A stretch of DNA of 64,000 bases, from positions 62,001 to 126,000 of the forward strand of contig WHVD01000123.1 in assembly GCA_015178975.1 (NCBI GenBank), in the 5' to 3' direction. The notes beneath the pieces are model-generated. The model had not been told where the DNA came from. It was given only the letters and a program-made list of their open reading frames with translations, and searched no databases. The translations under genes were made by a program, and so were the position numbers. This stretch comes from Hysterangium stoloniferum (lineage: Eukaryota; Basidiomycota; Agaricomycetes; Hysterangiales; Hysterangiaceae). This document shows positions 1 to 64,000 of the stretch, one piece after another; within the stretch, counting starts at the first letter, position 1; the number at the start of each line of letters is the position of its first letter.

Positions 1-471
1 AAGGAGACACCGGCTAGATGTCAGCTTTGACATTCGCAAGGACGTATATTGCCTCACAATCCTTAATCTATCTTGCCATCGTCACATCTCACAGCTACAG
101 CAATGTATGAATAGTATGAGCCTGGGGCGAACAGTTCACTGAGCAAGACAGAGAACACAATATATTCACGTTCGACGGTCAGCCACCTCGTGAAAAATTG
201 TCCTGAACCCCTCTTGGATATTGCCGCGGACGCGTCAACTATAGTCATCTTTCTTGCTTTTCCCAGACCTTTCGGAAGATGCAAGCCCTTTGATATGGCA
301 AGGGCACACGAGGAATACAGTCCTCATTGGGGTGATAAAAAAATGTTTTAACTAGAAATCGTGTGGTGGGATTATGATAGAATTGAATACAGATCGCCAT
401 TATTCAGGCAACAGCTGGCTTGATTTTAATTCTCGGTGCACGACTGTTGACAACCTTGGATGTTTCACTGA
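1..471 (+). pseudogene. decayed family-unit fragment, inverted relative to window end
   Basis: This stretch matches the reverse complement of about 62,780-63,257, so the two ends of the window carry inverted copies of the same unit. In the other copies the gene-like strand of this block is the one that would read + here. No long open frame survives on that strand. A 73-codon frame on the minus strand (63-284) is open, but it lies antisense to the expected direction and I do not call it a gene. Function unknown. Confidence 0.5.
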
Positions 472-760
472 AAAATATGTTAAATTTGATGATGAAACAC
501 ACCTTTTTATAGGGGGAGTCCACCAATTATTGCAACTTTTCATATGAAGATGCTAATTGTGGACCATGAATTTGGAGGTTAATGGGTGTCAGAACCACTA
601 TACACCTCCCAGAGCATCCAACCTATATTGTCAGGAGGTGCTACACTAACTGACACAAGATATTGAGACACAAGTACTTTTATTACAAGCTTATTAAACT
701 CTTGTATATTGTGTATTGCAATAGAGTCAACTCATACTATTTTTAATAAAATAGAGACAA
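472..760 (-). repeat. dispersed repeat X, copy 1 (about 285 bp)
   Basis: This block is absent from the corresponding place in the copy near 62,770, so it looks like an insertion. Its reverse complement matches 1,852-2,140 at roughly 80 percent. Part of it (476-602) also matches 47,726-47,762 joined to 55,865-55,955. It contains a TATA-like CCCCTATAAAAAGG in the reverse orientation. No coding capacity is seen. It could be a MITE or a short non-autonomous element; the exact termini are not clear. Confidence 0.55.
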
Positions 761-1851
761 ATTACCGTGACCCCCTGACTATGGTTGGGATGCCAGGGAG
801 TCCACGAAGGCCACATCCTGCCTCACCCCGTATCTCAGTCATACCGCGGACTGGGGAATGGTCTCACAGCAGCCCGGTTTGACAGGTTCCTGACCTAGAA
901 TTACACTCTGGTAAGACTTGGCAGACTAATTCAACAGAGCATTGATTGAATGAGGTAGGGATAGCTCAGCGTCAATCATTGAATACACTCGAAATACTCA
1001 CGCCTTCGTAGACCCACGAAATTCCGGAGCAAGCGTGGATTATTTTATCCCTGTTCTGGTGGTGTTCACTCTATCGACAGCGGAGAGATCACTCTGCCAA
1101 GCTCCTGACATCTTTGGGTTTTACCTTCATATGGTGCCCCAGTGTCGATTATCTTGACGATCAAATGTTGATACATGTTAGGCAAATTGTATGATAAATG
1201 TCGATACAACATCATCAAAGTTGATGTTTAGTGCTGGTATGGCAGCACTATTATAAAATGATAATCTGATTGCTATTACTTCACTCATTGGCAGGCTTGA
1301 GTATTTCATGGAAACCATCTACCACACGCGTCAGGGGTGTGTAGAAGAGCTCACTGCGATCAGAGGCTACTTGAATTCTCGTTATAACAATGTATCACGC
1401 CACCACACCTCATCCTGCTGACGAAAACCATTGTCGCCAGAATAGCCAGCAACGACATTGAGTTAACCAGGATCCTATTCAGCTATTTGTGGGTTGCATC
1501 CACCAAGATTTATGGTTTCGACATGTTGCTGGAGTTGTATTCAAGATTATCGTGTGAAGCAATTTCAGAGCACATCCAATTACTTCTTATTGTTCATGCA
1601 GCTCTGTGCGGAGTCCGTGACGAAAACTGGATTGATGATACCTTTGAATTTGTAGGGCTCATGTTTTGTGATTAATAACTCAAACTAGATATATATATCT
1701 CACAGGCAATGGTTATTCCCGCACCATTCCTGAACCGAACCGTGACGACTTCATTAGGAATTCTTGAACCAGTCCAAGACTAAGTGCAGCCTCTGCCCCT
1801 GTCTTTGAAGGGAATTTCTACCCTTTTCGGACTGGTACTAGCATACTGAAG
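761..1851 (+). pseudogene. divergent (beta) unit: family 1 tail and family 2 paralogue, + strand
   Basis: 780-960 matches the 3' part of family 1-like sequence seen at 62,563-62,760 (opposite strand) and at 55,990-56,180 (same strand). 1,190-1,850 matches the divergent family 2 paralogue seen at 32,234-33,010, 56,340-57,120 and 61,740-62,560. In the other orientation these blocks encode the segment resembling ITNFDDVVSTFIIQI. Only short open pieces remain here, for example 1,487-1,675. I read it as a decayed host gene copy. Function unknown. Confidence 0.5.
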
Positions 1852-2140
1852 TTTCTATTAAAAATAGTATGAGTTGGCTTATTGTAATACACAATCTATA
1901 AGGGGGTAATAGTCTTGTAATAAAAGTGTTTATTTGTCAATCAATGTGTCAGTTAGTGAATCACCTTCTGACATGATAGGTAGGGTGCTAGTTTAGGTGT
2001 ACACTGGTTCTGGCATGCATTAACCTCAGAAAACGTGGTCCACAATTAGCATCCTCTTATGAAAAAGTGAAGAAATGGATGAACTGCCCCTAGGAAAAGG
2101 GTGGTTTCATCACCAATTCCAACAGTTTCATCGTGAGTCG
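1852..2140 (+). repeat. dispersed repeat X, copy 2
   Basis: Inverted partner of 472-760. It starts inside the divergent family 2 block, after a stretch that continues uninterrupted near 57,050, which supports insertion. The two X copies face each other across about 1.1 kb of family sequence. Confidence 0.55.
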
Positions 2141-2950
2141 CAATAATGGATTTATATTGTCATTGTCACATTGCAGAGCCATGTCCACACATCAAGAGTA
2201 TGAGCCTGGGGCGAAACATTCCACTCGGCAAGACAGGTAATGATAAAGCTAGGTGTAAGCAAGTATTGCCTGACATAGGATTATGTGTGCACTTTATTAA
2301 TAGAAATTCTGATGGACACACCACAATCGAAGATATTTCAAGTTGACTGTTATGTACCTCAATAAAATCTACCCTGAGAACTCTGGTCTTACCTTACTCT
2401 TTGTCTTGTTCAGACAATCTAGAAAATTTAAGGTGTTTGATGTGGCAAAGGTGCATGAAGAAACCACGCTACTTGGCATTAACTTGACTAGACCATCATT
2501 GACCCGGTATGTGTGCAGTTTATTAATACAAATTCTGATGGACATGCCACAATTGAAGATATTCCAAGTTCGACCGTGACATACCTCAATAAAATCTACC
2601 CTGAGAACTCTGGTCTTACTTGATTCTTTGCTTGTTCAGACAATCTACAAAATTCAAGCCGTTTGATGTGGCAAAGGTGCATGAAGAAGCCATGCTGCTT
2701 GCCATTAACTTGGCTAGACCATCACTGACCCAGTTTCTTCTCATTGAAAGTTTTTATAAAATTAAACAAGAAGTGCGAAATCTCACCGGATAAAGTCTGG
2801 GGTTGATAGTGCCAACTTGAATACAGCACCCAGTGAGCATCGCTCTGGAGTGCATTTATATTATGCTTGGCAATGCCACTTTTGGAATGTCAGAAAAGCT
2901 GCATTTCAACTTTGATGCTCAATGATATTATACTATGCACTGCTGCGGTG
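2141..2950 (+). pseudogene. family 5-like block, + strand, decayed
   Basis: The + strand has two overlapping open stretches (2,146-2,346 and 2,343-2,579) whose translations match the minus-strand block at 31,664-32,009. Shared segments include KSMSLGRNIPLGKT and a stretch like LPDIGLCVHFIN.NSDGH. 2,750-2,950 matches the reverse complement of 31,480-31,650. Family 5 lies upstream of family 1 in the better units at 30,238-30,820 and 37,469-38,053. No full gene model could be built and the product is unrecognised. Confidence 0.45.
2280..2742 (+). repeat. two-unit tandem duplication (about 231 bp)
   Basis: 2,280-2,510 and 2,509-2,742 are imperfect tandem copies within the family 5-like block. 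Both contain the phrase ACCTCAATAAAATCTACC and end in a similar LTRPSLT / LARPSLT-coding stretch. It is a local duplication that is not seen in the copy near 31,700. Confidence 0.7.
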
Positions 2951-3123
2951 TTTGGAGCACTGCAAAATCCTTCCCAAGGAGATGAACTTTAATAAATGAA
3001 TTTTATTGTGCACTAAATCTTACTTAAAAGAGACATTTTGGGTCACACAAGAGTGGAACTAAAGGTGACTATTAGGTTGAATTTAGTTTGTAAGTAAATA
3101 TCACATCTAGTATTAATATTGAG
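2951..3123. other. AT-rich stretch with nothing recognised
   Basis: I see no open frame, repeat match or site here. It ends exactly where the left inverted arm begins. Confidence 0.5.
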
Positions 3124-3340
3124 CATGTCAAAATATACCCAAAAAATGACCTTTTATCAGCATTTTATGGCAGCATAAATGAGTCATTTTGAGACAACAT
3201 TAAAGAGAAATAATAGTTGAAAATTAGATAGACTTTTGCAAGTTAATAAAGATAACATTTTGTACTTGTTTTATGGAGTATTTAAATCCTATTCCTAAAT
3301 GTGTCCTTTAATGAAGTGTTAAAAAATAAATTTAATAATC

Positions 3341-3853
3341 AGATTTTAGAATACATCAAAATGAGCTATTTAGTACATGGATTTAAAACAGTACAAGATG
3401 TTTCCCAAATTTAGAATTTTGTGCAATCCAAAATTCATCGGGCTCTGTGCATGTCACTTTGGAAATGATCTTCGCATGAACTCACACAATAAAAGTTGCT
3501 TGTTACCAATTAGGTGGCAAGATGTGAGCGTGAATATAACAAAAAAATTACTGGCAGGTGACACTGTTTGTTAATTGTACCGATGTATCAAATATGCAGT
3601 GTGACGATTCACCGCAACATACCAATTGTACCAGATTTTAGAATACATCAAAATGAGTTATTTAGTACATGGATTTAAAATAGTACAAGATGTTTCCCAA
3701 ATTTAGAATTCTGTGCAATCCAAAATTCATCACACTCTGTGCGTGTCACTTTGGAGATGATCTTCGCACGAACTCACACAATAAAAGTTGCTTGTTACCA
3801 ATTGGGTGGCAAGATGTGAGTGTGAATATAACAAAAAAATTACTGGCAGGTAC
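3341..3853. repeat. internal direct duplication in left arm
   Basis: 3,341-3,561 and 3,632-3,853 are direct copies of about 221 bp, roughly 95 percent alike, separated by about 70 bp. The same pair is present in inverted form in the right arm (18,950-19,462). Each copy has a 65-codon open stretch, which is probably chance. Confidence 0.8.
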
Positions 3854-3895
3854 CAATTGTGACAAATCGTCATACCATGATATGTAATCAATATT

Positions 3896-4034
3896 TGTGT
3901 GTCATGGGGTGATGAATTGTGTGTCACAGGGTGATGAATTGTGTGTCACAGGGTGATGAATTGTGTCACAGGGTGATGAATTGTGTGTCACAGGGTGATG
4001 AATTGCGTGTCACAGGGTGACGAATTGCATGTCT
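3896..4034. repeat. 22-bp tandem array
   Basis: About six head-to-tail units of roughly GTGTCACAGGGTGATGAATT, one of them shorter. A mirror copy sits at 18,769-18,907 in the right arm. It has no spacers, so it is a minisatellite and not a CRISPR. Confidence 0.85.
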
Positions 4035-4553
4035 CCCAAGGAATAATCCTTCGGGGTGCAGTGACGATTTCAAAAGTGTCTTTTTTCTAAAGCCTTTGTC
4101 GAATGAATTTGTATTCCATGCCTCCAGGTACAAATGTCCCCAATCCTTATGTGTTCCTAGCGCCGGGTACCTCATTTCCCCCATAAGAACACGTAGCCAG
4201 TTAATTTCCGTGATTGCCACTTACCCATACGCAGGCCAGTCGGGAAGGAGGGTGTGAGGTATCAGCTTTATCTCATAATTTTCTCTTAATTTTCTTTGAA
4301 TTTATTAATATTTTCTCGAATTTATTGTATTTTTTATTATATGTTTATTGTGAAAAATAGGCCTTATTCCTTTTAACTTCGCATAAATAATAGCATATAT
4401 GAACTCATATTATGCTATTATATCTTAGTTAATTTATTATAATTTTTAACTAATTATTTATATTTTATTTACTTTAGTTATTACCTTTCGGCACTTGCTG
4501 CAGCCCAGTTTGCGCATTTTTGAAGTCATGTGACTTATTAGATAAGCCTCCGG

Positions 4554-5530
4554 TGTTGGGATGTCACAAAGGTCACGAGTGTGACTACCCGAGTCACACA
4601 AGTCACGAATGTGACTACCCGAGTCACACAAGTCACGAACGTGACTACCCGAGTCATTATTAGGTTCCGCCGACTCATCGTTTGCTTCCGTCCCCGGGAC
4701 CGCGGCCTTGAACCTTCATGTTCAAGCCAAAGCTTAGAACCCTTGTCTCAGAGAGGGGAATCACATGTTAAACAAAGGGTAAATAATGAGTAGAATATGA
4801 GGTCATTATGATCTCACTAATGACCTCATAAACTAAATAGTTAGCTAATCATTGAGTTATCAAAATGTATATAAGGAGGGCTAAGTTTCCAATAAAATCA
4901 TCTTATCACACACATATTTGCAGCACAGCACCAGCTTATCTAATCATCCTAAGGACAATAATAGCCTTAGTCTGATACACTCACTGCAAGCACCTACACT
5001 TGCAGCATCTTGAATCTTTGTCAGCAACTCTTGGACTTAGCTAATCATCTAAGTTCCCCTGCCTCACAGCTACCCTTTAGGCTTATTAATTAGATAATAA
5101 ACCTAATAAGTATCTAAGTATCTTTACTGAAATCCCTGCCAATACTAGATTACTCAAGGCCCAGCCCTAAGTTTATTGAATTAATCAAGTACAAGCACTC
5201 AGATAATCCAATACAATTTATTTTCTCTATTAATAAATTATTTAACACCTTGTTAAATAACTATTAATAGTTACAAATAAGCATACAAAAATACGAAGCT
5301 CTTATATCAAGTCTCTGCCAAGTTACTGCGCATATATTCAGCTTCCAGCCCCTATTCTCAAGGAATAGTTCTTGTATTTGCTAAAAGAGTCATACACAGT
5401 TCTATTGAACCTTTCAATAATCAAAATAAGCATTGATTTGAGTTGTTTAAGCTTCATAGCGCAGCTCATTAATCTATCAGTATTTAAATTACTGGACCTT
5501 TGCTTGTTTTATTGTTGAAGCTCTGTGACA
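4554..5530 (+). repeat. LTR-like block in left arm (977 bp)
   Basis: It begins TGTTGGGATGTCACA and ends CTCTGTGACA, giving the TG..CA ends expected of an LTR. A TATA box (TATATAAGG, 4,868-4,876) reads on the + strand toward the Gypsy core, which suits a 5' LTR. Three 30-bp GTCAC-rich repeats (about 4,571-4,660) lie upstream of the TATA box and look like promoter elements. The other copy (17,273-18,249) is inverted, which is not the normal LTR arrangement. I infer that it is an LTR; neither a primer-binding site nor a target duplication was found. Confidence 0.6.
4868..4876 (+). promoter_or_regulatory. TATA box in LTR-like block
   Basis: TATATAAGG, followed within about 30 bp by an AATAAAATC stretch and a CACACACA run. 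It is oriented toward the Gypsy core. The mirror copy in the right arm (17,927-17,935) points on the minus strand, also toward the core. Confidence 0.5.
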
Positions 5531-6945
5531 CTATAGCATCTATTGAGCTATCTAAGAGAATCCCCTGAATACATTACAGAGGGGAGACCCTCTTTTCCTG
5601 ATGATGTGCGTGTGGTAGAAGAAGGGGTTGCCGCAAGGTTGGCCCCAGTTGCGTCAGTGTGCATCCCACAGTAAAAACGTCTGAAGGGTAGTTGATTGAC
5701 ACGCGCAACCAACCTGCCTGTGAGAGCTGTGTCCCGAGAGGAAAGGGGAGAAGGCGGTTGTGGTGGGGGACTGCAAACAGGGTCAGCCAGAGTGGGGTCA
5801 ATGAGGGGCACATCATCCTGGACTTCAGCCCTCCACTTCCCTTTCGCTTTTTTGCTTAAGGGGGGAGGCTCCTTGGAGACTTCCATGGCTGGGGGAGGTT
5901 CCTTGAAGACCTCCATGACTGAGGGAGGCTCCTCGAGGACTTCCTGGGTTGGGTGATCAACATCCATCAATGTAATGTCAGGTTGATGAATGGGGCTCCC
6001 AAGGGAAATGCAAAGTGAGTAGGGAGAGGTGGGCAGGGGACTCCAAACTGGTAGGAGAATGTGGGGTGTGTCCAACACCATAGAGAACAATGGCATCGGG
6101 GTAGTGTGAGGGATGACAAGGGGGTCAGGTGATGGGTGAGACGGTGGAGTAGTCCATGGTGCAGGGCGGGGGGGGACAGGTGAGGGAGGTGGTATGAGGG
6201 AAGGTCCTGCGGAGGGGAGAGGTAATGGTATAGGGGTGAGGGGATGTGGGTAGCTCAAGACTTCCCAGCAGCTCTGAAAAGGGTGTGAAGCACTGCAGTG
6301 GGGGTGCAGAAGAGACAAATGGGGGTGGAGAGAGGTGGGTGGAGCTGGACGGCATTGCAGGGTTGGCTGGAGGATACCCCCTCCAAACCCTGACGGAAGT
6401 CAGTAAGTTTTGTCACTGGTTAGGGTCACTCGTAAAGAAGTGAACATTGTCAGGAAGTAGAAAACCTTTGTGGCAGTCAGCACCAAGGTACTTGTCGTCA
6501 TAGGCTGGGTAGCATGGTGGGTTGTCCTCCAAGTTGGATGAGAAATCGATGGGCCCCATCTGGTAGGTTCGTTCCTGGGGTCCATGTTGGGAGGGAGGTC
6601 TGGGAGGTAGTTCAACTCTGTCCCCATGTTGTAATGCAATGCTTTGCAGTTTGATCCTCCTTACTCTGTCCCAGTTGTAAAAGGTGATGCCATCCTTTCC
6701 CTTATCTCAATCCACATGGACTATATCTGCGCTACTCTGTTTATTTGACTCTCTTGTTATTTCCTTAAACACTCAAGCAGTCATTCAGAATCGCACTTCA
6801 AGGTCGATTCTCTTTCATTCATCTTAGCTTTCTATTCTACTTAAGATAGCTAATCCTTTCAACCATATTGAACTAGATGGTCAATATGTGTTTGGTCTGT
6901 ATTGAACTTAGATAGTCAATACATTGTCATGTCGTATCTAAATGG

Positions 6946-9530
6946 TTGATATTCTTCATATATAGAATGGTTAGAACTTCCACCACTCTTCACAGTGGTG
7001 ATCTGGGCCAGACTGCTCTTTCCCTACGAAGAAAATATCTATTAAAAGTAACTAATTCCTTTACAAACAATGACTATGGGCAAAGAACAGGCCGCAAAAC
7101 CTACAGCAGGATCAAGCAGTTCCTCCCTGCGATGAAGGCCTGCTAGTCTCAAACTGCCTGGAAACATCACAATGAGAAAGCCATCGCTAACTTCCCAAGA
7201 ACAAACCTTGGTCAGAGGCTCTCCCCGAACTGAGGATGAACCTGCAATGGTCAACCAATTAGGACCATCTACATGCCAGGAACCATCAGCAGCACCTGGG
7301 AAAGACCCTTCACCGCCCGCAATAATGACGTGACTCTGAATTTCCCACCACATCAAGTAATGCTTCAATGTGCGTACCATGGATTATTGGTTTACGACGA
7401 ACCTATGGATGACAAATGGGACATGTACTATGCCTCTCAGATTTTGGAGGAGGAAGTTATGGTGATTACACAGGACTATCAGACCAGATACCCCACCATG
7501 CCTCCCTCAATCGCGACCTGGTTAGGTAGATACCATGGGATCTTATCAGCTCAAACCCTTTTCACGTGATCAAGGACTCTGGGAGAGGTCACCCAACTGA
7601 TCCCGAGTGGCCGGAGGAGCTCACAATCCCAATGGAGAAAGGAAGAATGGCAATAAAAAGGGAATTATTTATCCAACTCGTGGACTTACTTAAAGTACAT
7701 GACAATACATTGCAGATTTTGCACATATTGATCAGACGTCTCCACTCTGTCCCCAAAGTCAACTATCAATACATATATGTACATTCGGATTTTAGAACGT
7801 TCCCTCTATGAAAGATCACCTGAGATATCCTTTGCCTATTTCAGCCTACAGTCTAGGCTGTTACACGTCCAGCAAAAATGTGATAAGATGATGATGGAGC
7901 TATTGAACAAATTTGATGTGACAATGCAAATACCCCCTTCTCCGGTTTTGACAACAGACTCATTTATACGAGATCTCAAGGGTTCCCCCGATACTTGTTT
8001 TCTACATTCAGTCAATTGCCCACTGATCCTAGAAGGCTTTCCAATGGATATGAGAATCAAATTAATGGAACATCTACAGGAAAAGAATATACCCATTAAA
8101 CTTTCCCTTCATCAGCCACAACCACTTCACCTCCTTAGCATGACTGAATTGGAAATGGAAGCCTTGAAGGAATGATGAGTGACTCCTAATGAAGAGACTC
8201 CATGTGCCAGAGTAACCTTTGACACTCCCTCTATGACCACAAATCCTTTTGACAACTCCCACCCACCAACATCTAGACAGACCAGCCACCAATAAAGTCA
8301 ACCATTCTTCTCAAACACATTCATTGAAGGAATAGCAGGTCAAGTATTCAGTCAAGGATCACAAGACCCAGACAAAACTCACTGGCCCCTGCCTATCACA
8401 TCTAATCCTTTCATTCCACCTGGAGGAGAGCCCAGCAACTTGTCTGGGAGTTCGGATAGCTCCTATAGTAACGGGCACCAGGGATGTGGGGGGCAAACCC
8501 CCAAAACTCCTAGACCCTCAGACCCATCTGGCTCCCAAAGTGGCAACTTACATAAGAAGAAAGTGCTCACCATCAACATGAATGACATCAAGATCAAATG
8601 GTCCAACCTTCCTGAATACAATGGAAGTCATTCCAAAGCCTTGGAGTACATCCTTGACATCATGAGCCTTTCAGAGATCTCAGACTTGATGAGTGCCCTG
8701 TTGGGTGTCACTCTGCCCAGATGACTCACAGGTAACACAAATATTTGGTGGAGCACCCTAGACTGTGAGCATCGCACTGAATTCAGTCAATCTCACAGAT
8801 CTTTTCTTTGGGGAATCGTTGAGGGTTTACTAGGGACCAGGTGGCATGAATCTCTTGTGATCAAATGGGAAGAGATGAGGTTTCATCAAGCTCATCATGA
8901 TTGTGAAACTCTGATGCAGTACATACAATGCCAAATCAAGTTGTATTGCTTTCTTTATGGTTTTCACCAGGATCGGAGGGAGGAAATGCACTGTTTGATT
9001 TTGACCTTACCCATGGAATGGCTTTATTTATTGCAAGGACAACCCATTGACAACATAATGGGGCTAAAAACTTATGCCAATAACTTACAGAAGCTCTCAT
9101 TAACACCTGGAATCAGACCCACCGACAGCATTACCAGTTTCAGAAGCCCAGAGTCATGATCACTGAGCAGGAAGAGTTGGACCCCTGGCATGAGGAAGAA
9201 CACTCTAGGGGAATCAACTCCACCAACTGTGGTCACGTCTTTCTCAGCAAAACTGAAGATAAAACTGTCCCTAGGAGATCTAACATGAAACAAGGTAAGA
9301 AACAAGGCAAGTTCTTTTTCAAACGAAGTGACAAGAAAATCATTGCTAAACCCCCGAAGGAGTGCTGGATTTGTGGGAGTTTGGAGCATTTCAAGATCGA
9401 CTGCTGTCATGCAGGTAGGATGTCGCATTATGTCTCTAATAACAAATGCTCCACACAGAACCCAACTGAGGAGGTGGAGGATCAGAGGGCTTATGAAATG
9501 GTTTATGGATTTATGGATTAAGCATACAGG
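6946..9530 (+). mobile_element. Gypsy-1 gag region (fossil)
   Basis: Several open stretches of gag-like composition lead to a CX2CX4HX4C zinc knuckle (CWICGSLEHFKIDC, about 9,363-9,404) preceded by a Lys-rich stretch. This is the nucleocapsid motif of LTR retrotransposons. The region is broken. It is immediately followed by an AT-rich insert. Confidence 0.75.
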
Positions 9531-9664
9531 GACAAGTACATAACGTTGATGAGGAATCAATTTTCATTTCTGTCTACCTTCTTCAATCAGAGGATGACAT
9601 CATTTTAGATGCGAGTTCACCTTCAAATGAGAATGAAGCATCACAAGTTTATGTCTCCATAGGA

Positions 9665-10325
9665 GGCTGTCTGTAATCATTATAATACCAGATGTTTACT
9701 AATAAAAGTAATATTGCTACAAAACTCCATCTTTAAATAGTGGTATATTTTCTAAGAGTATTATATTGTTAACCATCAACCATAAGAAACAATTCTTCAT
9801 ATTACATTCTAAACAATTTAGAGTCAATTAATAGAACCTGTTGTATATAGTTTTCCAATTTATGTAAATACTTGCTAATACTTTTGTTGTTAATTTGTTT
9901 TTTAAAAACTAAACTGTAGTTATTTCCTAGTAAAATATATGAGATGTCATTGGAAATTTTTCATCCTATGGCCTTCTTTATTAAGTAAAATCACCTATAT
10001 ATTTTGTGTATGTTGAATCAAGTAGAAATCTGTTCAGATTGACAGATCTATTCTGAGGTAATACATATGTATTTAGAGGTGCCAATAATATACATATGCA
10101 TGGAATGGACTATCTAAAGGTATCTATTTTTTAAAAGTATTAGTGTTTCAAACTACTAATTTTTTTTATTGTCTACTCATGTCCAGAAAGATTCTTTAGT
10201 TTGTAATGTATGAGAGAGTTTAAAACTTTTTGAAAGTTTTAAAAACCAAATTATGTTGGAATCACATCCCAGATGTTTAAATGACCTTTAGAGTATATTA
10301 GAATTTGGTATACTTAATAGTTTTC
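9665..10325. repeat. AT-rich insert in Gypsy-1
   Basis: About 660 bp, markedly more AT-rich than the coding sequence on either side, with no open frame. A short direct repeat (CCAGATGTTTA) lies near both ends (about 9,690 and 10,271). It may be a small non-autonomous element. I could not assign it to a family. Confidence 0.5.
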
Positions 10326-10499
10326 AGATATCCTCCATATCAGACTGCAATTTCCTCGAGAAAGGAGACTGGCTGGACACTCATCATCAGAACCAGAAAG
10401 GTCTGACTGAGATGGAAGCCTTATTGCAATCTGAACCTCCTACCATTGAGGAAATCATTGACAAGGAAGTATCTGTTAACTGATCTAAAGAAATAAGTC

Positions 10500-13300
10500 A
10501 GACCTATGTACATTATAGAAGACCCCTCTGAGTTAGAGGGATCAGAGGAGGAGAACTTCCCCTTCGACCCAGGACAGTTACCCACCCTAATTCCTTATGA
10601 GGATTCAGACTCTGAAGCAGATGACTCCATTCTGAATGCTACACCCAAGGTACTTTACGGTAGATGTGTCAGAAGGGACATCAAACTGGTGGCAAAAAAG
10701 GAAAGCAAGAGACCCAAGGTCCAATACCCTCAATCCAGTTGGCTTATGAAGGAGGATTCGCCTATCATTTACCGCAGAAGGGATCCCCCCAGTGGATACT
10801 CCAGCATACGATCTCAGCATTACATGTCTATGGATGCGTAGGGAACTCAGAAGCCTCTAATCCTATTAAAATCAGGCTGGACGCTGGGGCTGACCTTTCC
10901 CTAATTTCAGAGGATTTCTATAAGGAACTAGAAGACCACCCCAAGCTCAAACAAGGACTCAAGTTGTGCCTCGTTCAGCTTACTGGCAATGCTAAAGTCT
11001 TAGGATACATCAATGTCCCCATTTACCTTGAAGACGAAACCAGTATGCTCCTTACATTTACCACCGAAACATACATTGTCTGAGGTATGACAGTGCCAAT
11101 TCTTCTTAGGGAGGACTTTCACATGAACTATGAAATCAGGACACTATGAGACCAGCCACTGGGCTCCAGATTGATTCTACCAGGGAGGGCGGGGTCTATC
11201 CCAGCCAGTTCCTCCAAAGAGCCACAGCCTTTAGCCTTCTCGATTAGCAAGATTCCCCTTGAGGAATGAACCAACGACTCACCTGAATTGACTTCCAAAC
11301 CAGACAAAGGAGTGCATACTGAAAGAGTCGCATGAGCCCTACAGGATTGTACTATAGAACCAGAATCAGCTCAATTAGTACCAATCTATGTCGGGGATCT
11401 TATCCGTGACCAATGGATAGTCGAGGGAGTTGTCTTACAGAATGATGATGGAAGTATACTAGCTGCTGCCACCACTGCCATCTCTAGGGAATGCGCCGTG
11501 ATACCTCTCGCTAATCCCTCTCTGACACCATGAATCATTAGGCAAGGGGAAACCATTGGATTAATTCACAATGCAAACAAATGGGCTCAGATGCCTAGAT
11601 CTTCAACCGAGAAGGAATCAATGCAGTCAATGGCAACCAAGATCACTCACCTCATAGAGAGCCTATCCAGAATAGAAGAGGAGGGTGTCCTTAACCCTCG
11701 ACCTTCCAGACAGTCCCTAGAACGGGAACTTACAGATGATTTTGACCCAGCAGGCCCTAAAGCATCAGAGGTTGCCACCATGGAAACATTTCATTCAGAA
11801 GACTTACATAAGTTGGTTAACTTAGGACCTGACATTCCTACAGACATCTCCTCTCACTTGGAGTCGGTCTTGACTAAGAATGCCCAAGCCTTTGGAGTAG
11901 ACGGGCATTTGGGACAAGTAGATGTTAAAGTCAGTGTCCCATTGAAAGAAGGCATGCAACCTATTTTGATGCCAATGTTTCCAACTTCCCTGGCCAATTG
12001 GATGGTCATTGATGAACAAATGGATACCTGGTTTCAACAGGGAGTAATCAAACTGTTGAATAGTCCTTGGGGGGCACCAGCCTTTGTAGTCTATTGCAAC
12101 AGGAAACTGCAAGTAGTGATTGACTATAGGAAGTTGAAAAGCCCAACAGTTCCCAATGAATTTCCATTGCCACATCAGTCTGAATCATGCAAATGCTTTC
12201 AGGATCCAACATCCTATCTTCCTCTGATGTGTTAGCTGGCTTTACCCAACTCAAAATGTTAGAAGAAGACAAACTGAAGACCACCTTCAGATCCCACCGA
12301 GGACTGTGGCAATTCAGGAGAATGCCCTTTGGACTCTGTAATGGACCTTCTATATTCCAGAGAGTTATGCAAAACATACTTGCACCTTACTTATGGATAT
12401 TCTGCCTAGTTTATATTGATGACATTGTGATCTTTTCTAAGACATGGGACGATCATTTAGAGAATTTAGAGCAGGTCCTACAAGCCATAATTGCAGTGGG
12501 AATCACCCTCTCGCCCAAAAGGTGCTACATTGGGTATAACTCGATTTTATTACTAGGACATAAGGTGTCTAGACTCAGTTTTTTGACCCATCAAGAAAAG
12601 GTCGTTCCATACTAGAACTAGCTATGCCTACCAAGATAGCAGATCTTCAACATTTCCTTGGGATAGTTCTGTACTTCTCCACTTACATACCATTTTATTC
12701 CTGGACAGTTGCTCTGCTCTTCAACCTCTTAAAGAAAGGAGTTCATTGGACTTGGGATTCTGAACACACCAGAGCTTTTAAAGATATCAAAGTTGTGCTG
12801 AGCTCTGCCCCAGTACTCGGACACCCCGTGAGTGGCATGCCTTATTGGCTATACATGGACACTTTGAACTTTGCATTGGGATGTTGTCTACAACAAATAC
12901 AGAAAATGACACTCAAGGATCTAAAAGACACCAAAATCTACACCCAAGCAAGATCAGCCTTCAATCAATCTCGAGACGTGCCCATTTTCATCACCTGTTA
13001 TAAAACCAAGGAGCCAGAATTCACTTGGACAGATTCCTGGGCCTCAGATTTTGATGACACCAGTGTCACTGTTGAGCATGTCATTGCCTATTGGAGCTGT
13101 ACACTCAAGAAAGCAGAATGTAACTACTCTGCCACAGAGTGAGAGGCGTTAGCTGCCAAGGAGGGACTAGTCCATTTCCAGCCCTTTATTGAAGGAGAAC
13201 ATATACTTCTGATCACTGACCATGCGGCATTACAATGGGCCAGATCTTACAAGAACACCAATCATCGACTAGCTGCATGGGGGGCAGTATATGCTGCATA
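10500..13300 (+). mobile_element. Gypsy-1 protease, reverse transcriptase and RNase H region (fossil)
   Basis: A retroviral-type aspartic protease motif (LDAGADLSLIS) lies near 10,876. The reverse transcriptase has PFGLCNGPSIFQ followed by YIDD at 12,412-12,423. RNase H-like sequence follows, with LLITDHAALQWA near 13,205. The order PR-RT-RH-IN is that of Ty3/Gypsy. The region is broken. Confidence 0.85.
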
Positions 13301-13619
13301 CCCCAGTCTGGAAATCCTACATCGAGTGGGACGAATACACAGCAATGTTAACCCATTGTCTAGACTCCCTGGAGTACCTGACTGCACTAGTCCTGGAAGA
13401 GACGACCTCTTACCAATCGTAGCAGATTCTTACAATTGGAATGACAATAAGACATTACGGGAGAACAAACCAGTGGAAAGGGCCGTCTTTCTCACTCATC
13501 ACGAGTTAGTTGAACCAATTGGAATGATGGAAGAGGTCCCCCAAATGAAATGGGATCTGCACAACCTCCCCAGAAACAATGAAATTGACGAGGCAAACTT
13601 TACTCTCTCGAATCCCAAT

Positions 13620-15135
13620 CGCTTATAGAAATTGATGAGAATTACACTAAGGAACTTTGCGATGGATATCAGAAAGATCCCACCTTCAGAAGTCATTACA
13701 CCGCCGATCCCATTTCCCCAAATGTGGTAGCTACCCCTTCTCACTATTTCATCAGAAAGAACAAGTTACTGTTTTTTCGAGATTCAGACTGGAAAAGTCG
13801 AATCTGTGTACCTAACAGTATGACATCTACCATACTCAAATTGATACACGACAATCCCTTCAAAGGAGCTCATGCAGGTGGTCACAGACTTTTTCAGCTA
13901 ATGAAGGACCAATTTTTCTGGCCGAGGATGTACTGTAGCAGGACTGTGTGGCATATGCTTGCAGCTGTGACATATGCCAGAAAAATAAGGTTGATCATTC
14001 TGCTTGACAAGGAGCTCTTTGACCTGCAGAAGTACCCTTAAGGCTGTTTGAAGTTGTCTCAATGGACCTGATTACTGGATTGCCACCTTCTGCAGAAGGT
14101 GCTTATGCCGCCATCTTTGTCACTGTGGATAAACTCACATGTTTCTTAATTTGTGAGCCCATGACCTCGCATTTATCTGCAGAAGCATTTGCATGCATTT
14201 TTGTGAATAACGCAGCTGCTCCCTTTGGCTTACCCTCAAGGATAATCTGGCATTGAGACAAGAGATGGACCTGTAGGTTCTGGAGAGAGGTCTGTAAGGT
14301 ATACAGAAGCACCCTCGTGGTATCCTCATCCCATCATCCTCGAACTGATGGTCAAATGGAGAACACCAATGCTATTGTTGAGCAAATGCTCAGAGCGTAC
14401 TGTGCTTCTTCAAAAGGGGAATGGTCTAAATGGACTCAAGTGGTGGCCCATACCTACAATTTGACAGTTCAGAGTTCAACGAGCTATGCACTGGCCTTTT
14501 TGCTGATGGGATACTTACTGAGAGGAATGTCTCACTGCCTAGGAGGGGATGACCCTGTGGTTCCCAGAGAATTGTTGGATAGCCCCTTGGCCGACCAATG
14601 GATCTTAGAACTAGAGAACCATCGACAGGTGGTGTGAGATTTGATTGCGTGAGCACAAGAAAGGCAAGCCCACAGCTACAATAAAAAAAGGAGACTGGTG
14701 GAAGATAACTCGGAAGGAGATTATGTTCTAATCAATACTCATTCTCTTGAGCTCATTGAAGCCAAGGACCTGGGAGGAAACTCATACAAAGACGGATAGG
14801 ACCGTTTGAAGTCTTGGAGAAGATCAATCCTCAAGTCTTTTGACTTGGCATTCCCTTGGAATATCAAATACATCCTGTGATCAACTGAGGCCACCTTAAA
14901 AAGTACCATTTCTCCCCCAAGGAATTCGGATCAAGGGCACTACTCAAAAACCCTCAGGAACTAGACTGTAATGACAAGGAGTACAAAGTAGAGACTATAG
15001 TGGGACACAAAAAGCATCAAAATTGACTCCTTTTTCAAGTTCGATGGAAAGGATATGGACTGGAAGAGGACACTTGGTTAAATGGCAATGACCTTCGTAA
15101 TGCCCCCACTCTTCTCAGAGCTTACAAAACTATCT
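13620..15135 (+). mobile_element. Gypsy-1 integrase and chromodomain region (fossil)
   Basis: The integrase zinc-binding segment is recognisable around 13,845-13,990 (LIHDNPFKGAHAGGH). The catalytic core begins near 14,062 (MDLITGLPPSAEGAYAAIFV). A chromodomain-like end (FQVRWKGYGLEEDTWL) is encoded near 15,030-15,085, which places the element among the chromoviruses. Chromodomains are known to steer integration toward heterochromatin, which would fit the repeat-rich setting. The region is broken. Confidence 0.85.
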
Positions 15136-15279
15136 ATTGAATCTAACAATTATTTCATCTTTTCATGATGAGAACACTGTTTATTTCCTTTTAACTCTAC
15201 CCCCCCTTATTCATTCCCCTCAGCCTTTCACCTCAATAACCAAGCAGAGCTTAAAATTAATATAAAATATGTAAATTTG

Positions 15280-17255
15280 CTAAAGAAATTTTATCCCCCT
15301 TTCTCTTCCCTCCACATCAATCTCACGAGCCAGTACACTATGTCACAGGAACAACAAACCAAACCCAGGCTTCCCAACTTCAAAAGATACCACAACCTCA
15401 AGCTATTGATACTTCTACCACATCGTCTCATACTGAAAATGTTGAGCACAGTACAGGTAATTCTGGGATGTCATCATTGATGCACTCCATTTCACAGGAC
15501 AACATGACAGGAATCCCCACCAGTTTGGGGAGTGGGACTGTCTTTACTCCTTATACTCCTCTCCCCAGACCCCGACTCCCCAACTTCAAAAAGATCCCTC
15601 AGCCCAAAGTGATGGTCCCTCCTTCCCCACTACCTTGAACAGAGATTGTTGAGCACTTGAGGGAGGCCTCTTCGTCCACATATCCTACACAGATGGACCC
15701 CATTCAAACAACTGCACCTTGGTCCACTGACACTTGGGGGGCTCCCACAGGAACATGGAGTGCAACCCTCCCCCCCCCCCCCCCGGTAGCATATTCCCTT
15801 CCACCGAAGAGGAGATCAGGAAAAAATGTCAGTCTGGTGCATTATCTGTGTGGGTTCAGGAGGAATTAAAAATGCTCAAGAGGAAGAGGAGGGAGGAGTA
15901 CTTAGAAGGACAGCAAAAGATGTATGCTAGGGATAAAGTCCCCTCTAAGCAGACACGGCAGGAATGCAGGAGAATGGAAGGAAGCAACAACCCTTCAGCC
16001 ATTGCTCCCCCCCTGGGCCATAAGTGGATGGATTTTGCTGAGATGGACTGCAGCAATGGTGGCACACCATGCATTCAGAGCGTGGGGCAGAAAAGCAAGA
16101 AGGGAAAGGATGGCATCACCTTTTACAACTGGGACAGAGTAAGGAGGATCAAACTGCAAAGCATTGCATTACAACATGGGGACAGAGTTGAACTACCTCC
16201 CAGACCTCCCTCCCAACATGGACCCCAGGAACGAACCTACCAGATGGGGCCCATCGATTTCTCATCCAACTTGGAGGACAACCCACCATGCTACCCAGCC
16301 TATGACGACAAGTACCTTGGTGCTGACTGCCACAAAGGTTTTCTACTTCCTGACAATGTTCACTTCTTTACGAGTGACCCTAACCAGTGACAAAACTTAC
16401 TGACTTCCGTCAGGGTTTGGAGGGGGTATCCTCCAGCCAACCCTGCAATGCCGTCCAGCTCCACCCACCTCTCTCCACCCCCATTTGTCTCTTCTGCACC
16501 CCCACTGCAGTGCTTCACACCCTTTTCAGAGCTGCTGGGAAGTCTTGAGCTACCCACATCCCCTCACCCCTATACCATTACCTCTCCCCTCCGCAGGACC
16601 TTCCCTCATACCACCTCCCTCACCTGTCCCCCCCCGCCCTGCACCATGGACTACTCCACCGTCTCACCCATCACCTGACCCCCTTGTCATCCCTCACACT
16701 ACCCCGATGCCATTGTTCTCTATGGTGTTGGACACACCCCACATTCTCCTACCAGTTTGGAGTCCCCTGCCCACCTCTCCCTACTCACTTTGCATTTCCC
16801 TTGGGAGCCCCATTCATCAACCTGACATTACATTGATGGATGTTGATCACCCAACCCAGGAAGTCCTCGAGGAGCCTCCCTCAGTCATGGAGGTCTTCAA
16901 GGAACCTCCCCCAGCCATGGAAGTCTCCAAGGAGCCTCCCCCCTTAAGCAAAAAAGCGAAAGGGAAGTGGAGGGCTGAAGTCCAGGATGATGTGCCCCTC
17001 ATTGACCCCACTCTGGCTGACCCTGTTTGCAGTCCCCCACCACAACCGCCTTCTCCCCTTTCCTCTCGGGACACAGCTCTCACAGGCAGGTTGGTTGCGC
17101 GTGTCAATCAACTACCCTTCAGACGTTTTTACTGTGGGATGCACACTGACGCAACTGGGGCCAACCTTGCGGCAACCCCTTCTTCTACCACACGCACATC
17201 ATCAGGAAAAGAGGGTCTCCCCTCTGTAATGTATTCAGGGGATTCTCTTAGATAG
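15280..17255 (+). mobile_element. Gypsy-1 third, proline-rich reading region (fossil)
   Basis: Downstream of the chromodomain, open stretches on the + strand (notably 15,734-16,390 and 16,485-17,255) encode charged and then Pro/Ser-rich sequence, ending 17 bp before the LTR-like block. The first of these crosses the core-arm junction at 16,100 without interruption, which suggests the right arm is the original context. I do not recognise the product. A run of about 16 C residues lies near 15,769. Confidence 0.55.
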
Positions 17256-19679
17256 CTCAATAGATGCTATAGTGTCACAGAGCTTCAACAATAAAACAAG
17301 CAAAGGTCCAGTAATTTAAATACTGATAGATTAATGAGCTGCGCTATGAAGCTTAAACAACTCAAATCAATGCTTATTTTGATTATTGAAAGGTTCAATA
17401 GAACTGTGTATGACTCTTTTAGCAAATACAAGAACTATTCCTTGAGAATAGGGGCTGGAAGCTGAATATATGCGCAGTAACTTGGCAGAGACTTGATATA
17501 AGAGCTTCGTATTTTTGTATGCTTATTTGTAACTATTAATAGTTATTTAACAAGGTGTTAAATAATTTATTAATAGAGAAAATAAATTGTATTGGATTAT
17601 CTGAGTGCTTGTACTTGATTAATTCAATAAACTTAGGGCTGGGCCTTGAGTAATCTAGTATTGGCAGGGATTTCAGTAAAGATACTTAGATACTTATTAG
17701 GTTTATTATCTAATTAATAAGCCTAAAGGGTAGCTGTGAGGCAGGGGAACTTAGATGATTAGCTAAGTCCAAGAGTTGCTGACAAAGATTCAAGATGCTG
17801 CAAGTGTAGGTGCTTGCAGTGAGTGTATCAGACTAAGGCTATTATTGTCCTTAGGATGATTAGATAAGCTGGTGCTGTGCTGCAAATATGTGTGTGATAA
17901 GATGATTTTATTGGAAACTTAGCCCTCCTTATATACATTTTGATAACTCAATGATTAGCTAACTATTTAGTTTATGAGGTCATTAGTGAGATCATAATGA
18001 CCTCATATTCTACTCATTATTTACCCTTTGTTTAACATGTGATTCCCCTCTCTGAGACAAGGGTTCTAAGCTTTGGCTTGAACATGAAGGTTCAAGGCCG
18101 CGGTCCCGGGGACGGAAGCAAACGATGAGTCGGCGGAACCTAATAATGACTCGGGTAGTCACGTTCGTGACTTGTGTGACTCGGGTAGTCACATTCGTGA
18201 CTTGTGTGACTCGGGTAGTCACACTCGTGACCTTTGTGACATCCCAACACCGGAGGCTTATCTAATAAGTCACATGACTTCAAAAATGCGCAAACTGGGC
18301 TGCAGCAAGTGCCGAAAGGTAATAACTAAAGTAAATAAAATATAAATAATTAGTTAAAAATTATAATAAATTAACTAAGATATAATAGCATAATATGAGT
18401 TCATATATGCTATTATTTATGCGAAGTTAAAAGGAATAAGGCCTATTTTTCACAATAAACATATAATAAAAAATACAATAAATTCGAGAAAATATTAATA
18501 AATTCAAAGAAAATTAAGAGAAAATTATGAGATAAAGCTGATACCTCACACCCTCCTTCCCGACTGGCCTGCGTATGGGTAAGTGGCAATCACGGAAATT
18601 AACTGGCTACGTGTTCTTATGGGGGAAATGAGGTACCCGGCGCTAGGAACACATAAGGATTGGGGACATTTGTACCTGGAGGCATGGAATACAAATTCAT
18701 TCGACAAAGGCTTTAGAAAAAAGACACTTTTGAAATCGTCACTGCACCCCGAAGGATTATTCCTTGGGAGACATGCAATTCGTCACCCTGTGACACGCAA
18801 TTCATCACCCTGTGACACACAATTCATCACCCTGTGACACAATTCATCACCCTGTGACACACAATTCATCACCCTGTGACACACAATTCATCACCCCATG
18901 ACACACAAATATTGATTACATATCATGGTATGACGATTTGTCACAATTGGTACCTGCCAGTAATTTTTTTGTTATATTCACACTCACATCTTGCCACCCA
19001 ATTGGTAACAAGCAACTTTTATTGTGTGAGTTCGTGCGAAGATCATCTCCAAAGTGACACGCACAGAGTGTGATGAATTTTGGATTGCACAGAATTCTAA
19101 ATTTGGGAAACATCTTGTACTATTTTAAATCCATGTACTAAATAACTCATTTTGATGTATTCTAAAATCTGGTACAATTGGTATGTTGCGGTGAATCGTC
19201 ACACTGCATATTTGATACATCGGTACAATTAACAAACAGTGTCACCTGCCAGTAATTTTTTTGTTATATTCACGCTCACATCTTGCCACCTAATTGGTAA
19301 CAAGCAACTTTTATTGTGTGAGTTCATGCGAAGATCATTTCCAAAGCGACATGCACAGAGCCCGATGAATTTTGGATTGCACAAAATTCTAAATTTGGGA
19401 AACATCTTGTACTGTTTTAAATCCATGTACTAAATAGCTCATTTTGATGTATTCTAAAATCTGATTATTAAATTTATTTTTTAACACTTCATTAAAGGAC
19501 ACATTTAGGAATAGGATTTAAATACTCCATAAAACAAGTACAAAATGTTATCTTTATTAACTTGCAAAAGTCTATCTAATTTTCAACTATTATTTCTCTT
19601 TAATGTTGTCTCAAAATGACTCATTTATGCCACCATAAAATGCTGATAAAAGATCATTTTTTGGGTATATTTTGACATG
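16100..19679. repeat. right arm of 3,580-bp inverted repeat
   Basis: Reverse complement of 3,124-6,703. It includes the LTR-like block (17,273-18,249), the 30-bp and 22-bp tandem arrays and the 221-bp duplication in mirror order. Immediately outside it, at 19,680, the sequence joins a family block that also starts at about 39,899 (GTTATGTTCCGGGGC), so the arm ends within a known repeat. Confidence 0.93.
17273..18249 (-). repeat. LTR-like block in right arm (977 bp)
   Basis: Inverted copy of 4,554-5,530. On the + strand it runs TGTCACAGAGC..CATCCCAACA. Its TATA box reads on the minus strand, back into the element. Confidence 0.6.
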
Positions 19680-21300
19680 GTTATGTTCCGGGGCTTTTCT
19701 TCCAGAAAATGGAGACATAAGTCGAATTCGTCAATGCTACCCACACATCAGTGAAAGGTGTGGCAACTACGCATAGGAAAGAACAGGTGACGACAATTAA
19801 TGTTCAAGAGTCTGACGTATCTTTTGTAGAAGAGTTCCTTAATATTTGATTGACTCAAATGATTGTTTCGTTACTCCTCTAACTGAAATAATTCAAACAT
19901 GGCAATTGGAATGGAATCCAGTCAACCGAATGCACTCAATTGTGATGCTTACTGAAATTCTGAGAGCCATAGTGTAATCTCTCAACGATATTGGAGTAGG
20001 GAACGTTTAAAAGTGTCCCTGCTGACTCTGTTCCACAAAAGGTCAAGTGGCCTAGTTACACACCTTGATATAGTTATAGACAATGCAAGATTTGAATGAC
20101 TCACTCCAGAAATTTATTGAATCATCTCCACCTCGTTTGTGGTACGGCGTATTGATAAAATCCTCCAATAACCGGTCCGAAGAATCAAGGGATGATTAGG
20201 ACAATAGGGTCAGTGACACGGGACGGAAGGCGTCAATCCTCTTTTATTCGCACGGAGTGGTCGCAACATAGTCATTTTCAATTCTGGGTCAACCACTGAC
20301 TTGCTGCTATATTCTTGAGACCTATCCTTACCACCTCTTGACGGCACAGCGGATCATTTATTGACAATTTCTCATGAGTGACTGAGTCTACTATTGGTTC
20401 CATTAATTGATATGTTGTCATTGGATGTAGATCATGGCCATGCCAAGTTCCTAAATGGAACGAATGAAGATACTCCCCTGCAAATTGTGAATAACCCTGA
20501 GGATAATTCTTCAATGGTTCCCGGTGAGTCCTTCATACCTCCTCTCGAGATACAACTGAGAAGTTGTCCATCGGAATTAGGTGCATCCTCTCATCACTTG
20601 TGCGCAATGTCCTGATTGGCGAGCCAAATAGCATACATTTCTCCTGAGCTTCTCTTGTCGTCGTATAGTGGTGGTGGGGGGGTAATGGACTCATCTGTCT
20701 CGCATGTTAGCGGTGACTCCACAAAATCATCGCAATGAAAAAGACATTACACTACATACCGAGAGGTGTTTGAGGAAATATTGTTGGTATTTCACACGAG
20801 ATATGTTTGGATGAATCAAAATCCTTTGGTAAGGTTGGAGACGGGGAGGCACCACGGGGAAGGTCTTGAGTAGAGTCTTCGCAGCCTGGAGTTGACTGGC
20901 CTTTGCCGATAGAGCTGATCGATTTCCAGGTGACATTTAAAAATGACATTTTGGATATCAGCAGGTATAGATGGTGGGCAGCAGTAATTGGAAGTTTAAG
21001 TCGAAGATGACACAGAATAGTGTTGTACCAGCGTTGATTCTACATGAAGTATAGAAGTGGGCAACGACTTGCTGACCTTCTTGTACAACGAGCTTGACAC
21101 AGAGGTAAATGAAATTCGCTGTCGTTGTTGGACTGTAGGAGATGTCGAAGGTGCATTTTATAGACCGTTTGAAGCCATCTTAGAACTACTCCGGCGGAGG
21201 GCCTGAACGTCCGAACGTGGAGTGCCACGGCGGTAGCCGATGCCGTATCTTCGCTTATTACAAAATGAAATTCTGATAGAGAACGGGCGATGTTTATTAT
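19680..21300. repeat. 1.6-kb direct repeat, copy 1
   Basis: This segment is repeated in direct orientation at 39,896-41,486 with about 95 percent identity, and the homology continues beyond the solo LTR at 21,301. It contains a candidate gene (family 6) on the minus strand and a short conserved frame on the + strand. Here the + strand frame matching 41,272-41,466 is interrupted. Confidence 0.85.
20278..20949 (-). pseudogene. family 6 candidate gene, copy 1
   Basis: The minus strand starts MSFLNVTWKSISSIGKGQ at 20,949 and is open for 65 codons. A GTATGT donor follows directly, suggesting an intron. Open stretches continue to 20,278. The N-terminal 65 residues are about 90 percent conserved in the copy ending at 41,164. 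I could not find a consistent complete model, so it may be decayed. Antisense frames (20,394-20,615 +) are also conserved, which makes the coding strand uncertain. Product unrecognised. Confidence 0.35.
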
Positions 21301-21686
21301 TGTTGGAATACGAAGTGAGTCTCGTTACAACGGATAAGGACTACAATACATGCATCGTCCTTATATGTATACGCCTAGTAACTGCTTACTAATATAGGCG
21401 TATGGTCCGTGCTCCTTGTTGCTCGCATATCAGATTCCCAAAATCTACAATGTTGAAATAGACTCATGTGCCCAAGCTTAAGTTAAACTTACACAACGAC
21501 ACTAAACAACACCGTCCCATCCCGTATCAAGCTTCTATGACAGTACCCAGCCATACCGTACCTTAGAACACATGTATTACCATCTCAGCTGCACATTAAC
21601 CGAAGAGTATTTAACTACGACAATTACACACCCATACCTCAGTCGAATCACCCTTACATGTCGACTGAATATATTTGTTATAAACA
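21301..21686. repeat. solo LTR (386 bp)
   Basis: An insertion relative to the uninterrupted copy at 41,490. It starts TGTTGGAATACG and ends ATAAACA, and is flanked by attat (21,296-21,300) and atgat (21,687-21,691), a near-perfect 5-bp target duplication. No internal element sequence is present. It may or may not belong to the Copia pieces nearby. Confidence 0.65.
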
Positions 21687-21903
21687 ATGATAAATGTTGA
21701 TGCAACCTCATCAAAGTTGGTGTGCAGCGGTGACTTGACTAAAATGTGATGATATAATCACATTTGACGCATCTCTATCTGACCAATAAATGCCGGGGCA
21801 GACCAAAGCCAAGAATGTCATAAGCTGGGTATTCTTTTCTGTTCCCGTTCTCAGACTTCGTGTAGTTTTATTAAAAAGACTTTAGTTTGTTTAAGAATTA
21901 ATC

Positions 21904-22410
21904 GTGCAACGCTACTTTCCCAACTCGTTCGTATGCGTTACAACAGGACAGGAATTATCAAATATAAATCCCAAATGGACTCCATCAGACTCAAATTGTT
22001 GGAGGCTGGTCATGCCATCACGAATGCTGACTACCTCAGCCTATTTATGAGTATGCTGCCAGAGGATTTTGATATAATGTCAACGACAATCGATTATGAC
22101 GTTGATACTGTCGAAGAAGTAGTCAATAAACTGCGTCAAGTTGAGATTCGAAAGGAAATACGTCCAGGCTATGGCGAAGGTTCCGCATTTTGTACCCAGA
22201 GGGGTGAAGGTTCCACGTTTCACCCCCAGAGGGGAACTAGTACGCAGCGTGGAGCGTATCGTAATAGGGGTTGTGGTCATGCCGCTATTCCACGAGGAAC
22301 ACATATCAGGAGGAGTACTCCACAATCTGGTTGTTTTGAATGCGGGGATTTGTCGCATTGGGCAAGTAATTGTCCTAAAAGAAAGCAGCGATATGCTCAG
22401 CGATCAGAAA
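21904..22410 (+). mobile_element. Copia gag fragment (fossil)
   Basis: The + strand encodes a Ty1/Copia-type gag piece (ADYLSLFMSMLPEDFD) and a CX2CX4HX4C zinc knuckle (CFECGDLSHWASNC, about 22,333-22,374). It sits where the parallel copy (41,720-41,852) has only a short spacer between families 1 and 2, and joins family 1 sequence directly at about 22,411. A fragment only, with no LTRs attached. Confidence 0.75.
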
Positions 22411-22422
22411 ATTGAGGTATCC

Positions 22423-23250
22423 CTACTTCGCTAAATCGGCACTGTCTTGAACTAGTCTTCCTAGTCTTGGCAGCATGTGAAGCTTGTGTAGAAACTTGCC
22501 AAAGGCACCATCGTCTTGTAACAAACGGGCGATTTCCCGGTATGTTGTCAGCTTTGCGATCAGCGAAGCTGTCTTGGCACACTGAAGGACTTTCATCCCA
22601 ACCCTTTCCACACCGACTCCACAGTAATATCCTGGGCCAATGTCAATACTTGACTTCGCGAGATCATTCCCCAGTGATCGGCATGACTGCAGTAGTGGCT
22701 GAGGTTGGATGTCGTGTTGGTGGATATCTTAACAACATTCAGTGGGTCATGGTAGCCCATTTCTCCTTGAAACTGAAATGCGCAGCATGTGACACATCAC
22801 ATGGAAATAGCATTATACTTCACTCACCCACTCGTCAACCCAAATCTCTATATGGTTTGCAGACAGCTGTATGTGTTGCCTACCATCCAGGACCCGATAA
22901 CATAAATCATAGCCGGGTTCGTTACAACCCCATCGTTCTCGAACCTTCTCCCTGAATATCTCTCTCTCATCCCTTTAACGATCTCGTCCCTTTGCTCTGA
23001 ACTCAATACACCAAGGGGAAACTAAGAGTGGGATTTTTTGTTAGAACTAGTTGTATTGCAAGCCGTTCTATGTTCCATGTAGTTTATTTCGACACTCGGC
23101 TAAGTTGTACTTTACAGTAACTTAGTCATAAAAACTTAACTTTTTCGTTATACCGTCAACATCTAACAAGTTCCTCAATGTCTTCAAGGTCAATCTCAGC
23201 CGTTGCCGAATCGTGATTCCCCTGAGTCGTCGAGTTGGAAGGAGACATTG
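22423..23250 (-). pseudogene. family 1, copy A (interrupted)
   Basis: The first exon starts near 23,250 (MSPSNSTTQGNHDSATAEID) and the second exon ends at 22,423 (RLGRLVQDSADLAK). A 130-bp LTR-like insert (23,039-23,168) splits exon 1, so this copy should not make the full protein. The alignment to copies B and C is otherwise good. Confidence 0.75.
23039..23168. repeat. 130-bp LTR-like insert in family 1 exon
   Basis: TGTTAGAACTAG..CATCTAACA, with TGTTAG/CTAACA inverted ends, absent from the other family 1 copies. The size suits a TRIM solo LTR. Target duplication is not clear. Confidence 0.5.
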
Positions 23251-23428
23251 GTGGGTAGCAGTCTCACCTACACTAGAAGGGGGTGCCTTGCTTTTGTGCC
23301 GCCACCAGTCGGAGAGTTAATTCCATGAAGGTACAGCGTTATGGTACTTACACTCATTCCTGCCGTCGTACACAAGGTTCCCACACCTTCCTTGAACCTT
23401 ATAGGCTCCACTGTAATGATGTAATGAC

Positions 23429-25033
23429 ACACAAGTCGTTAAGTTACCGGAGGGCTGTTGGCTGACGCCATTCTTCTAAGGCATGAGCGTCGGTTTTGGT
23501 TTAGATGCCCAGATTTTGAGATTAATATTTTTAGACCAGGAAGGTAACAACTAATTACAATTAATTGAATCTGGATATTAAAGAGGGATAATTAGCAAAT
23601 GAATTAACTCTGTGTAGCAAAATCTTGTTTTAGCGCATCTGTTGCGGCGAGAAGTCGCTCTCTAAGGCTATTATTATCTTGGAGTTTAAGAACGAACTTC
23701 GACAAGAGTTCAAAATAAAAGACCTCGGGGAACTCAAGTGGCTCTTGGGGATTGAAGTCAAATGTGATCAGGCAGCTCAAACGATATCCCTTTCGCAACG
23801 CCCGTATATTGACAAAATCCAAAGGGTCATTAGTATTCCATCTCCTCTGGAATGTAGTTTTATATACGTGTAGTATAGTTAACAAATCTCTCGGCGAACG
23901 TTTTATCGCTGAGAGTAAGTGATCTGATTAATGTCTCATTTCCATAGTGAAAACTCATTATATATATTTAGTACTGAAACGTCTTTAGGTATTGTATAAT
24001 ATAGCGAACATTTTATCGCTGAGATACTCAAACGTCTCTAATTCGGCCTACAAGACGCGAAGCCATTATCAACCCCCCTTGACCCTCATCACCACCTTTC
24101 CTCCTCACAATCACCCAGCAGACCCCATCGGCTCGAAGAAATGCGCAACGTTCCATATCGCGAGGCGATAGGATCCCTTATGTATGCAGCACTCGGTACA
24201 AGCCCAGACATAACATTCGCGATATCCTTCCTTGCGCAATTGATGCAGAACCCAGGTGGGAAGCTGTAAAAAGAGTTCTCTTCCCAGATACCTGAAAGGA
24301 ACAATAGATCAGTGGTTGCTATTCGGAGATAGAAAAAATGACTCACAGAACGCACTCAAGGGTTACACCGATGCAGATTGGGGCTCGCAAGAACATAGGC
24401 ACTCGATCTCGGGGTATATCTTTACCATAGATGGAGGCGCCGTCTCATGGAGCTCGAAAAAGCAACCTATCGTCGCGGTATCAACGATGGAGGCGGAATA
24501 TATAGCTGCGACTCATGCTACGAAGGAGGCCCTATGGATACGAGCATTTATAGCCAAAATCGCTCGGCCACTTACTCACCCCATCACGATCTATTGCAAT
24601 AATCAATCCGCCATACCAATTGTCAAAAATGACGAGTTCCACGCATGTACTAAACAAATCGATATTCGATACCACTTTATTCGCGCAGTTGCCAATAAGC
24701 AGGCTGGTGTCGATCCACTACGTATCCACGGACGATAATCCTACCGACATGCTAACGAAGTCGTTAGCCAGACCGAAGGTCGAAACATTCTCCCAACAAG
24801 GTTACTTAAGGTACCTTTGGTAAGCTGAAACGTAGTGCAGGGCAACTGTATAGTTGCGCTGCGCTTACGGATACTATATATGGGATTGAGACTGATCCCG
24901 TAGCCTCTCAGTCGAGGTTTATCACACTGAGAGTTATATTTGGAACTGCGCAAACTCCACGACTCTTGTGAACTTTCTACATAATAGGGCCAGTGAGAAT
25001 GACACAGCCCTCCGGTAACTTAACGACTCATGT
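23429..25033. mobile_element. 1.6-kb block with 30-bp inverted ends carrying Copia pol sequence
   Basis: 23,429-23,458 and 25,004-25,033 are inverted repeats, 28 of 30 matching (core GTCGTTAAGTTACCGGAGGG). Family sequence is continuous outside, resuming near 25,068. The right end also has a direct duplication of about 40 bp (24,957-24,989 and 25,022-25,052). No convincing target duplication. The inner part is the Copia fragment listed next. It may be a composite carried as a unit, or two independent insertions; undecided. Confidence 0.4.
23640..24835 (+). mobile_element. Copia reverse transcriptase-RNase H fragment (fossil)
   Basis: The + strand encodes the end of a Ty1/Copia reverse transcriptase ([36 protein letters not shown]) and the RNase H (KGYTDADWGS; STMEAEYIAATHATKEALWI; NPTDMLTKSLARPKVE). 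It is broken, with a few interruptions and a short AT-rich insert. It probably comes from the same family as the gag piece at 21,904, but a block of family 1 lies between them. Confidence 0.8.
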
Positions 25034-25153
25034 GAACTTCTTACATGATAGGCGCTGGCCTTCGTATCAAAAGAAAAAAGATTAGTAATTGTGTCCAATT
25101 GATGCAAGACCTTTGTCAGGGTAGCCATGTTCCTCCAACACTGATATGGGGGA

Positions 25154-26190
25154 CTAATTAGACCCTACCGACACACGAGTGGAAGGAGTGGCGACCACAC
25201 AAAGGAAAGAACGTGCTGTCAAATCTAAACCCTCAAACAGCTCCCTGATGAATTGGTCATGGGTCGAGCCGCGCATGGCGTTACAATGTGGAAGGAGGGA
25301 AACGAGAATGACGATGGTATTGACGCTGCGCACTGTGGTACACGCAGATTCAGGCTCGGAAGATCCAGCTATCAGTTTCAGAGTCAATGTGATTATGCGC
25401 TTACCACACACAAGGAGAGCCCAACTAGGACTCGTGTGGGTCAGAATGAGACTGGTAGGACAATTTCATGGGCGGATGTCAGACGGTGCTATGAGGTAAA
25501 AAATTGTGACCGTACCTTGCGATGGGCCCAATGAGCGAAGAAACCACATTCAGCCGGTTGATGTGATCGGTGAGAAGCGTGCTGTCGTCGAAGAATATTT
25601 TCAAGGAGTAAACACTCCAATACAGTGAGTCCAACGCGTCGAAATCAAGATGAAGTGTCAATGACGCTATATGCATGGGTATGTCGTCCAATACAACCCT
25701 CAATACAGCGCCAGCGATATCTCGAAACCATGCATCTTGTTGGATGCAACACACGAGAAGCTCTATAGGATATTCATACAATCTAACTCGTTGTGTCTGA
25801 TATTCTCTGTTATGGTTTTGGTGGGAAGGATGAAATGGTGTGATGGCACGACGCACGGTTGTAACCAGAATTCAAGGCAACCTCTGATCGCCGTGAGCTC
25901 CTTTACAGATAGTGGACGCATGTGGCAGATCGCTTCCACGATGTGAATAAGGCGGAAAAGGGGGAAGCGCTGATCAAATCCTGAGACATAATGAAATTCT
26001 GAGAAATAACGGGCGATGTGTATGATAAATGTTGATGCAACCTCATCAAAGTTGGTGTGCAGCGGTGACTTGACTAAAACGTTTGTAAAGTGATGACGTA
26101 ATCCACGGTGACGCGTCTCTATCTACCAACGGACGCCGGGGCAGTAAAAGAAGGTCGCAGCCAAGAATGTCATAAGCTTCATAGTGTGAC
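25154..26190 (-). pseudogene. family 2, copy B
   Basis: The third-exon segment (RIITLTLKLIAGSSEPESACTT..TRVSVGSN, ending at 25,154) and the second-exon segment (LLVC..DAWFRDIAGAVL, about 25,480-25,830) are open. Intron 1 keeps the GTGCGT..AACAG pattern of copy D. The first-exon region near 26,100 does not stay open, so this copy looks decayed at its N-terminus. It lies 3' of family 1 copy B with a TATA-containing spacer between them. Confidence 0.65.
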
Positions 26191-26323
26191 CTTTGCCGCT
26201 CCTGTAAGAAAATATCGGGAAACTCTCTAAAACCACTGTCGCTCTTCTCCGAATTTGAGGTGGGTATATAGGTCTACGACTCACATGTGAGTATGTCCCG
26301 TGTATTAAATGATTGAGGTATAC

Positions 26324-27024
26324 CTACCTCGCTAAATCAGCACTGTCTTGAACTAGTCTTCCCAGTTTTGGCAGCGTAAGATGCTTGTGTAGAAACTTGC
26401 CAAAGGCACCACCGTCTCGTACCAAACGGGTGATTTCCCGGTATATTGTCAGCTTTGCGATCAGCGAAGCTGTCTTAGCACCGTGAAGGACTTTCATCCC
26501 AACCCTTTCCAAACCGACTCCACAGTAATACCCGGGGCCAATGTCAATACTTGACATTGTCCCCTGACTCCGCGAGATCATTCCCCAGTCATCGGCATGA
26601 CTGCAATAGGGGCTGAGGTTGGATGCCGTGTTGGTGGACATCTTAACAACATTCGGTGGGTCATGGCAGCCCGTTTCTCCTTGACACTGAATACGCAGCA
26701 TGTGTCACATCTCACATGGAAATAGCATTATACTTTGCTCACCCACTCGTCAACCCAAATCTCTATATGGTTTTCAGACAGCTGTATGTGTTGCCTACCA
26801 TCTGGGGCCCGATAACATAAATCATGGCCGGGTTCGTTACAACCCCATCGTTCTCGAAGCTTCTCCCTGAACATTTCTCTCATCCCTTTAACGATCTCGT
26901 CCCGTTGCTCTGAACTCAATACACCAGGGGAAACTAAGGGTGGGAGTTCCTCAATGTCTTCAAGCTCGATCTCAGCCGTTGCCGAATCGTGATTCCCCCG
27001 AGTCGTCTCGTTGGAAGTAGACAT
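26324..27024 (-). CDS. family 1, copy B: two-exon gene, 214 aa, unrecognised
   Basis: Exon 1 is 27,024-26,743 (94 codons from MSTSNETTRG). The intron is 26,687-26,742 (56 bp, GTGAGC..TTCAG, phase 0). Exon 2 is 26,686-26,324 (120 codons plus stop). The protein starts acidic (LEDIEELPPL), then has a Cys/His-rich segment C62-x4-H67-x2-C70-Y71, a VDEW motif, C95 and C101-H102, and a basic, helical-looking C-terminus (KLGRLVQDSADLAR). Copy C is open over exactly the same model despite clear divergence, which argues for real coding. I do not know the function. The C..PGH..CY..H..L..I..W pattern is loosely like a short module in uncharacterised agaricomycete proteins; this is from memory and weak. 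Confidence 0.75.
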
Positions 27025-27043
27025 AGGTGGGTAGCAGTCTCAC

Positions 27044-27256
27044 CTACACTAGAAGGGGGTGCCTTTCTTTTATGCCGCCACCAGTCGGAGAGTTAATTCC
27101 ATGAAGGCACAGCGTTATGGCCGTACTTACACGGGATACACAGCATTTCATTCCTGCCTTCGTCCACAAGGTTCCCTCACCTTCCTTGAACCTTATAGGC
27201 TCCACTGTAATGAGGTAACTACTTCTTACGCCTTCCACTGAAGGCTCACACAGCAT
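27044..27256 (-). pseudogene. family 5 fragment upstream of family 1 copy B
   Basis: Open for 70 codons (MLCEPSVEGVRSSYLITVEP..). A GTAAGT-type donor follows GMKCCVS, so the true exon probably ends there. It is separated from the family 1 start by under 20 bp beyond a possible acceptor, but an in-frame stop precedes the family 1 ATG, so I keep them as separate genes. The product is unrecognised. Confidence 0.45.
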
Positions 27257-27389
27257 AGAATGTAACTCCAGTGAACAAAAATGAAAGCAGTACGTGAAAT
27301 GTCGGGATAGCCAGTAAAATACATTGTCGTGGCGTATAGTGTGACCCTAGCGACTGAAACATTCAAACACAACACCAACGAGATGTCTT

Positions 27390-28190
27390 AGCTTGGCTTG
27401 TGCACGTGGCGGGTCGCCGTGGTTCTTCTTCAGCTCTGAGCTGACAAGTGATTCCCCCTGACATCACCACGAGCTACGTTTCGCTTATCTAAGGTGAATG
27501 CTCGCGACAATGTGGAGATGTGTCGTGTCTTGATCATGGTGTTGTCCCATGGCTTGGCCCGGCTCTTTGGTCTCCCAAACGAATGACACGAGAATAACGG
27601 TGGGATGGCCTTCTTTGAGACGTCCTAGTGGTATTCGATTGACATTATTATCGCTAGTATGTGCGATGTGATTTCACCGAGTAGTCCTTGGAATATATTC
27701 AACACCAGTCTAGATAACCTCACAGCAATCATTACAAGTGACTACTTCGCTTTTAAATTGTGTCAAATTATGTAGCTTCATACAACTCTCGAGGGCGCGT
27801 TCTATTTGAAATGATTATCACTTATAAATAGGATGTCAGTCTATCCACGGGTGGTGCCCGCAAGTATATTCAACTCATGTATGGCATCAACGCGTAGAAG
27901 CTGTAGAGCTCGCGGCAATGGTGAAAAGTGACTGTATGCGGTCTTATATTTTGTCGACCTATGACAGCTTTCTTGTCAAGTTTTCAATGGAAGAGAATTG
28001 GTTTAAAGAATTGGACCAACGCATTGCCTCGCACGGTGTGAAGGCTCGTGGTTTTAAGATCATGGAACTTGTCGATTGAACACTGGCCTGAGGGTATGAT
28101 GAGCCTGAACGAGAAAGGCATCCCAAATGTATTCAACATGGATGGAGGACAACTGCAGAGCTTCCGGCGATGACACATAGTGATTATATG
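27390..28190 (+). pseudogene. family 3, copy 1
   Basis: Matches 33,925-34,611, 34,612-35,400 and 63,675-64,000. The best conserved + strand segments are SID.V.ASICDVIS..S.W.IFNTSLENL (about 27,630-27,720) and SDCMRSYILSTYDSFLVKFSMEENWFKEL (about 27,929 on). A second SDYMRSYIGSNHIALY-like motif follows near 28,171, suggesting an internal repeat. Several frames are involved and no complete model was found. Antisense frames are partly open too, so the strand is likely but not certain. Confidence 0.4.
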
Positions 28191-28382
28191 CGTTCTTACA
28201 TAGGTTCAAATCATATAGCTTTATACCATCCCCAACCACGGTAAAGAAACGTTATTGGATTCCTCCTGGTTTGGTTGAGTTGTGTCGGCATTATCGAAGA
28301 GAAATGATTAGAAGGTGTGACCAATTGATGGTGCAAGACCGGTGTCGGGCCAACCATGTTTCTCCAACACTGATATGAGGCT

Positions 28383-29396
28383 CTAATTAGACCCTACCGA
28401 TACATGAGTGGAAGGTGTGGCGACCACGCAAAGGAAGGAACGTGCGGTCAAATCCAAACACTTAGGCGGGTAACTGATGGAGTGGTCATTGCTCGAGCTG
28501 TGGATTATGTCACAATGTGGAAGAAGAGAAGCGAGCAGGGGGATGATATCGAGGCTGAGCACTGTGGTACACGCGAATTCGGGCTCGGAAGATCCAACTA
28601 TCAGGTTCAGAGTCAATGCAATTATTCGGTTACCACACAAAAGGAGACGCCAATTAGGACTCGTGGTAGGACAGTTTCATCGGCGGATGTAAGACGACGG
28701 TGCAATAAGGTAAAACATTGTGAACATACCGTACGATAGGCCCAACGAGCGAAGAAACCACATTCAGCTGGCAGATGTGATCGGTGAGAAAGAAGCGTGC
28801 TGTCGTTGAAGAACATTTGCAAGGAGTAAATACTCCCCCACAATAAATCTAATGTCTCCAAATCAAGATGAAGTGTCAATGACGCTATATGCACGTTTAT
28901 GTCGTCCAATATAACCTTCAATGCCACTGCAGCAAAATCTCGAAACCATGCATCTTGGTGGATGCAACACACGAGAAGACGTATAGGATGTTCAGATGAG
29001 GCAATTAGTGGCCGGTGACTTTGTCTGTTATGCTTTTGGCGGGATGAAATGATGTGATGTCGCGACGCACGGTTGTAGCCAGAATTCAATGTAACCTCTG
29101 ATCGCCGTGAGCTCCTCTACAGATAGTTGACGCAGGTGGCAGATCGCTTCCACGATATTCGCAAGGCCGAAAATGGGTGAGAGATGATGATAACCGGCGA
29201 TTTGTATGATAAATGATGATGCAACCTCATCCAAGTTGGTGTGCAGCGGTGACTTGACTAAAACGTTGTAAAGTGATGACGTCATCGCAGTTGCTGACGC
29301 GTCTCTATCTAACCAATAAACGCCGGGGCAGAAAAAGAAGGCCGAAGCCAAGAATGTCATAAGCTGGGTAGTGTGACCTTTGCCGCTCCCCCGCAC
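28383..29396 (-). pseudogene. family 2, copy C
   Basis: Exon 1 is open from 29,396 (MRGSGKGHTTQLMTFLASAF) through ELTAIRGYIEFWLQP, followed by the conserved GTGCGT..AACAG intron. Exon 2 (RPLIASSEHPIRLLVCC..) is disturbed by a frameshift in its second half, and the intron 2 acceptor seen in copy D is not preserved. Exon 3 (RIIALTLNLIVGSSEPEF.., stop at 28,383) is open. A TATA box lies about 60 bp upstream of the start (near 29,458). Probably a recent pseudogene. Confidence 0.65.
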
Positions 29397-29455
29397 GCGT
29401 GAAAATATCGGGAAACGCTTTAAAACTTCCCTGGCTCTTCTCCGAATTTGAGGCG

Positions 29456-29463
29456 GGTATATA
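29456..29463 (-). promoter_or_regulatory. TATA box between family 1 and family 2, copy C
   Basis: A TATATA motif in a context conserved in all units (near 26,257, 29,457, 36,709, 41,807 and, altered, 60,655). It sits about 60 bp upstream of the family 2 start codon on the minus strand. Confidence 0.5.
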
Positions 29464-29516
29464 GGTCTACGAGTCAGATATGAATATTTCCAGTGTATTC
29501 AATGATTGAGGTATCC

Positions 29517-30218
29517 CTACCTCGTTAAATCAGCACTATCCTGAACTAGTCTTCCCAGTTTTGGCAGCGTAAGATGCTTGTGTAGCAACTTGCTAAAGGC
29601 ACCATCGTCTCGTAACAAACGGGTGATTTCCCGGTATATTGTCAGCTTTGCGATCAGCGAAGCTGTCTTAGCACCGTGAAGGACTTTCATTTCAGCCCAT
29701 TCCAAACCGAATCCACAGTAATACCCGGGGCCAATGTCAATACTTGACATTGTCCCCTGACTCCGTGAGATCATTCCCCAGTCATCGGCATAACTGCGAT
29801 ATGGGCTAAGGTTGGATGTCGTAGTAGTGGATATCTTAACAACAGTGGGTGGGTCATGGCAGGTCGTTTCTCCTTGACACTGAGATCTGCCGCATGTAAC
29901 ACAGATCACATGAAAATAGCATTATACTTTACTCACCAACCCGTCAACCCAGACCTCTATATGGTTTTCAGACAGCTGTATGTGCTGCTCATCATCGAGG
30001 CACCGATAACATAAATCATGGCCTGGTTCGTTACAGCGCCATCGTTCTTGAAGCTTCTCCCTGAATATCTCTCTCATCCCTTTAACGATCTCGTCCCGTT
30101 TCTCTAAAGTCAATACACCCGGGGAAACTAAGGGTGGTAGCTCTTCAATGTCTTCAAGGTAGATCCCAGCCGTTGCCGAATCATCATTCCCCAGAGTCGT
30201 CTCGTTGAAAGTAGACAT
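29517..30218 (-). CDS. family 1, copy C: two-exon gene, 214 aa, unrecognised
   Basis: Exon 1 is 30,218-29,937 (94 codons, MSTFNETTLG..). The intron is 29,880-29,936 (57 bp, GTGAGT..CTCAG, phase 0). Exon 2 is 29,879-29,517 (120 codons plus stop). Splice sites and length match copy B exactly, while the proteins differ at roughly one residue in seven. The Cys/His pattern C-x4-H-x2-C and the later CQGETTCHDPP are retained. Upstream is family 5; downstream on the same strand is family 2. Two intact copies of the same model are the best evidence for a functioning gene family here. Confidence 0.75.
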
Positions 30219-30237
30219 TAGTGGGTAGCAGTCTCAC

Positions 30238-30820
30238 CTACACTAGAAGGGGGTGCCTTGCTTTTGTACCGCCACCAGTCGGAGAGCTAATTCCATGAAG
30301 GAACAGCGTTATGGCTGTACTTACACTGGATACACAGCATTTCATTCCTGCCTTCGTCCATAAGGTTCCCTCACCTTCCTTGAACCTTATAGGCTCCACC
30401 ATAATGGGGTCACTACTTCTTACACCTTCTACTGAAGGCTCACACAGCATATAATAATGGTTCAGTCGACTGTCACATAGTATAGCATTTCTCAACCTCA
30501 GAGTTGAAAGCAAACGGCTTTTCTGATATCGAGAAGTGACATTGCCATGTACCTTATAAATGCAGTCCAATGGTGTTACCTTCAAGTTGCCGCTGTCAGC
30601 CTCAGGCTTTGTCCAGAGAGATTGCACACTTCCCGTTTTTAATTTTGCAAACTTTCACCGAGGAGAAACCTGGGGCCAGTGATGACCTACTCCCATTAAT
30701 GCTAAACAACGTGATTTTTTCATTCGCCCTCGCCATATCCTTGGTTGTGACGAATCAATCCGGGTGTGTATTAACACATTCTACATATAATCTCGTCTCA
30801 GGCGACACTGACAGCTAGCC
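30238..30820 (-). pseudogene. family 5, unit C
   Basis: A 129-codon stretch (30,238-30,627) is open and contains LDCIYKVHGNVTSRYQKSRL and MLCEPSVEGVRSSDP. A GTAAGT donor follows GMKCCVSS. Further upstream the copy is less open than its counterpart at 37,847-38,053. It lies directly upstream of family 1 copy C on the same strand. The product is unrecognised. Confidence 0.45.
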
Positions 30821-30980
30821 TTATTATTATCTCTCTGTCCGAGTGGAATGTTTCGCCCTACGCTCACACGATTGATGCGTGGACATTGCTCTTCAAAGCG
30901 ACGATGACAAAGTAGATGAAGCATTGTGACCCACCCGTAGTTTGACTTATTTCAGCTCTTGCGGTATATAAAGATTCACC

Positions 30981-31229
30981 ATGCTGGCTATGCTAATTTA
31001 CATTCCCATTTTCTGCCACTTTTATCCCCCCTTCGGTGCTGCCAATTCCACTGTGCCCTTGGAGCTCCACATAGGTCACCGTAGCAATCCCTCTTCGTTC
31101 CCACACGATAGCCATTCATCACAGCCCTGGGTTTGTCACCACAATCGATCTTTCATTTTCTCGTTTTGGCTAATTTGTCAGTCAAGGAATGGACGAGGTG
31201 TCCTGAGTCTTAACATACTTCCGAGCTGA
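30981..31229 (+). CDS. small conserved open frame (82 codons), copy 1
   Basis: MLAMLIYIPIFCHF.. with a hydrophobic start and a hydrophobic stretch FIFSFWLIC. A copy at 38,226-38,474 is also open for 82 codons with about four residue differences. A TATATAAAG lies only about 15 bp upstream of the ATG, too close for a normal 5' leader. It lies antisense to and upstream of the family 5 transcript direction, so it may only be a conserved promoter region that happens to be open. Confidence 0.25.
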   Translation: MLAMLIYIPIFCHFYPPFGAANSTVPLELHIGHRSNPSSFPHDSHSSQPWVCHHNRSFIFSFWLICQSRNGRGVLSLNILPS

Positions 31230-31259
31230 TAATCGGCTATTGTCGTCAAAAAATGGGCG

Positions 31260-31520
31260 GAACATGCGACGCTTGCCAGTGAAAGGTGTGGCCACCGTGC
31301 AAAGGAAGGAACGAGGGGTAGAAACTAAATTCCCAAAACATTCAAGGTTGAACCGGTTCGTTGAGCTGCGCATTGTCCCTTAATGTGGAAGGACATAAAC
31401 AAGAATGGTGAGGGGAGAGAGCTTGAGAGCTGTGGTACATGCAGATTCCAGGTCAGACGATCCAGTTATTAGTTCAGTATAACCGCAATTATAGCGTCAG
31501 AGTTGCAATGCGGCTTCTCT
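31260..31520 (-). pseudogene. family 2-like 3' fragment (gamma type), copy 1
   Basis: The minus strand has a stretch NLVSTPRSFLCTVATPFTG that parallels the family 2 ending LTARSFLCVVATPSTR, preceded by sequence like that at 38,990-39,220. It is a fragment of a divergent paralogue with no complete gene. Confidence 0.45.
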
Positions 31521-31539
31521 AACTTCCAGAAGTGGCATT

Positions 31540-32009
31540 GCCAAGAATAATATAAATGCATTCCAGAGCGATGCTCACTGGGTCCTGCATTCAAGTTGGC
31601 GCTGTCAACCTCAGACTTTATCCGGCGAGATTGCGCGCTTCCTCTTTAGGTTTATGAAAACTTTCAATGAGAAGAAACCCGGGTCAATGATAGTCTAGTC
31701 AGGTTAATGGTCACATGAAACGGCTTGAATTTTGTAGAATGTCTGAACAAGACAAAGAGTAAGGTAAGACCAGAGTTCTCAGTAGATTTTATTGTGGTAC
31801 GTAAGGCTCGAACTTGGAGTATCTTCGATTGTGGCGTGTCCATCAGAATTTGTATTAATAAACTGCACACATAATCCCATGTCAGGTAATACTTGCTTAC
31901 ACCTAGATTTATTATTATCTGTCTTGCCGAGCGGAATGTTTCGCCCTAGGCTCATACTCTTGATGCGTGGACATGGCTCTCCAGCGCGACGATGACAACG
32001 TAGATCCAT
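31540..32009 (-). pseudogene. family 5-like block (beta type), minus strand
   Basis: Open stretches 31,779-32,009 (MDLRCHRRAGEPCPRIKSMS..) and 31,664-31,870 match the + strand block at 2,141-2,950. It joins the gamma fragment on one side and a GC-richer stretch on the other. No complete model was found. Confidence 0.45.
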
Positions 32010-32233
32010 GATTGCGACCCACTCAGCTTGACCAATCGCAGGCAGACTTCATCTGGTACGTCCAGATTCACCAAGTTGAGAATACTAATATGTCCCCTTT
32101 TTCTAATTTCTCCCCGCCCCCTTTGGGACTGGCCATGACAGTCCCTCTTCTGTCCCCACGATGGGCGTTCATCTCAGCTTTGAGTTTGATCCCCCAATCC
32201 ATCCTTTATCTTCTCGGTTTGAATGATTGTCAT

Positions 32234-33250
32234 TCAAAGAATTAATCCGGTACTGTGAGTTGATACGAATTTCCAACTTGAGGATCGGCTATTGTCATCG
32301 CAAAGTGGGCAGATACGATGCTTGCTAGGGTAATGTATTATAATATAATGATTCCGGGGATAGTCTTCAGTGTAGCAGGAAAAATATAATACCACTTGCA
32401 TCACTCTCGACGACAATAAAACTTTGGTATGCTAGTACCAGTCGGAAAAGGACAAGAATTTCCTTCAAAGACAGTGGCAAAGGCCGCACCTGGTCTTGGA
32501 CTGGTTCAAGAATGGTCTGGGAATAAACATTGCCTGTGAGATCTATATATCTAGTCCTACAACATATTTCCTTATTAGTCACAAAACACGAGCCCTACAA
32601 ATTCAAAGGTATTATCGATCCAGTTTTCTTCACGGACTCCGCACAGAGCTGCATTAAGAATAAGAAGTGATTGTATGCGCTCTGAAATTAGCCTATGATC
32701 GCAGTGACTTCTTCTACACACTGTTGACGCACGTGGTAGATGGTTTCCATGAAATACGCCAGCCCGCCAATGAGTAAAGTATCTTGACGATCAAATGTTG
32801 ATACATTTCGGGGGATTTGTATGATAAATGTCGATACAACATCATCAAAGTTGGTGATTAGTGGCCGTTTGGTGATAGTATTATAAAATAATGACCTCAT
32901 TGCAGTTGACGTATTACGTCTATCTATCCGATCGACACCGGGGCACTATATGAAGGTAAAACCCAAAGATGTTAGGAGCTTGGAAATGTGATCTCTCCGC
33001 TGTATATAGAGTGAAGACCACCAGAACAGGCATAAAATAATCGACGCTCCCTCCGGCATTTCGTAGTTCTACGAAGACGTGAGTCTTTCGAGTGTATTCA
33101 ATGATTGACACTGAGATATCCCTACTTCACTAACTCAATGCTCTTGAATTAGTCTGTCCAGTCTTGCCAGAGTTTAATTCTTGGTCAGGAACTGTGAGCG
33201 CCCATTCCCCAATCCGCGGCATGATTGAGATACGGGTCATAACTCCACCA
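32234..33250 (-). pseudogene. divergent (beta) family 2 and family 1 tail
   Basis: 32,688-32,900 encodes MRSLFYNTITKRPLITNFDDVV.., the beta version of the family 2 segment SSLYNVLVKSPLHTNLDEVAS. 33,112-33,250 corresponds to the family 1 tail (compare LARLGRLIQQNIDLMR at 62,582 on). It is decayed. 33,260-33,599 continues into the block also seen at 63,010-63,370. It reads in the same direction as the alpha units around it. Confidence 0.5.
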
Positions 33251-33599
33251 CAAGAAAGAGGTGTTCAGAAAAATTTTTCACGAGATGGCTGACCGTCGAA
33301 GGTGAATATATTTTATTGTCTGTCTTGCTCAGTGAGGTGGTTGCCGCGACGCCTCAGGTTCACACTATTCATCCATTATTGCTCTGGCCGTTCAATGTGA
33401 CGATCGCAATGTAGATAATGGATTTGTTTAGTGCTGTGAGTCCTTGAAAATGTCAAAGCTGACATCTGGCGGTGTCTCCTTGGCGAGCATCATTATGGCG
33501 ACGAAATAATTAGAAATGTTTTGGTGAGACGGCCTGGAAGCCAACATAATTATGTTCCGGAAAACGAAGACATAATTCGAATTCGTCATCGGTGTCGAC

Positions 33600-33885
33600 T
33601 GTAAGCCTGGCGCCCCAGTCTTACGCATTGTCTTGTTTCCCTTTGTTCGCCTCCACACTTTGTTTACCCTTGTTCGCATATGCCCCTTGTTTCCTTTTGT
33701 TCACCTCCACTATTGTTCCATTAACACATGATCGCGGCACATACTTAAATAGCTAGGAAGTCTTCCAGTCCTTAGAACTTACCATACGCTGCAACATCCT
33801 GTATATCGTCTCAGTTCTAGACAATACACCGTGGTCCTGTCAACTCGTGTGACCGCCAGTGATCCCAATTGACGACGGGATTACA
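33600..33885. repeat. solo LTR candidate (286 bp)
   Basis: TGTAAGCCTGG..CGGGATTACA, with 5-bp inverted ends TGTAA/TTACA. Flanking family sequence continues on each side, but about 250 bp present at 63,385-63,635 is missing, and no target duplication is seen. Confidence 0.5.
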
Positions 33886-33924
33886 GAAACATCGAAACAG
33901 ACCATAAACCAGAAAATCCCGGGG

Positions 33925-34611
33925 AATGACTGCTCCACACGGCGGGTCGTGGGTATTCTTCAGCTCTTAGTTGATATGGGATTCCACCTGACATGACCAC
34001 GAGTTACCTTTCCCTTATACAATGTGAAAGCTCACGCCATGTGGATAAATGTCGGTCTCATCCATTGGTTTGGCCCCGGCTTCCTGTTCTCCCAAGAAAA
34101 AGACACGAGAAGAATGGTGAGACCGCCTTCTTTGAGACGCTGCAGTGGTATTCCTTTGAAAGTGTTACTGCTAGTATATGCGATGGTATTTCAGAGAATA
34201 GTCATTGGAGTATATTCAAGACCAGTGTAGAGAACCTCGCAGCGACAATTACAAGTGACTATCTTCGCTTTAAAATTGTATCAAATTATGTAGCTTCATA
34301 CAACTCTCAAGTCCGCGTCCTGTTTGAAATGATTGTCATTGATAAAATAAATAGGATCTCAGTCTAGCCACTGGTGGTGGCCGCGAGTGTATTCAATGCA
34401 TGTATGGCATCAACGCATACAACATGCAGAGCGCGCCGCGGCGGCGAAAAGTGACTGTATGCGCTCTTATATTTGCTCGGCCTATGGCAGCTTTATTGTC
34501 AAGTTTTAAATGGAAGAGAATTAGTTTAAGGAATTCGCCCAGAACATTGACTCGCACGGTGTGGAGGCCTTTGGTGGGAAGATCATGGACCTTGTCGATT
34601 ACCCCATGCTC
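33925..34611 (+). pseudogene. family 3, copy 2
   Basis: A 124-codon open stretch (33,993-34,367) contains the segment ICDGISENSHWSIFKTSVEN and VRVLFEMIVIDK. This is the most open of the family 3 copies. A second open stretch (34,400-34,645) is in another frame. It is followed immediately by a tandem copy. The product is unrecognised. Confidence 0.45.
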
Positions 34612-35400
34612 GACACGGCGGGTCGTGGTATTATTCAGCTCTTAGTTGATATGGGATTCCACCTGACATGACCAGGAGTTACCTTTCCCTTATTCAAGGT
34701 GAAAGCTGACGCCATGTGGAGAAATGTCGGTGTCTTTATCATGGTATTGTTCATTGGTTTGGCCCCGGCTTCCTGTTCTCCCATACATACAAAGGACATG
34801 AGAAGAATGGTGGGACCGCCTTCTTTGAGACGCCGTAGTGGTATTCGATTGACATTGTTATTGCTAGTATATGCGATGTGATTTCAGCGAGTAGTCATTG
34901 GAGTATATTGAATACCAATCTAGAGAACCTCGCAGCGACTATTACAAATGACTATCTTCGCTTTTAAATTGTATCAAATTATGTAGCTTCATACAACTCT
35001 CAAGTTCGCGTCTTGTTTGAAACGATTGTCATTGATAAATAGGATATCAGTCTAGCCGCTGGTGGTCGCCGCGAGTGTATTCGATACATGTATGGCATCA
35101 ACGCGTGCAACATACAGAGCGCGCCTCGGGGGCGAAAAGTGACTGTATGCGCTCTTGTATTTGCTCGGCCTATGGCAACTTTATTGTCAAGTTTTCAATG
35201 GAAGAGAATTAGTTTAACGAAGTCGCCCAGCACATTGACTCGCACGGTGTGGAGGCCCTTGGTGGGAAGATAATGGATCTTGTCGATTGCACACTGGCCT
35301 GAAGGTATGATGATCCTGAACGAGACATGCATCGAACTGGCGACAAGGGAGGCCTTGTCCAGACCTTCAATGATATCTTCTTTAAAAACATGTATCATTC
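34612..35400 (+). pseudogene. family 3, copy 3 (tandem)
   Basis: Begins with the same CGGGTCGTGG..TTCAGCTCTTAG segment as copy 2 and repeats it for about 690 bp. The conserved segment SICDVISASSHWSI is interrupted by stops around it. Its 3' end converges on family 2 copy D. Confidence 0.45.
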
Positions 35401-35532
35401 ATGATTCGTATTCTAGTCTACGCATGGCTAGTGCCCCAAAATGTATTCAACACCTGTATGGGGACAACTGCACGCGACGCTATTGGCTCCTCGTTTGGGT
35501 GAGATGTGTCGGCATTGTCAAAAGAGAAATGA

Positions 35533-36647
35533 TTAGGAATTGTGTCCAATTGATGGTGCAAGACCTTTGTCAGGGTAGCCATGTTCCTCCAACACGGATA
35601 TGGGGGACTGATTAGACCCTACCGACACACGAGTGGAAGGGGTGGCGACCACGGAAAGGAAAGAACGTGCGGTCAAATCTAAACGCTCAAACTCCCTGAT
35701 GAATTGGTCATGGGTCGTACCGCGCATAATGTCACAATGTGGGAGAAGAGAAACGATAATGGGGATGGTATCGTGGCTGCGCACCGCGGTCAACGCAGAT
35801 TCGGGCTCGGAAGATCCAGCTATGAGCTTCAGAGTCAACTCGATGATTCGTTCGCCAGACACCAGGAGATGCCAACTCGGAATCATATGCGTCAGAATCA
35901 GACTGGTAGGCAAGTTTCACAGGCGGATGTAAGACGGTGTTATAGGTAGGATATTGTAACCGTACCTTGCGATGGACCCAATGAGCGAAGAAACGACATT
36001 CACCTGGTTGATGTGATCGGTGAGAAGCGTGCTGTCGTTGATGAAGGTTTCCAAGGAGTCAATACTCCGAGACAGTGTATTCGACGTGTACCAATAAAGA
36101 TGAAGTGTAAATGAGGCTATATGCATGGGTATGTCGTCCAATAAAACCCTCAATACAGCTCCAGCGATATCTCGAAACCATGCATCTTGGTGCATGCAAC
36201 ACACGAGAAGCCGTATCGGATATTCATGAAATCTAAGTCGTTGTGTCTGATATTCTCTGTTATGGTTTTGGTGGGAAGGATGAAATGGTGTGATGGCACG
36301 ACGCACGGTTGTAACCAGAATTCAATGCAACCTCTGATCGCCGTGAGCTCCTTTACAGATAGTGGACGCATGTCGCAGATCGCTTCCACGATCAGAATAA
36401 GGCCGAAAAGGGGTAAGCGCCGATCAAATCCTGAGACATAATGAGATTCTGATGAATAACGGGCGATGTGTATGATAAATGTTGACGCAACTTCATCCAA
36501 GTTGGTGTGCAGCGGTGACTTGACTAAAACGTTGTAAAGTGATGACGTAATCGCAGATGACCCGTCTCTATAAACACCGGGGCAGTCAAAGAAGGCCCAA
36601 GCCAAGAGTGTCATAAGGTCGGTAGTGTGACCTTTGCTGCCCCGCAT
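35533..36647 (-). CDS. family 2, copy D: three-exon gene, 333 aa, unrecognised
   Basis: Exon 1 is 36,647-36,307 (MRGSKGHTTDLMTLLAWAFF.. to EFWLQP). Intron 1 is 36,257-36,306 (50 bp, GTGCGT..AACAG, phase 2). Exon 2 is 36,256-35,966. Intron 2 is 35,903-35,965 (63 bp, GTACGG..ACCAG, phase 2). Exon 3 is 35,902-35,533. The coding length is 1,002 nt including the stop. The protein is Leu/Ile-rich with alternating hydrophobic stretches (IASFTLHL; RIIELTLKLIAGSS; IPIIVSLLPH), compatible with a repeat or LRR-like fold; I see no catalytic motif. Other copies end at VSVGSN, while this one runs about 29 residues further. A TATA box lies 62-67 bp upstream of the ATG. Confidence 0.65.
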
Positions 36648-36708
36648 GTGTGATATTATCGGGACACTCCCTAAAACTTCCGTCGCTCGTCTCCGAATTT
36701 GAGGCGGG

Positions 36709-36714
36709 TATATA
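36709..36714 (-). promoter_or_regulatory. TATA box of family 2, copy D
   Basis: TATATA on both strands within CCTATATACCCGCCTC (minus strand), about 62 bp upstream of the family 2 ATG. The surrounding 60 bp are conserved in every alpha unit. Confidence 0.55.
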
Positions 36715-36767
36715 GGTCTGAGACTCAGATATGAGTATTTCCAGTGTATTAAATGATTGAGGTATCC

Positions 36768-37449
36768 CTACCTCGATAAATCAGCACTATCCTGAACTAG
36801 TCTTCCCAGTTTTGCCAGCGTAAGATGCTTGTGTAGCAACTTGCCAAAGGCACCATGGTCTCGTAACAAACGGGTGATTTCCCGGTATATTGTCAGCTTT
36901 GCGATCAGCGAAGCTGTCTTAGCACTGTGAAGGACTTTCATCCCAACCCTTTCCAAACCGACTCCACAGTAATACCCGGGGCCAATGTCAATACTTGACA
37001 TTGTCCCCTGACTCCGCGAGATCATTCCTCAGTCATCGGCATGACTGCAATAGGGGCTGAGGTTGGATGTCGTGTTGGTGGATATATTAACAACATTCGG
37101 TGGGTCATGGTAACTGGATTTGCAGCATGTGACACATCACATGGAAATAGCATTATACTTTACTCACCCACTCGTCAACCCAAATCTCTATATGGTTTGC
37201 AGACAGCTGTATGTGTTGTCTACCATCGGGGACCCGATAACATAAATCGTGGCCGGGTTCGTTACAACCGCATCGTTCTCGAAGCTTCTCCCTGAATCTC
37301 TCTCTCATCTCTTTAACGATCTCGTCCCGTTGCTCTGAACTCAATACACCGGGGGAAACTAAGGGTGGTAGCTCTTCAATGTCTTCAAGGCAGATCCCAG
37401 CCGTTGCCGAATCATTATTCCCCAGAGTCGTCTCGTTGAAAGTAGACAT
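36768..37449 (-). pseudogene. family 1, copy D (broken)
   Basis: Exon 1 is open (37,449 downward, MSTFNETTLGNNDSATAG.. to VDEW) with the same GTGAGT donor. The start of exon 2 differs from copies B and C, and a Trp codon in DDWGM has become a stop, so only the last 84 codons of exon 2 (to 36,768) remain open. The neighbouring family 2 copy is intact, so the two families decay independently. Confidence 0.7.
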
Positions 37450-37468
37450 TAGTGGGTAGCAGTCTCAC

Positions 37469-38053
37469 CTACACTAGAAGGGGGTGCCTTGCTTTTGTGC
37501 CACCACCAGTCGGAGAGCTAATTCCATGAAGGTACAGCGTTATGGCTGTACTTACACTGGATACACAGCATTTCATTCCTGCCTTCGTCCATAAGGTTCC
37601 CTCACCTTCCTGGAACCTTATAGGCTCCACTGTAGTGCGGTCACTACTTCTTACACCTTCCACTGAAGGCTCACACAGCATAAAATAATGGTTTAGTCGA
37701 TTGTCACATAGTATAGCATTTCTCAACGTCAGAGTTGAAAGCAAAACGGCTTTTCTGATATCGAGAAGTGACATTGCCATGTACCTTATAAATGCAGTCC
37801 AAAGCGATACCCAATGGTTGCTGCCTTCAAATTGCCGCTGTCAGCCTCAGGCTTTGTCCAGAGAGATTGCGCACTTCCTGTTTTTTATTTTGCCAACTTT
37901 CACCGAGGAGAAGCCCAGGGCCAGTGATGGCCTAGTCACATTAATGGTAAGCAACGTGATTGCTTCATTTGCCCTCGCCATATCCTTGGGTGTGACGATT
38001 CCATCCGGGTGTGTATTAACACATTCTAAATATAATCTCGTCTCAGGCGACAC
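37469..38053 (-). pseudogene. family 5, unit D
   Basis: Two open stretches: 37,847-38,053 (MSPETRLYLECVNTHPDGIV.., RPSLALGFSS) and 37,469-37,780 (MAMSLLDIRKAVLLSTLTLR.., MLCEPSVEGVRSSDR). They probably represent exons of one gene, but no single intron joins them cleanly. It lies upstream of family 1 copy D on the same strand. The product is unrecognised. Confidence 0.45.
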
Positions 38054-38225
38054 TGACAGCTAGCCTTATTATTATCTCTCTGTCTGAGTGGAATGTTTCG
38101 CCTCACGCTCACACGATTGATGCGTGGACATTGCTCTTCAAAGCGACGATGACAAGGCAGATCAAGCATTGTGACCCACCCGTAGTTTGACCTATTTCAG
38201 CTCTTGCGGTATGTAAATATTCTCC

Positions 38226-38474
38226 ATGCTGGCTATGCTAATTTACATTCCCATTTTCTGCCATCTTTCTACCCCCTTCGGTGCTGCCAATTCCACTGTG
38301 CCCTTGGAGCTCCACATAGGTCACCGTAGCAATCCCTCTTCGTTCCCACACGATAGCCATTCATCGCAGCCCTGGGTTTGTCACCACAATCGATCCTTCA
38401 TTTTCTCGTTTTGGCTAATTTGTCAGTCAAGGAATGGACGAGGTATCCTGAGTCTTAACATACTTCCGAGCTGA
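38226..38474 (+). CDS. small conserved open frame (82 codons), copy 2
   Basis: Near-identical to 30,981-31,229. The upstream TATA-like sequence is less perfect here (GTATGTAAATA). Conservation of the frame may only reflect recent duplication of the whole unit. Confidence 0.25.
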   Translation: MLAMLIYIPIFCHLSTPFGAANSTVPLELHIGHRSNPSSFPHDSHSSQPWVCHHNRSFIFSFWLICQSRNGRGILSLNILPS

Positions 38475-38519
38475 TAATCGGGTATTGTCGTCAAAAAATG
38501 GGCGGAACATGCGACGCTT

Positions 38520-39405
38520 GCCACGGCAATACATCATAGTGGCTCTCAGATATTCTCAACAGCAGGATAACAAAAGGATTATGTCTTGGGAATACCATCT
38601 GGATCACTCTTGATGACAATTATACTTCGGTACGCTGGTACCGGACCGAAAACGACAGCAATTCCTTTCAAAGACAGTGGAAATGGTCGAACCCAGTCTC
38701 AGAATGGTTCAGAAACACTTCAAGGATATTTGCTGCCATGAGACGTATATATATAGTCTTACAATATATTTAATTATTAGTCACAAAACCCAAAGTCCTA
38801 CAAAGCTATCATCGACACAATTCCCGTCAGCAATGAATTCCAGAGTTGCAATGAGCATAAGAAGCGATTGAATGAGCTTTCAACCCGACTCAAATGATGT
38901 AAGTTTATGTAACTATTAATGCCGCCAAAGCGAGCTGAAATAAAAAGGAAACAGGAAAGATATTATCCTCTTCCTTCCTTGCTTTCAATATCCCAGTGAA
39001 AGGTGTGGCCACCGTGCAAAGGATGGAACGAGGGGTAGAAACTAAATTCCCAAAACATTCAATGTTGAAGCGGTTCATTGAGCTGCGCATTGTCCTTTAA
39101 TGTGGAAGGACATAAACAAGAATGGTGAGGGGAGAGAGCTTGAGAGCTGTGGTACATGCAGATTCCAGGCCAGACGATCCAGCTATTAGTTCAGTATAAC
39201 CGCAATTATTCCGTTGAGAGCCAACACCCGTGGTCAACATGGTCTCCGAGTGATTTGCGTCAGAAATGGACGGGGGAGGAGGTCCCATGCACAAATGAAA
39301 GACAATACTGGAAGAGAAAAGATGGTGAACATAGTGTATTACGGACTCCACAAGCAAGGAAACCACCCAAGTTGATGTGAATGGAGAGCAGCACCGTGTT
39401 ATCAT
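38520..39405 (-). pseudogene. mixed beta and gamma family 2 fragments
   Basis: 38,520-38,900 resembles the beta family 2 block (compare 32,330-32,690). 38,905-39,090 and 39,097-39,405 carry the gamma endings STPRSILCTVATPFTG and ELIAGSSGLESACTTALK. These correspond to the family 2 third exon (KLIAGSSEPESACTT..). Several frames are used. It is decayed. Confidence 0.45.
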
Positions 39406-39414
39406 TGAAGAAGG

Positions 39415-39963
39415 TTAGGAAGGCGAAAAAATTCCACGACAGTGATTGCTAATCATGCCTGTCGGTGCTGTAGCACCGGGAAGAGTCTGGAGGCCATGAT
39501 CACAATCAATTGATATCGTCGAAAATGAATATGACCCCCCAAGGACTAGACCTTCATAGTCGATAATGGATGCTTCGTTGATTGAGCCACGGATCACGTC
39601 CCAATATACAAGGAGAGAAACGAGAATGGCGATGGTATTGAAGCTGCGCACCGTCGGACACGCGAGACCAAGGTCGGAAGATCCAGCTATTAGGATCAGA
39701 GTAACCCCTTCGGCGCATAATGCAGCAACTCTGTTCGATGTGATGAGACGATGGCAAAGTAGATTGAGGATTGTCAAATACTGTGAGTACTCGGCAATGT
39801 TAAAGGTGACATCTAGCGGTTTCTCCTTGGCTACCATGATTGCGGTGACTAACTCATCAGTATTATTTTTCATAAAACGGCCTGGAACCCTCATAGTTAT
39901 GTTCCGGGGCTTTTTCTTCCAGAAAATGGAGACATAAGTCGAATTCATCAATGCTATCGACAC
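39415..39963 (-). CDS. family 4: open frame of 182 codons, related to family 2
   Basis: The longest unspliced host-type frame in the array. It contains LVTAIMVAKEKPLDVTF, YSQYLTILNLLCHRL, then LILIAGSSDLGLACPTVRSF and a region like the family 2 third exon. Related but decayed sequence is at 33,428-33,679 and about 63,220-63,310. The pattern of hydrophobic stretches after KPLDV is reminiscent of the LRR part of agaricomycete F-box-like proteins, but I see no F-box and this is weak. The true start and any introns are uncertain. Confidence 0.45.
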   Translation of the reverse strand: MSIALMNSTYVSIFWKKKPRNITMRVPGRFMKNNTDELVTAIMVAKEKPLDVTFNIAEYSQYLTILNLLCHRLITSNRVAALCAEGVTLILIAGSSDLGLACPTVRSFNTIAILVSLLVYWDVIRGSINEASIIDYEGLVLGGSYSFSTISIDCDHGLQTLPGATAPTGMISNHCRGIFSPS

Positions 39964-40499
39964 ATCAGTGAAAGGTGTGGTGACTACGCATAGGAAGGAA
40001 CAGGTGACGACAATTAATGTTCAAGAGTCCGACGTATCTTGTAGAAGAGTTGCTTAATATTAGATTGAATCAAATGATTGTTTCGTTACTCCTCCAACTG
40101 AAATAATTCAAACATGACAATTGGAATGAAATCCAGTCAACCGAACGCACTCAATTGCGGTGCTTACCGACATTCTGAGAGCCATAGTGTAATCGCTCAA
40201 TGATATTGGAGTAGGGAACGTTTAAAAGTGTCCCTGCTGACTCTGTTCCACAAAAGGTCAAGTGGCCTAGTTACACACCTTGATATAGTTATAGACAATG
40301 TAAGATTTCAATGACTCACTCCAGAAATTTATCAAATCATCTCCACCTCGTTTGTGGTACGACGTATCGATAAAATCCTCCAATGACCGATCCGAAGAAT
40401 CAAGGGATGATTCGGACAATAGGGTCGGCGACACGGCACGGAAGGCGTCAATCCCCTTTTATTAGCACGGAGTGGTCGCACATAGACTACTTTCAATGC

Positions 40500-41164
40500 T
40501 GGGTCAACCACTGACTTGCTGTTATATTCTTGAGACCCATCCTTACCACCTCTTGACAGCGCAGCAGATCATTTATCGACAATCTCTCATGAGTGACTGA
40601 GTCTACTATTAGTTCCATTAATTGATATGTTGTCATTGGATGTAGATCATGGCCATGCCAAGTTCCTAGATGGAACGAAAGAAGATACTCCCCTTAAAAT
40701 TGTGCATAACCCTGAGGATAATTCTTCAACGGTTCCCGGTGAGTCCTTCATACCACCCCTTGAGATACAACTGAGAAGTTGTCGATCAGAATTAGGTGCA
40801 TGCTCTCATCATTCGCGCGCAACGTCCCGATTGGCGAGCCAAATAGCATACATTTCTCCCGAGCTTCTCTTGTCGTCGTATACTGGTGGTGGTGGGGTAA
40901 TGGACTCATCTGTCTCGCATGTTAGCGGTGGCTCAACAAAATCATCGTAATGAAAATAGCATTATACTACATACCGAGAGGTGTTTCAGGGAATATTGTT
41001 GGTATTTCACACGAGATATGTTTGGATGAATCAAAATCCTTTGGTAAGGTTGAAGACAGGGAGGCACCACGGGGAAGGTCTTGAGTAGAGTCTTCGCAGC
41101 CTGGAGTTGACTGGCCTTTGCCGATAGAGCCGATCGATTTCCAGGTGTCTTTTAAAAATGACAT
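40500..41164 (-). pseudogene. family 6 candidate gene, copy 2
   Basis: Starts MSFLKDTWKSIGSIGKGQ at 41,164, open for 65 codons to a GTATGT donor. The stretch after a possible intron encodes a segment like PPLTCETDESITPPPPVYDD. Another frame carries a GTATGA..CTCAG intron-like segment. I could not settle one model. Antisense, 40,627-40,950 is open for 107 codons. Product unrecognised. Confidence 0.35.
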
Positions 41165-41271
41165 TTTGGATACCAGCAGGTATAGATGGTGGGCAGCAGT
41201 AGTTGGAAGTTTAAGTCGAAGATGACACAGGATAGTGTTGTACCAGCGTTCATTCTACATGAAGCATAGAA

Positions 41272-41466
41272 GTGGGCAACGACTTGCTGACCTTCTTGTA
41301 CAACGAGCTTGACACAGAGGTAAATGAAATTCGCTGTCGTTGTTGGACTGTAGGAGATGTCGAAGGTGTGTTTTATAGACTGTTTGAAGCCATCTTGGAA
41401 CTACTCCGGCGGAGGGCGAGTGCCACGACGGTGGCCGATGCCTTATCTTCGCTTATTAAAAAATGA
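41272..41466 (+). CDS. short open frame, helical (64 codons)
   Basis: NELDTEVNEIRCRCWTVGDV.. continues into LELLRRRASATTVADALSS, a charged, helix-like sequence ending in a stop after SLIKK. The copy near 21,060-21,260 has the same frame but is interrupted. It could be an exon of an upstream + strand gene. Unrecognised. Confidence 0.3.
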   Translation: MGNDLLTFLYNELDTEVNEIRCRCWTVGDVEGVFYRLFEAILELLRRRASATTVADALSSLIKK

Positions 41467-41486
41467 AATTCTGATAGAGAACGGGC

Positions 41487-41852
41487 GATGTTTATGATAA
41501 ATGTTGATGCAACCTCATCAAAGTGCGGTGACTTGACTAAAACGTGATGACGTAATCGCAGTTGATGCGTCTCTATCTGACCAATAAACGCCAGGGCAGA
41601 AAAAGTAGACCGAAGCCAAGAATGTCATAAGCTGGGTAGTGTGACCTTTTCTGCTCCCCCGTTCTCAGAGTTCGTGTAGTTTTATTAAAAAAGAGTTTAG
41701 TTTGTTTAAGAATTAAAATTTTTAATTAAGAAATAATCAGTCCTATGTGTGAAAATATCGGGAAACACTTTACAACTTCCGTCGCTCTTCTCCGAATTTG
41801 AGGGGTATATAGGTCTACGACTCAGATATGAGTATTTCCAGTGTATTCAATG
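41487..41852 (-). pseudogene. family 2 leader and spacer, unit E
   Basis: Contains the family 2 first-exon start region (SPLHTNLDEV-equivalent near 41,500) and the TATA spacer (near 41,807), plus an insert of about 85 bp (41,668-41,755) partly shared with 21,860-21,903. The rest of family 2 is absent: the 5' part abuts the 1.6-kb repeat. Confidence 0.5.
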
Positions 41853-41864
41853 ATTGAGGTATCC

Positions 41865-42200
41865 CTACCTCGTTAAATCAGAACTGTCTTGAACTAGTCT
41901 TCCTAGTCTTGGCAGTGTGAGATGCTTGTGTAGAAGCTTGCCAAAGGCACCATCGTCTTGTAACAAACGGGCGATTTCCCGGTATATTGTCAGCTTTGCG
42001 ATCAGTGAAGCTGTCTTAGCACTGTGAAGGACTTTCATCCCAACCCTTTCCAAACCGACTCCACAGTAATACCCGGGGCCAATGTCAATACTTGACATTG
42101 TCTCCTGACTCAGTGAGATCATTCCCCAGTCATTGGCATAACTGCGATATGGGCTAAGGTTGGATGTCGTGTTGGTGGATATCTTAACAACAGTGGGTGG
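41865..42200 (-). pseudogene. family 1, copy E, exon 2 part
   Basis: Open from MISLSQETMSSIDIGPGYYC to the stop at 41,865 and continuous in frame up to the Copia insertion point at 42,200. The rest of the gene lies beyond the Copia element at 47,380-47,725. Confidence 0.75.
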
Positions 42201-42490
42201 TGTTAGAAAGTAAAACCTAAATGTAACTCAGTCACGTTTATCGTATAATGGACTAGTATTTTATGTACCTAAATGTACCTAATAAACATTTATTAGTTAC
42301 ATCGAGTACAGATCCATAACAACCTTTACTTACCTCAGTCACGTTTATCGTATAACGGACTGAGGTAGTACTACTGTAACTCCAGATTATATACTTGACC
42401 ATGTACATTGCTAGGCACCACTAATAACATGTTGTGGATACCGGGTGCCTGTGTCCGATGTTACATGGTCTTGGGATCGGTCAACTTGGG
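42201..42490 (-). repeat. Copia-1 LTR (left, 3' LTR)
   Basis: TGTTAGAAAGTAAAACC.. matches 47,060 on. It contains two copies of a CAGTCACGTTTATCGTATAA segment (near 42,227 and 42,337) that may be regulatory. Confidence 0.85.
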
Positions 42491-45400
42491 AAGTTTCATC
42501 GAAGACCTAGAAAACCGCGAATCTTGACAAATTTAGATGGTTCGAGTGGTTTGGTAAAAATATCAGCAAGATTATTAGAAGTATTGACATAATGTAAGAA
42601 AAAATCTTGTGAAAGGACGCGTTCCCGCAGGAAGTGGAATTTAATATTGATGTGTTTGACGTGGGAATGTAGGAGAGGATCTTCGGAAAGGTTAATAGCC
42701 GCATTGTTATCACAAAAGATGGTGGTGGAGGTAGAGCAAGGGAATGAGATCCCGGATAGTAATGATCGAAGCCAAGTGCCCTCTTTGACAGTTTCAAAGG
42801 CAGCGACATATTCAGCCTCACAGGAGGAGGCAGCAACGGTTTTTTGTTTCTTCGTGCTCCATGATATGATGCCAGATCCCAAAGTGAAGGTATATCCGCT
42901 AATGCTGCGACGGGTATCGAGGCAGTTGGCCCAGTCAGAATCAGTATAGCCGGTAAGCATGATATCATTAGAACCACCAAGGCATAGTTTAAGGTTTCTT
43001 GTTCCTTTTAAATAGCGAACAACGCGGATGGCAGCATTCCAGTGTGATGTGGAGTAGCTGTCGAGGAATTGCGAGAGTTGTTGAACAGCAAAAGATATGT
43101 CGGGCCACGTGGAGATTGCTAAATAAAGGAGACATCCAATGAGAGATCGATCAGGTATTTTGAGTAGGTTAGTGATTTCAATAGTTGATAGTGAGGTTCG
43201 GTCAAATTTACGAAGTTTGAGGCTGTGATCCATAGGTGTAGAGACAGTAGTAGAATCCACCTGACCAAATTGATGTACAATTTTATCAATAAGTGCAGTT
43301 TGGGATAGGTGGACAGACTTCGTGGGTCGATCCCAGTCCACCGCGATGCCAACAACAAAACGGACGGAGCCAAGGTCTGAAATAGTCCATACACGACACA
43401 TTTTGTCCTTAAAGGCATTGTTTTCAGTGGCAGTGCTCGCTATTGAGAGAAAATCATCAACATGTACTGCAGCAATGATGATACCATTGGGAGTTCGCCT
43501 ATAATAAATACAAGATTCACATGTAAGTCGAGTGAAACCCCAAGTGAGCATTTTCTCGTTCATGGTTTTGTCCATATTCGACCACTTTGTTTCATACCAT
43601 ATAGGCCCCGGACTATCATCCACACGTAGTCTTCTTTCCCAGATTCCTCAAACCTTCAGGTTGTGCCATGTATTTACTTCATCATCGGGTAGTAGACCAT
43701 AGAGAAAAGCAGTTTTGATATCGATTTGTTGTGCATCCCAACCAAGAGTGGCGGCAATATGGAGCAGAATTCACCAGGATTCCATGCGTGCAGTCGGTGA
43801 GGTAGTTTTATGGTAGTCTTTTCTGTACACTTGTTCAAAACCTTTAAAGACTAACCTGACCTTCCAACAAATGGCTTTTCCAGATTCATTATGTTTGATG
43901 CGAAAAACTGGGCACCCTTTTCAGATTTTGCATCCCTGAGGAACTTCGGAACAGGGGATTAGTTTGTACACCCCCATATTCTTGAGGGAGTCCAACTCTT
44001 CCTGGAATCCAGCCTGCCATCTTGAAGCGTCCCCTGAACGAAGAAGTAAGTGGCTTGTCATTGCATGTTAATGGGTTGATTCCAAGTGTTTCAGGTAAAC
44101 CAGGTAAGTCATTATCAGTACTTACTGAATTAGAGAAAGATGACAGGATATGTTGGAGATTATTGTCATTAAGAGTTGGTGTCAAGGCAGGGATTGCTGT
44201 GTGTAACTCATTGATGGTATGTAAACGTTCCTGTCACTGTAATCTCAAATACTCAGCACTATCCTTCGATTCCTGAATGGCATGATCAAGTCGAGCAGTT
44301 GACACAGGTTGCCCAGCAGTTGATCGACTTGAACACCGAAGGGAGAGATCTGGTGGATCATTGATCTCCTGCATGGGAGGTAAAGTCTGCTGTGGTATGA
44401 TCATGGGAGAATCAGGCAGGACAGGATTATCAAGGGAGTGATAGTCAGGAGATGAGGGTATTAATTCCGGCTCTGATTCAGTGTCTAGAGGGTCAGTAGA
44501 CTTGTTGGTAATAATACAAGGATGACCATCGTGGCTTTCGAGAAATTGAACATGATAAGAGGTGTAGATGAGCCGTGTTTTTGGATTGAAACACCTGTAT
44601 ATTTTAGATTTTTCATTATATCCAATTAGACCACATTCAATGGAGTGTTCGTAGATCTTCGGATTTACCCTATTTTGAATTAGGACAAAAGTGCGACAAC
44701 CTATTTCTCTCATGTAAGAATAGTCTGGTTTTCGTCCATGCCATAGTTCCCATGGTGTTTTACCCATTAAGGATTTTGTAGTTGTTTTGACATGTAAATG
44801 AGTCATGGTGAGATAAAATTCATCCCATAAATAAGGAGGTAGTCCTGCGTATATTCTCATTGTTCTGGCTTTGGCCATTAAAGTGCGATGCAGCTGTTCA
44901 ACACGTCCAATTGTGCAGACGTGTATGGAGCCGTGAATTGGTGATTGGTTCCCCGAGAGGCCAACCAATGAGCCATTTCATGGCTTTTGAGTTTGCCATT
45001 GTCAGTCTGATAAGTTCCAACCTTTAACCCAGTTTTGACTTCGTGTGCACGTTCCCATGACTGAAGATAGGAGAATGCTTCACTTTTTAGTTTGAGTAAA
45101 ATAGTCCAGGAGTAACTCAAATAATCATCTACAATATTCATGACGTAGTTCTGTCCAGTACGTGAAGTGACTGAATTAGGGCCAGATAAATCTATCCACA
45201 CTTTCTCCAATTTTCTCATCACTCTGTGCCCTTCTCCTGTTTGACGTATTTTTGGGACAGGGGTTTTTGTCTGTTTGCCAAGAATACAAGCATCACATTT
45301 AGTAGGAGTGATGGAAGTGTTGGGGGGTATCACACCTTGGATGAGTCCTGTGTTAAGCATGTCACGAATGGCTTGGTAATTCGCATGACCGAGCCGGCGA

Positions 45401-47059
45401 TGCCAAGATTCAATGGTGGGTGCGTGATGAGCGATGAGAATATGTTCGGTTTGGGTCGAATAGAGATTGAGGGAGTATAGATGTTTATGGGGGAGTAGAG
45501 TACCTTGGGCTATAGTAGCTCCAGATGATTTTGAGGTAAGACAACATGAGATGTCATTGAAGTGTGCTATGACGTTCGAATCTTTTGCCAAGCAATGGAT
45601 GGATATTAGTCGTACTGTAGCGTCCGGGATGTATGGGGTGTTTTTAAGCAGTATATGTGTATCGCGACCTATTCGTAATTTTATGTCTCCAATACCGATT
45701 GCCCAGACGGAAGAACCACCCAAACCCTTAACAGAGCGGGGAGTGACTCTTTCAAGGTGAGAAAGTCAGTGTGGTTAGGAGAGATACATATGTATGGAGG
45801 CACTGCTATCCATCCAAAAAGGATGTGAGTCATTGGAGATAGGCATTCAAGTGGTGTGGGACACAGGGGTGATATCAGGAGTGTTGATAGCAGCCATTGT
45901 AGGTTTGCTGTGTTTAGACCAGTCGATATTTGTCTTCAACTCCTCCTCAATGACAAGCCAGCCATCATACTCAAGTTGATCATCCGGTGATAAGGGAAGG
46001 GAAGGAATGGAGGGTTGGATGACAGAGGCCAGGTTGGCAGTAGAAGAGGAAAGATCAGATGGGTCAATGTTGACGATGTAGATCACACCATCAGCACCTT
46101 GCAAGCAAATGGGGATTTTCGGTTTGGGTGTAGGAGAAATTGAGCTGCTCAGTTTGGGTTCAGGAGCAAGTGTGTTTGGAGCTGGGCCAGTAGATTTAGG
46201 GCTACGGGTAGCACGGCGAGCCTGTTTGGATTCCTCAAGGGATTTTCCTGCCATTCCTCCACCAGGATGGATGCAGAATTCCACCTCATGGTAAGCACGT
46301 TTGCAGTTCAAACAGATGACAGATCCAGACTTTGATTGGACCGAGAGGGCAATAGAGTCAGTGGTATGGGTCTTGTCGGAGTTAAGTAGATTTTGCTCAT
46401 TATCTAGATAAAAACATAGTTGGGTAGAGGTGAATGGAGTAGAGTCTGTGGATGCTGAGATATCCCGGGTGATGATTGATCGCACATTACTGAAGTCATT
46501 CCCAAGTGAGCCCAAAAGAGCAATGCATTTCAATAAATCCTTTGAGATGTCGCCCATTTCGTAGGCATGGTCAATGAGGGAGCAAATCTTTTCTGCGGTG
46601 ACAGTTAAGGGAGTAGAGTGGGCACAGCAAGCAGTGAGAGCTTCCTGCAGCAATTGTACCTGGCGGATAGGCCCTTCACTTTGGTGGCATTGCCGGATCG
46701 TCTCCCAACAAGCCTTCGCACCCAATTTGCGATCCAGGTAATCCTGCTCAGATATGCCTCGACGGTGGAAATAATGAGAGCAGCGGCTAGGGAATTATTT
46801 GCTATCCAGTTGGCCTTGGCATGAGGTTCAGTGATATCAGGTTCAGGGATTGTGCCATCAATATAACCAGATAGGCCAGTGAGGGTAATGAAGAGGTCCG
46901 TGGCACGCAACCAAGGCCGGTAGTTTGATTTTAGTTTGTCGAGTTTAGGACCAGTATAGGTGATATTGGTATGGACAAGAGTAATAGAGGGTGCAAGTGC
47001 ATCCGTGGATGTTGGGGATGTCATAGTTTGGTTTGACTCAAAGAAATAGGCCCATAACC

Positions 47060-47379
47060 TGTTAGAAAGTAAAACCTAAATGTAACTCAGTCACGTTTAT
47101 CGTATAATGGACTAGTATTTTATGTACCTAAATGTAACTAATAAACATTTATTAGTCACATCGAGTACATATCCATAACAACCTTTACTTACCTCAGTCA
47201 TGTTTATCGTATAATGGACTGAGGTAGTACTACTGTAATTCCAGATTATATACTTGACCACGTACATTGCTAGGCACCACTAATAATGTGTTGTGGATAC
47301 TGGGTGCCTGTGTCCGATGTTACATGGTCTTGGGATCGGTCAACTTGGGCCGCATGTATTTCAATGGTGTTATCCAACA
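47060..47379 (-). repeat. Copia-1 LTR (right, 5' LTR)
   Basis: TGTTAGAAAG..TATCCAACA, 320 bp, with TGTT/AACA ends, followed directly by the ggtgg target duplication. Confidence 0.88.
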
Positions 47380-47725
47380 GGTGGGTCATGGCAGGTCGTT
47401 TGTCCTTGACACTGAGATCTGCCACATGTAACACAGATCACATGAAAATAGCATTATACTTTACTCCCCAACCCGTCAACTCAGACCTCTATATGGTTTG
47501 CAGACAGCTGTATGTGCTGCTCATCATCGAGGTCCTGATAACATAAATCATGGCCTGGTTCGTTACAGCGCCATCGTTCTTGAAGCTTCTCCCTGAATAT
47601 CTCTCTCATCCCTTGAACGATCTCGTCCCATTTCTGTGAAGTCAATACACCAGGGGAAACTAAGGGTGGTAGCTCTTCAATGTCTTCAAGGTAGATCCCA
47701 GCTGTTGCTGAATCATCATTCCCAT
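47380..47725 (-). pseudogene. family 1, copy E, exon 1 part
   Basis: Encodes DDSATAGIYLEDIEELPP.. and CNEPGHDLCY, matching exon 1 of copies B and C. The 5' end joins repeat X at 47,726, so the normal start is missing. Copy E was therefore already damaged by, or later lost its start to, the X insertion. Confidence 0.7.
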
Positions 47726-47762
47726 AGTGGTTCTGACACACATTAACCTCCAAATGCATGGT
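47726..47762 (+). repeat. repeat X, copy 3, left piece
   Basis: ATAGTGGTTCTGACAC.. matches the reverse complement of 560-603. It is continued at 55,865-55,955 beyond Gypsy-2. Confidence 0.6.
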
Positions 47763-48580
47763 TGGTAGGATACACACACAGGGCAGGTCTCCGGAGAAAC
47801 CCACGGGATATCCGGTAGGACTTGGCTTCAGCTTATAGGCTGTGCCCTTGCTAGATCGTGTTGTCCAATTTCAAACGGACGGATGGAAATCCCGGGGAGT
47901 CCGGGCAGGGTACGTGGGTCGTAAGTCGTAAGTCGGAGGTTGTGGGTCGTGAGTCGAGATGGTCGAGAGAGATAGATGCGCTGGAGCCTGTCGGCTCCGA
48001 CTAGTGTGAAAGGTCTGATAAGAGTAGGGTTTAGAGAGCGGAAAATATATTAGATTACTGGGGGGAATCTAAGCTAATTTTCTGACTGGATTGTATGTAC
48101 AACATCTGCCAGTTTATATAGACCATGGAGTGCATGACATACCAAATCCAGTAATGGTGAAATGAAACTGACAAAACATAAAATGGGAATAGTAAACACC
48201 AAATTGGTGTTAGGAACAGGATGGAATGGAGCAGAGTCCGAATCGTGACAAAGCATAACCCATAACGGGAAATGGAACGGGAGCGGAGTCCTAAATCGTG
48301 ACAGGTCATTTGACTAAAACGGGAACGGGGCTCGATTAGAGCGGTGACAGGATTCTAAGCGGGGACCAGTGACTGGTGCGTGGGACGAAGACAGACATAG
48401 ACAGAGATGGAGTCCAGGGGAAGTCCGGTAACTGATGTGTCGTAATGTGGTCGAACGTAACAAGTCTTGATGTAACGGAGTCCGGGCGGGAAATCCTATA
48501 AACAGATGATTGGTGCTTGTAGCGCGTGGGGGCATATGGGTTAGTGCCCGGAGTCCGGCGGGATTTCTCCGGTCGTAACA
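47763..48580 (-). repeat. Gypsy-2 LTR (left, 3' LTR)
   Basis: 818 bp ending GGTCGTAACA. The adjoining inner sequence (48,581-48,596) reads AAAGGGAGGGTAC on the minus strand, a good polypurine tract. Confidence 0.88.
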
Positions 48581-48599
48581 GTACCCTCCCTTTATGCTG

Positions 48600-49173
48600 A
48601 AGTCCCAAAGAGGCTCTAGGCATAGATAAGGTTCTTGTCAGCTACACGCATGTGTCAAAAGTCATGTCGGTTACACGTATGTGTCAAAGAGTCATGTGAT
48701 CTGGAAGGTAAGGTTCAAACACGGCGAGCCTATATAAAAATTTGAAAAATAGAAATTTCTTCTTCTTCATTACCCCCATCATCGTCACTATGGGACCAAA
48801 ACCAACACCATGCAAACCAATGCCAACTGCCGGGCCCTCCGTGGGCAATCAGTATCGGGCACCTTGGAGTGCAGCCCAACTGTTGGCGTGGCGAGAAGAG
48901 CAGCGCCGACTTCGTGAAGAAGCAGAGAGGGAGGTGAGGGAGGCCGAGGAGGCCCTGGACAAGGAGTACCAGGCAGCATTGGTCGCGGAGGAAGAGGGCG
49001 CAAAGGAGAGGGAACGTGAAGTGGAGGAGCCTGCACAGGTGGCCGCGGAGAATGCCCAGGTGGCTGTATGGCTTTTGTCGTTGAGATTTCGAGTGGGGAC
49101 AAGTAGTGCAAGATTTACAATAGTGCTTAACGAATCCACAGAGTCCGGGCCAAGTATATTCTCTTCTTATTAG
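48600..49173 (+). mobile_element. opposite-strand segment with TATA box and coiled-coil frame inside Gypsy-2
   Basis: On the + strand, antisense to Gypsy-2, a TATATAAAAAT (near 48,731) precedes an ATG at 48,790 that opens a frame beginning MGPKPTPCKPMPTAGPSVGN. It is followed by a Glu/Arg/Ala-rich stretch of about 60 residues (EEQRRLREEAEREVREAEE) that should form a coiled coil. The frame then runs into antisense integrase sequence at about 49,065. It looks like the 5' end of another element's gag, or of a gene, inserted here. Source unrecognised. Confidence 0.45.
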
Positions 49174-49974
49174 TGATAGAGTCTTGTTGTACCCGAAATG
49201 TCCTGAGAGTGGATGATCATGTTTGTATTGAAGGATCCTGAGGCGGAGGCCGTCGGAGTCTGGTACATAGATGTGATTGTCAAGTCTAATGAAACCATGT
49301 TGATCAAGAGACCACCGAGGTTGATCGGGGTCCACGGGATTGTCAAGATGAGCTTTAGTAACTGGGTCTAGTGGAATTGCCGATAGAATATCCTGATGTA
49401 ACTTCTCGATATCCATAATGATAATTCCACGGACAATGGGATTGACAAGGAAAGTTGCGTGGACCAATGCGGTAAGTTGTTGATTTGTGAAAATAGGTTT
49501 CAGGTTGTGCAGAGTTACCGTTGCATAGTCATTGCTCCCCTCTTTAGGATAGACGTCCCATCATCTAGTTAAAGCGTCGGGTTTGCCGCCAAGACAGCCG
49601 GGTCGAAAACGTATAATCATGTTGAAAGCAGATAGATATTCAGACCAGCAGGCCTGCCAGCAGGTCAAAGGTTTTGTGGTAGAAAAGTATTCCAGGTTTT
49701 TGTGATCTGTTACAACATCAATAGGAGCTCCTGAGCCTTCCAAATAATGTCGCCACGCTTTGAAAGCTGAAAAGATTGCCAGAAGTTCTTTATCATGAAC
49801 ATCGTAGTTGAGCTCTGCTCCGGTAAAAGTCCAGGACAGAAAAGCCACAGGGTGGACTTCTCCGTCGGAGTCCTGGATAGACAGAATGGCTCCAAGTGCA
49901 TAATCCGAGGCATCCGTTTCAACAATGAGTGGGAGGTCCGGTTTCCAATGGAGGATAGTCACAATTCATTGAAT

Positions 49975-50560
49975 ACACGAAATTTTATGAAAAACTCCTC
50001 ATATTTTTAAGTGAGACTATTTCTCCTGGCTATGACTACATGTTTTAGAAATTTATATTTCATTAACCCAAAATTTCATCTTTAAGACTTGTACATTCCC
50101 TTAAAATATGCACAAATGTCATGGTTATACGAGATTATCTGGGTTGTTACCTAATATTTGGGATAAAATACATTCTCTAGTATCTCCATGACTTTTAAAA
50201 TGTCCACAAACATTATAGTTAACCAAAATTATTTGGGTTATGACTTAATCCTTGGGATGAGATGCATTCTCTTGTATATTATACAAACTTTCAAATGTAG
50301 TTCATATAATTTAAATTTATTCGGTTTAGAAAGTTAACCAGAACTATCTGGCCAACCAATCCATGTTGTGGAATTTATCCCCAAAAGGATAATCTATATA
50401 TGTTTGTTTGACTAACTTTTGTCAGATACAAGATAAATATTAATATTTCCGTATTCTCCAGAATATTATCTGATAGGCTGAATTTGATTAAATATTAATT
50501 TTACAACAAACAATATAAATATATATACTTTAGTGGATAAACAACTTTTAAAGTTTTTGG
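49975..50560. repeat. AT-rich insert in Gypsy-2
   Basis: About 580 bp of AT-rich, non-coding sequence between the RNase H and reverse transcriptase parts. It is similar in character to the insert at 9,665-10,325, but I saw no clear sequence match between them. Confidence 0.45.
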
Positions 50561-51269
50561 TTATCCTCCAATGCGACAGAATAGGAGCTGTAGAAAAAGA
50601 ATTTTTTAAAAGATTGAAAGCTTTTTGACACTTATCATGGAAATTCCACAGAGTACCCTTATGCGTAAGACGGGTAAGGGGTACCGTGATGTCGGAATAT
50701 CCACGGATAAAACATCTATAAAAATTGGCAAAGCCGAGGAAGGATTGTATATCTTTAACTTTTCGGGGTTCGGGCCAATCTTTGATGACTTGTACTTTAG
50801 TTTCATCCATGCAGAGTCCGTCGGGTCCCATCATGAAACCTAGGTATTCCACGGAGTCCGTGTCAAAAGTACATTTTTTACCATTTGCGAATAAACCATG
50901 TTTTCTGAGCCTCCGGAGAACTTCACAGACTTGTTTGTCGTGTTCCGCAGGATTCTCAGAGTAGATAAGAATGTCGTCCAAGTAAACAATGACGCATACA
51001 TCGAGCATGTTGGAGAAAATGTTGTTGATAAAACACTGAAAAACAGAAGGAGCATTGGTGAGTCCAAAAGGGATCACCAACCACTCAAAGGCCCCATAGC
51101 AGGTTCTAAAAGTGGGTTTCCATTTGTCGCCTGCGGCGATCCGGACCAAATGATAGGCATGTTTGAGATCTATTTTGGTGTAAATCCGGGCATTCCGCGG
51201 AGCATCGAGCAGATCAGATATAAGTGGGAGTAGATATTTATCCTTTTTGGTGACAGCATTGAGGCCTCT

Positions 51270-52716
51270 TGTTACGACCGTGTCGTAACCCATGTCGCAA
51301 CCCGATGGTCTCCGAGAATACTACAGTCTATCGATGTTCCAAGTTATTGATCAAGTCATCATTTCGGCAACCTTCGGAATACCGACACTGACGTATACCT
51401 TCACGGCGATCAAACCTCGTTTACGCCCCTGTCAAAATATACTCTACCATCTGGTTATGCTTTGATACGTCCCCTTTCATTATGATGATCCGTTTTACTC
51501 TATGTTTCACATATGCCCATATATACCTGTAGCCCGTGGACTATTCCCTTTTCTCGTAATTCCGCTCTCGGCTAAACCTCGGCTTCCGATCTTATCGTAA
51601 CCTTCCGGTTCCTAGTCAAGCTTATTTGTCAATGCCGTTTTCTGCTCTTCCCTTAGTTAGTAGTTTCTAGACGCCGATAACTCGTATATAAGACCCGCTG
51701 TAATGTAACTACTAGACAATCAGAATATCGACTTAGAATATCGACTTAGATCGACTTATATATCCCTCTAATTTCCGACTCCATTATCTATTCACGACCA
51801 CCACATTCCGACTCCATCCGATTTACGATTCAACCTACATTTACGACTTCAACCTCTAATCTCCGACTCTCAGTCCCCGACACTCTCAGTCTCCAACTCT
51901 CAGTCTCCGACTGTCTCAGTCTCCAACTCTCAGTCTCAGTCTCCAACTCTCAGTCTCCGACTGTCTCAGTCTCCGACTCTCAGTCTCCGACTCTCTCAGT
52001 CTCCGACTCTCTCAGTCTCCGACTCCCTCAGTCTCCGACTCCCTCAGTCTCCGACTCCCTCAGTCTCCGACTCCCTCAGTCTCCGACTCCCTCAGTCTCC
52101 GACTCCCTCAGTCTCCGACTCCCTCAGTCTCCGACTCCCTCAGTCTCCGACTCCCTCAGTCTCCGACTGTCTCAGTCTCCGACTGTCTCAGTCTCCGACT
52201 GTCTCAGTCTCCGACTCTCAGTCTCCGACTCTCAGTCTCCGACTCTCAGTCTCCGACTCTCAGTCTCCGACTCTCAGTCTCCGACTCTCAGTCTCCGACT
52301 CTCAGTCTCCGACTCTCAGTCTCCGACTCTCAGTCCCCGACTGTCTCAGTCTCCGACTGTCTCAGTCTCCGACTGTCTCAGTCTCCGACTGTCTCAGTCT
52401 CCGACTCTCAGTCTCTGACTCTCTCGGTCTCCGACTCTCTCAGTCTCTGACTCTCTCGGTCTCCGACTCTTTCAGTCTCTGACTCTCTCAGCCTCCGACT
52501 CTTGGTCTCTGACCCCTCAACCCAACCCTCAACTTATCCTTCGGTTTCCGATCGGTATTTTACCGAGAGGTTTACTTGACAGGACTAGTTTTCGCCCGCC
52601 CAAAATTTAAGGACACCTGATGGTAACTTGCGAGGGCGCAGCACATAAGCTGAAGCCAAGTCCTTCCGTTCGGTCCCCATCGGTCTGCCGACATCCGTCA
52701 GTTTCTGCTCTTAACA
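51270..52716 (-). repeat. 1,447-bp solo LTR nested in Gypsy-2
   Basis: On the + strand it begins TGTTACGACCGTG and ends CTGCTCTTAACA. The 5-bp target duplication cctct is exact (51,265-51,269 and 52,717-52,721). It interrupts the reverse transcriptase region of Gypsy-2. It carries a large minisatellite (51,850-52,515) and the motif GCAGCACATAAGCTGAAGCC, shared with two other elements here. It is a complete solo LTR of a different family. Confidence 0.85.
51850..52515. repeat. minisatellite, CTCAGTCTCCGACT-type units
   Basis: About 45 tandem units of 13-17 bp built on CAGTCTCCGACT with CC, GT, CT or no extra bases between units. Blocks of the same variant are adjacent (CCCT, GTCT and plain CT types), as expected from local expansion. 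Confidence 0.95.
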
Positions 52717-55046
52717 CCTCTGAAATCAACACATAGTCTAAGGGATCTATCCTTTTTTCTGACAAACAGAACAGGTGCTCCAACAGGAGATTTTGAGGGT
52801 CAGATAAAACCTATGGACAAATGTTCATCCAGGAAATCATGGATTGCGGATAGTTCCGTGGATGAAAGCGGGTAAATATGTCCTAGGGGTGGCTGGGCGC
52901 CATCTTCAAGATTGATTTTTAAGTCGTATTCTCTGTGAGGCGGAAGCCGGTCAGCTTTCCACTTGCTAAAAACATCCGTGAAGTCATGACATTTCTCCAG
53001 GACGCCTTCTAGGTCAGCGGCTTGCTCAGATTCAGATACCGGGGTTGAAAAATGTCCAGTTGCTTCATCAATTTTTAAGTTGATAGTGAACGCCTGGGAC
53101 CCATCCATTTTTGAAGCCCTAATAAAAGCTGCAGCATTAATCAGAGAAATGGACGGAGGTGCCGTGGGTTCCGGGGAAGCTGTAGGTGCCATAGGGATCA
53201 CAGGAGTCCTCGAGACTGCAGGTGCAGGGAAGGCCATGGGTGCCATGGAGGCCGAGACAGGCGCAGTTTCCTCGGCTGCCACGGGAATCCGGAATGTTAT
53301 ACTGTTAGCTATCCAGTCAATCAACGGATTGTAGCGGGTAAGCCAGTTATGTCCTAGGACCACCGAGCAACTTGAGTCTAACTGGGTCACATAGAAAGTG
53401 ACCAATTGAGATGTTCCACACGGGAAACTGATGGGTAAATCACAAGCTTGGGTAACAACTGAATTACTTGTGCCATCGAAGAGGTAGAGACCGACAGGAT
53501 TTATCGAATAGGTTGACAAAGAATTTTTTTTGTGTGAATTTTGTATCTAAAAAACAATGAGTCGAGCCAGAATCTATGAGAGCTGAAAAAATGAATTTCG
53601 GGATCATATTAGAGATAAGTTTAACAAAAAATGAATCAGAGTGTGAGAGAGCGGATGCGTTGAGACGGGTAAACTCTTGAATGTGCAGAGAGGCAACGCA
53701 ACCCCCAACCTGTGTGGAGTCCGCGGGGTTGCTCACTCTTTTTTCGAGTCGGAAGCCGGTTTGTCCTTTGATGGGGTTTCCGTGGAGGCCTTGGCTGTTC
53801 GTCCCTTTGAAGAGTTTGCTTTTGTCAGTGGACATTCCGGGACTCGATGACTGGGTTTCCCGCACACTAGACAGAAGTTGTTGTCCATACGACATTGTCT
53901 TTCTTGTGGGGTCAATTTGCCATCGGGTCCGAGTTTGCCTGAGAGGTTGGGTTTTCCAGCTTGCTTGCTGGACTGTTGACCCTTGTTGTTGTCCTTATTG
54001 TCCTTATTGTTGTTGTTGTTGTTTGAAGACTTTCTATCGTTCTTCTTGTCGGATTGAGTGGAGCTGCTGGTTGACGAGTTGTTGTTGTTGTTTTTATTGG
54101 CCGTGGACTTGTTTACTTTGTCCGTGGAGGTCTTGCAGGCAACTTCCGTGCGACATTCCCAATAACGTGCATCCGTATTTTGAGCCTTGAGGCGCATACG
54201 GGACAGGGTTTTTGGCTTTCCATCTTCTCCTTTTGAGACTTCATTTTTAAGGCGGGATGGCAGACCGGCATAGAATTGGTGGCGGAGAGCGGGATCGCCC
54301 CACTGACAACGAGCAGCAAGATTATTGAATTGGACGATGTAGTCCGTGATGCACTGCGTGTCCTTCATGCGAAGATTTGTGAGACTATTCTCAGCTTCTC
54401 CTGTCAGGTCATACGGGCTGAAGTTGGTTTCAAGCTCCTCAACAAAAGCATCCCAATTTTCAAGCCAGAGCGGCTCTTCCTCGGAAATCCCACTAAAAGC
54501 CGGTTTGAACCATTTCAACGCGGATCCTGACAAATATGAAAGTGCGTAGTTGACTTTTTGGGAGTCCGTGGAGAATGCAGCGGCACGATCACGGAAATTG
54601 AAGCGACATTGCATGAGGAAAGTGGAGAGTTTGTTTGGGTTGGAACCTGTGAAGGGTTCCGGAGCATTGACTTTTGACCGTGGAGGTTCTTGTTCCTTTT
54701 TCTTTCATTCTTCAAGCAGGTGCATCATAAATTTATCTATAGTGCCTGCTAAAACCTCAGAAGTAGGATCCTCTACGTGCAGTCGTTGAGTAGGTGGAGG
54801 ATTTTCAACACCTTTGCCCTTGTCGGGGGCTACGGATTCTTCCTCGTGCTTGGATCCGTCCTGGTTTTCCGGGACTTCTTCGATACTGGCTTCTTCCATG
54901 GGTTCCGACTGGTTCGCAAGTGTCTGGCTGGTATACAGAGTTAACGGGGAATGAAGAATTGACGGTCCAGGTAATGATGCCTGTGCACGTGTATTTCTTC
55001 TTGGTGGCATAATGAAAACAATCTGCGAGTATTAGTCAGAAAATAC

Positions 55047-55864
55047 TGTTAGGATACACACACAGGGCGGGTCTCCGGAGAAACCTGCGGGATATCCGGT
55101 AGGACTTGGCTTCAGCTTATAGGCTGCGCCCTCGCTAGATCGTGTTGTCCAATTTCAAACAGATGGATGGAAATCCCGGGGAGTCCGGGCAGGGTACGTG
55201 GGTCGTAAGTTATAAGTCGGAGGTCATGGGTTGTGAGTCGAGATGGTCGAGAGAGATAGATGTGCCGGAGCCCGTGGGCTCCGACTAGTGTAAGCGGTCT
55301 GATAAGAGTAGGGTTTAGAGAGCGGAAAATATATTAGATTACTGGGGGGAATCTAAGCTAATTTTCTGACTGGATTGTATGTACAACATCTGCCAGTTTA
55401 TATAGACCATGGAGTGCATGACATACCAAATCCAGTAATGGTGAAACGAAACTGACAAAACATAAAACGGGAATAGTAAACACTAAATTGGTGTTAGGAA
55501 TGGGACAGAACGGAGCGGAGTCCGAATTGTGACAAAGCATAACCCATAACGGGAAACGGAGCGGGAGCAGAGTTCTAAATCATGACAGGTCATTTGACTA
55601 AAATGGGAACGGGGCTCAATTAGAGCGGTGACAGGATTCTAAGCGGGGACCAGTGACTGGTGCGTGGGATGAAGACGGACATAGACAGAGACAGAGTCCG
55701 GGGGAAGTCCGGTAACTGATGTGTCGTAATGTGGTCGAACGTAACAAGTCTTGATGTAATGGAGTCTGGGCGGGAAATCCTATAAACAGACGATTGGTGC
55801 TTGTAGTGCGTGGGGGCGTATGGGTTAGTGCCCGGAGTCCGGCGGGATTTCTCTGGTCATAACA
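55047..55864 (-). repeat. Gypsy-2 LTR (right, 5' LTR)
   Basis: 818 bp, TGTTAGGATACAC..GGTCATAACA. The gag start codon lies about 37 bp inside the element. Confidence 0.88.
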
Positions 55865-55955
55865 ATGGTCCACAATTAGCATCTTCATATGAAAAGTTGC
55901 AATAATTGGTGGACTCCCCCTATAAAAAGGTGTGTTTCATCATCAAATTTAACAA
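55865..55955 (+). repeat. repeat X, copy 3, right piece
   Basis: ATGGTCCACAATTAGC.. to AAATTTAACA, continuing 47,726-47,762. It contains CCCCTATAAAAAGG. Confidence 0.6.
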
Positions 55956-57130
55956 AACTGGATGTTTTGCTGCCAAGGAGAGACAACTTACCATGACCCT
56001 TCGAGTAAGGTTGGGATGCCAGGGAGTCCACGAATGGCACATCCTGTGTCACCCTGTATCTCAGTCATACTGTGGACTGGGGAATGGTCTCACAGGCTTG
56101 ACGGGTTCCTGACCCAGAATTAAACTCTGGCAAGACTTGGCCGACTAATTCAACAGAGCATTGATTGAATGAAGTAGGGATAGCTCAGCATCAATAATTG
56201 CACTCGAAATACTCACGTCTTTGTAGACCCACGAAATTCCTGAGCGTCGATTATTTTATCCCTGTTCTGGTGGTGTTCACTCTATATACAGCAGAGAGAT
56301 CACACTGCCAAGGTCCTGACATCTTTGGGTTTTACCCTCATATGGTATCCCGGTGTCGATCATCTTGACGATCAAATGTGGATACATTTTGGGCGATTTG
56401 TATGATACATGTCAATACATCATCATCAAAGTTAGAGTTTAGTGGTGGTTTGGCGGCACTATTATAAAATAATAACCCAATTGCAATTACTTTACTCATT
56501 AGGGGGCTTGTGTATTTCATGGAAACCATCTACCACATGTGTCAGCAATGGGTAGAAGAAGTTACTGTGATCAGAAGCTACTTGAATTCGTGTGATAATG
56601 GTGCATCGCGCCATCACACCTCATCCTGCTGTCGAAACCATTGTCGCCAGAATAGCCAATAATGACCTTGAGTTAACCAAGTTCCTATTCAGCTATTTGT
56701 GGGTTGCATCCACCAAGTTATGGTTTCAACATGTTGCTGGAGCTGTATTAAAGATTATCATGTGAAGCAATTTCAGAGCGCATACAATCACTTCTTATTC
56801 TTAATGCAGTTCTGTGCAGAGTCCGTGACGAAAACTGGATCAATGTTACCTTTCAATGTGTAGCGTGTTTTGCGACTAATAATTCAATATATTGTAGCAC
56901 TAGATATATATATCTCACAGGCAATGGTTATTCCCGGACTATTCTTGAACCGAATCGGGATGACTTCATTAGGAATTCTTGAACCAGTCCAAGACCAGGT
57001 GTGGCCTTTGCCATTGTCTTTGAAGGGAATTCCTACCCTTTTTGAAGTGGTACTAGCATACAGAAGTTTTATTGTCGTCAAGAGTGATGCAAGTGGTTTT
57101 CTATTTTTTCTCCTGCACTGAACATTTTCC
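55956..57130 (+). pseudogene. divergent (beta) family 1 tail and family 2, + strand
   Basis: Same orientation and content as 761-1,851: the family 1 tail at 55,990-56,180 and the family 2 paralogue at 56,340-57,120. Only short open stretches remain. This unit is inverted relative to its neighbours at 58-64 kb. Confidence 0.5.
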
Positions 57131-57660
57131 CCAGAGTCATTACTACCCCGGCAAGCATCATATCTTCTGCCCACATTGTGATGAGAATAGTCTAACAGTA
57201 ATGATGTTGGGTTAGCAAGATCCTATTCAGCTATTCGTGGGTTGTATCCACCAAGATATATGGTTTTGACAGGTTGCTGGAGCTGTATTGAAGATTATTG
57301 TGTGAAGCAATTTCAGAGTGCATACAGTCACTTATTCTTAGTGCAGCTCTGTGCTGCGTCCGTGACGAAAACTGGGCCAATTATACCTTTGAATTTGTAG
57401 GGTTTGTGACTAATAATCAAATGTATTGTAGGACTAGATATATATATCGCATAGGCAATAATTATTCCCACACCATTTCTGAACTGAACTGTGATGACTT
57501 CGTTCGGAATTATTGAACCAGTCCAAGACCAGGTGTGGCCTTTGCCACTGTCTTTGAAGGAAATTCTTGTCCCTTTTGGTCTGATACTAGGATACAGAAG
57601 TTTTATTGTCATCGGGAGTGATCTGAATGGTATTCTATTTTTCCTGCTGCACTGAAGACT
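56655..57660 (+). repeat. tandem duplication of a 0.5-kb family 2 (beta) segment
   Basis: 56,655-57,125 and 57,200-57,660 are direct copies, both containing GGTTGCATCCACCAAG-like and TGACGAAAACTGG sequence. It is a local duplication inside the beta unit. Confidence 0.75.
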
Positions 57661-57692
57661 ATCCCCGGAGTCATTACATTATGATCTATTAC

Positions 57693-57741
57693 TGTTACGA
57701 CCGAACAATCCTGCTGGACTCCGGGCACTAACCCGTACGCC
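57693..57741 (+). repeat. fragment of Gypsy-2-type LTR
   Basis: TGTTACGACCGAACAATCC.. matches the first 50 bp of the Gypsy-2 LTR read on the minus strand (TGTTATGACCAGAG..). It joins the palindromic element directly. Confidence 0.65.
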
Positions 57742-58044
57742 TGTTAAGTGCCGTGTCAGGAACTTATTCCGGAACTATCGGGAAGTCACCGGGAAGTCGG
57801 AAACCTATCGATAGGGTCAGGACGTTGGCTTCAGCTTATGTGCTGCGCCTCTAAGCAAACACTCAATGTCCTTAATTTCGGAGGTGAGACTTATAATGGA
57901 AGATATGGATATTCAGAGTTCCGAAGTTGCATAGAGGTGCAGCACATAAGCTGAAGCCGACGTCCTGACCCTATCTAGTAGTTTCCGACTTTCCCGGTGA
58001 CTTCCTGATAGTTCCCGAATAAGTTCCCGACACGGCACTTAACA
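57742..58044. mobile_element. 303-bp palindromic element built from LTR-like ends
   Basis: Starts TGTTAAGTGCCGTGTC and ends GACACGGCACTTAACA. Two arms of about 111 bp (57,742-57,852 and 57,934-58,044) are inverted copies, roughly 88 percent alike, around an 80-bp centre. The arm's order of motifs (TGTTAAG, then GGCTTCAGCTTATGTGCTGC) is that of the 5' end of the solo LTR at 51,270-52,716, so it looks like two LTR starts joined head to head. No clear target duplication. Confidence 0.7.
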
Positions 58045-58250
58045 GCACAGCTGGTGGCTCCAAATGTATTCAACACATGGATGGGTACAACTGCAGAGCT
58101 CGTGGCGATAATACAAAGTGGCTATATGCGTTCTTACATAGGCCCAAATCATGTAGCTTTATAAGATCTGCAACCCTGGGTGCAAAGTGACTTGCAACGC
58201 TATTCGGCTCCTGGTTTGATTGAGATGTGTCAGCAGTATTGAAGAGAAAT
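58045..58250 (+). pseudogene. family 3, 3' fragment
   Basis: Matches about 28,115-28,320 (TCCAAATGTATTCAACA..; TTCTTACATAGG..). It converges on family 2 copy F. Confidence 0.45.
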
Positions 58251-58324
58251 GATTAGCAAGTGTGTCCATTTGATGGTGCAAAACCTTTCAGGGGAACCAT
58301 GTTTTCCAACACTGATATGGAGTT

Positions 58325-59203
58325 CTAATTATACCCTACCAACACACGAGTGGAAGGAGTGGCAACCATGCAAAGGAAAGAACATGCAGTCAAATCTAAA
58401 TGCTCAAGGCTGGACCCAGTGTCTTGGTCATTGGTTGAGCCGTGCATCACATTAAAATGTAGAAGGAGAGGAACGAGAATATAAATGGCATCAAGGCTGC
58501 GCACTGTGGTACATGCAGATTCGGGTCGGATGATCCAGCTATCATCTTCAGAGTAACCGATATGATTTTCTCGGCACAATCCAAGAGCAGGTAATTTGGA
58601 CTCATTTCTATCAAAACCAGACTGGTAGGACAATTTCATGGGGGGATGTAAGACACTGCTATAAGGTAAAATAGTGTGAACAAACCTTATGATGCGCACA
58701 ATGATCGAAGAAACCACATTGAGCTGGTTGATGTGATCGGTGAGAAGCGTGCTGTCATCGAAGAAGGTTTGCAAGGAGCGCATACTCCAATACAGTGAAC
58801 GTAATGCCTCCGAATCAATATGTTGTGTCAATGACGCTATAAGAATGTGTATGTCATCCAGTATAACGTTCAATATAGCTCCAGCAATATCTCGAAACCA
58901 TGCGTCTTGGTGGATGCAACACACGAGGAGCCATATAGAATAATCATAAAAGTCAGGTGGTTGTGTGTGATTTTGTCTGTTAAGGTTTTGGTGGGCAGGA
59001 TGAAATGATATGATGTGGTGACGCACGGTTGTAACCAGAATTCAATGTAACCTCTTATCACCGTGAGCTCCTCGACAGATAGTTGACACACGTGGCAGGT
59101 CGCTTCCAGGATATACACAAGGCCACAAAGAGGTGAGGGATCATGAAATTCTGATAGATACCGGACAATGTGTATGATAAATGTTGATGCAACCTCATCC
59201 AAG
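58325..59203 (-). pseudogene. family 2, copy F, 3' part
   Basis: The third exon ends at 58,325 (STRVLVGYN) and is fused in one frame with the second exon (58,325-59,026) through the region that is intron 2 in copy D. Intron 1 keeps the GTGCGT..AACAG pattern (near 58,980-59,030). Exon 1 is cut by a miniature LTR element at 59,204; its first part continues at 60,265. Confidence 0.65.
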
Positions 59204-59340
59204 TGTAAGGATATGCAACGGGATTTCATGTGGGTGAGGGGATGACAAAGTCCCTACCTAGAATACAACCAATGACTAAGCTACTGTATAGTACACAATT
59301 AGCCGAGTGTCAACGATGTGCAACACTAGGACTTCTAACA
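59204..59340. repeat. TRIM terminal repeat, left
   Basis: 137 bp, TGTAAGGATATGCAACG..ACTTCTAACA. Confidence 0.88.
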
Positions 59341-59824
59341 CGCCCACTTTGCATGTCATTGAGAGCCCATAGTAGATCCATACATAACAGCCAAAAATTA
59401 AACATCCTTTTAACACAAAAAAAATGTGCCCACTTGGCGCAAAATCTGTCCAAAAAATCTGTCTAAAATCCATCCGAAAATCTTGAAACTACCCGCTGCA
59501 CTGTGCCCACTAGACGCAATATTAGATGCAATATTCGTCCAAAACTTGAAAATACACTGCACCCACTAGATGCAAAAATCGTCTGGTACATTTGGCGTCG
59601 AATGGTACCTCGGAGCATCCCTTGCTCCTAGTACACATTCCCCCAACCTCCCAGACCACACCTCCACTACATTAGTGTCAAATGGTACCTTCGGCTCACA
59701 ATTCCTAGCACAAATCCTCCTAACCTCCCGGATTTCACATGCTAGACTGCAGAGCCCTGCTCACAACTCCTAGTCCCCACAAATAACAGAATACTTCAGC
59801 CTGGCCACTTGTGGGACAACAGGC

Positions 59825-60172
59825 CTACTTTGCAAAGGTCAGTTCGCAGAACTCGAAGTCAAATGTTGTTGTCTTCATCAAACCCATAGATGTACTTGGA
59901 ACAGGTACAACAATCTGTGAGTCCATTCCCAATAAACCATGCTCCATATACCACTGCCACTCCACAGTATATTTAGTCCCAATACCACACTTTGTAAGTT
60001 CACCTCTCATTGCACTGACAAAAATTTTCAAAATAGAAGCAGCAATGTTGACAATGACAAAGGGGTGTAGTTTAGATATAGCAGCAGTAGATAAGCAAAT
60101 AAGAGGCAACTGGCAGGGCCCATAACCTGTAATGATATGCAACAGGATTTCATGTGGGTGAGGGGATGACAA
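59825..60172 (-). other. open frame inside TRIM, possibly captured sequence
   Basis: A 115-codon minus-strand frame including LPLICLSTAAISKLHPFVIV and RGELTKCGIGTKYTVEWQW, with a hydrophobic helical centre. Its start lies in the right terminal repeat. The complementary strand is also open for 104 codons (59,811-60,125), so coding is uncertain. It matches no retroelement protein I know; a captured host exon is possible. Confidence 0.3.
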
Positions 60173-60264
60173 AGTCCCTACCTAGAATACAACTGATGAC
60201 TAAGTTACTGTATAGTACACAATTAGCCCAGTGTCAACGACGTGCAACACTAGGACTTCTAACA
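60128..60264. repeat. TRIM terminal repeat, right
   Basis: 137 bp, TGTAATGATATGCAAC..ACTTCTAACA, followed by the ccaag duplication. Confidence 0.88.
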
Positions 60265-60568
60265 CCAAGTTGGTGTGCAGCAGTGACTTGACTAAAATGT
60301 TGTAAAGTGATGATGTAATCCCAGTTGACGCGTCTCTATTTGACGGATGAACGCCGGGATACCACGTGAAGGCCCAAGCCAAACACGTCATAAGCTGACC
60401 TATGTTGAAGTTATGGCCGCTCGGTAGTAATCTCAACGTAATGACATTTGTGGGTCCTAGAATACTTCGTGCTAAACTACGTAATCCTGTATAGTAGCTT
60501 AGTAATCTTAACGCTTTTTGTTCGCGTCCACGGTGTACCGACGTATACCCCCCCCTTTGCGTCAACAA
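60265..60568 (-). pseudogene. family 2, copy F, 5' part
   Basis: Encodes MTCLAWAFTWYPGVHPSNRD and SSLYNILVKSLLHTNL, matching exon 1 of copies C and D, then meets the TRIM. The sequence upstream of 60,420 differs from the other units and seems to be a separate insert. Confidence 0.6.
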
Positions 60569-60708
60569 CCTATGCTATGCCGCTGCATATAAAGTGAAGG
60601 AAGGCATCGGGTCCCATAAAATCATCCAAGCTCGTTTCCGAATTTGAGGCGGGTATATGGGTCTACAAAGACGTTGATATTTCGAGTGTATTCAACATTG
60701 ACGCTGAG

Positions 60709-61421
60709 TTATCCCCACCTCATTAAATCGACACTCTCTTGAACTAGTCTTCTCAATCTTGGCAAGGTGAGATGCTTGCGTAGAGCCTGGCTAAAGGCAC
60801 CGTTGTTGTGAGACAATTGACTGATTATTTTCCCGTATATTGTCAGCTTTCCCATCAGTGAAGCTTTCTTTGCACTGTGCAGGACTTTCATCCCAACCCT
60901 TTCCAAACCAACTCCACAGTAATACCCAGGGCTAATTTCAATACTTGATGATGTCCCAAGACTCCGTGAGCTCATTCCCCAGTCATCGTCATGACTGCGA
61001 TACGGGCTGAGATTGGATGCCGTGTTGGCGGATATCCAACACATCTTGACAATAGTCTGTGGTTCATGGTAGCTCGTTTCCCCTTGGCACTGAAATATGC
61101 TGCATGTGACACAGATCCCATGGACATAGCATTATACTTCGCTGACCAACTCGTCGACCAGACCTCTATATGGTTTGCAGACAGCAGTATGTGTTCCTCA
61201 TCATCGGGGGCCCGATAACATAAATCATGGCCGGGTTCGCTACAACCCCATCGTTCTTGAAGCTTTTCCCTAAATATATCTCTCATCCCCTTTTGAATGA
61301 TCTGGTCCCGTTTTTCTGAACTCAATACATCTGGGGGAAGTAGTTCCTCAACGCCTTCAACGTAGGGCTCAGCCGTTGCCAAATCGTGATCTCTTAGAGT
61401 TATCTCGGTGACAGTAGACAT
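60709..61421 (-). pseudogene. family 1, copy F
   Basis: Exon 1 starts at 61,421 (MSTVTEITLRDHDLATAEPY..) and keeps CSEPGHDLCY. One base is missing just before the intron relative to copies B and C, and the donor reads GTCAGC. Exon 2 (CQGETSYHEPQTIVK.. to the stop at 60,709, RRLVQESVDLMRWG) is open. It is the most diverged alpha copy, likely an older and now broken member. Confidence 0.65.
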
Positions 61422-61429
61422 TGGTGGGT

Positions 61430-61720
61430 AGCAGTCGTACTTACATTCGAAAGGGGTGCTGAGCTTTTATGGCGCGGTCAGTCGGAGAGTCAATTCCACC
61501 AAGGTACAGCCTTGTGGCCGTCCTTACACAGTATTCACAGCCTGTCACAGCCGTCTTTGTAAATAACATCCCCTCACCTTCCATACAGGCTCCAGTGCAC
61601 TAAGTTACCTTACTACTTTCTTACGCCTTCTGCTGAAGGCTCACACAGCATTTAATAATAGTTTAGCCAATTGTTACCCCATAGTATAATATTATTGAGC
61701 GTCAGAGTTGCAATGCAGCC
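61430..61720 (-). pseudogene. family 5 fragment, unit F
   Basis: Matches the 27,044-27,256 type block in position and partly in sequence (the segment complementary to AAGGCTCACACAGCAT near 61,640). No open frame of useful length remains. Confidence 0.4.
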
Positions 61721-62857
61721 TTTCTGACATTCCAGAAGTTGGTTCAAGAATTTCTAATGAAGTCATCACGGTTCGGTTCAAGAAAGGTCCGGGAATAATC
61801 ATTGCCAGTGAGATATATATATCTAGTCCTACAACATATTTAATTATTAGTCACAAAACACGACCCCTACAAATTCAAAGGGATCATCGATCCGGCTTTC
61901 GTCACGGACTCCGCACAGAACTGCATTAAGAATAAGAAGTGACTATATGCGCTCTGAAATTGCTTCACACCATAATCTTGAATACCGCTCCAGAAACATG
62001 TCGAAACCATAAATCTTGGTGGATGCAACCGAATAGCTGAATAGGATCTTGGGTAACTCAACATCGTTACTGGCTATGCTGGCGACAATGGTTTTTGTCA
62101 GCAGGATGAGGTGTGATGGTGCGATGCACTGTTATAGCAAGAATTCAAGTAGCTTCTGATGGAAGTCACCTCCACACTGCTGACGGACGTGGGATATGGT
62201 TTTCACGATATACGCAAACCTACCGATGAGTAAAGTATCCATCAAATGTTGATAGATTTCGGGCGATTTGCATGATAAATGTCGATGCGACATCATCAAG
62301 GTTGGTGTTTAGTGGTGGCTTGGCGGCAGTATTATAAAATAGCGACCTCATTTCAGTTGACGTATTGCTTCTATCTGATTGATTGAGACCGGGGTATCAT
62401 ATCAAGGTGAAACCCAAAGCTGTCAGGAGCTTGCCAATGTGATCTCTCCGCTGTATATAGAGTGAATACCGGCGGAACAGGCATAAAATCATCGACGCTC
62501 CCTCCGGAATTACGTGGTTCTACGAAGATGTGAGGATTTCGAGTATATTCAATAACGCCAAGCTATCCCTACCTCATTAAATCAATGTTCTGTTGAATTA
62601 GTCTGCCTAGTCTTGCCAGAGTTTAATTCTAAATCAAAAAACCATCCACCCAAAATACTGCGAGACCATTCCCCAGTCCACGGTATGACTGAGATACGGG
62701 GTGAGGCAGAATGTGGCGTTCGTAGACTCCCTGGCATCCCAACCATACTCGAAGGTTCATGGTAAGTTGTCTCTCCTTGGCAGTGAAACATCCAGTTTGT
62801 CAACAGTCGTGCACCGAGAATTAAACTCAAGCCGGCTGTTGCTTGAATAATGGCCAT
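61721..62857 (-). pseudogene. divergent (beta) family 2 and family 1, minus strand
   Basis: 61,740-62,560 is the beta family 2 block. 62,582-62,857 encodes MAIIQATAGLSLILGARLLT.., then CQGETTYHEPSSMV, parallel to the family 1 exon 2 start CQGETTCHDPPTVV. A tail reading LARLGRLIQQNIDLMR corresponds to KLGRLVQDSADLTR. The frame is not continuous. It shows that the beta units carry the same gene order as the alpha units. Confidence 0.5.
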
Positions 62858-63674
62858 CCGTATTCAATTATATTATAATCCCACCACACGATTTCTAGTT
62901 TAAATAATTTTTATCACCCCAATGAGGACTGTATTCCTCGTGTGCCCTTGCCATATCAAGGGGCTTGCATCTTATAGACGGTCTGAGAAAAGCAAGGAAG
63001 ATCACAAGAGTTGACAATTCTGCTGCACAATCCAAGAGGTGTTCAGAGAAATTTCTTACGAGGTGGTTGACCGTCGAAAGTGAATATATTTTATTATCCT
63101 GGCTTGCTCAGTGAACTGTTTGCCACGACGCACCTGGCTCACACTATTCACCCATTTCTGTGGCTGTTCAATCTGATGATGGAAAGGTAGATTACGGATT
63201 GTGAAGTACTGTGAGTCCTTGCGAATGTCAAAGCTGACATCTGACGGTGTCTCCTCGGCGAGCCATTATGGCGACGAACCCACTAGCATTGTTTGATGAA
63301 ACGGTATGGAAGCCACATAATTATGTTCCGGGGGTTATTTTCCGGAAAAGGAAGACGTAATTCAAATTCGTCAACGGTGTCGACACACCAGTGAAAGGTG
63401 TAGAAACTAACGAATAGGAAGGAACAGGGGACGACAACTAACGTTCAAGAGGCCCACGGATCTAGTCGAATAGCTCTTTAATATTAGATAGAATCAAATG
63501 AATTTTTCGCTACTACTCACAATGAAATAATTCAAACATAACAATTGGTGGAATGAACTCCAGTCAACTGAAATTGGAGCAGCAGGAGGGGAGTAAAATA
63601 AATTATCGTGGCATGTAGTATGACGTTGACGACTGAAGCATTGAAACAGAAGACAAACGAGAAAATCTCGGGGA
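62858..63674 (-). pseudogene. decayed family 4/5 block
   Basis: 62,940-63,257 is the inverted counterpart of 1-330. 63,220-63,310 resembles the family 4 segment VAIM..AKE. 63,311-63,570 matches 39,899-40,160 (TTATGTTCCGGGG..). No open frame of note. Confidence 0.45.
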
Positions 63675-64000
63675 ATGACTGCTCCACACGGCGGGTCGTG
63701 GGTATTCTTCAGCTCTTCGTTGATATGTGATTCCCCCTGACATGACCACGAGCTACTTTTCTCTTAACCAAAGTGAAAGTTCACGAAATGTGTAGAAATG
63801 TCGGTGTCTTTATCATGGTGTTGTCCATTGGTTTGTTCCCGGCTTCTTGTTCTCCCAAACAAAGGACACGACAAGATTGTTAGCACTTGAGACACCCTAG
63901 TGGTGTTCGATTGACACTGTTACTGCTAGCATATGCGATGTCATTTCAGCGGTGGGTAGTCCTCGGAATCTATTCAACATCAATCTAGAGAACCTCGCAG
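63675..64000 (+). pseudogene. family 3, copy 4, running off the window
   Basis: Starts with the same CGGGTCGTGGGTATTCTTCAG segment as copies 2 and 3 and retains SID.VTASICDVIS and NLENLA. The window ends inside the copy. Confidence 0.45.

Follow-up and report, generated by a model that had tools for sequence, protein, structure and literature searches.

Fungal EnSpm (CACTA) transposons, which stand in the CMCT group with Plavaka, are described as having CAC..GTG termini and a 3-bp target duplication (TSD), and the Plavaka families TGT..ACA or CATCA..TGATG termini, in the excerpts of PMC12730594 used here. For Galileo, a foldback-like member of the P superfamily with long terminal inverted repeats (TIRs) and much structural variation, the available part of PMC4168063 traces defective copies to aborted gap repair, slippage, template switching and ectopic recombination. 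In Pack-TIR elements, the interior of a TIR transposon is refilled by template switching, and in 67.6% of cases one or more breakpoints showed microhomology of 1-36 bp (median 2), according to the portion of PMC8277862 consulted.

In the window, by which we mean the whole stretch of 64,000 nucleotides analysed, positions 3124-6703 of the assembled sequence are the reverse complement of 16100-19679 over 3,580 bp, without gaps and at 99.89% identity. The first-pass annotation had described these arms as reverse complementary, unchanged in length and with few mismatches, and this description holds, the mismatches being four (3150, 3171, 3172 and 3456). All of them lie in the outer 333 of the 3,580 bp, the inner 3,247 bp being identical; the probability of this clustering is ~7e-5 if differences are uniform and independent, and 3171-3172 may represent one event. 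All four sites are variable within the transposon family described below. The changes at 3171, 3172 and 3456 are of the CA/TG/CG type and may have arisen by recurrent deamination, whereas no CpG lies at 3150. Methylation-type mutation was nevertheless rejected as the cause of the clustering, because the 62 CpG present in the inner 3,247 bp are unchanged.

Each arm combines the end of a CACTA-type transposon with filler, a solo LTR and a 1.1-kb piece from the 3' part of the Gypsy. Arms of this size were not seen in the CACTA-type relatives compared: in the nine two-ended copies, compared over ~1.4 kb (or half the element) inward from each end, arm-to-arm alignments covered 0.5-1.1 kb at 85-97% identity, repeat arrays included, as opposed to 3.58 kb in the window copy. 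Long inverted arms common to many copies, as in a foldback family, were therefore not found when the window copy was set against these nine. The resemblance to Galileo lies in the long inverted repeats; the superfamily is another, and here we deal with a single rearranged copy and not with a long-TIR family. No other copy with the same inverted-arm layout, which the first-pass annotation had proposed to look for, occurs among the matches listed.

The outer parts of the arms are the ends of an EnSpm/CACTA-type DNA transposon family, of which the window copy is a degenerate member with its interior replaced. The family shows CACTG..CAGTG termini, a 3-bp TSD, 22-bp subterminal repeats and tnp2/Plavaka-like transposase pieces in relatives; in its CAC..GTG termini, TSD and transposase matches it resembles the fungal EnSpm/CACTA elements as far as the PMC12730594 excerpts describe them, and its termini differ from those given there for Plavaka families. 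The 5.8S and ITS sequences appear basidiomycete in kind. Comparison with other copies placed the left terminus, CACTGCTGCGGTG, at 2938, and the same terminus, of the CAC..GTG kind, was present in most relatives read. It opens an A-type left TIR (2938-3631, plus strand), made up of the common TIR and of 72 bp (3560-3631) that mark A ends, and is preceded by the TSD ATG at 2935-2937. The right partner of this TSD is lost in the window, which keeps the left one only; the sister copy C63 has the same flank and ATG, with a matching CAT opposite. The element thus does not begin at 3124, as had been thought: the homology of 2951-3123 continues outward, wholly or partly, in family copies. Nor is 19679 an element boundary. 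It is a truncation of the right TIR, whose terminus is missing with the outer ~186 bp; the 41 listed matches to the outer TIR part 2951-3123 include no second one on contig C28.

Inward of the left TIR, a second copy of its segment 3340-3559 lies at 3632-3851 (plus strand) and is B-like at 3389 and 3419, an A/B hybrid found in no other retrieved family copy. It is followed by a subterminal array of six 22-bp units at 3895-4027 (plus strand), matched by six units at 18776-18908 in the right arm and by similar arrays in relatives. TSDs of 3 bp were read by eye in eight of the nine two-ended relatives, and the ninth was read on one side only. Ten ORFs from relatives were searched against Pfam: that of C475 matched tnp2 (PF02992, E 3.4e-11), those of C63 and C323 gave weak Plavaka matches (PF18759, ~3e-4, below the cut-off), and the other seven gave DDE_Tnp_4 (C126), RNase_H (C84) or, in five cases, no Pfam match. 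A tnp2-type transposase was found in the family only and not in the window copy. The part of the right arm outside the Gypsy sequence (17185-19679, minus strand) contains filler, the solo LTR at 17225-18550, the array and the TIR truncated at 19679.

The filler of the left arm (4034-4252, plus strand) is a patchwork. A genome similarity search gave eight partial matches (87-94%) and no full source for 4034-4108, and one close match (98%, C27:224828-224947) for 4109-4227; 5584-5618 matched only the window's own arms, with no outside source found. Between these stretches stands a solo LTR of another retrotransposon (4253-5578), present in both arms and flanked by the TSD GAGGG (4248-4252 and 5579-5583). 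Its genome copies reach 99% identity, and on C553 and C215 two of them lie on the same strand at a distance of 6.75 kb. It was rejected as the LTR of the Gypsy element on account of its own 5-bp TSD, this pairing and the different sequence of the Gypsy LTR. The replaced interior recalls Pack-TIR refilling by template switching (PMC8277862, same portion), with the difference that here the element's own opposite arm forms part of the filler, giving an inverted repeat.

The Gypsy sequence at 6704-17184 is a fragment that begins within an LTR and lacks the 3' LTR, and it is not responsible for the arms. Its body (6704-16099, plus strand), of which C90 and C168 cover nearly all, is broken, as had been noted earlier for the core: a Pfam scan of 27 plus-strand stop-to-stop pieces returned degraded pol domains in the order RT-RNase H-integrase, namely RVT_1, RNase H, an integrase zinc finger (H2C2) and a weak rve (2.7e-4, below the cut-off). 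With these domains and a 5' LTR remnant the core is like Ty3/Gypsy elements, and unlike an intact one it is truncated at both ends. The chromodomain previously attributed to it had no Pfam match in the 27 pieces, which in a broken frame is not proof of absence; a tyrosine recombinase of DIRS type had no match either in the same pieces and frame, integrase pieces being present instead. The remaining part of the 5' LTR occupies 6704-6994 (plus strand), and in C90 and C74 the LTR extends farther upstream. Many copies seem to start at 6704 because the query switches there from arm to Gypsy; that position was discarded as the Gypsy 5' end, since C90 continues upstream. Similarly, 17184 is not a natural end. 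The native 3' part (16100-17184, plus strand) is truncated there, and C420 runs past it, with LTR sequence 614 bp beyond the matching point.

LTR sequence is therefore found 5' of Gypsy in C90 and 3' in C420, two different copies each read at one end, and together with the remnant at 6704-6994 this contradicts the idea that the arms stand in place of LTRs. Nor do the arms bound the Gypsy element: they break inside its LTR at 6704 and within its 3' region at 17184. The idea of a separate kind of Gypsy, whose terminal repeats are inverted and not direct, has in its favour the layout of the window alone; given that the arms hold the ends of another transposon class, that the Gypsy relatives have ordinary LTR sequence and that no second copy of the layout appears among the matches listed, we regard it as hardly conceivable.

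The two arms differ in how they join their surroundings. All 39 other listed matches to 15500-16500 run through 16099/16100, whereas the 40 listed matches to 6300-7300 from outside the window extend across 6703|6704 by 4 bases at most, which indicates that the inner side of the right arm is in its native context. The left-arm copy of the Gypsy 3' part (5619-6703, minus strand, the reverse complement of 16100-17184) ends at this chimeric junction. On the outer side of the right arm, 19679|19680 was crossed by 0 of the 39 other matches listed; a truncated copy of another repeat (19680-21297, plus strand, like 39892-41495) begins there, upstream of a Copia-type gag ORF (21783-22412). By these sequence comparisons, the chimeric junctions are the inner one of the left arm and the outer one of the right arm, and among the matches listed they occur solely in the window. 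The earlier proposal of a new composite mobile unit finds no support in such window-only junctions or in the short arms of the nine relatives. Overlap amounts to 1 bp at 6703|6704 and is not clear at 19679|19680, where a candidate 4-bp microhomology was dropped because its fourth base differs in the comparison with the copy at 39892.

A single-copy structure with near-identical arms, set in repeats, could also be an assembly or consensus artefact of a repeat-rich region, and mis-mapped reads during polishing could put family alleles into one arm. Repeat-induced misjoins are expected in long shared sequence, yet the overlap at the junctions is 0-1 bp, and a hairpin read left unsplit would lack a 9.4-kb spacer of single-copy sequence; we consider an artefact unlikely. 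Still less probable are two separately inserted or duplicated inverted copies, each truncated and overlapping over 3.58 kb. Each arm is indeed truncated on one side, and some copies share their flanks pairwise (C334/C179, C7a/C7b, window/C63), but more deletions would be required and, 5618|5619 being crossed by none of the 39 non-window matches listed, the second copy is left without a donor.

The ends of the family provide information about the history of each arm. From 29 retrieved stretches, 23 non-window ends were compared and 22 typed as A or B by the 72-bp segment; C516 was left untyped although its match length looks A-type. The comparison left out C192 and C76 (interrupted), the second end of C552, and C52, C441, C442, C46 and C101 (more diverged), and further family matches such as C514, C62 and C90 stood outside it. 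In all nine two-ended copies an A end stands opposite a B end. When each end was left out in turn and placed by mean distance, 19 of 22 were assigned correctly, the three misses all being B ends; distance-based calls are thus weak, and we relied on the 72-bp segment and on single sites. The one site in the outer stretch that distinguishes well between A and B ends is 3150, where the left arm carries the allele of A ends (12 of 12) and the right arm that of B ends (9 of 10). Where the arms differ, at four sites, the right-arm alleles were found in 9-13 of the 22 typed ends. The sister copy C63 shares with the window's left end the flank, the ATG target and the terminus, and has two normal, unlike ends; the two copies have only their ends in common, not the interior. 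Over its outer 120 bp the right arm agrees base for base with the C63 B end, the sole 100% match among 39 others listed, and the left arm reaches 98%; as seven other rows, including C63's own A end, stand at 99%, the exact match rests on about one base. From 3311 inward both arms have family-rare variants in common, at 3340-3456 both are A-like (mean distance ~3.7 to A ends, 8.8 to B ends), and both, the right one included, carry the A-only 72 bp.

Taken together, these observations suggest that one arm is probably a recent, repair-made copy of the other, produced either by copying started in the TIR or by a duplication with two template switches; the fold-back or template-switch duplication and the gene conversion between arms suggested earlier come close to these two routes. 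Reading from sequence, we tentatively favour break repair that copied the right end into the left from within the shared TIR, giving near-identical arms. The copying itself, where it began, which way it ran and in what order the events fell are inferred as follows. The original element would have had an A end on the left and an unlike B end on the right, a state that C63 still shows. Its own interior would have been lost and replaced by short filler, with the solo LTR within it, and by a Gypsy fragment cut at both ends. A later break in the left part may then have been repaired from the opposite end of the same element: the left TIR would pair with the inverted right TIR, copying would start inside the TIR, between 3172 and ~3311, and run inward for ~3.5 kb to 6703, and the new end would be joined to Gypsy at 6704. 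In a separate event, the right end would have lost its outer ~186 bp through the junction to another repeat at 19680. Several points count against TIR-started copying. A native B right end would lack the A-like 3340-3456 and the 72 bp, so that an earlier A-to-B transfer must be assumed; the 3456 mismatch falls within the tract presumed to be copied; a separate event is needed for the loss at the right end, and junction overlap is slight; and the left arm differs from the C63 A end at 3171-3172, with deamination possible at three sites.

A close rival, which we hold to be possible though somewhat doubtful, is an inverted duplication of the whole segment through fold-back or microhomology-mediated template switching. 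Replication would leave at 6703, re-enter 9.4 kb further on in reverse, copy to 3124 and jump to 19680, the outer differences arising later by mutation or by conversion from other family members. One event with two switches would account for both chimeric junctions, and the A-like 3340-3631 would be present in both arms without any further step; the four alleles do occur in other family members, and three of the differences are of the CA/TG/CG type. Against this stands the need for later changes confined to the outer 333 bp, which would also have to give the right arm both the B allele at 3150 and its exact identity to the C63 B end.

If copying did start in the TIR, a CACTA-type transposon could have become a foldback element by one-ended repair, its TIR priming copying from the opposite TIR. 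As a joint proposal, and a tentative one, several kb of interior and nested retrotransposon parts would have been mirrored while the outermost ends kept their separate identities, and C63 would be the before-picture of the same insertion. The arms would then be one more case of a type of process already known, showing how long TIRs of DNA transposons may arise. Near-identical inverted arms can arise around a retrotransposon without a new class of element, and a normal related copy such as C63 permits mapping of the copied tract. Arms of such length may also promote inversions.

The Gypsy body also carries an insertion of ~663 bp (9671-10333), absent in the relatives whose alignments flank it and bounded by an imperfect 15-bp target duplication.

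Self-comparison of the window returned a single gapless inverted match of 3,580 bp between 3124-6703 (left arm) and 19679-16100 (right arm), with an identity of 99.89%, far above chance level, and the near-identical inverted 3.58-kb arms described in the first-pass annotation were thus confirmed. The arms differed at four positions (3150, 3171, 3172 and 3456) and were 100% alike over the 3,247 bp from 3457 to 6703. The left arm harboured an array of a 22-bp unit (3895-4027), followed inward by a short patchwork (4034-4252), one segment of which (4109-4227) had one close genome match elsewhere (98%, contig C27), by a solo LTR at 4253-5578 (perfect 5-bp TSD GAGGG; other genome copies up to 99% identical), and by 1,085 bp from the 3' part of the Gypsy (5619-6703). 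This inner content was identical on both sides, so the copying of one arm from the other, or of both arms from a shared source, postdates the solo LTR.

The source genome (111 Mb, 554 contigs) was then searched; scores and listings covered the best ~40 candidates, and presence only in the window means among the matches listed. The 577 bp at the outer end of the arm had at least 44 genome matches (best 40 of 87 candidates scored), often paired in inverted orientation at a spacing of 2.8-29 kb, and 29 genome stretches were fetched for comparison. The sequence just outward of the arm (2951-3123) was present, fully or partly, across the family copies, indicating that homology does not end at 3124; aligned flanks placed the family terminus, which starts CACTGCTG, at position 2938. 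All nine two-ended copies carried one A end and one B end, with and without an extra 72-bp segment, respectively, and 3-base target duplications were legible in eight of them. Among 10 ORFs taken from relatives, Transposase_21/tnp2 was found in one (E 3.4e-11), weak Plavaka matches in two, DDE_Tnp_4 in one and RNase_H in one, with no domain match in five. The family resembles fungal EnSpm families, for which CAC..GTG termini, 3-bp TSDs and Plavaka similarity are described in excerpts of a 2025 report (PMC12730594). Taken together, the termini, duplications, A/B ends, transposase matches and this likeness identify the outer parts of the arms as EnSpm/CACTA-type transposon ends. The conserved interior common to the relatives was absent from the window copy. 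Flanking sequence was shared within two pairs of family copies (one pair on C334 and C179, the other on C7), so some insertions were duplicated together with their surroundings.

The arms were not equally intact at their two sides. With 15500-16500 as query, each of the 39 other matches listed spanned the inner junction of the right arm (16099/16100); the outer junction, where this arm abuts a truncated copy of a different repeat at 19679, was crossed by none of the 39 others listed. With 6300-7300 as query, 40 matches outside the window were listed, and not one extended across 6703/6704 by more than 4 bases; outward, the left arm reached the true terminus. The right arm is therefore native inside and broken outside, and the left arm the opposite; the sharp 3.58-kb outline is the overlap of two truncations (6703 and 19679).

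Between the arms, the Gypsy body (6704-16099) encoded RT, RNase H, an integrase zinc finger and a weak rve match, in agreement with the proposed Gypsy core, but the chromodomain attributed to it had no match in the 27 pieces scanned. Two relatives (on C90 and C168) spanned this body nearly whole, both lacking an insertion at 9671-10333. The 5' LTR of the window Gypsy started mid-way at 6704, the C90 LTR extended further upstream, and the same LTR sequence reappeared in a C420 copy 614 bp past the window Gypsy stop. The window Gypsy is therefore a regular LTR retrotransposon truncated on both sides, at 6704 and at 17184. The idea of a Gypsy with inverted arms replacing its LTRs is hence not supported, the arms being EnSpm/CACTA-type ends and the Gypsy relatives carrying ordinary LTR sequence. 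The ~663-bp insertion, bounded by an imperfect 15-bp target duplication and missing from relatives that align on either side of it, is perhaps a SINE or LINE fragment.

A two-ended family member on C63 (~130.6-144.3 kb) shared flank, TSD and terminus with the window left end, except for an LTR-like insertion in the C63 TIR, and the positional counterpart of the left end was the C63 A end. The outer 120 bp of the right arm matched the C63 B end at 100%, the only other such place among the matches listed; the left arm reached 98% and seven other listed rows, the C63 A end included, 99%, so that the exact match hangs on about one base. Part of an imperfect palindrome of ~300 bp elsewhere in the window (57741-58045, 82% to its own reverse complement) was 89% identical to the LTR-like insertion (C63:144050-144236).

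Each right-arm allele at the four differing positions occurred in 9-13 of the 22 typed ends. Position 3150, the only outer site that separated A from B ends well, had the A allele in the left arm and the B allele in the right; the other three differences were CA/TG/CG changes, which can recur through deamination. Both arms carried the A-only 72 bp (3560-3631), shared family-rare variants across 3201-3559 with one difference between them, and were A-like at 3340-3456, and the second TIR copy (3632-3851) was B-like at 3389 and 3419. In our reading, the outermost ends would still be native A (left) and B (right), and the left arm inward of ~3172-3311, a start resting on few sites, would have been copied from the right arm. 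We favour TIR-primed break repair as the source: the element would have broken in its left part, the left TIR would have paired with its right counterpart and primed copying over ~3.5 kb inward, and the copied end would have been sealed by end-joining at 6703|6704 with a 1-bp overlap. The A-like stretch of the right arm counts against the simplest version of such copying, which requires an earlier transfer from A end to B end. A two-switch inverted duplication whose outer end changed later is a close rival: it accounts more easily for the A-like sequence of both arms, though less well for the outer differences. Assembly error ranks third, the very short junction overlaps speaking against it. 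The filler and the Gypsy cut on two sides fit a history of repairs like those we favour. Overall, the layout is real in the sequence, with ordinary parts in an unusual arrangement, and the element is a rearranged CACTA-type transposon resembling a foldback element in form. Among the papers listed in literature searches, none pointed to this locus by title or abstract opening.

Elsewhere in the window, large direct repeats of several kb, diverged to 87-89%, lay within a nest of repeats (25067-31278 and 35487-38523), and a 16-bp unit was repeated ~41 times in tandem at 51867-52502. The 5.8S region of the genome, as read on C516, looks basidiomycete; the five 5.8S rRNA matches (C516, C15, two on C90, and C246; 128-155 bits) may be diverged rDNA copies.
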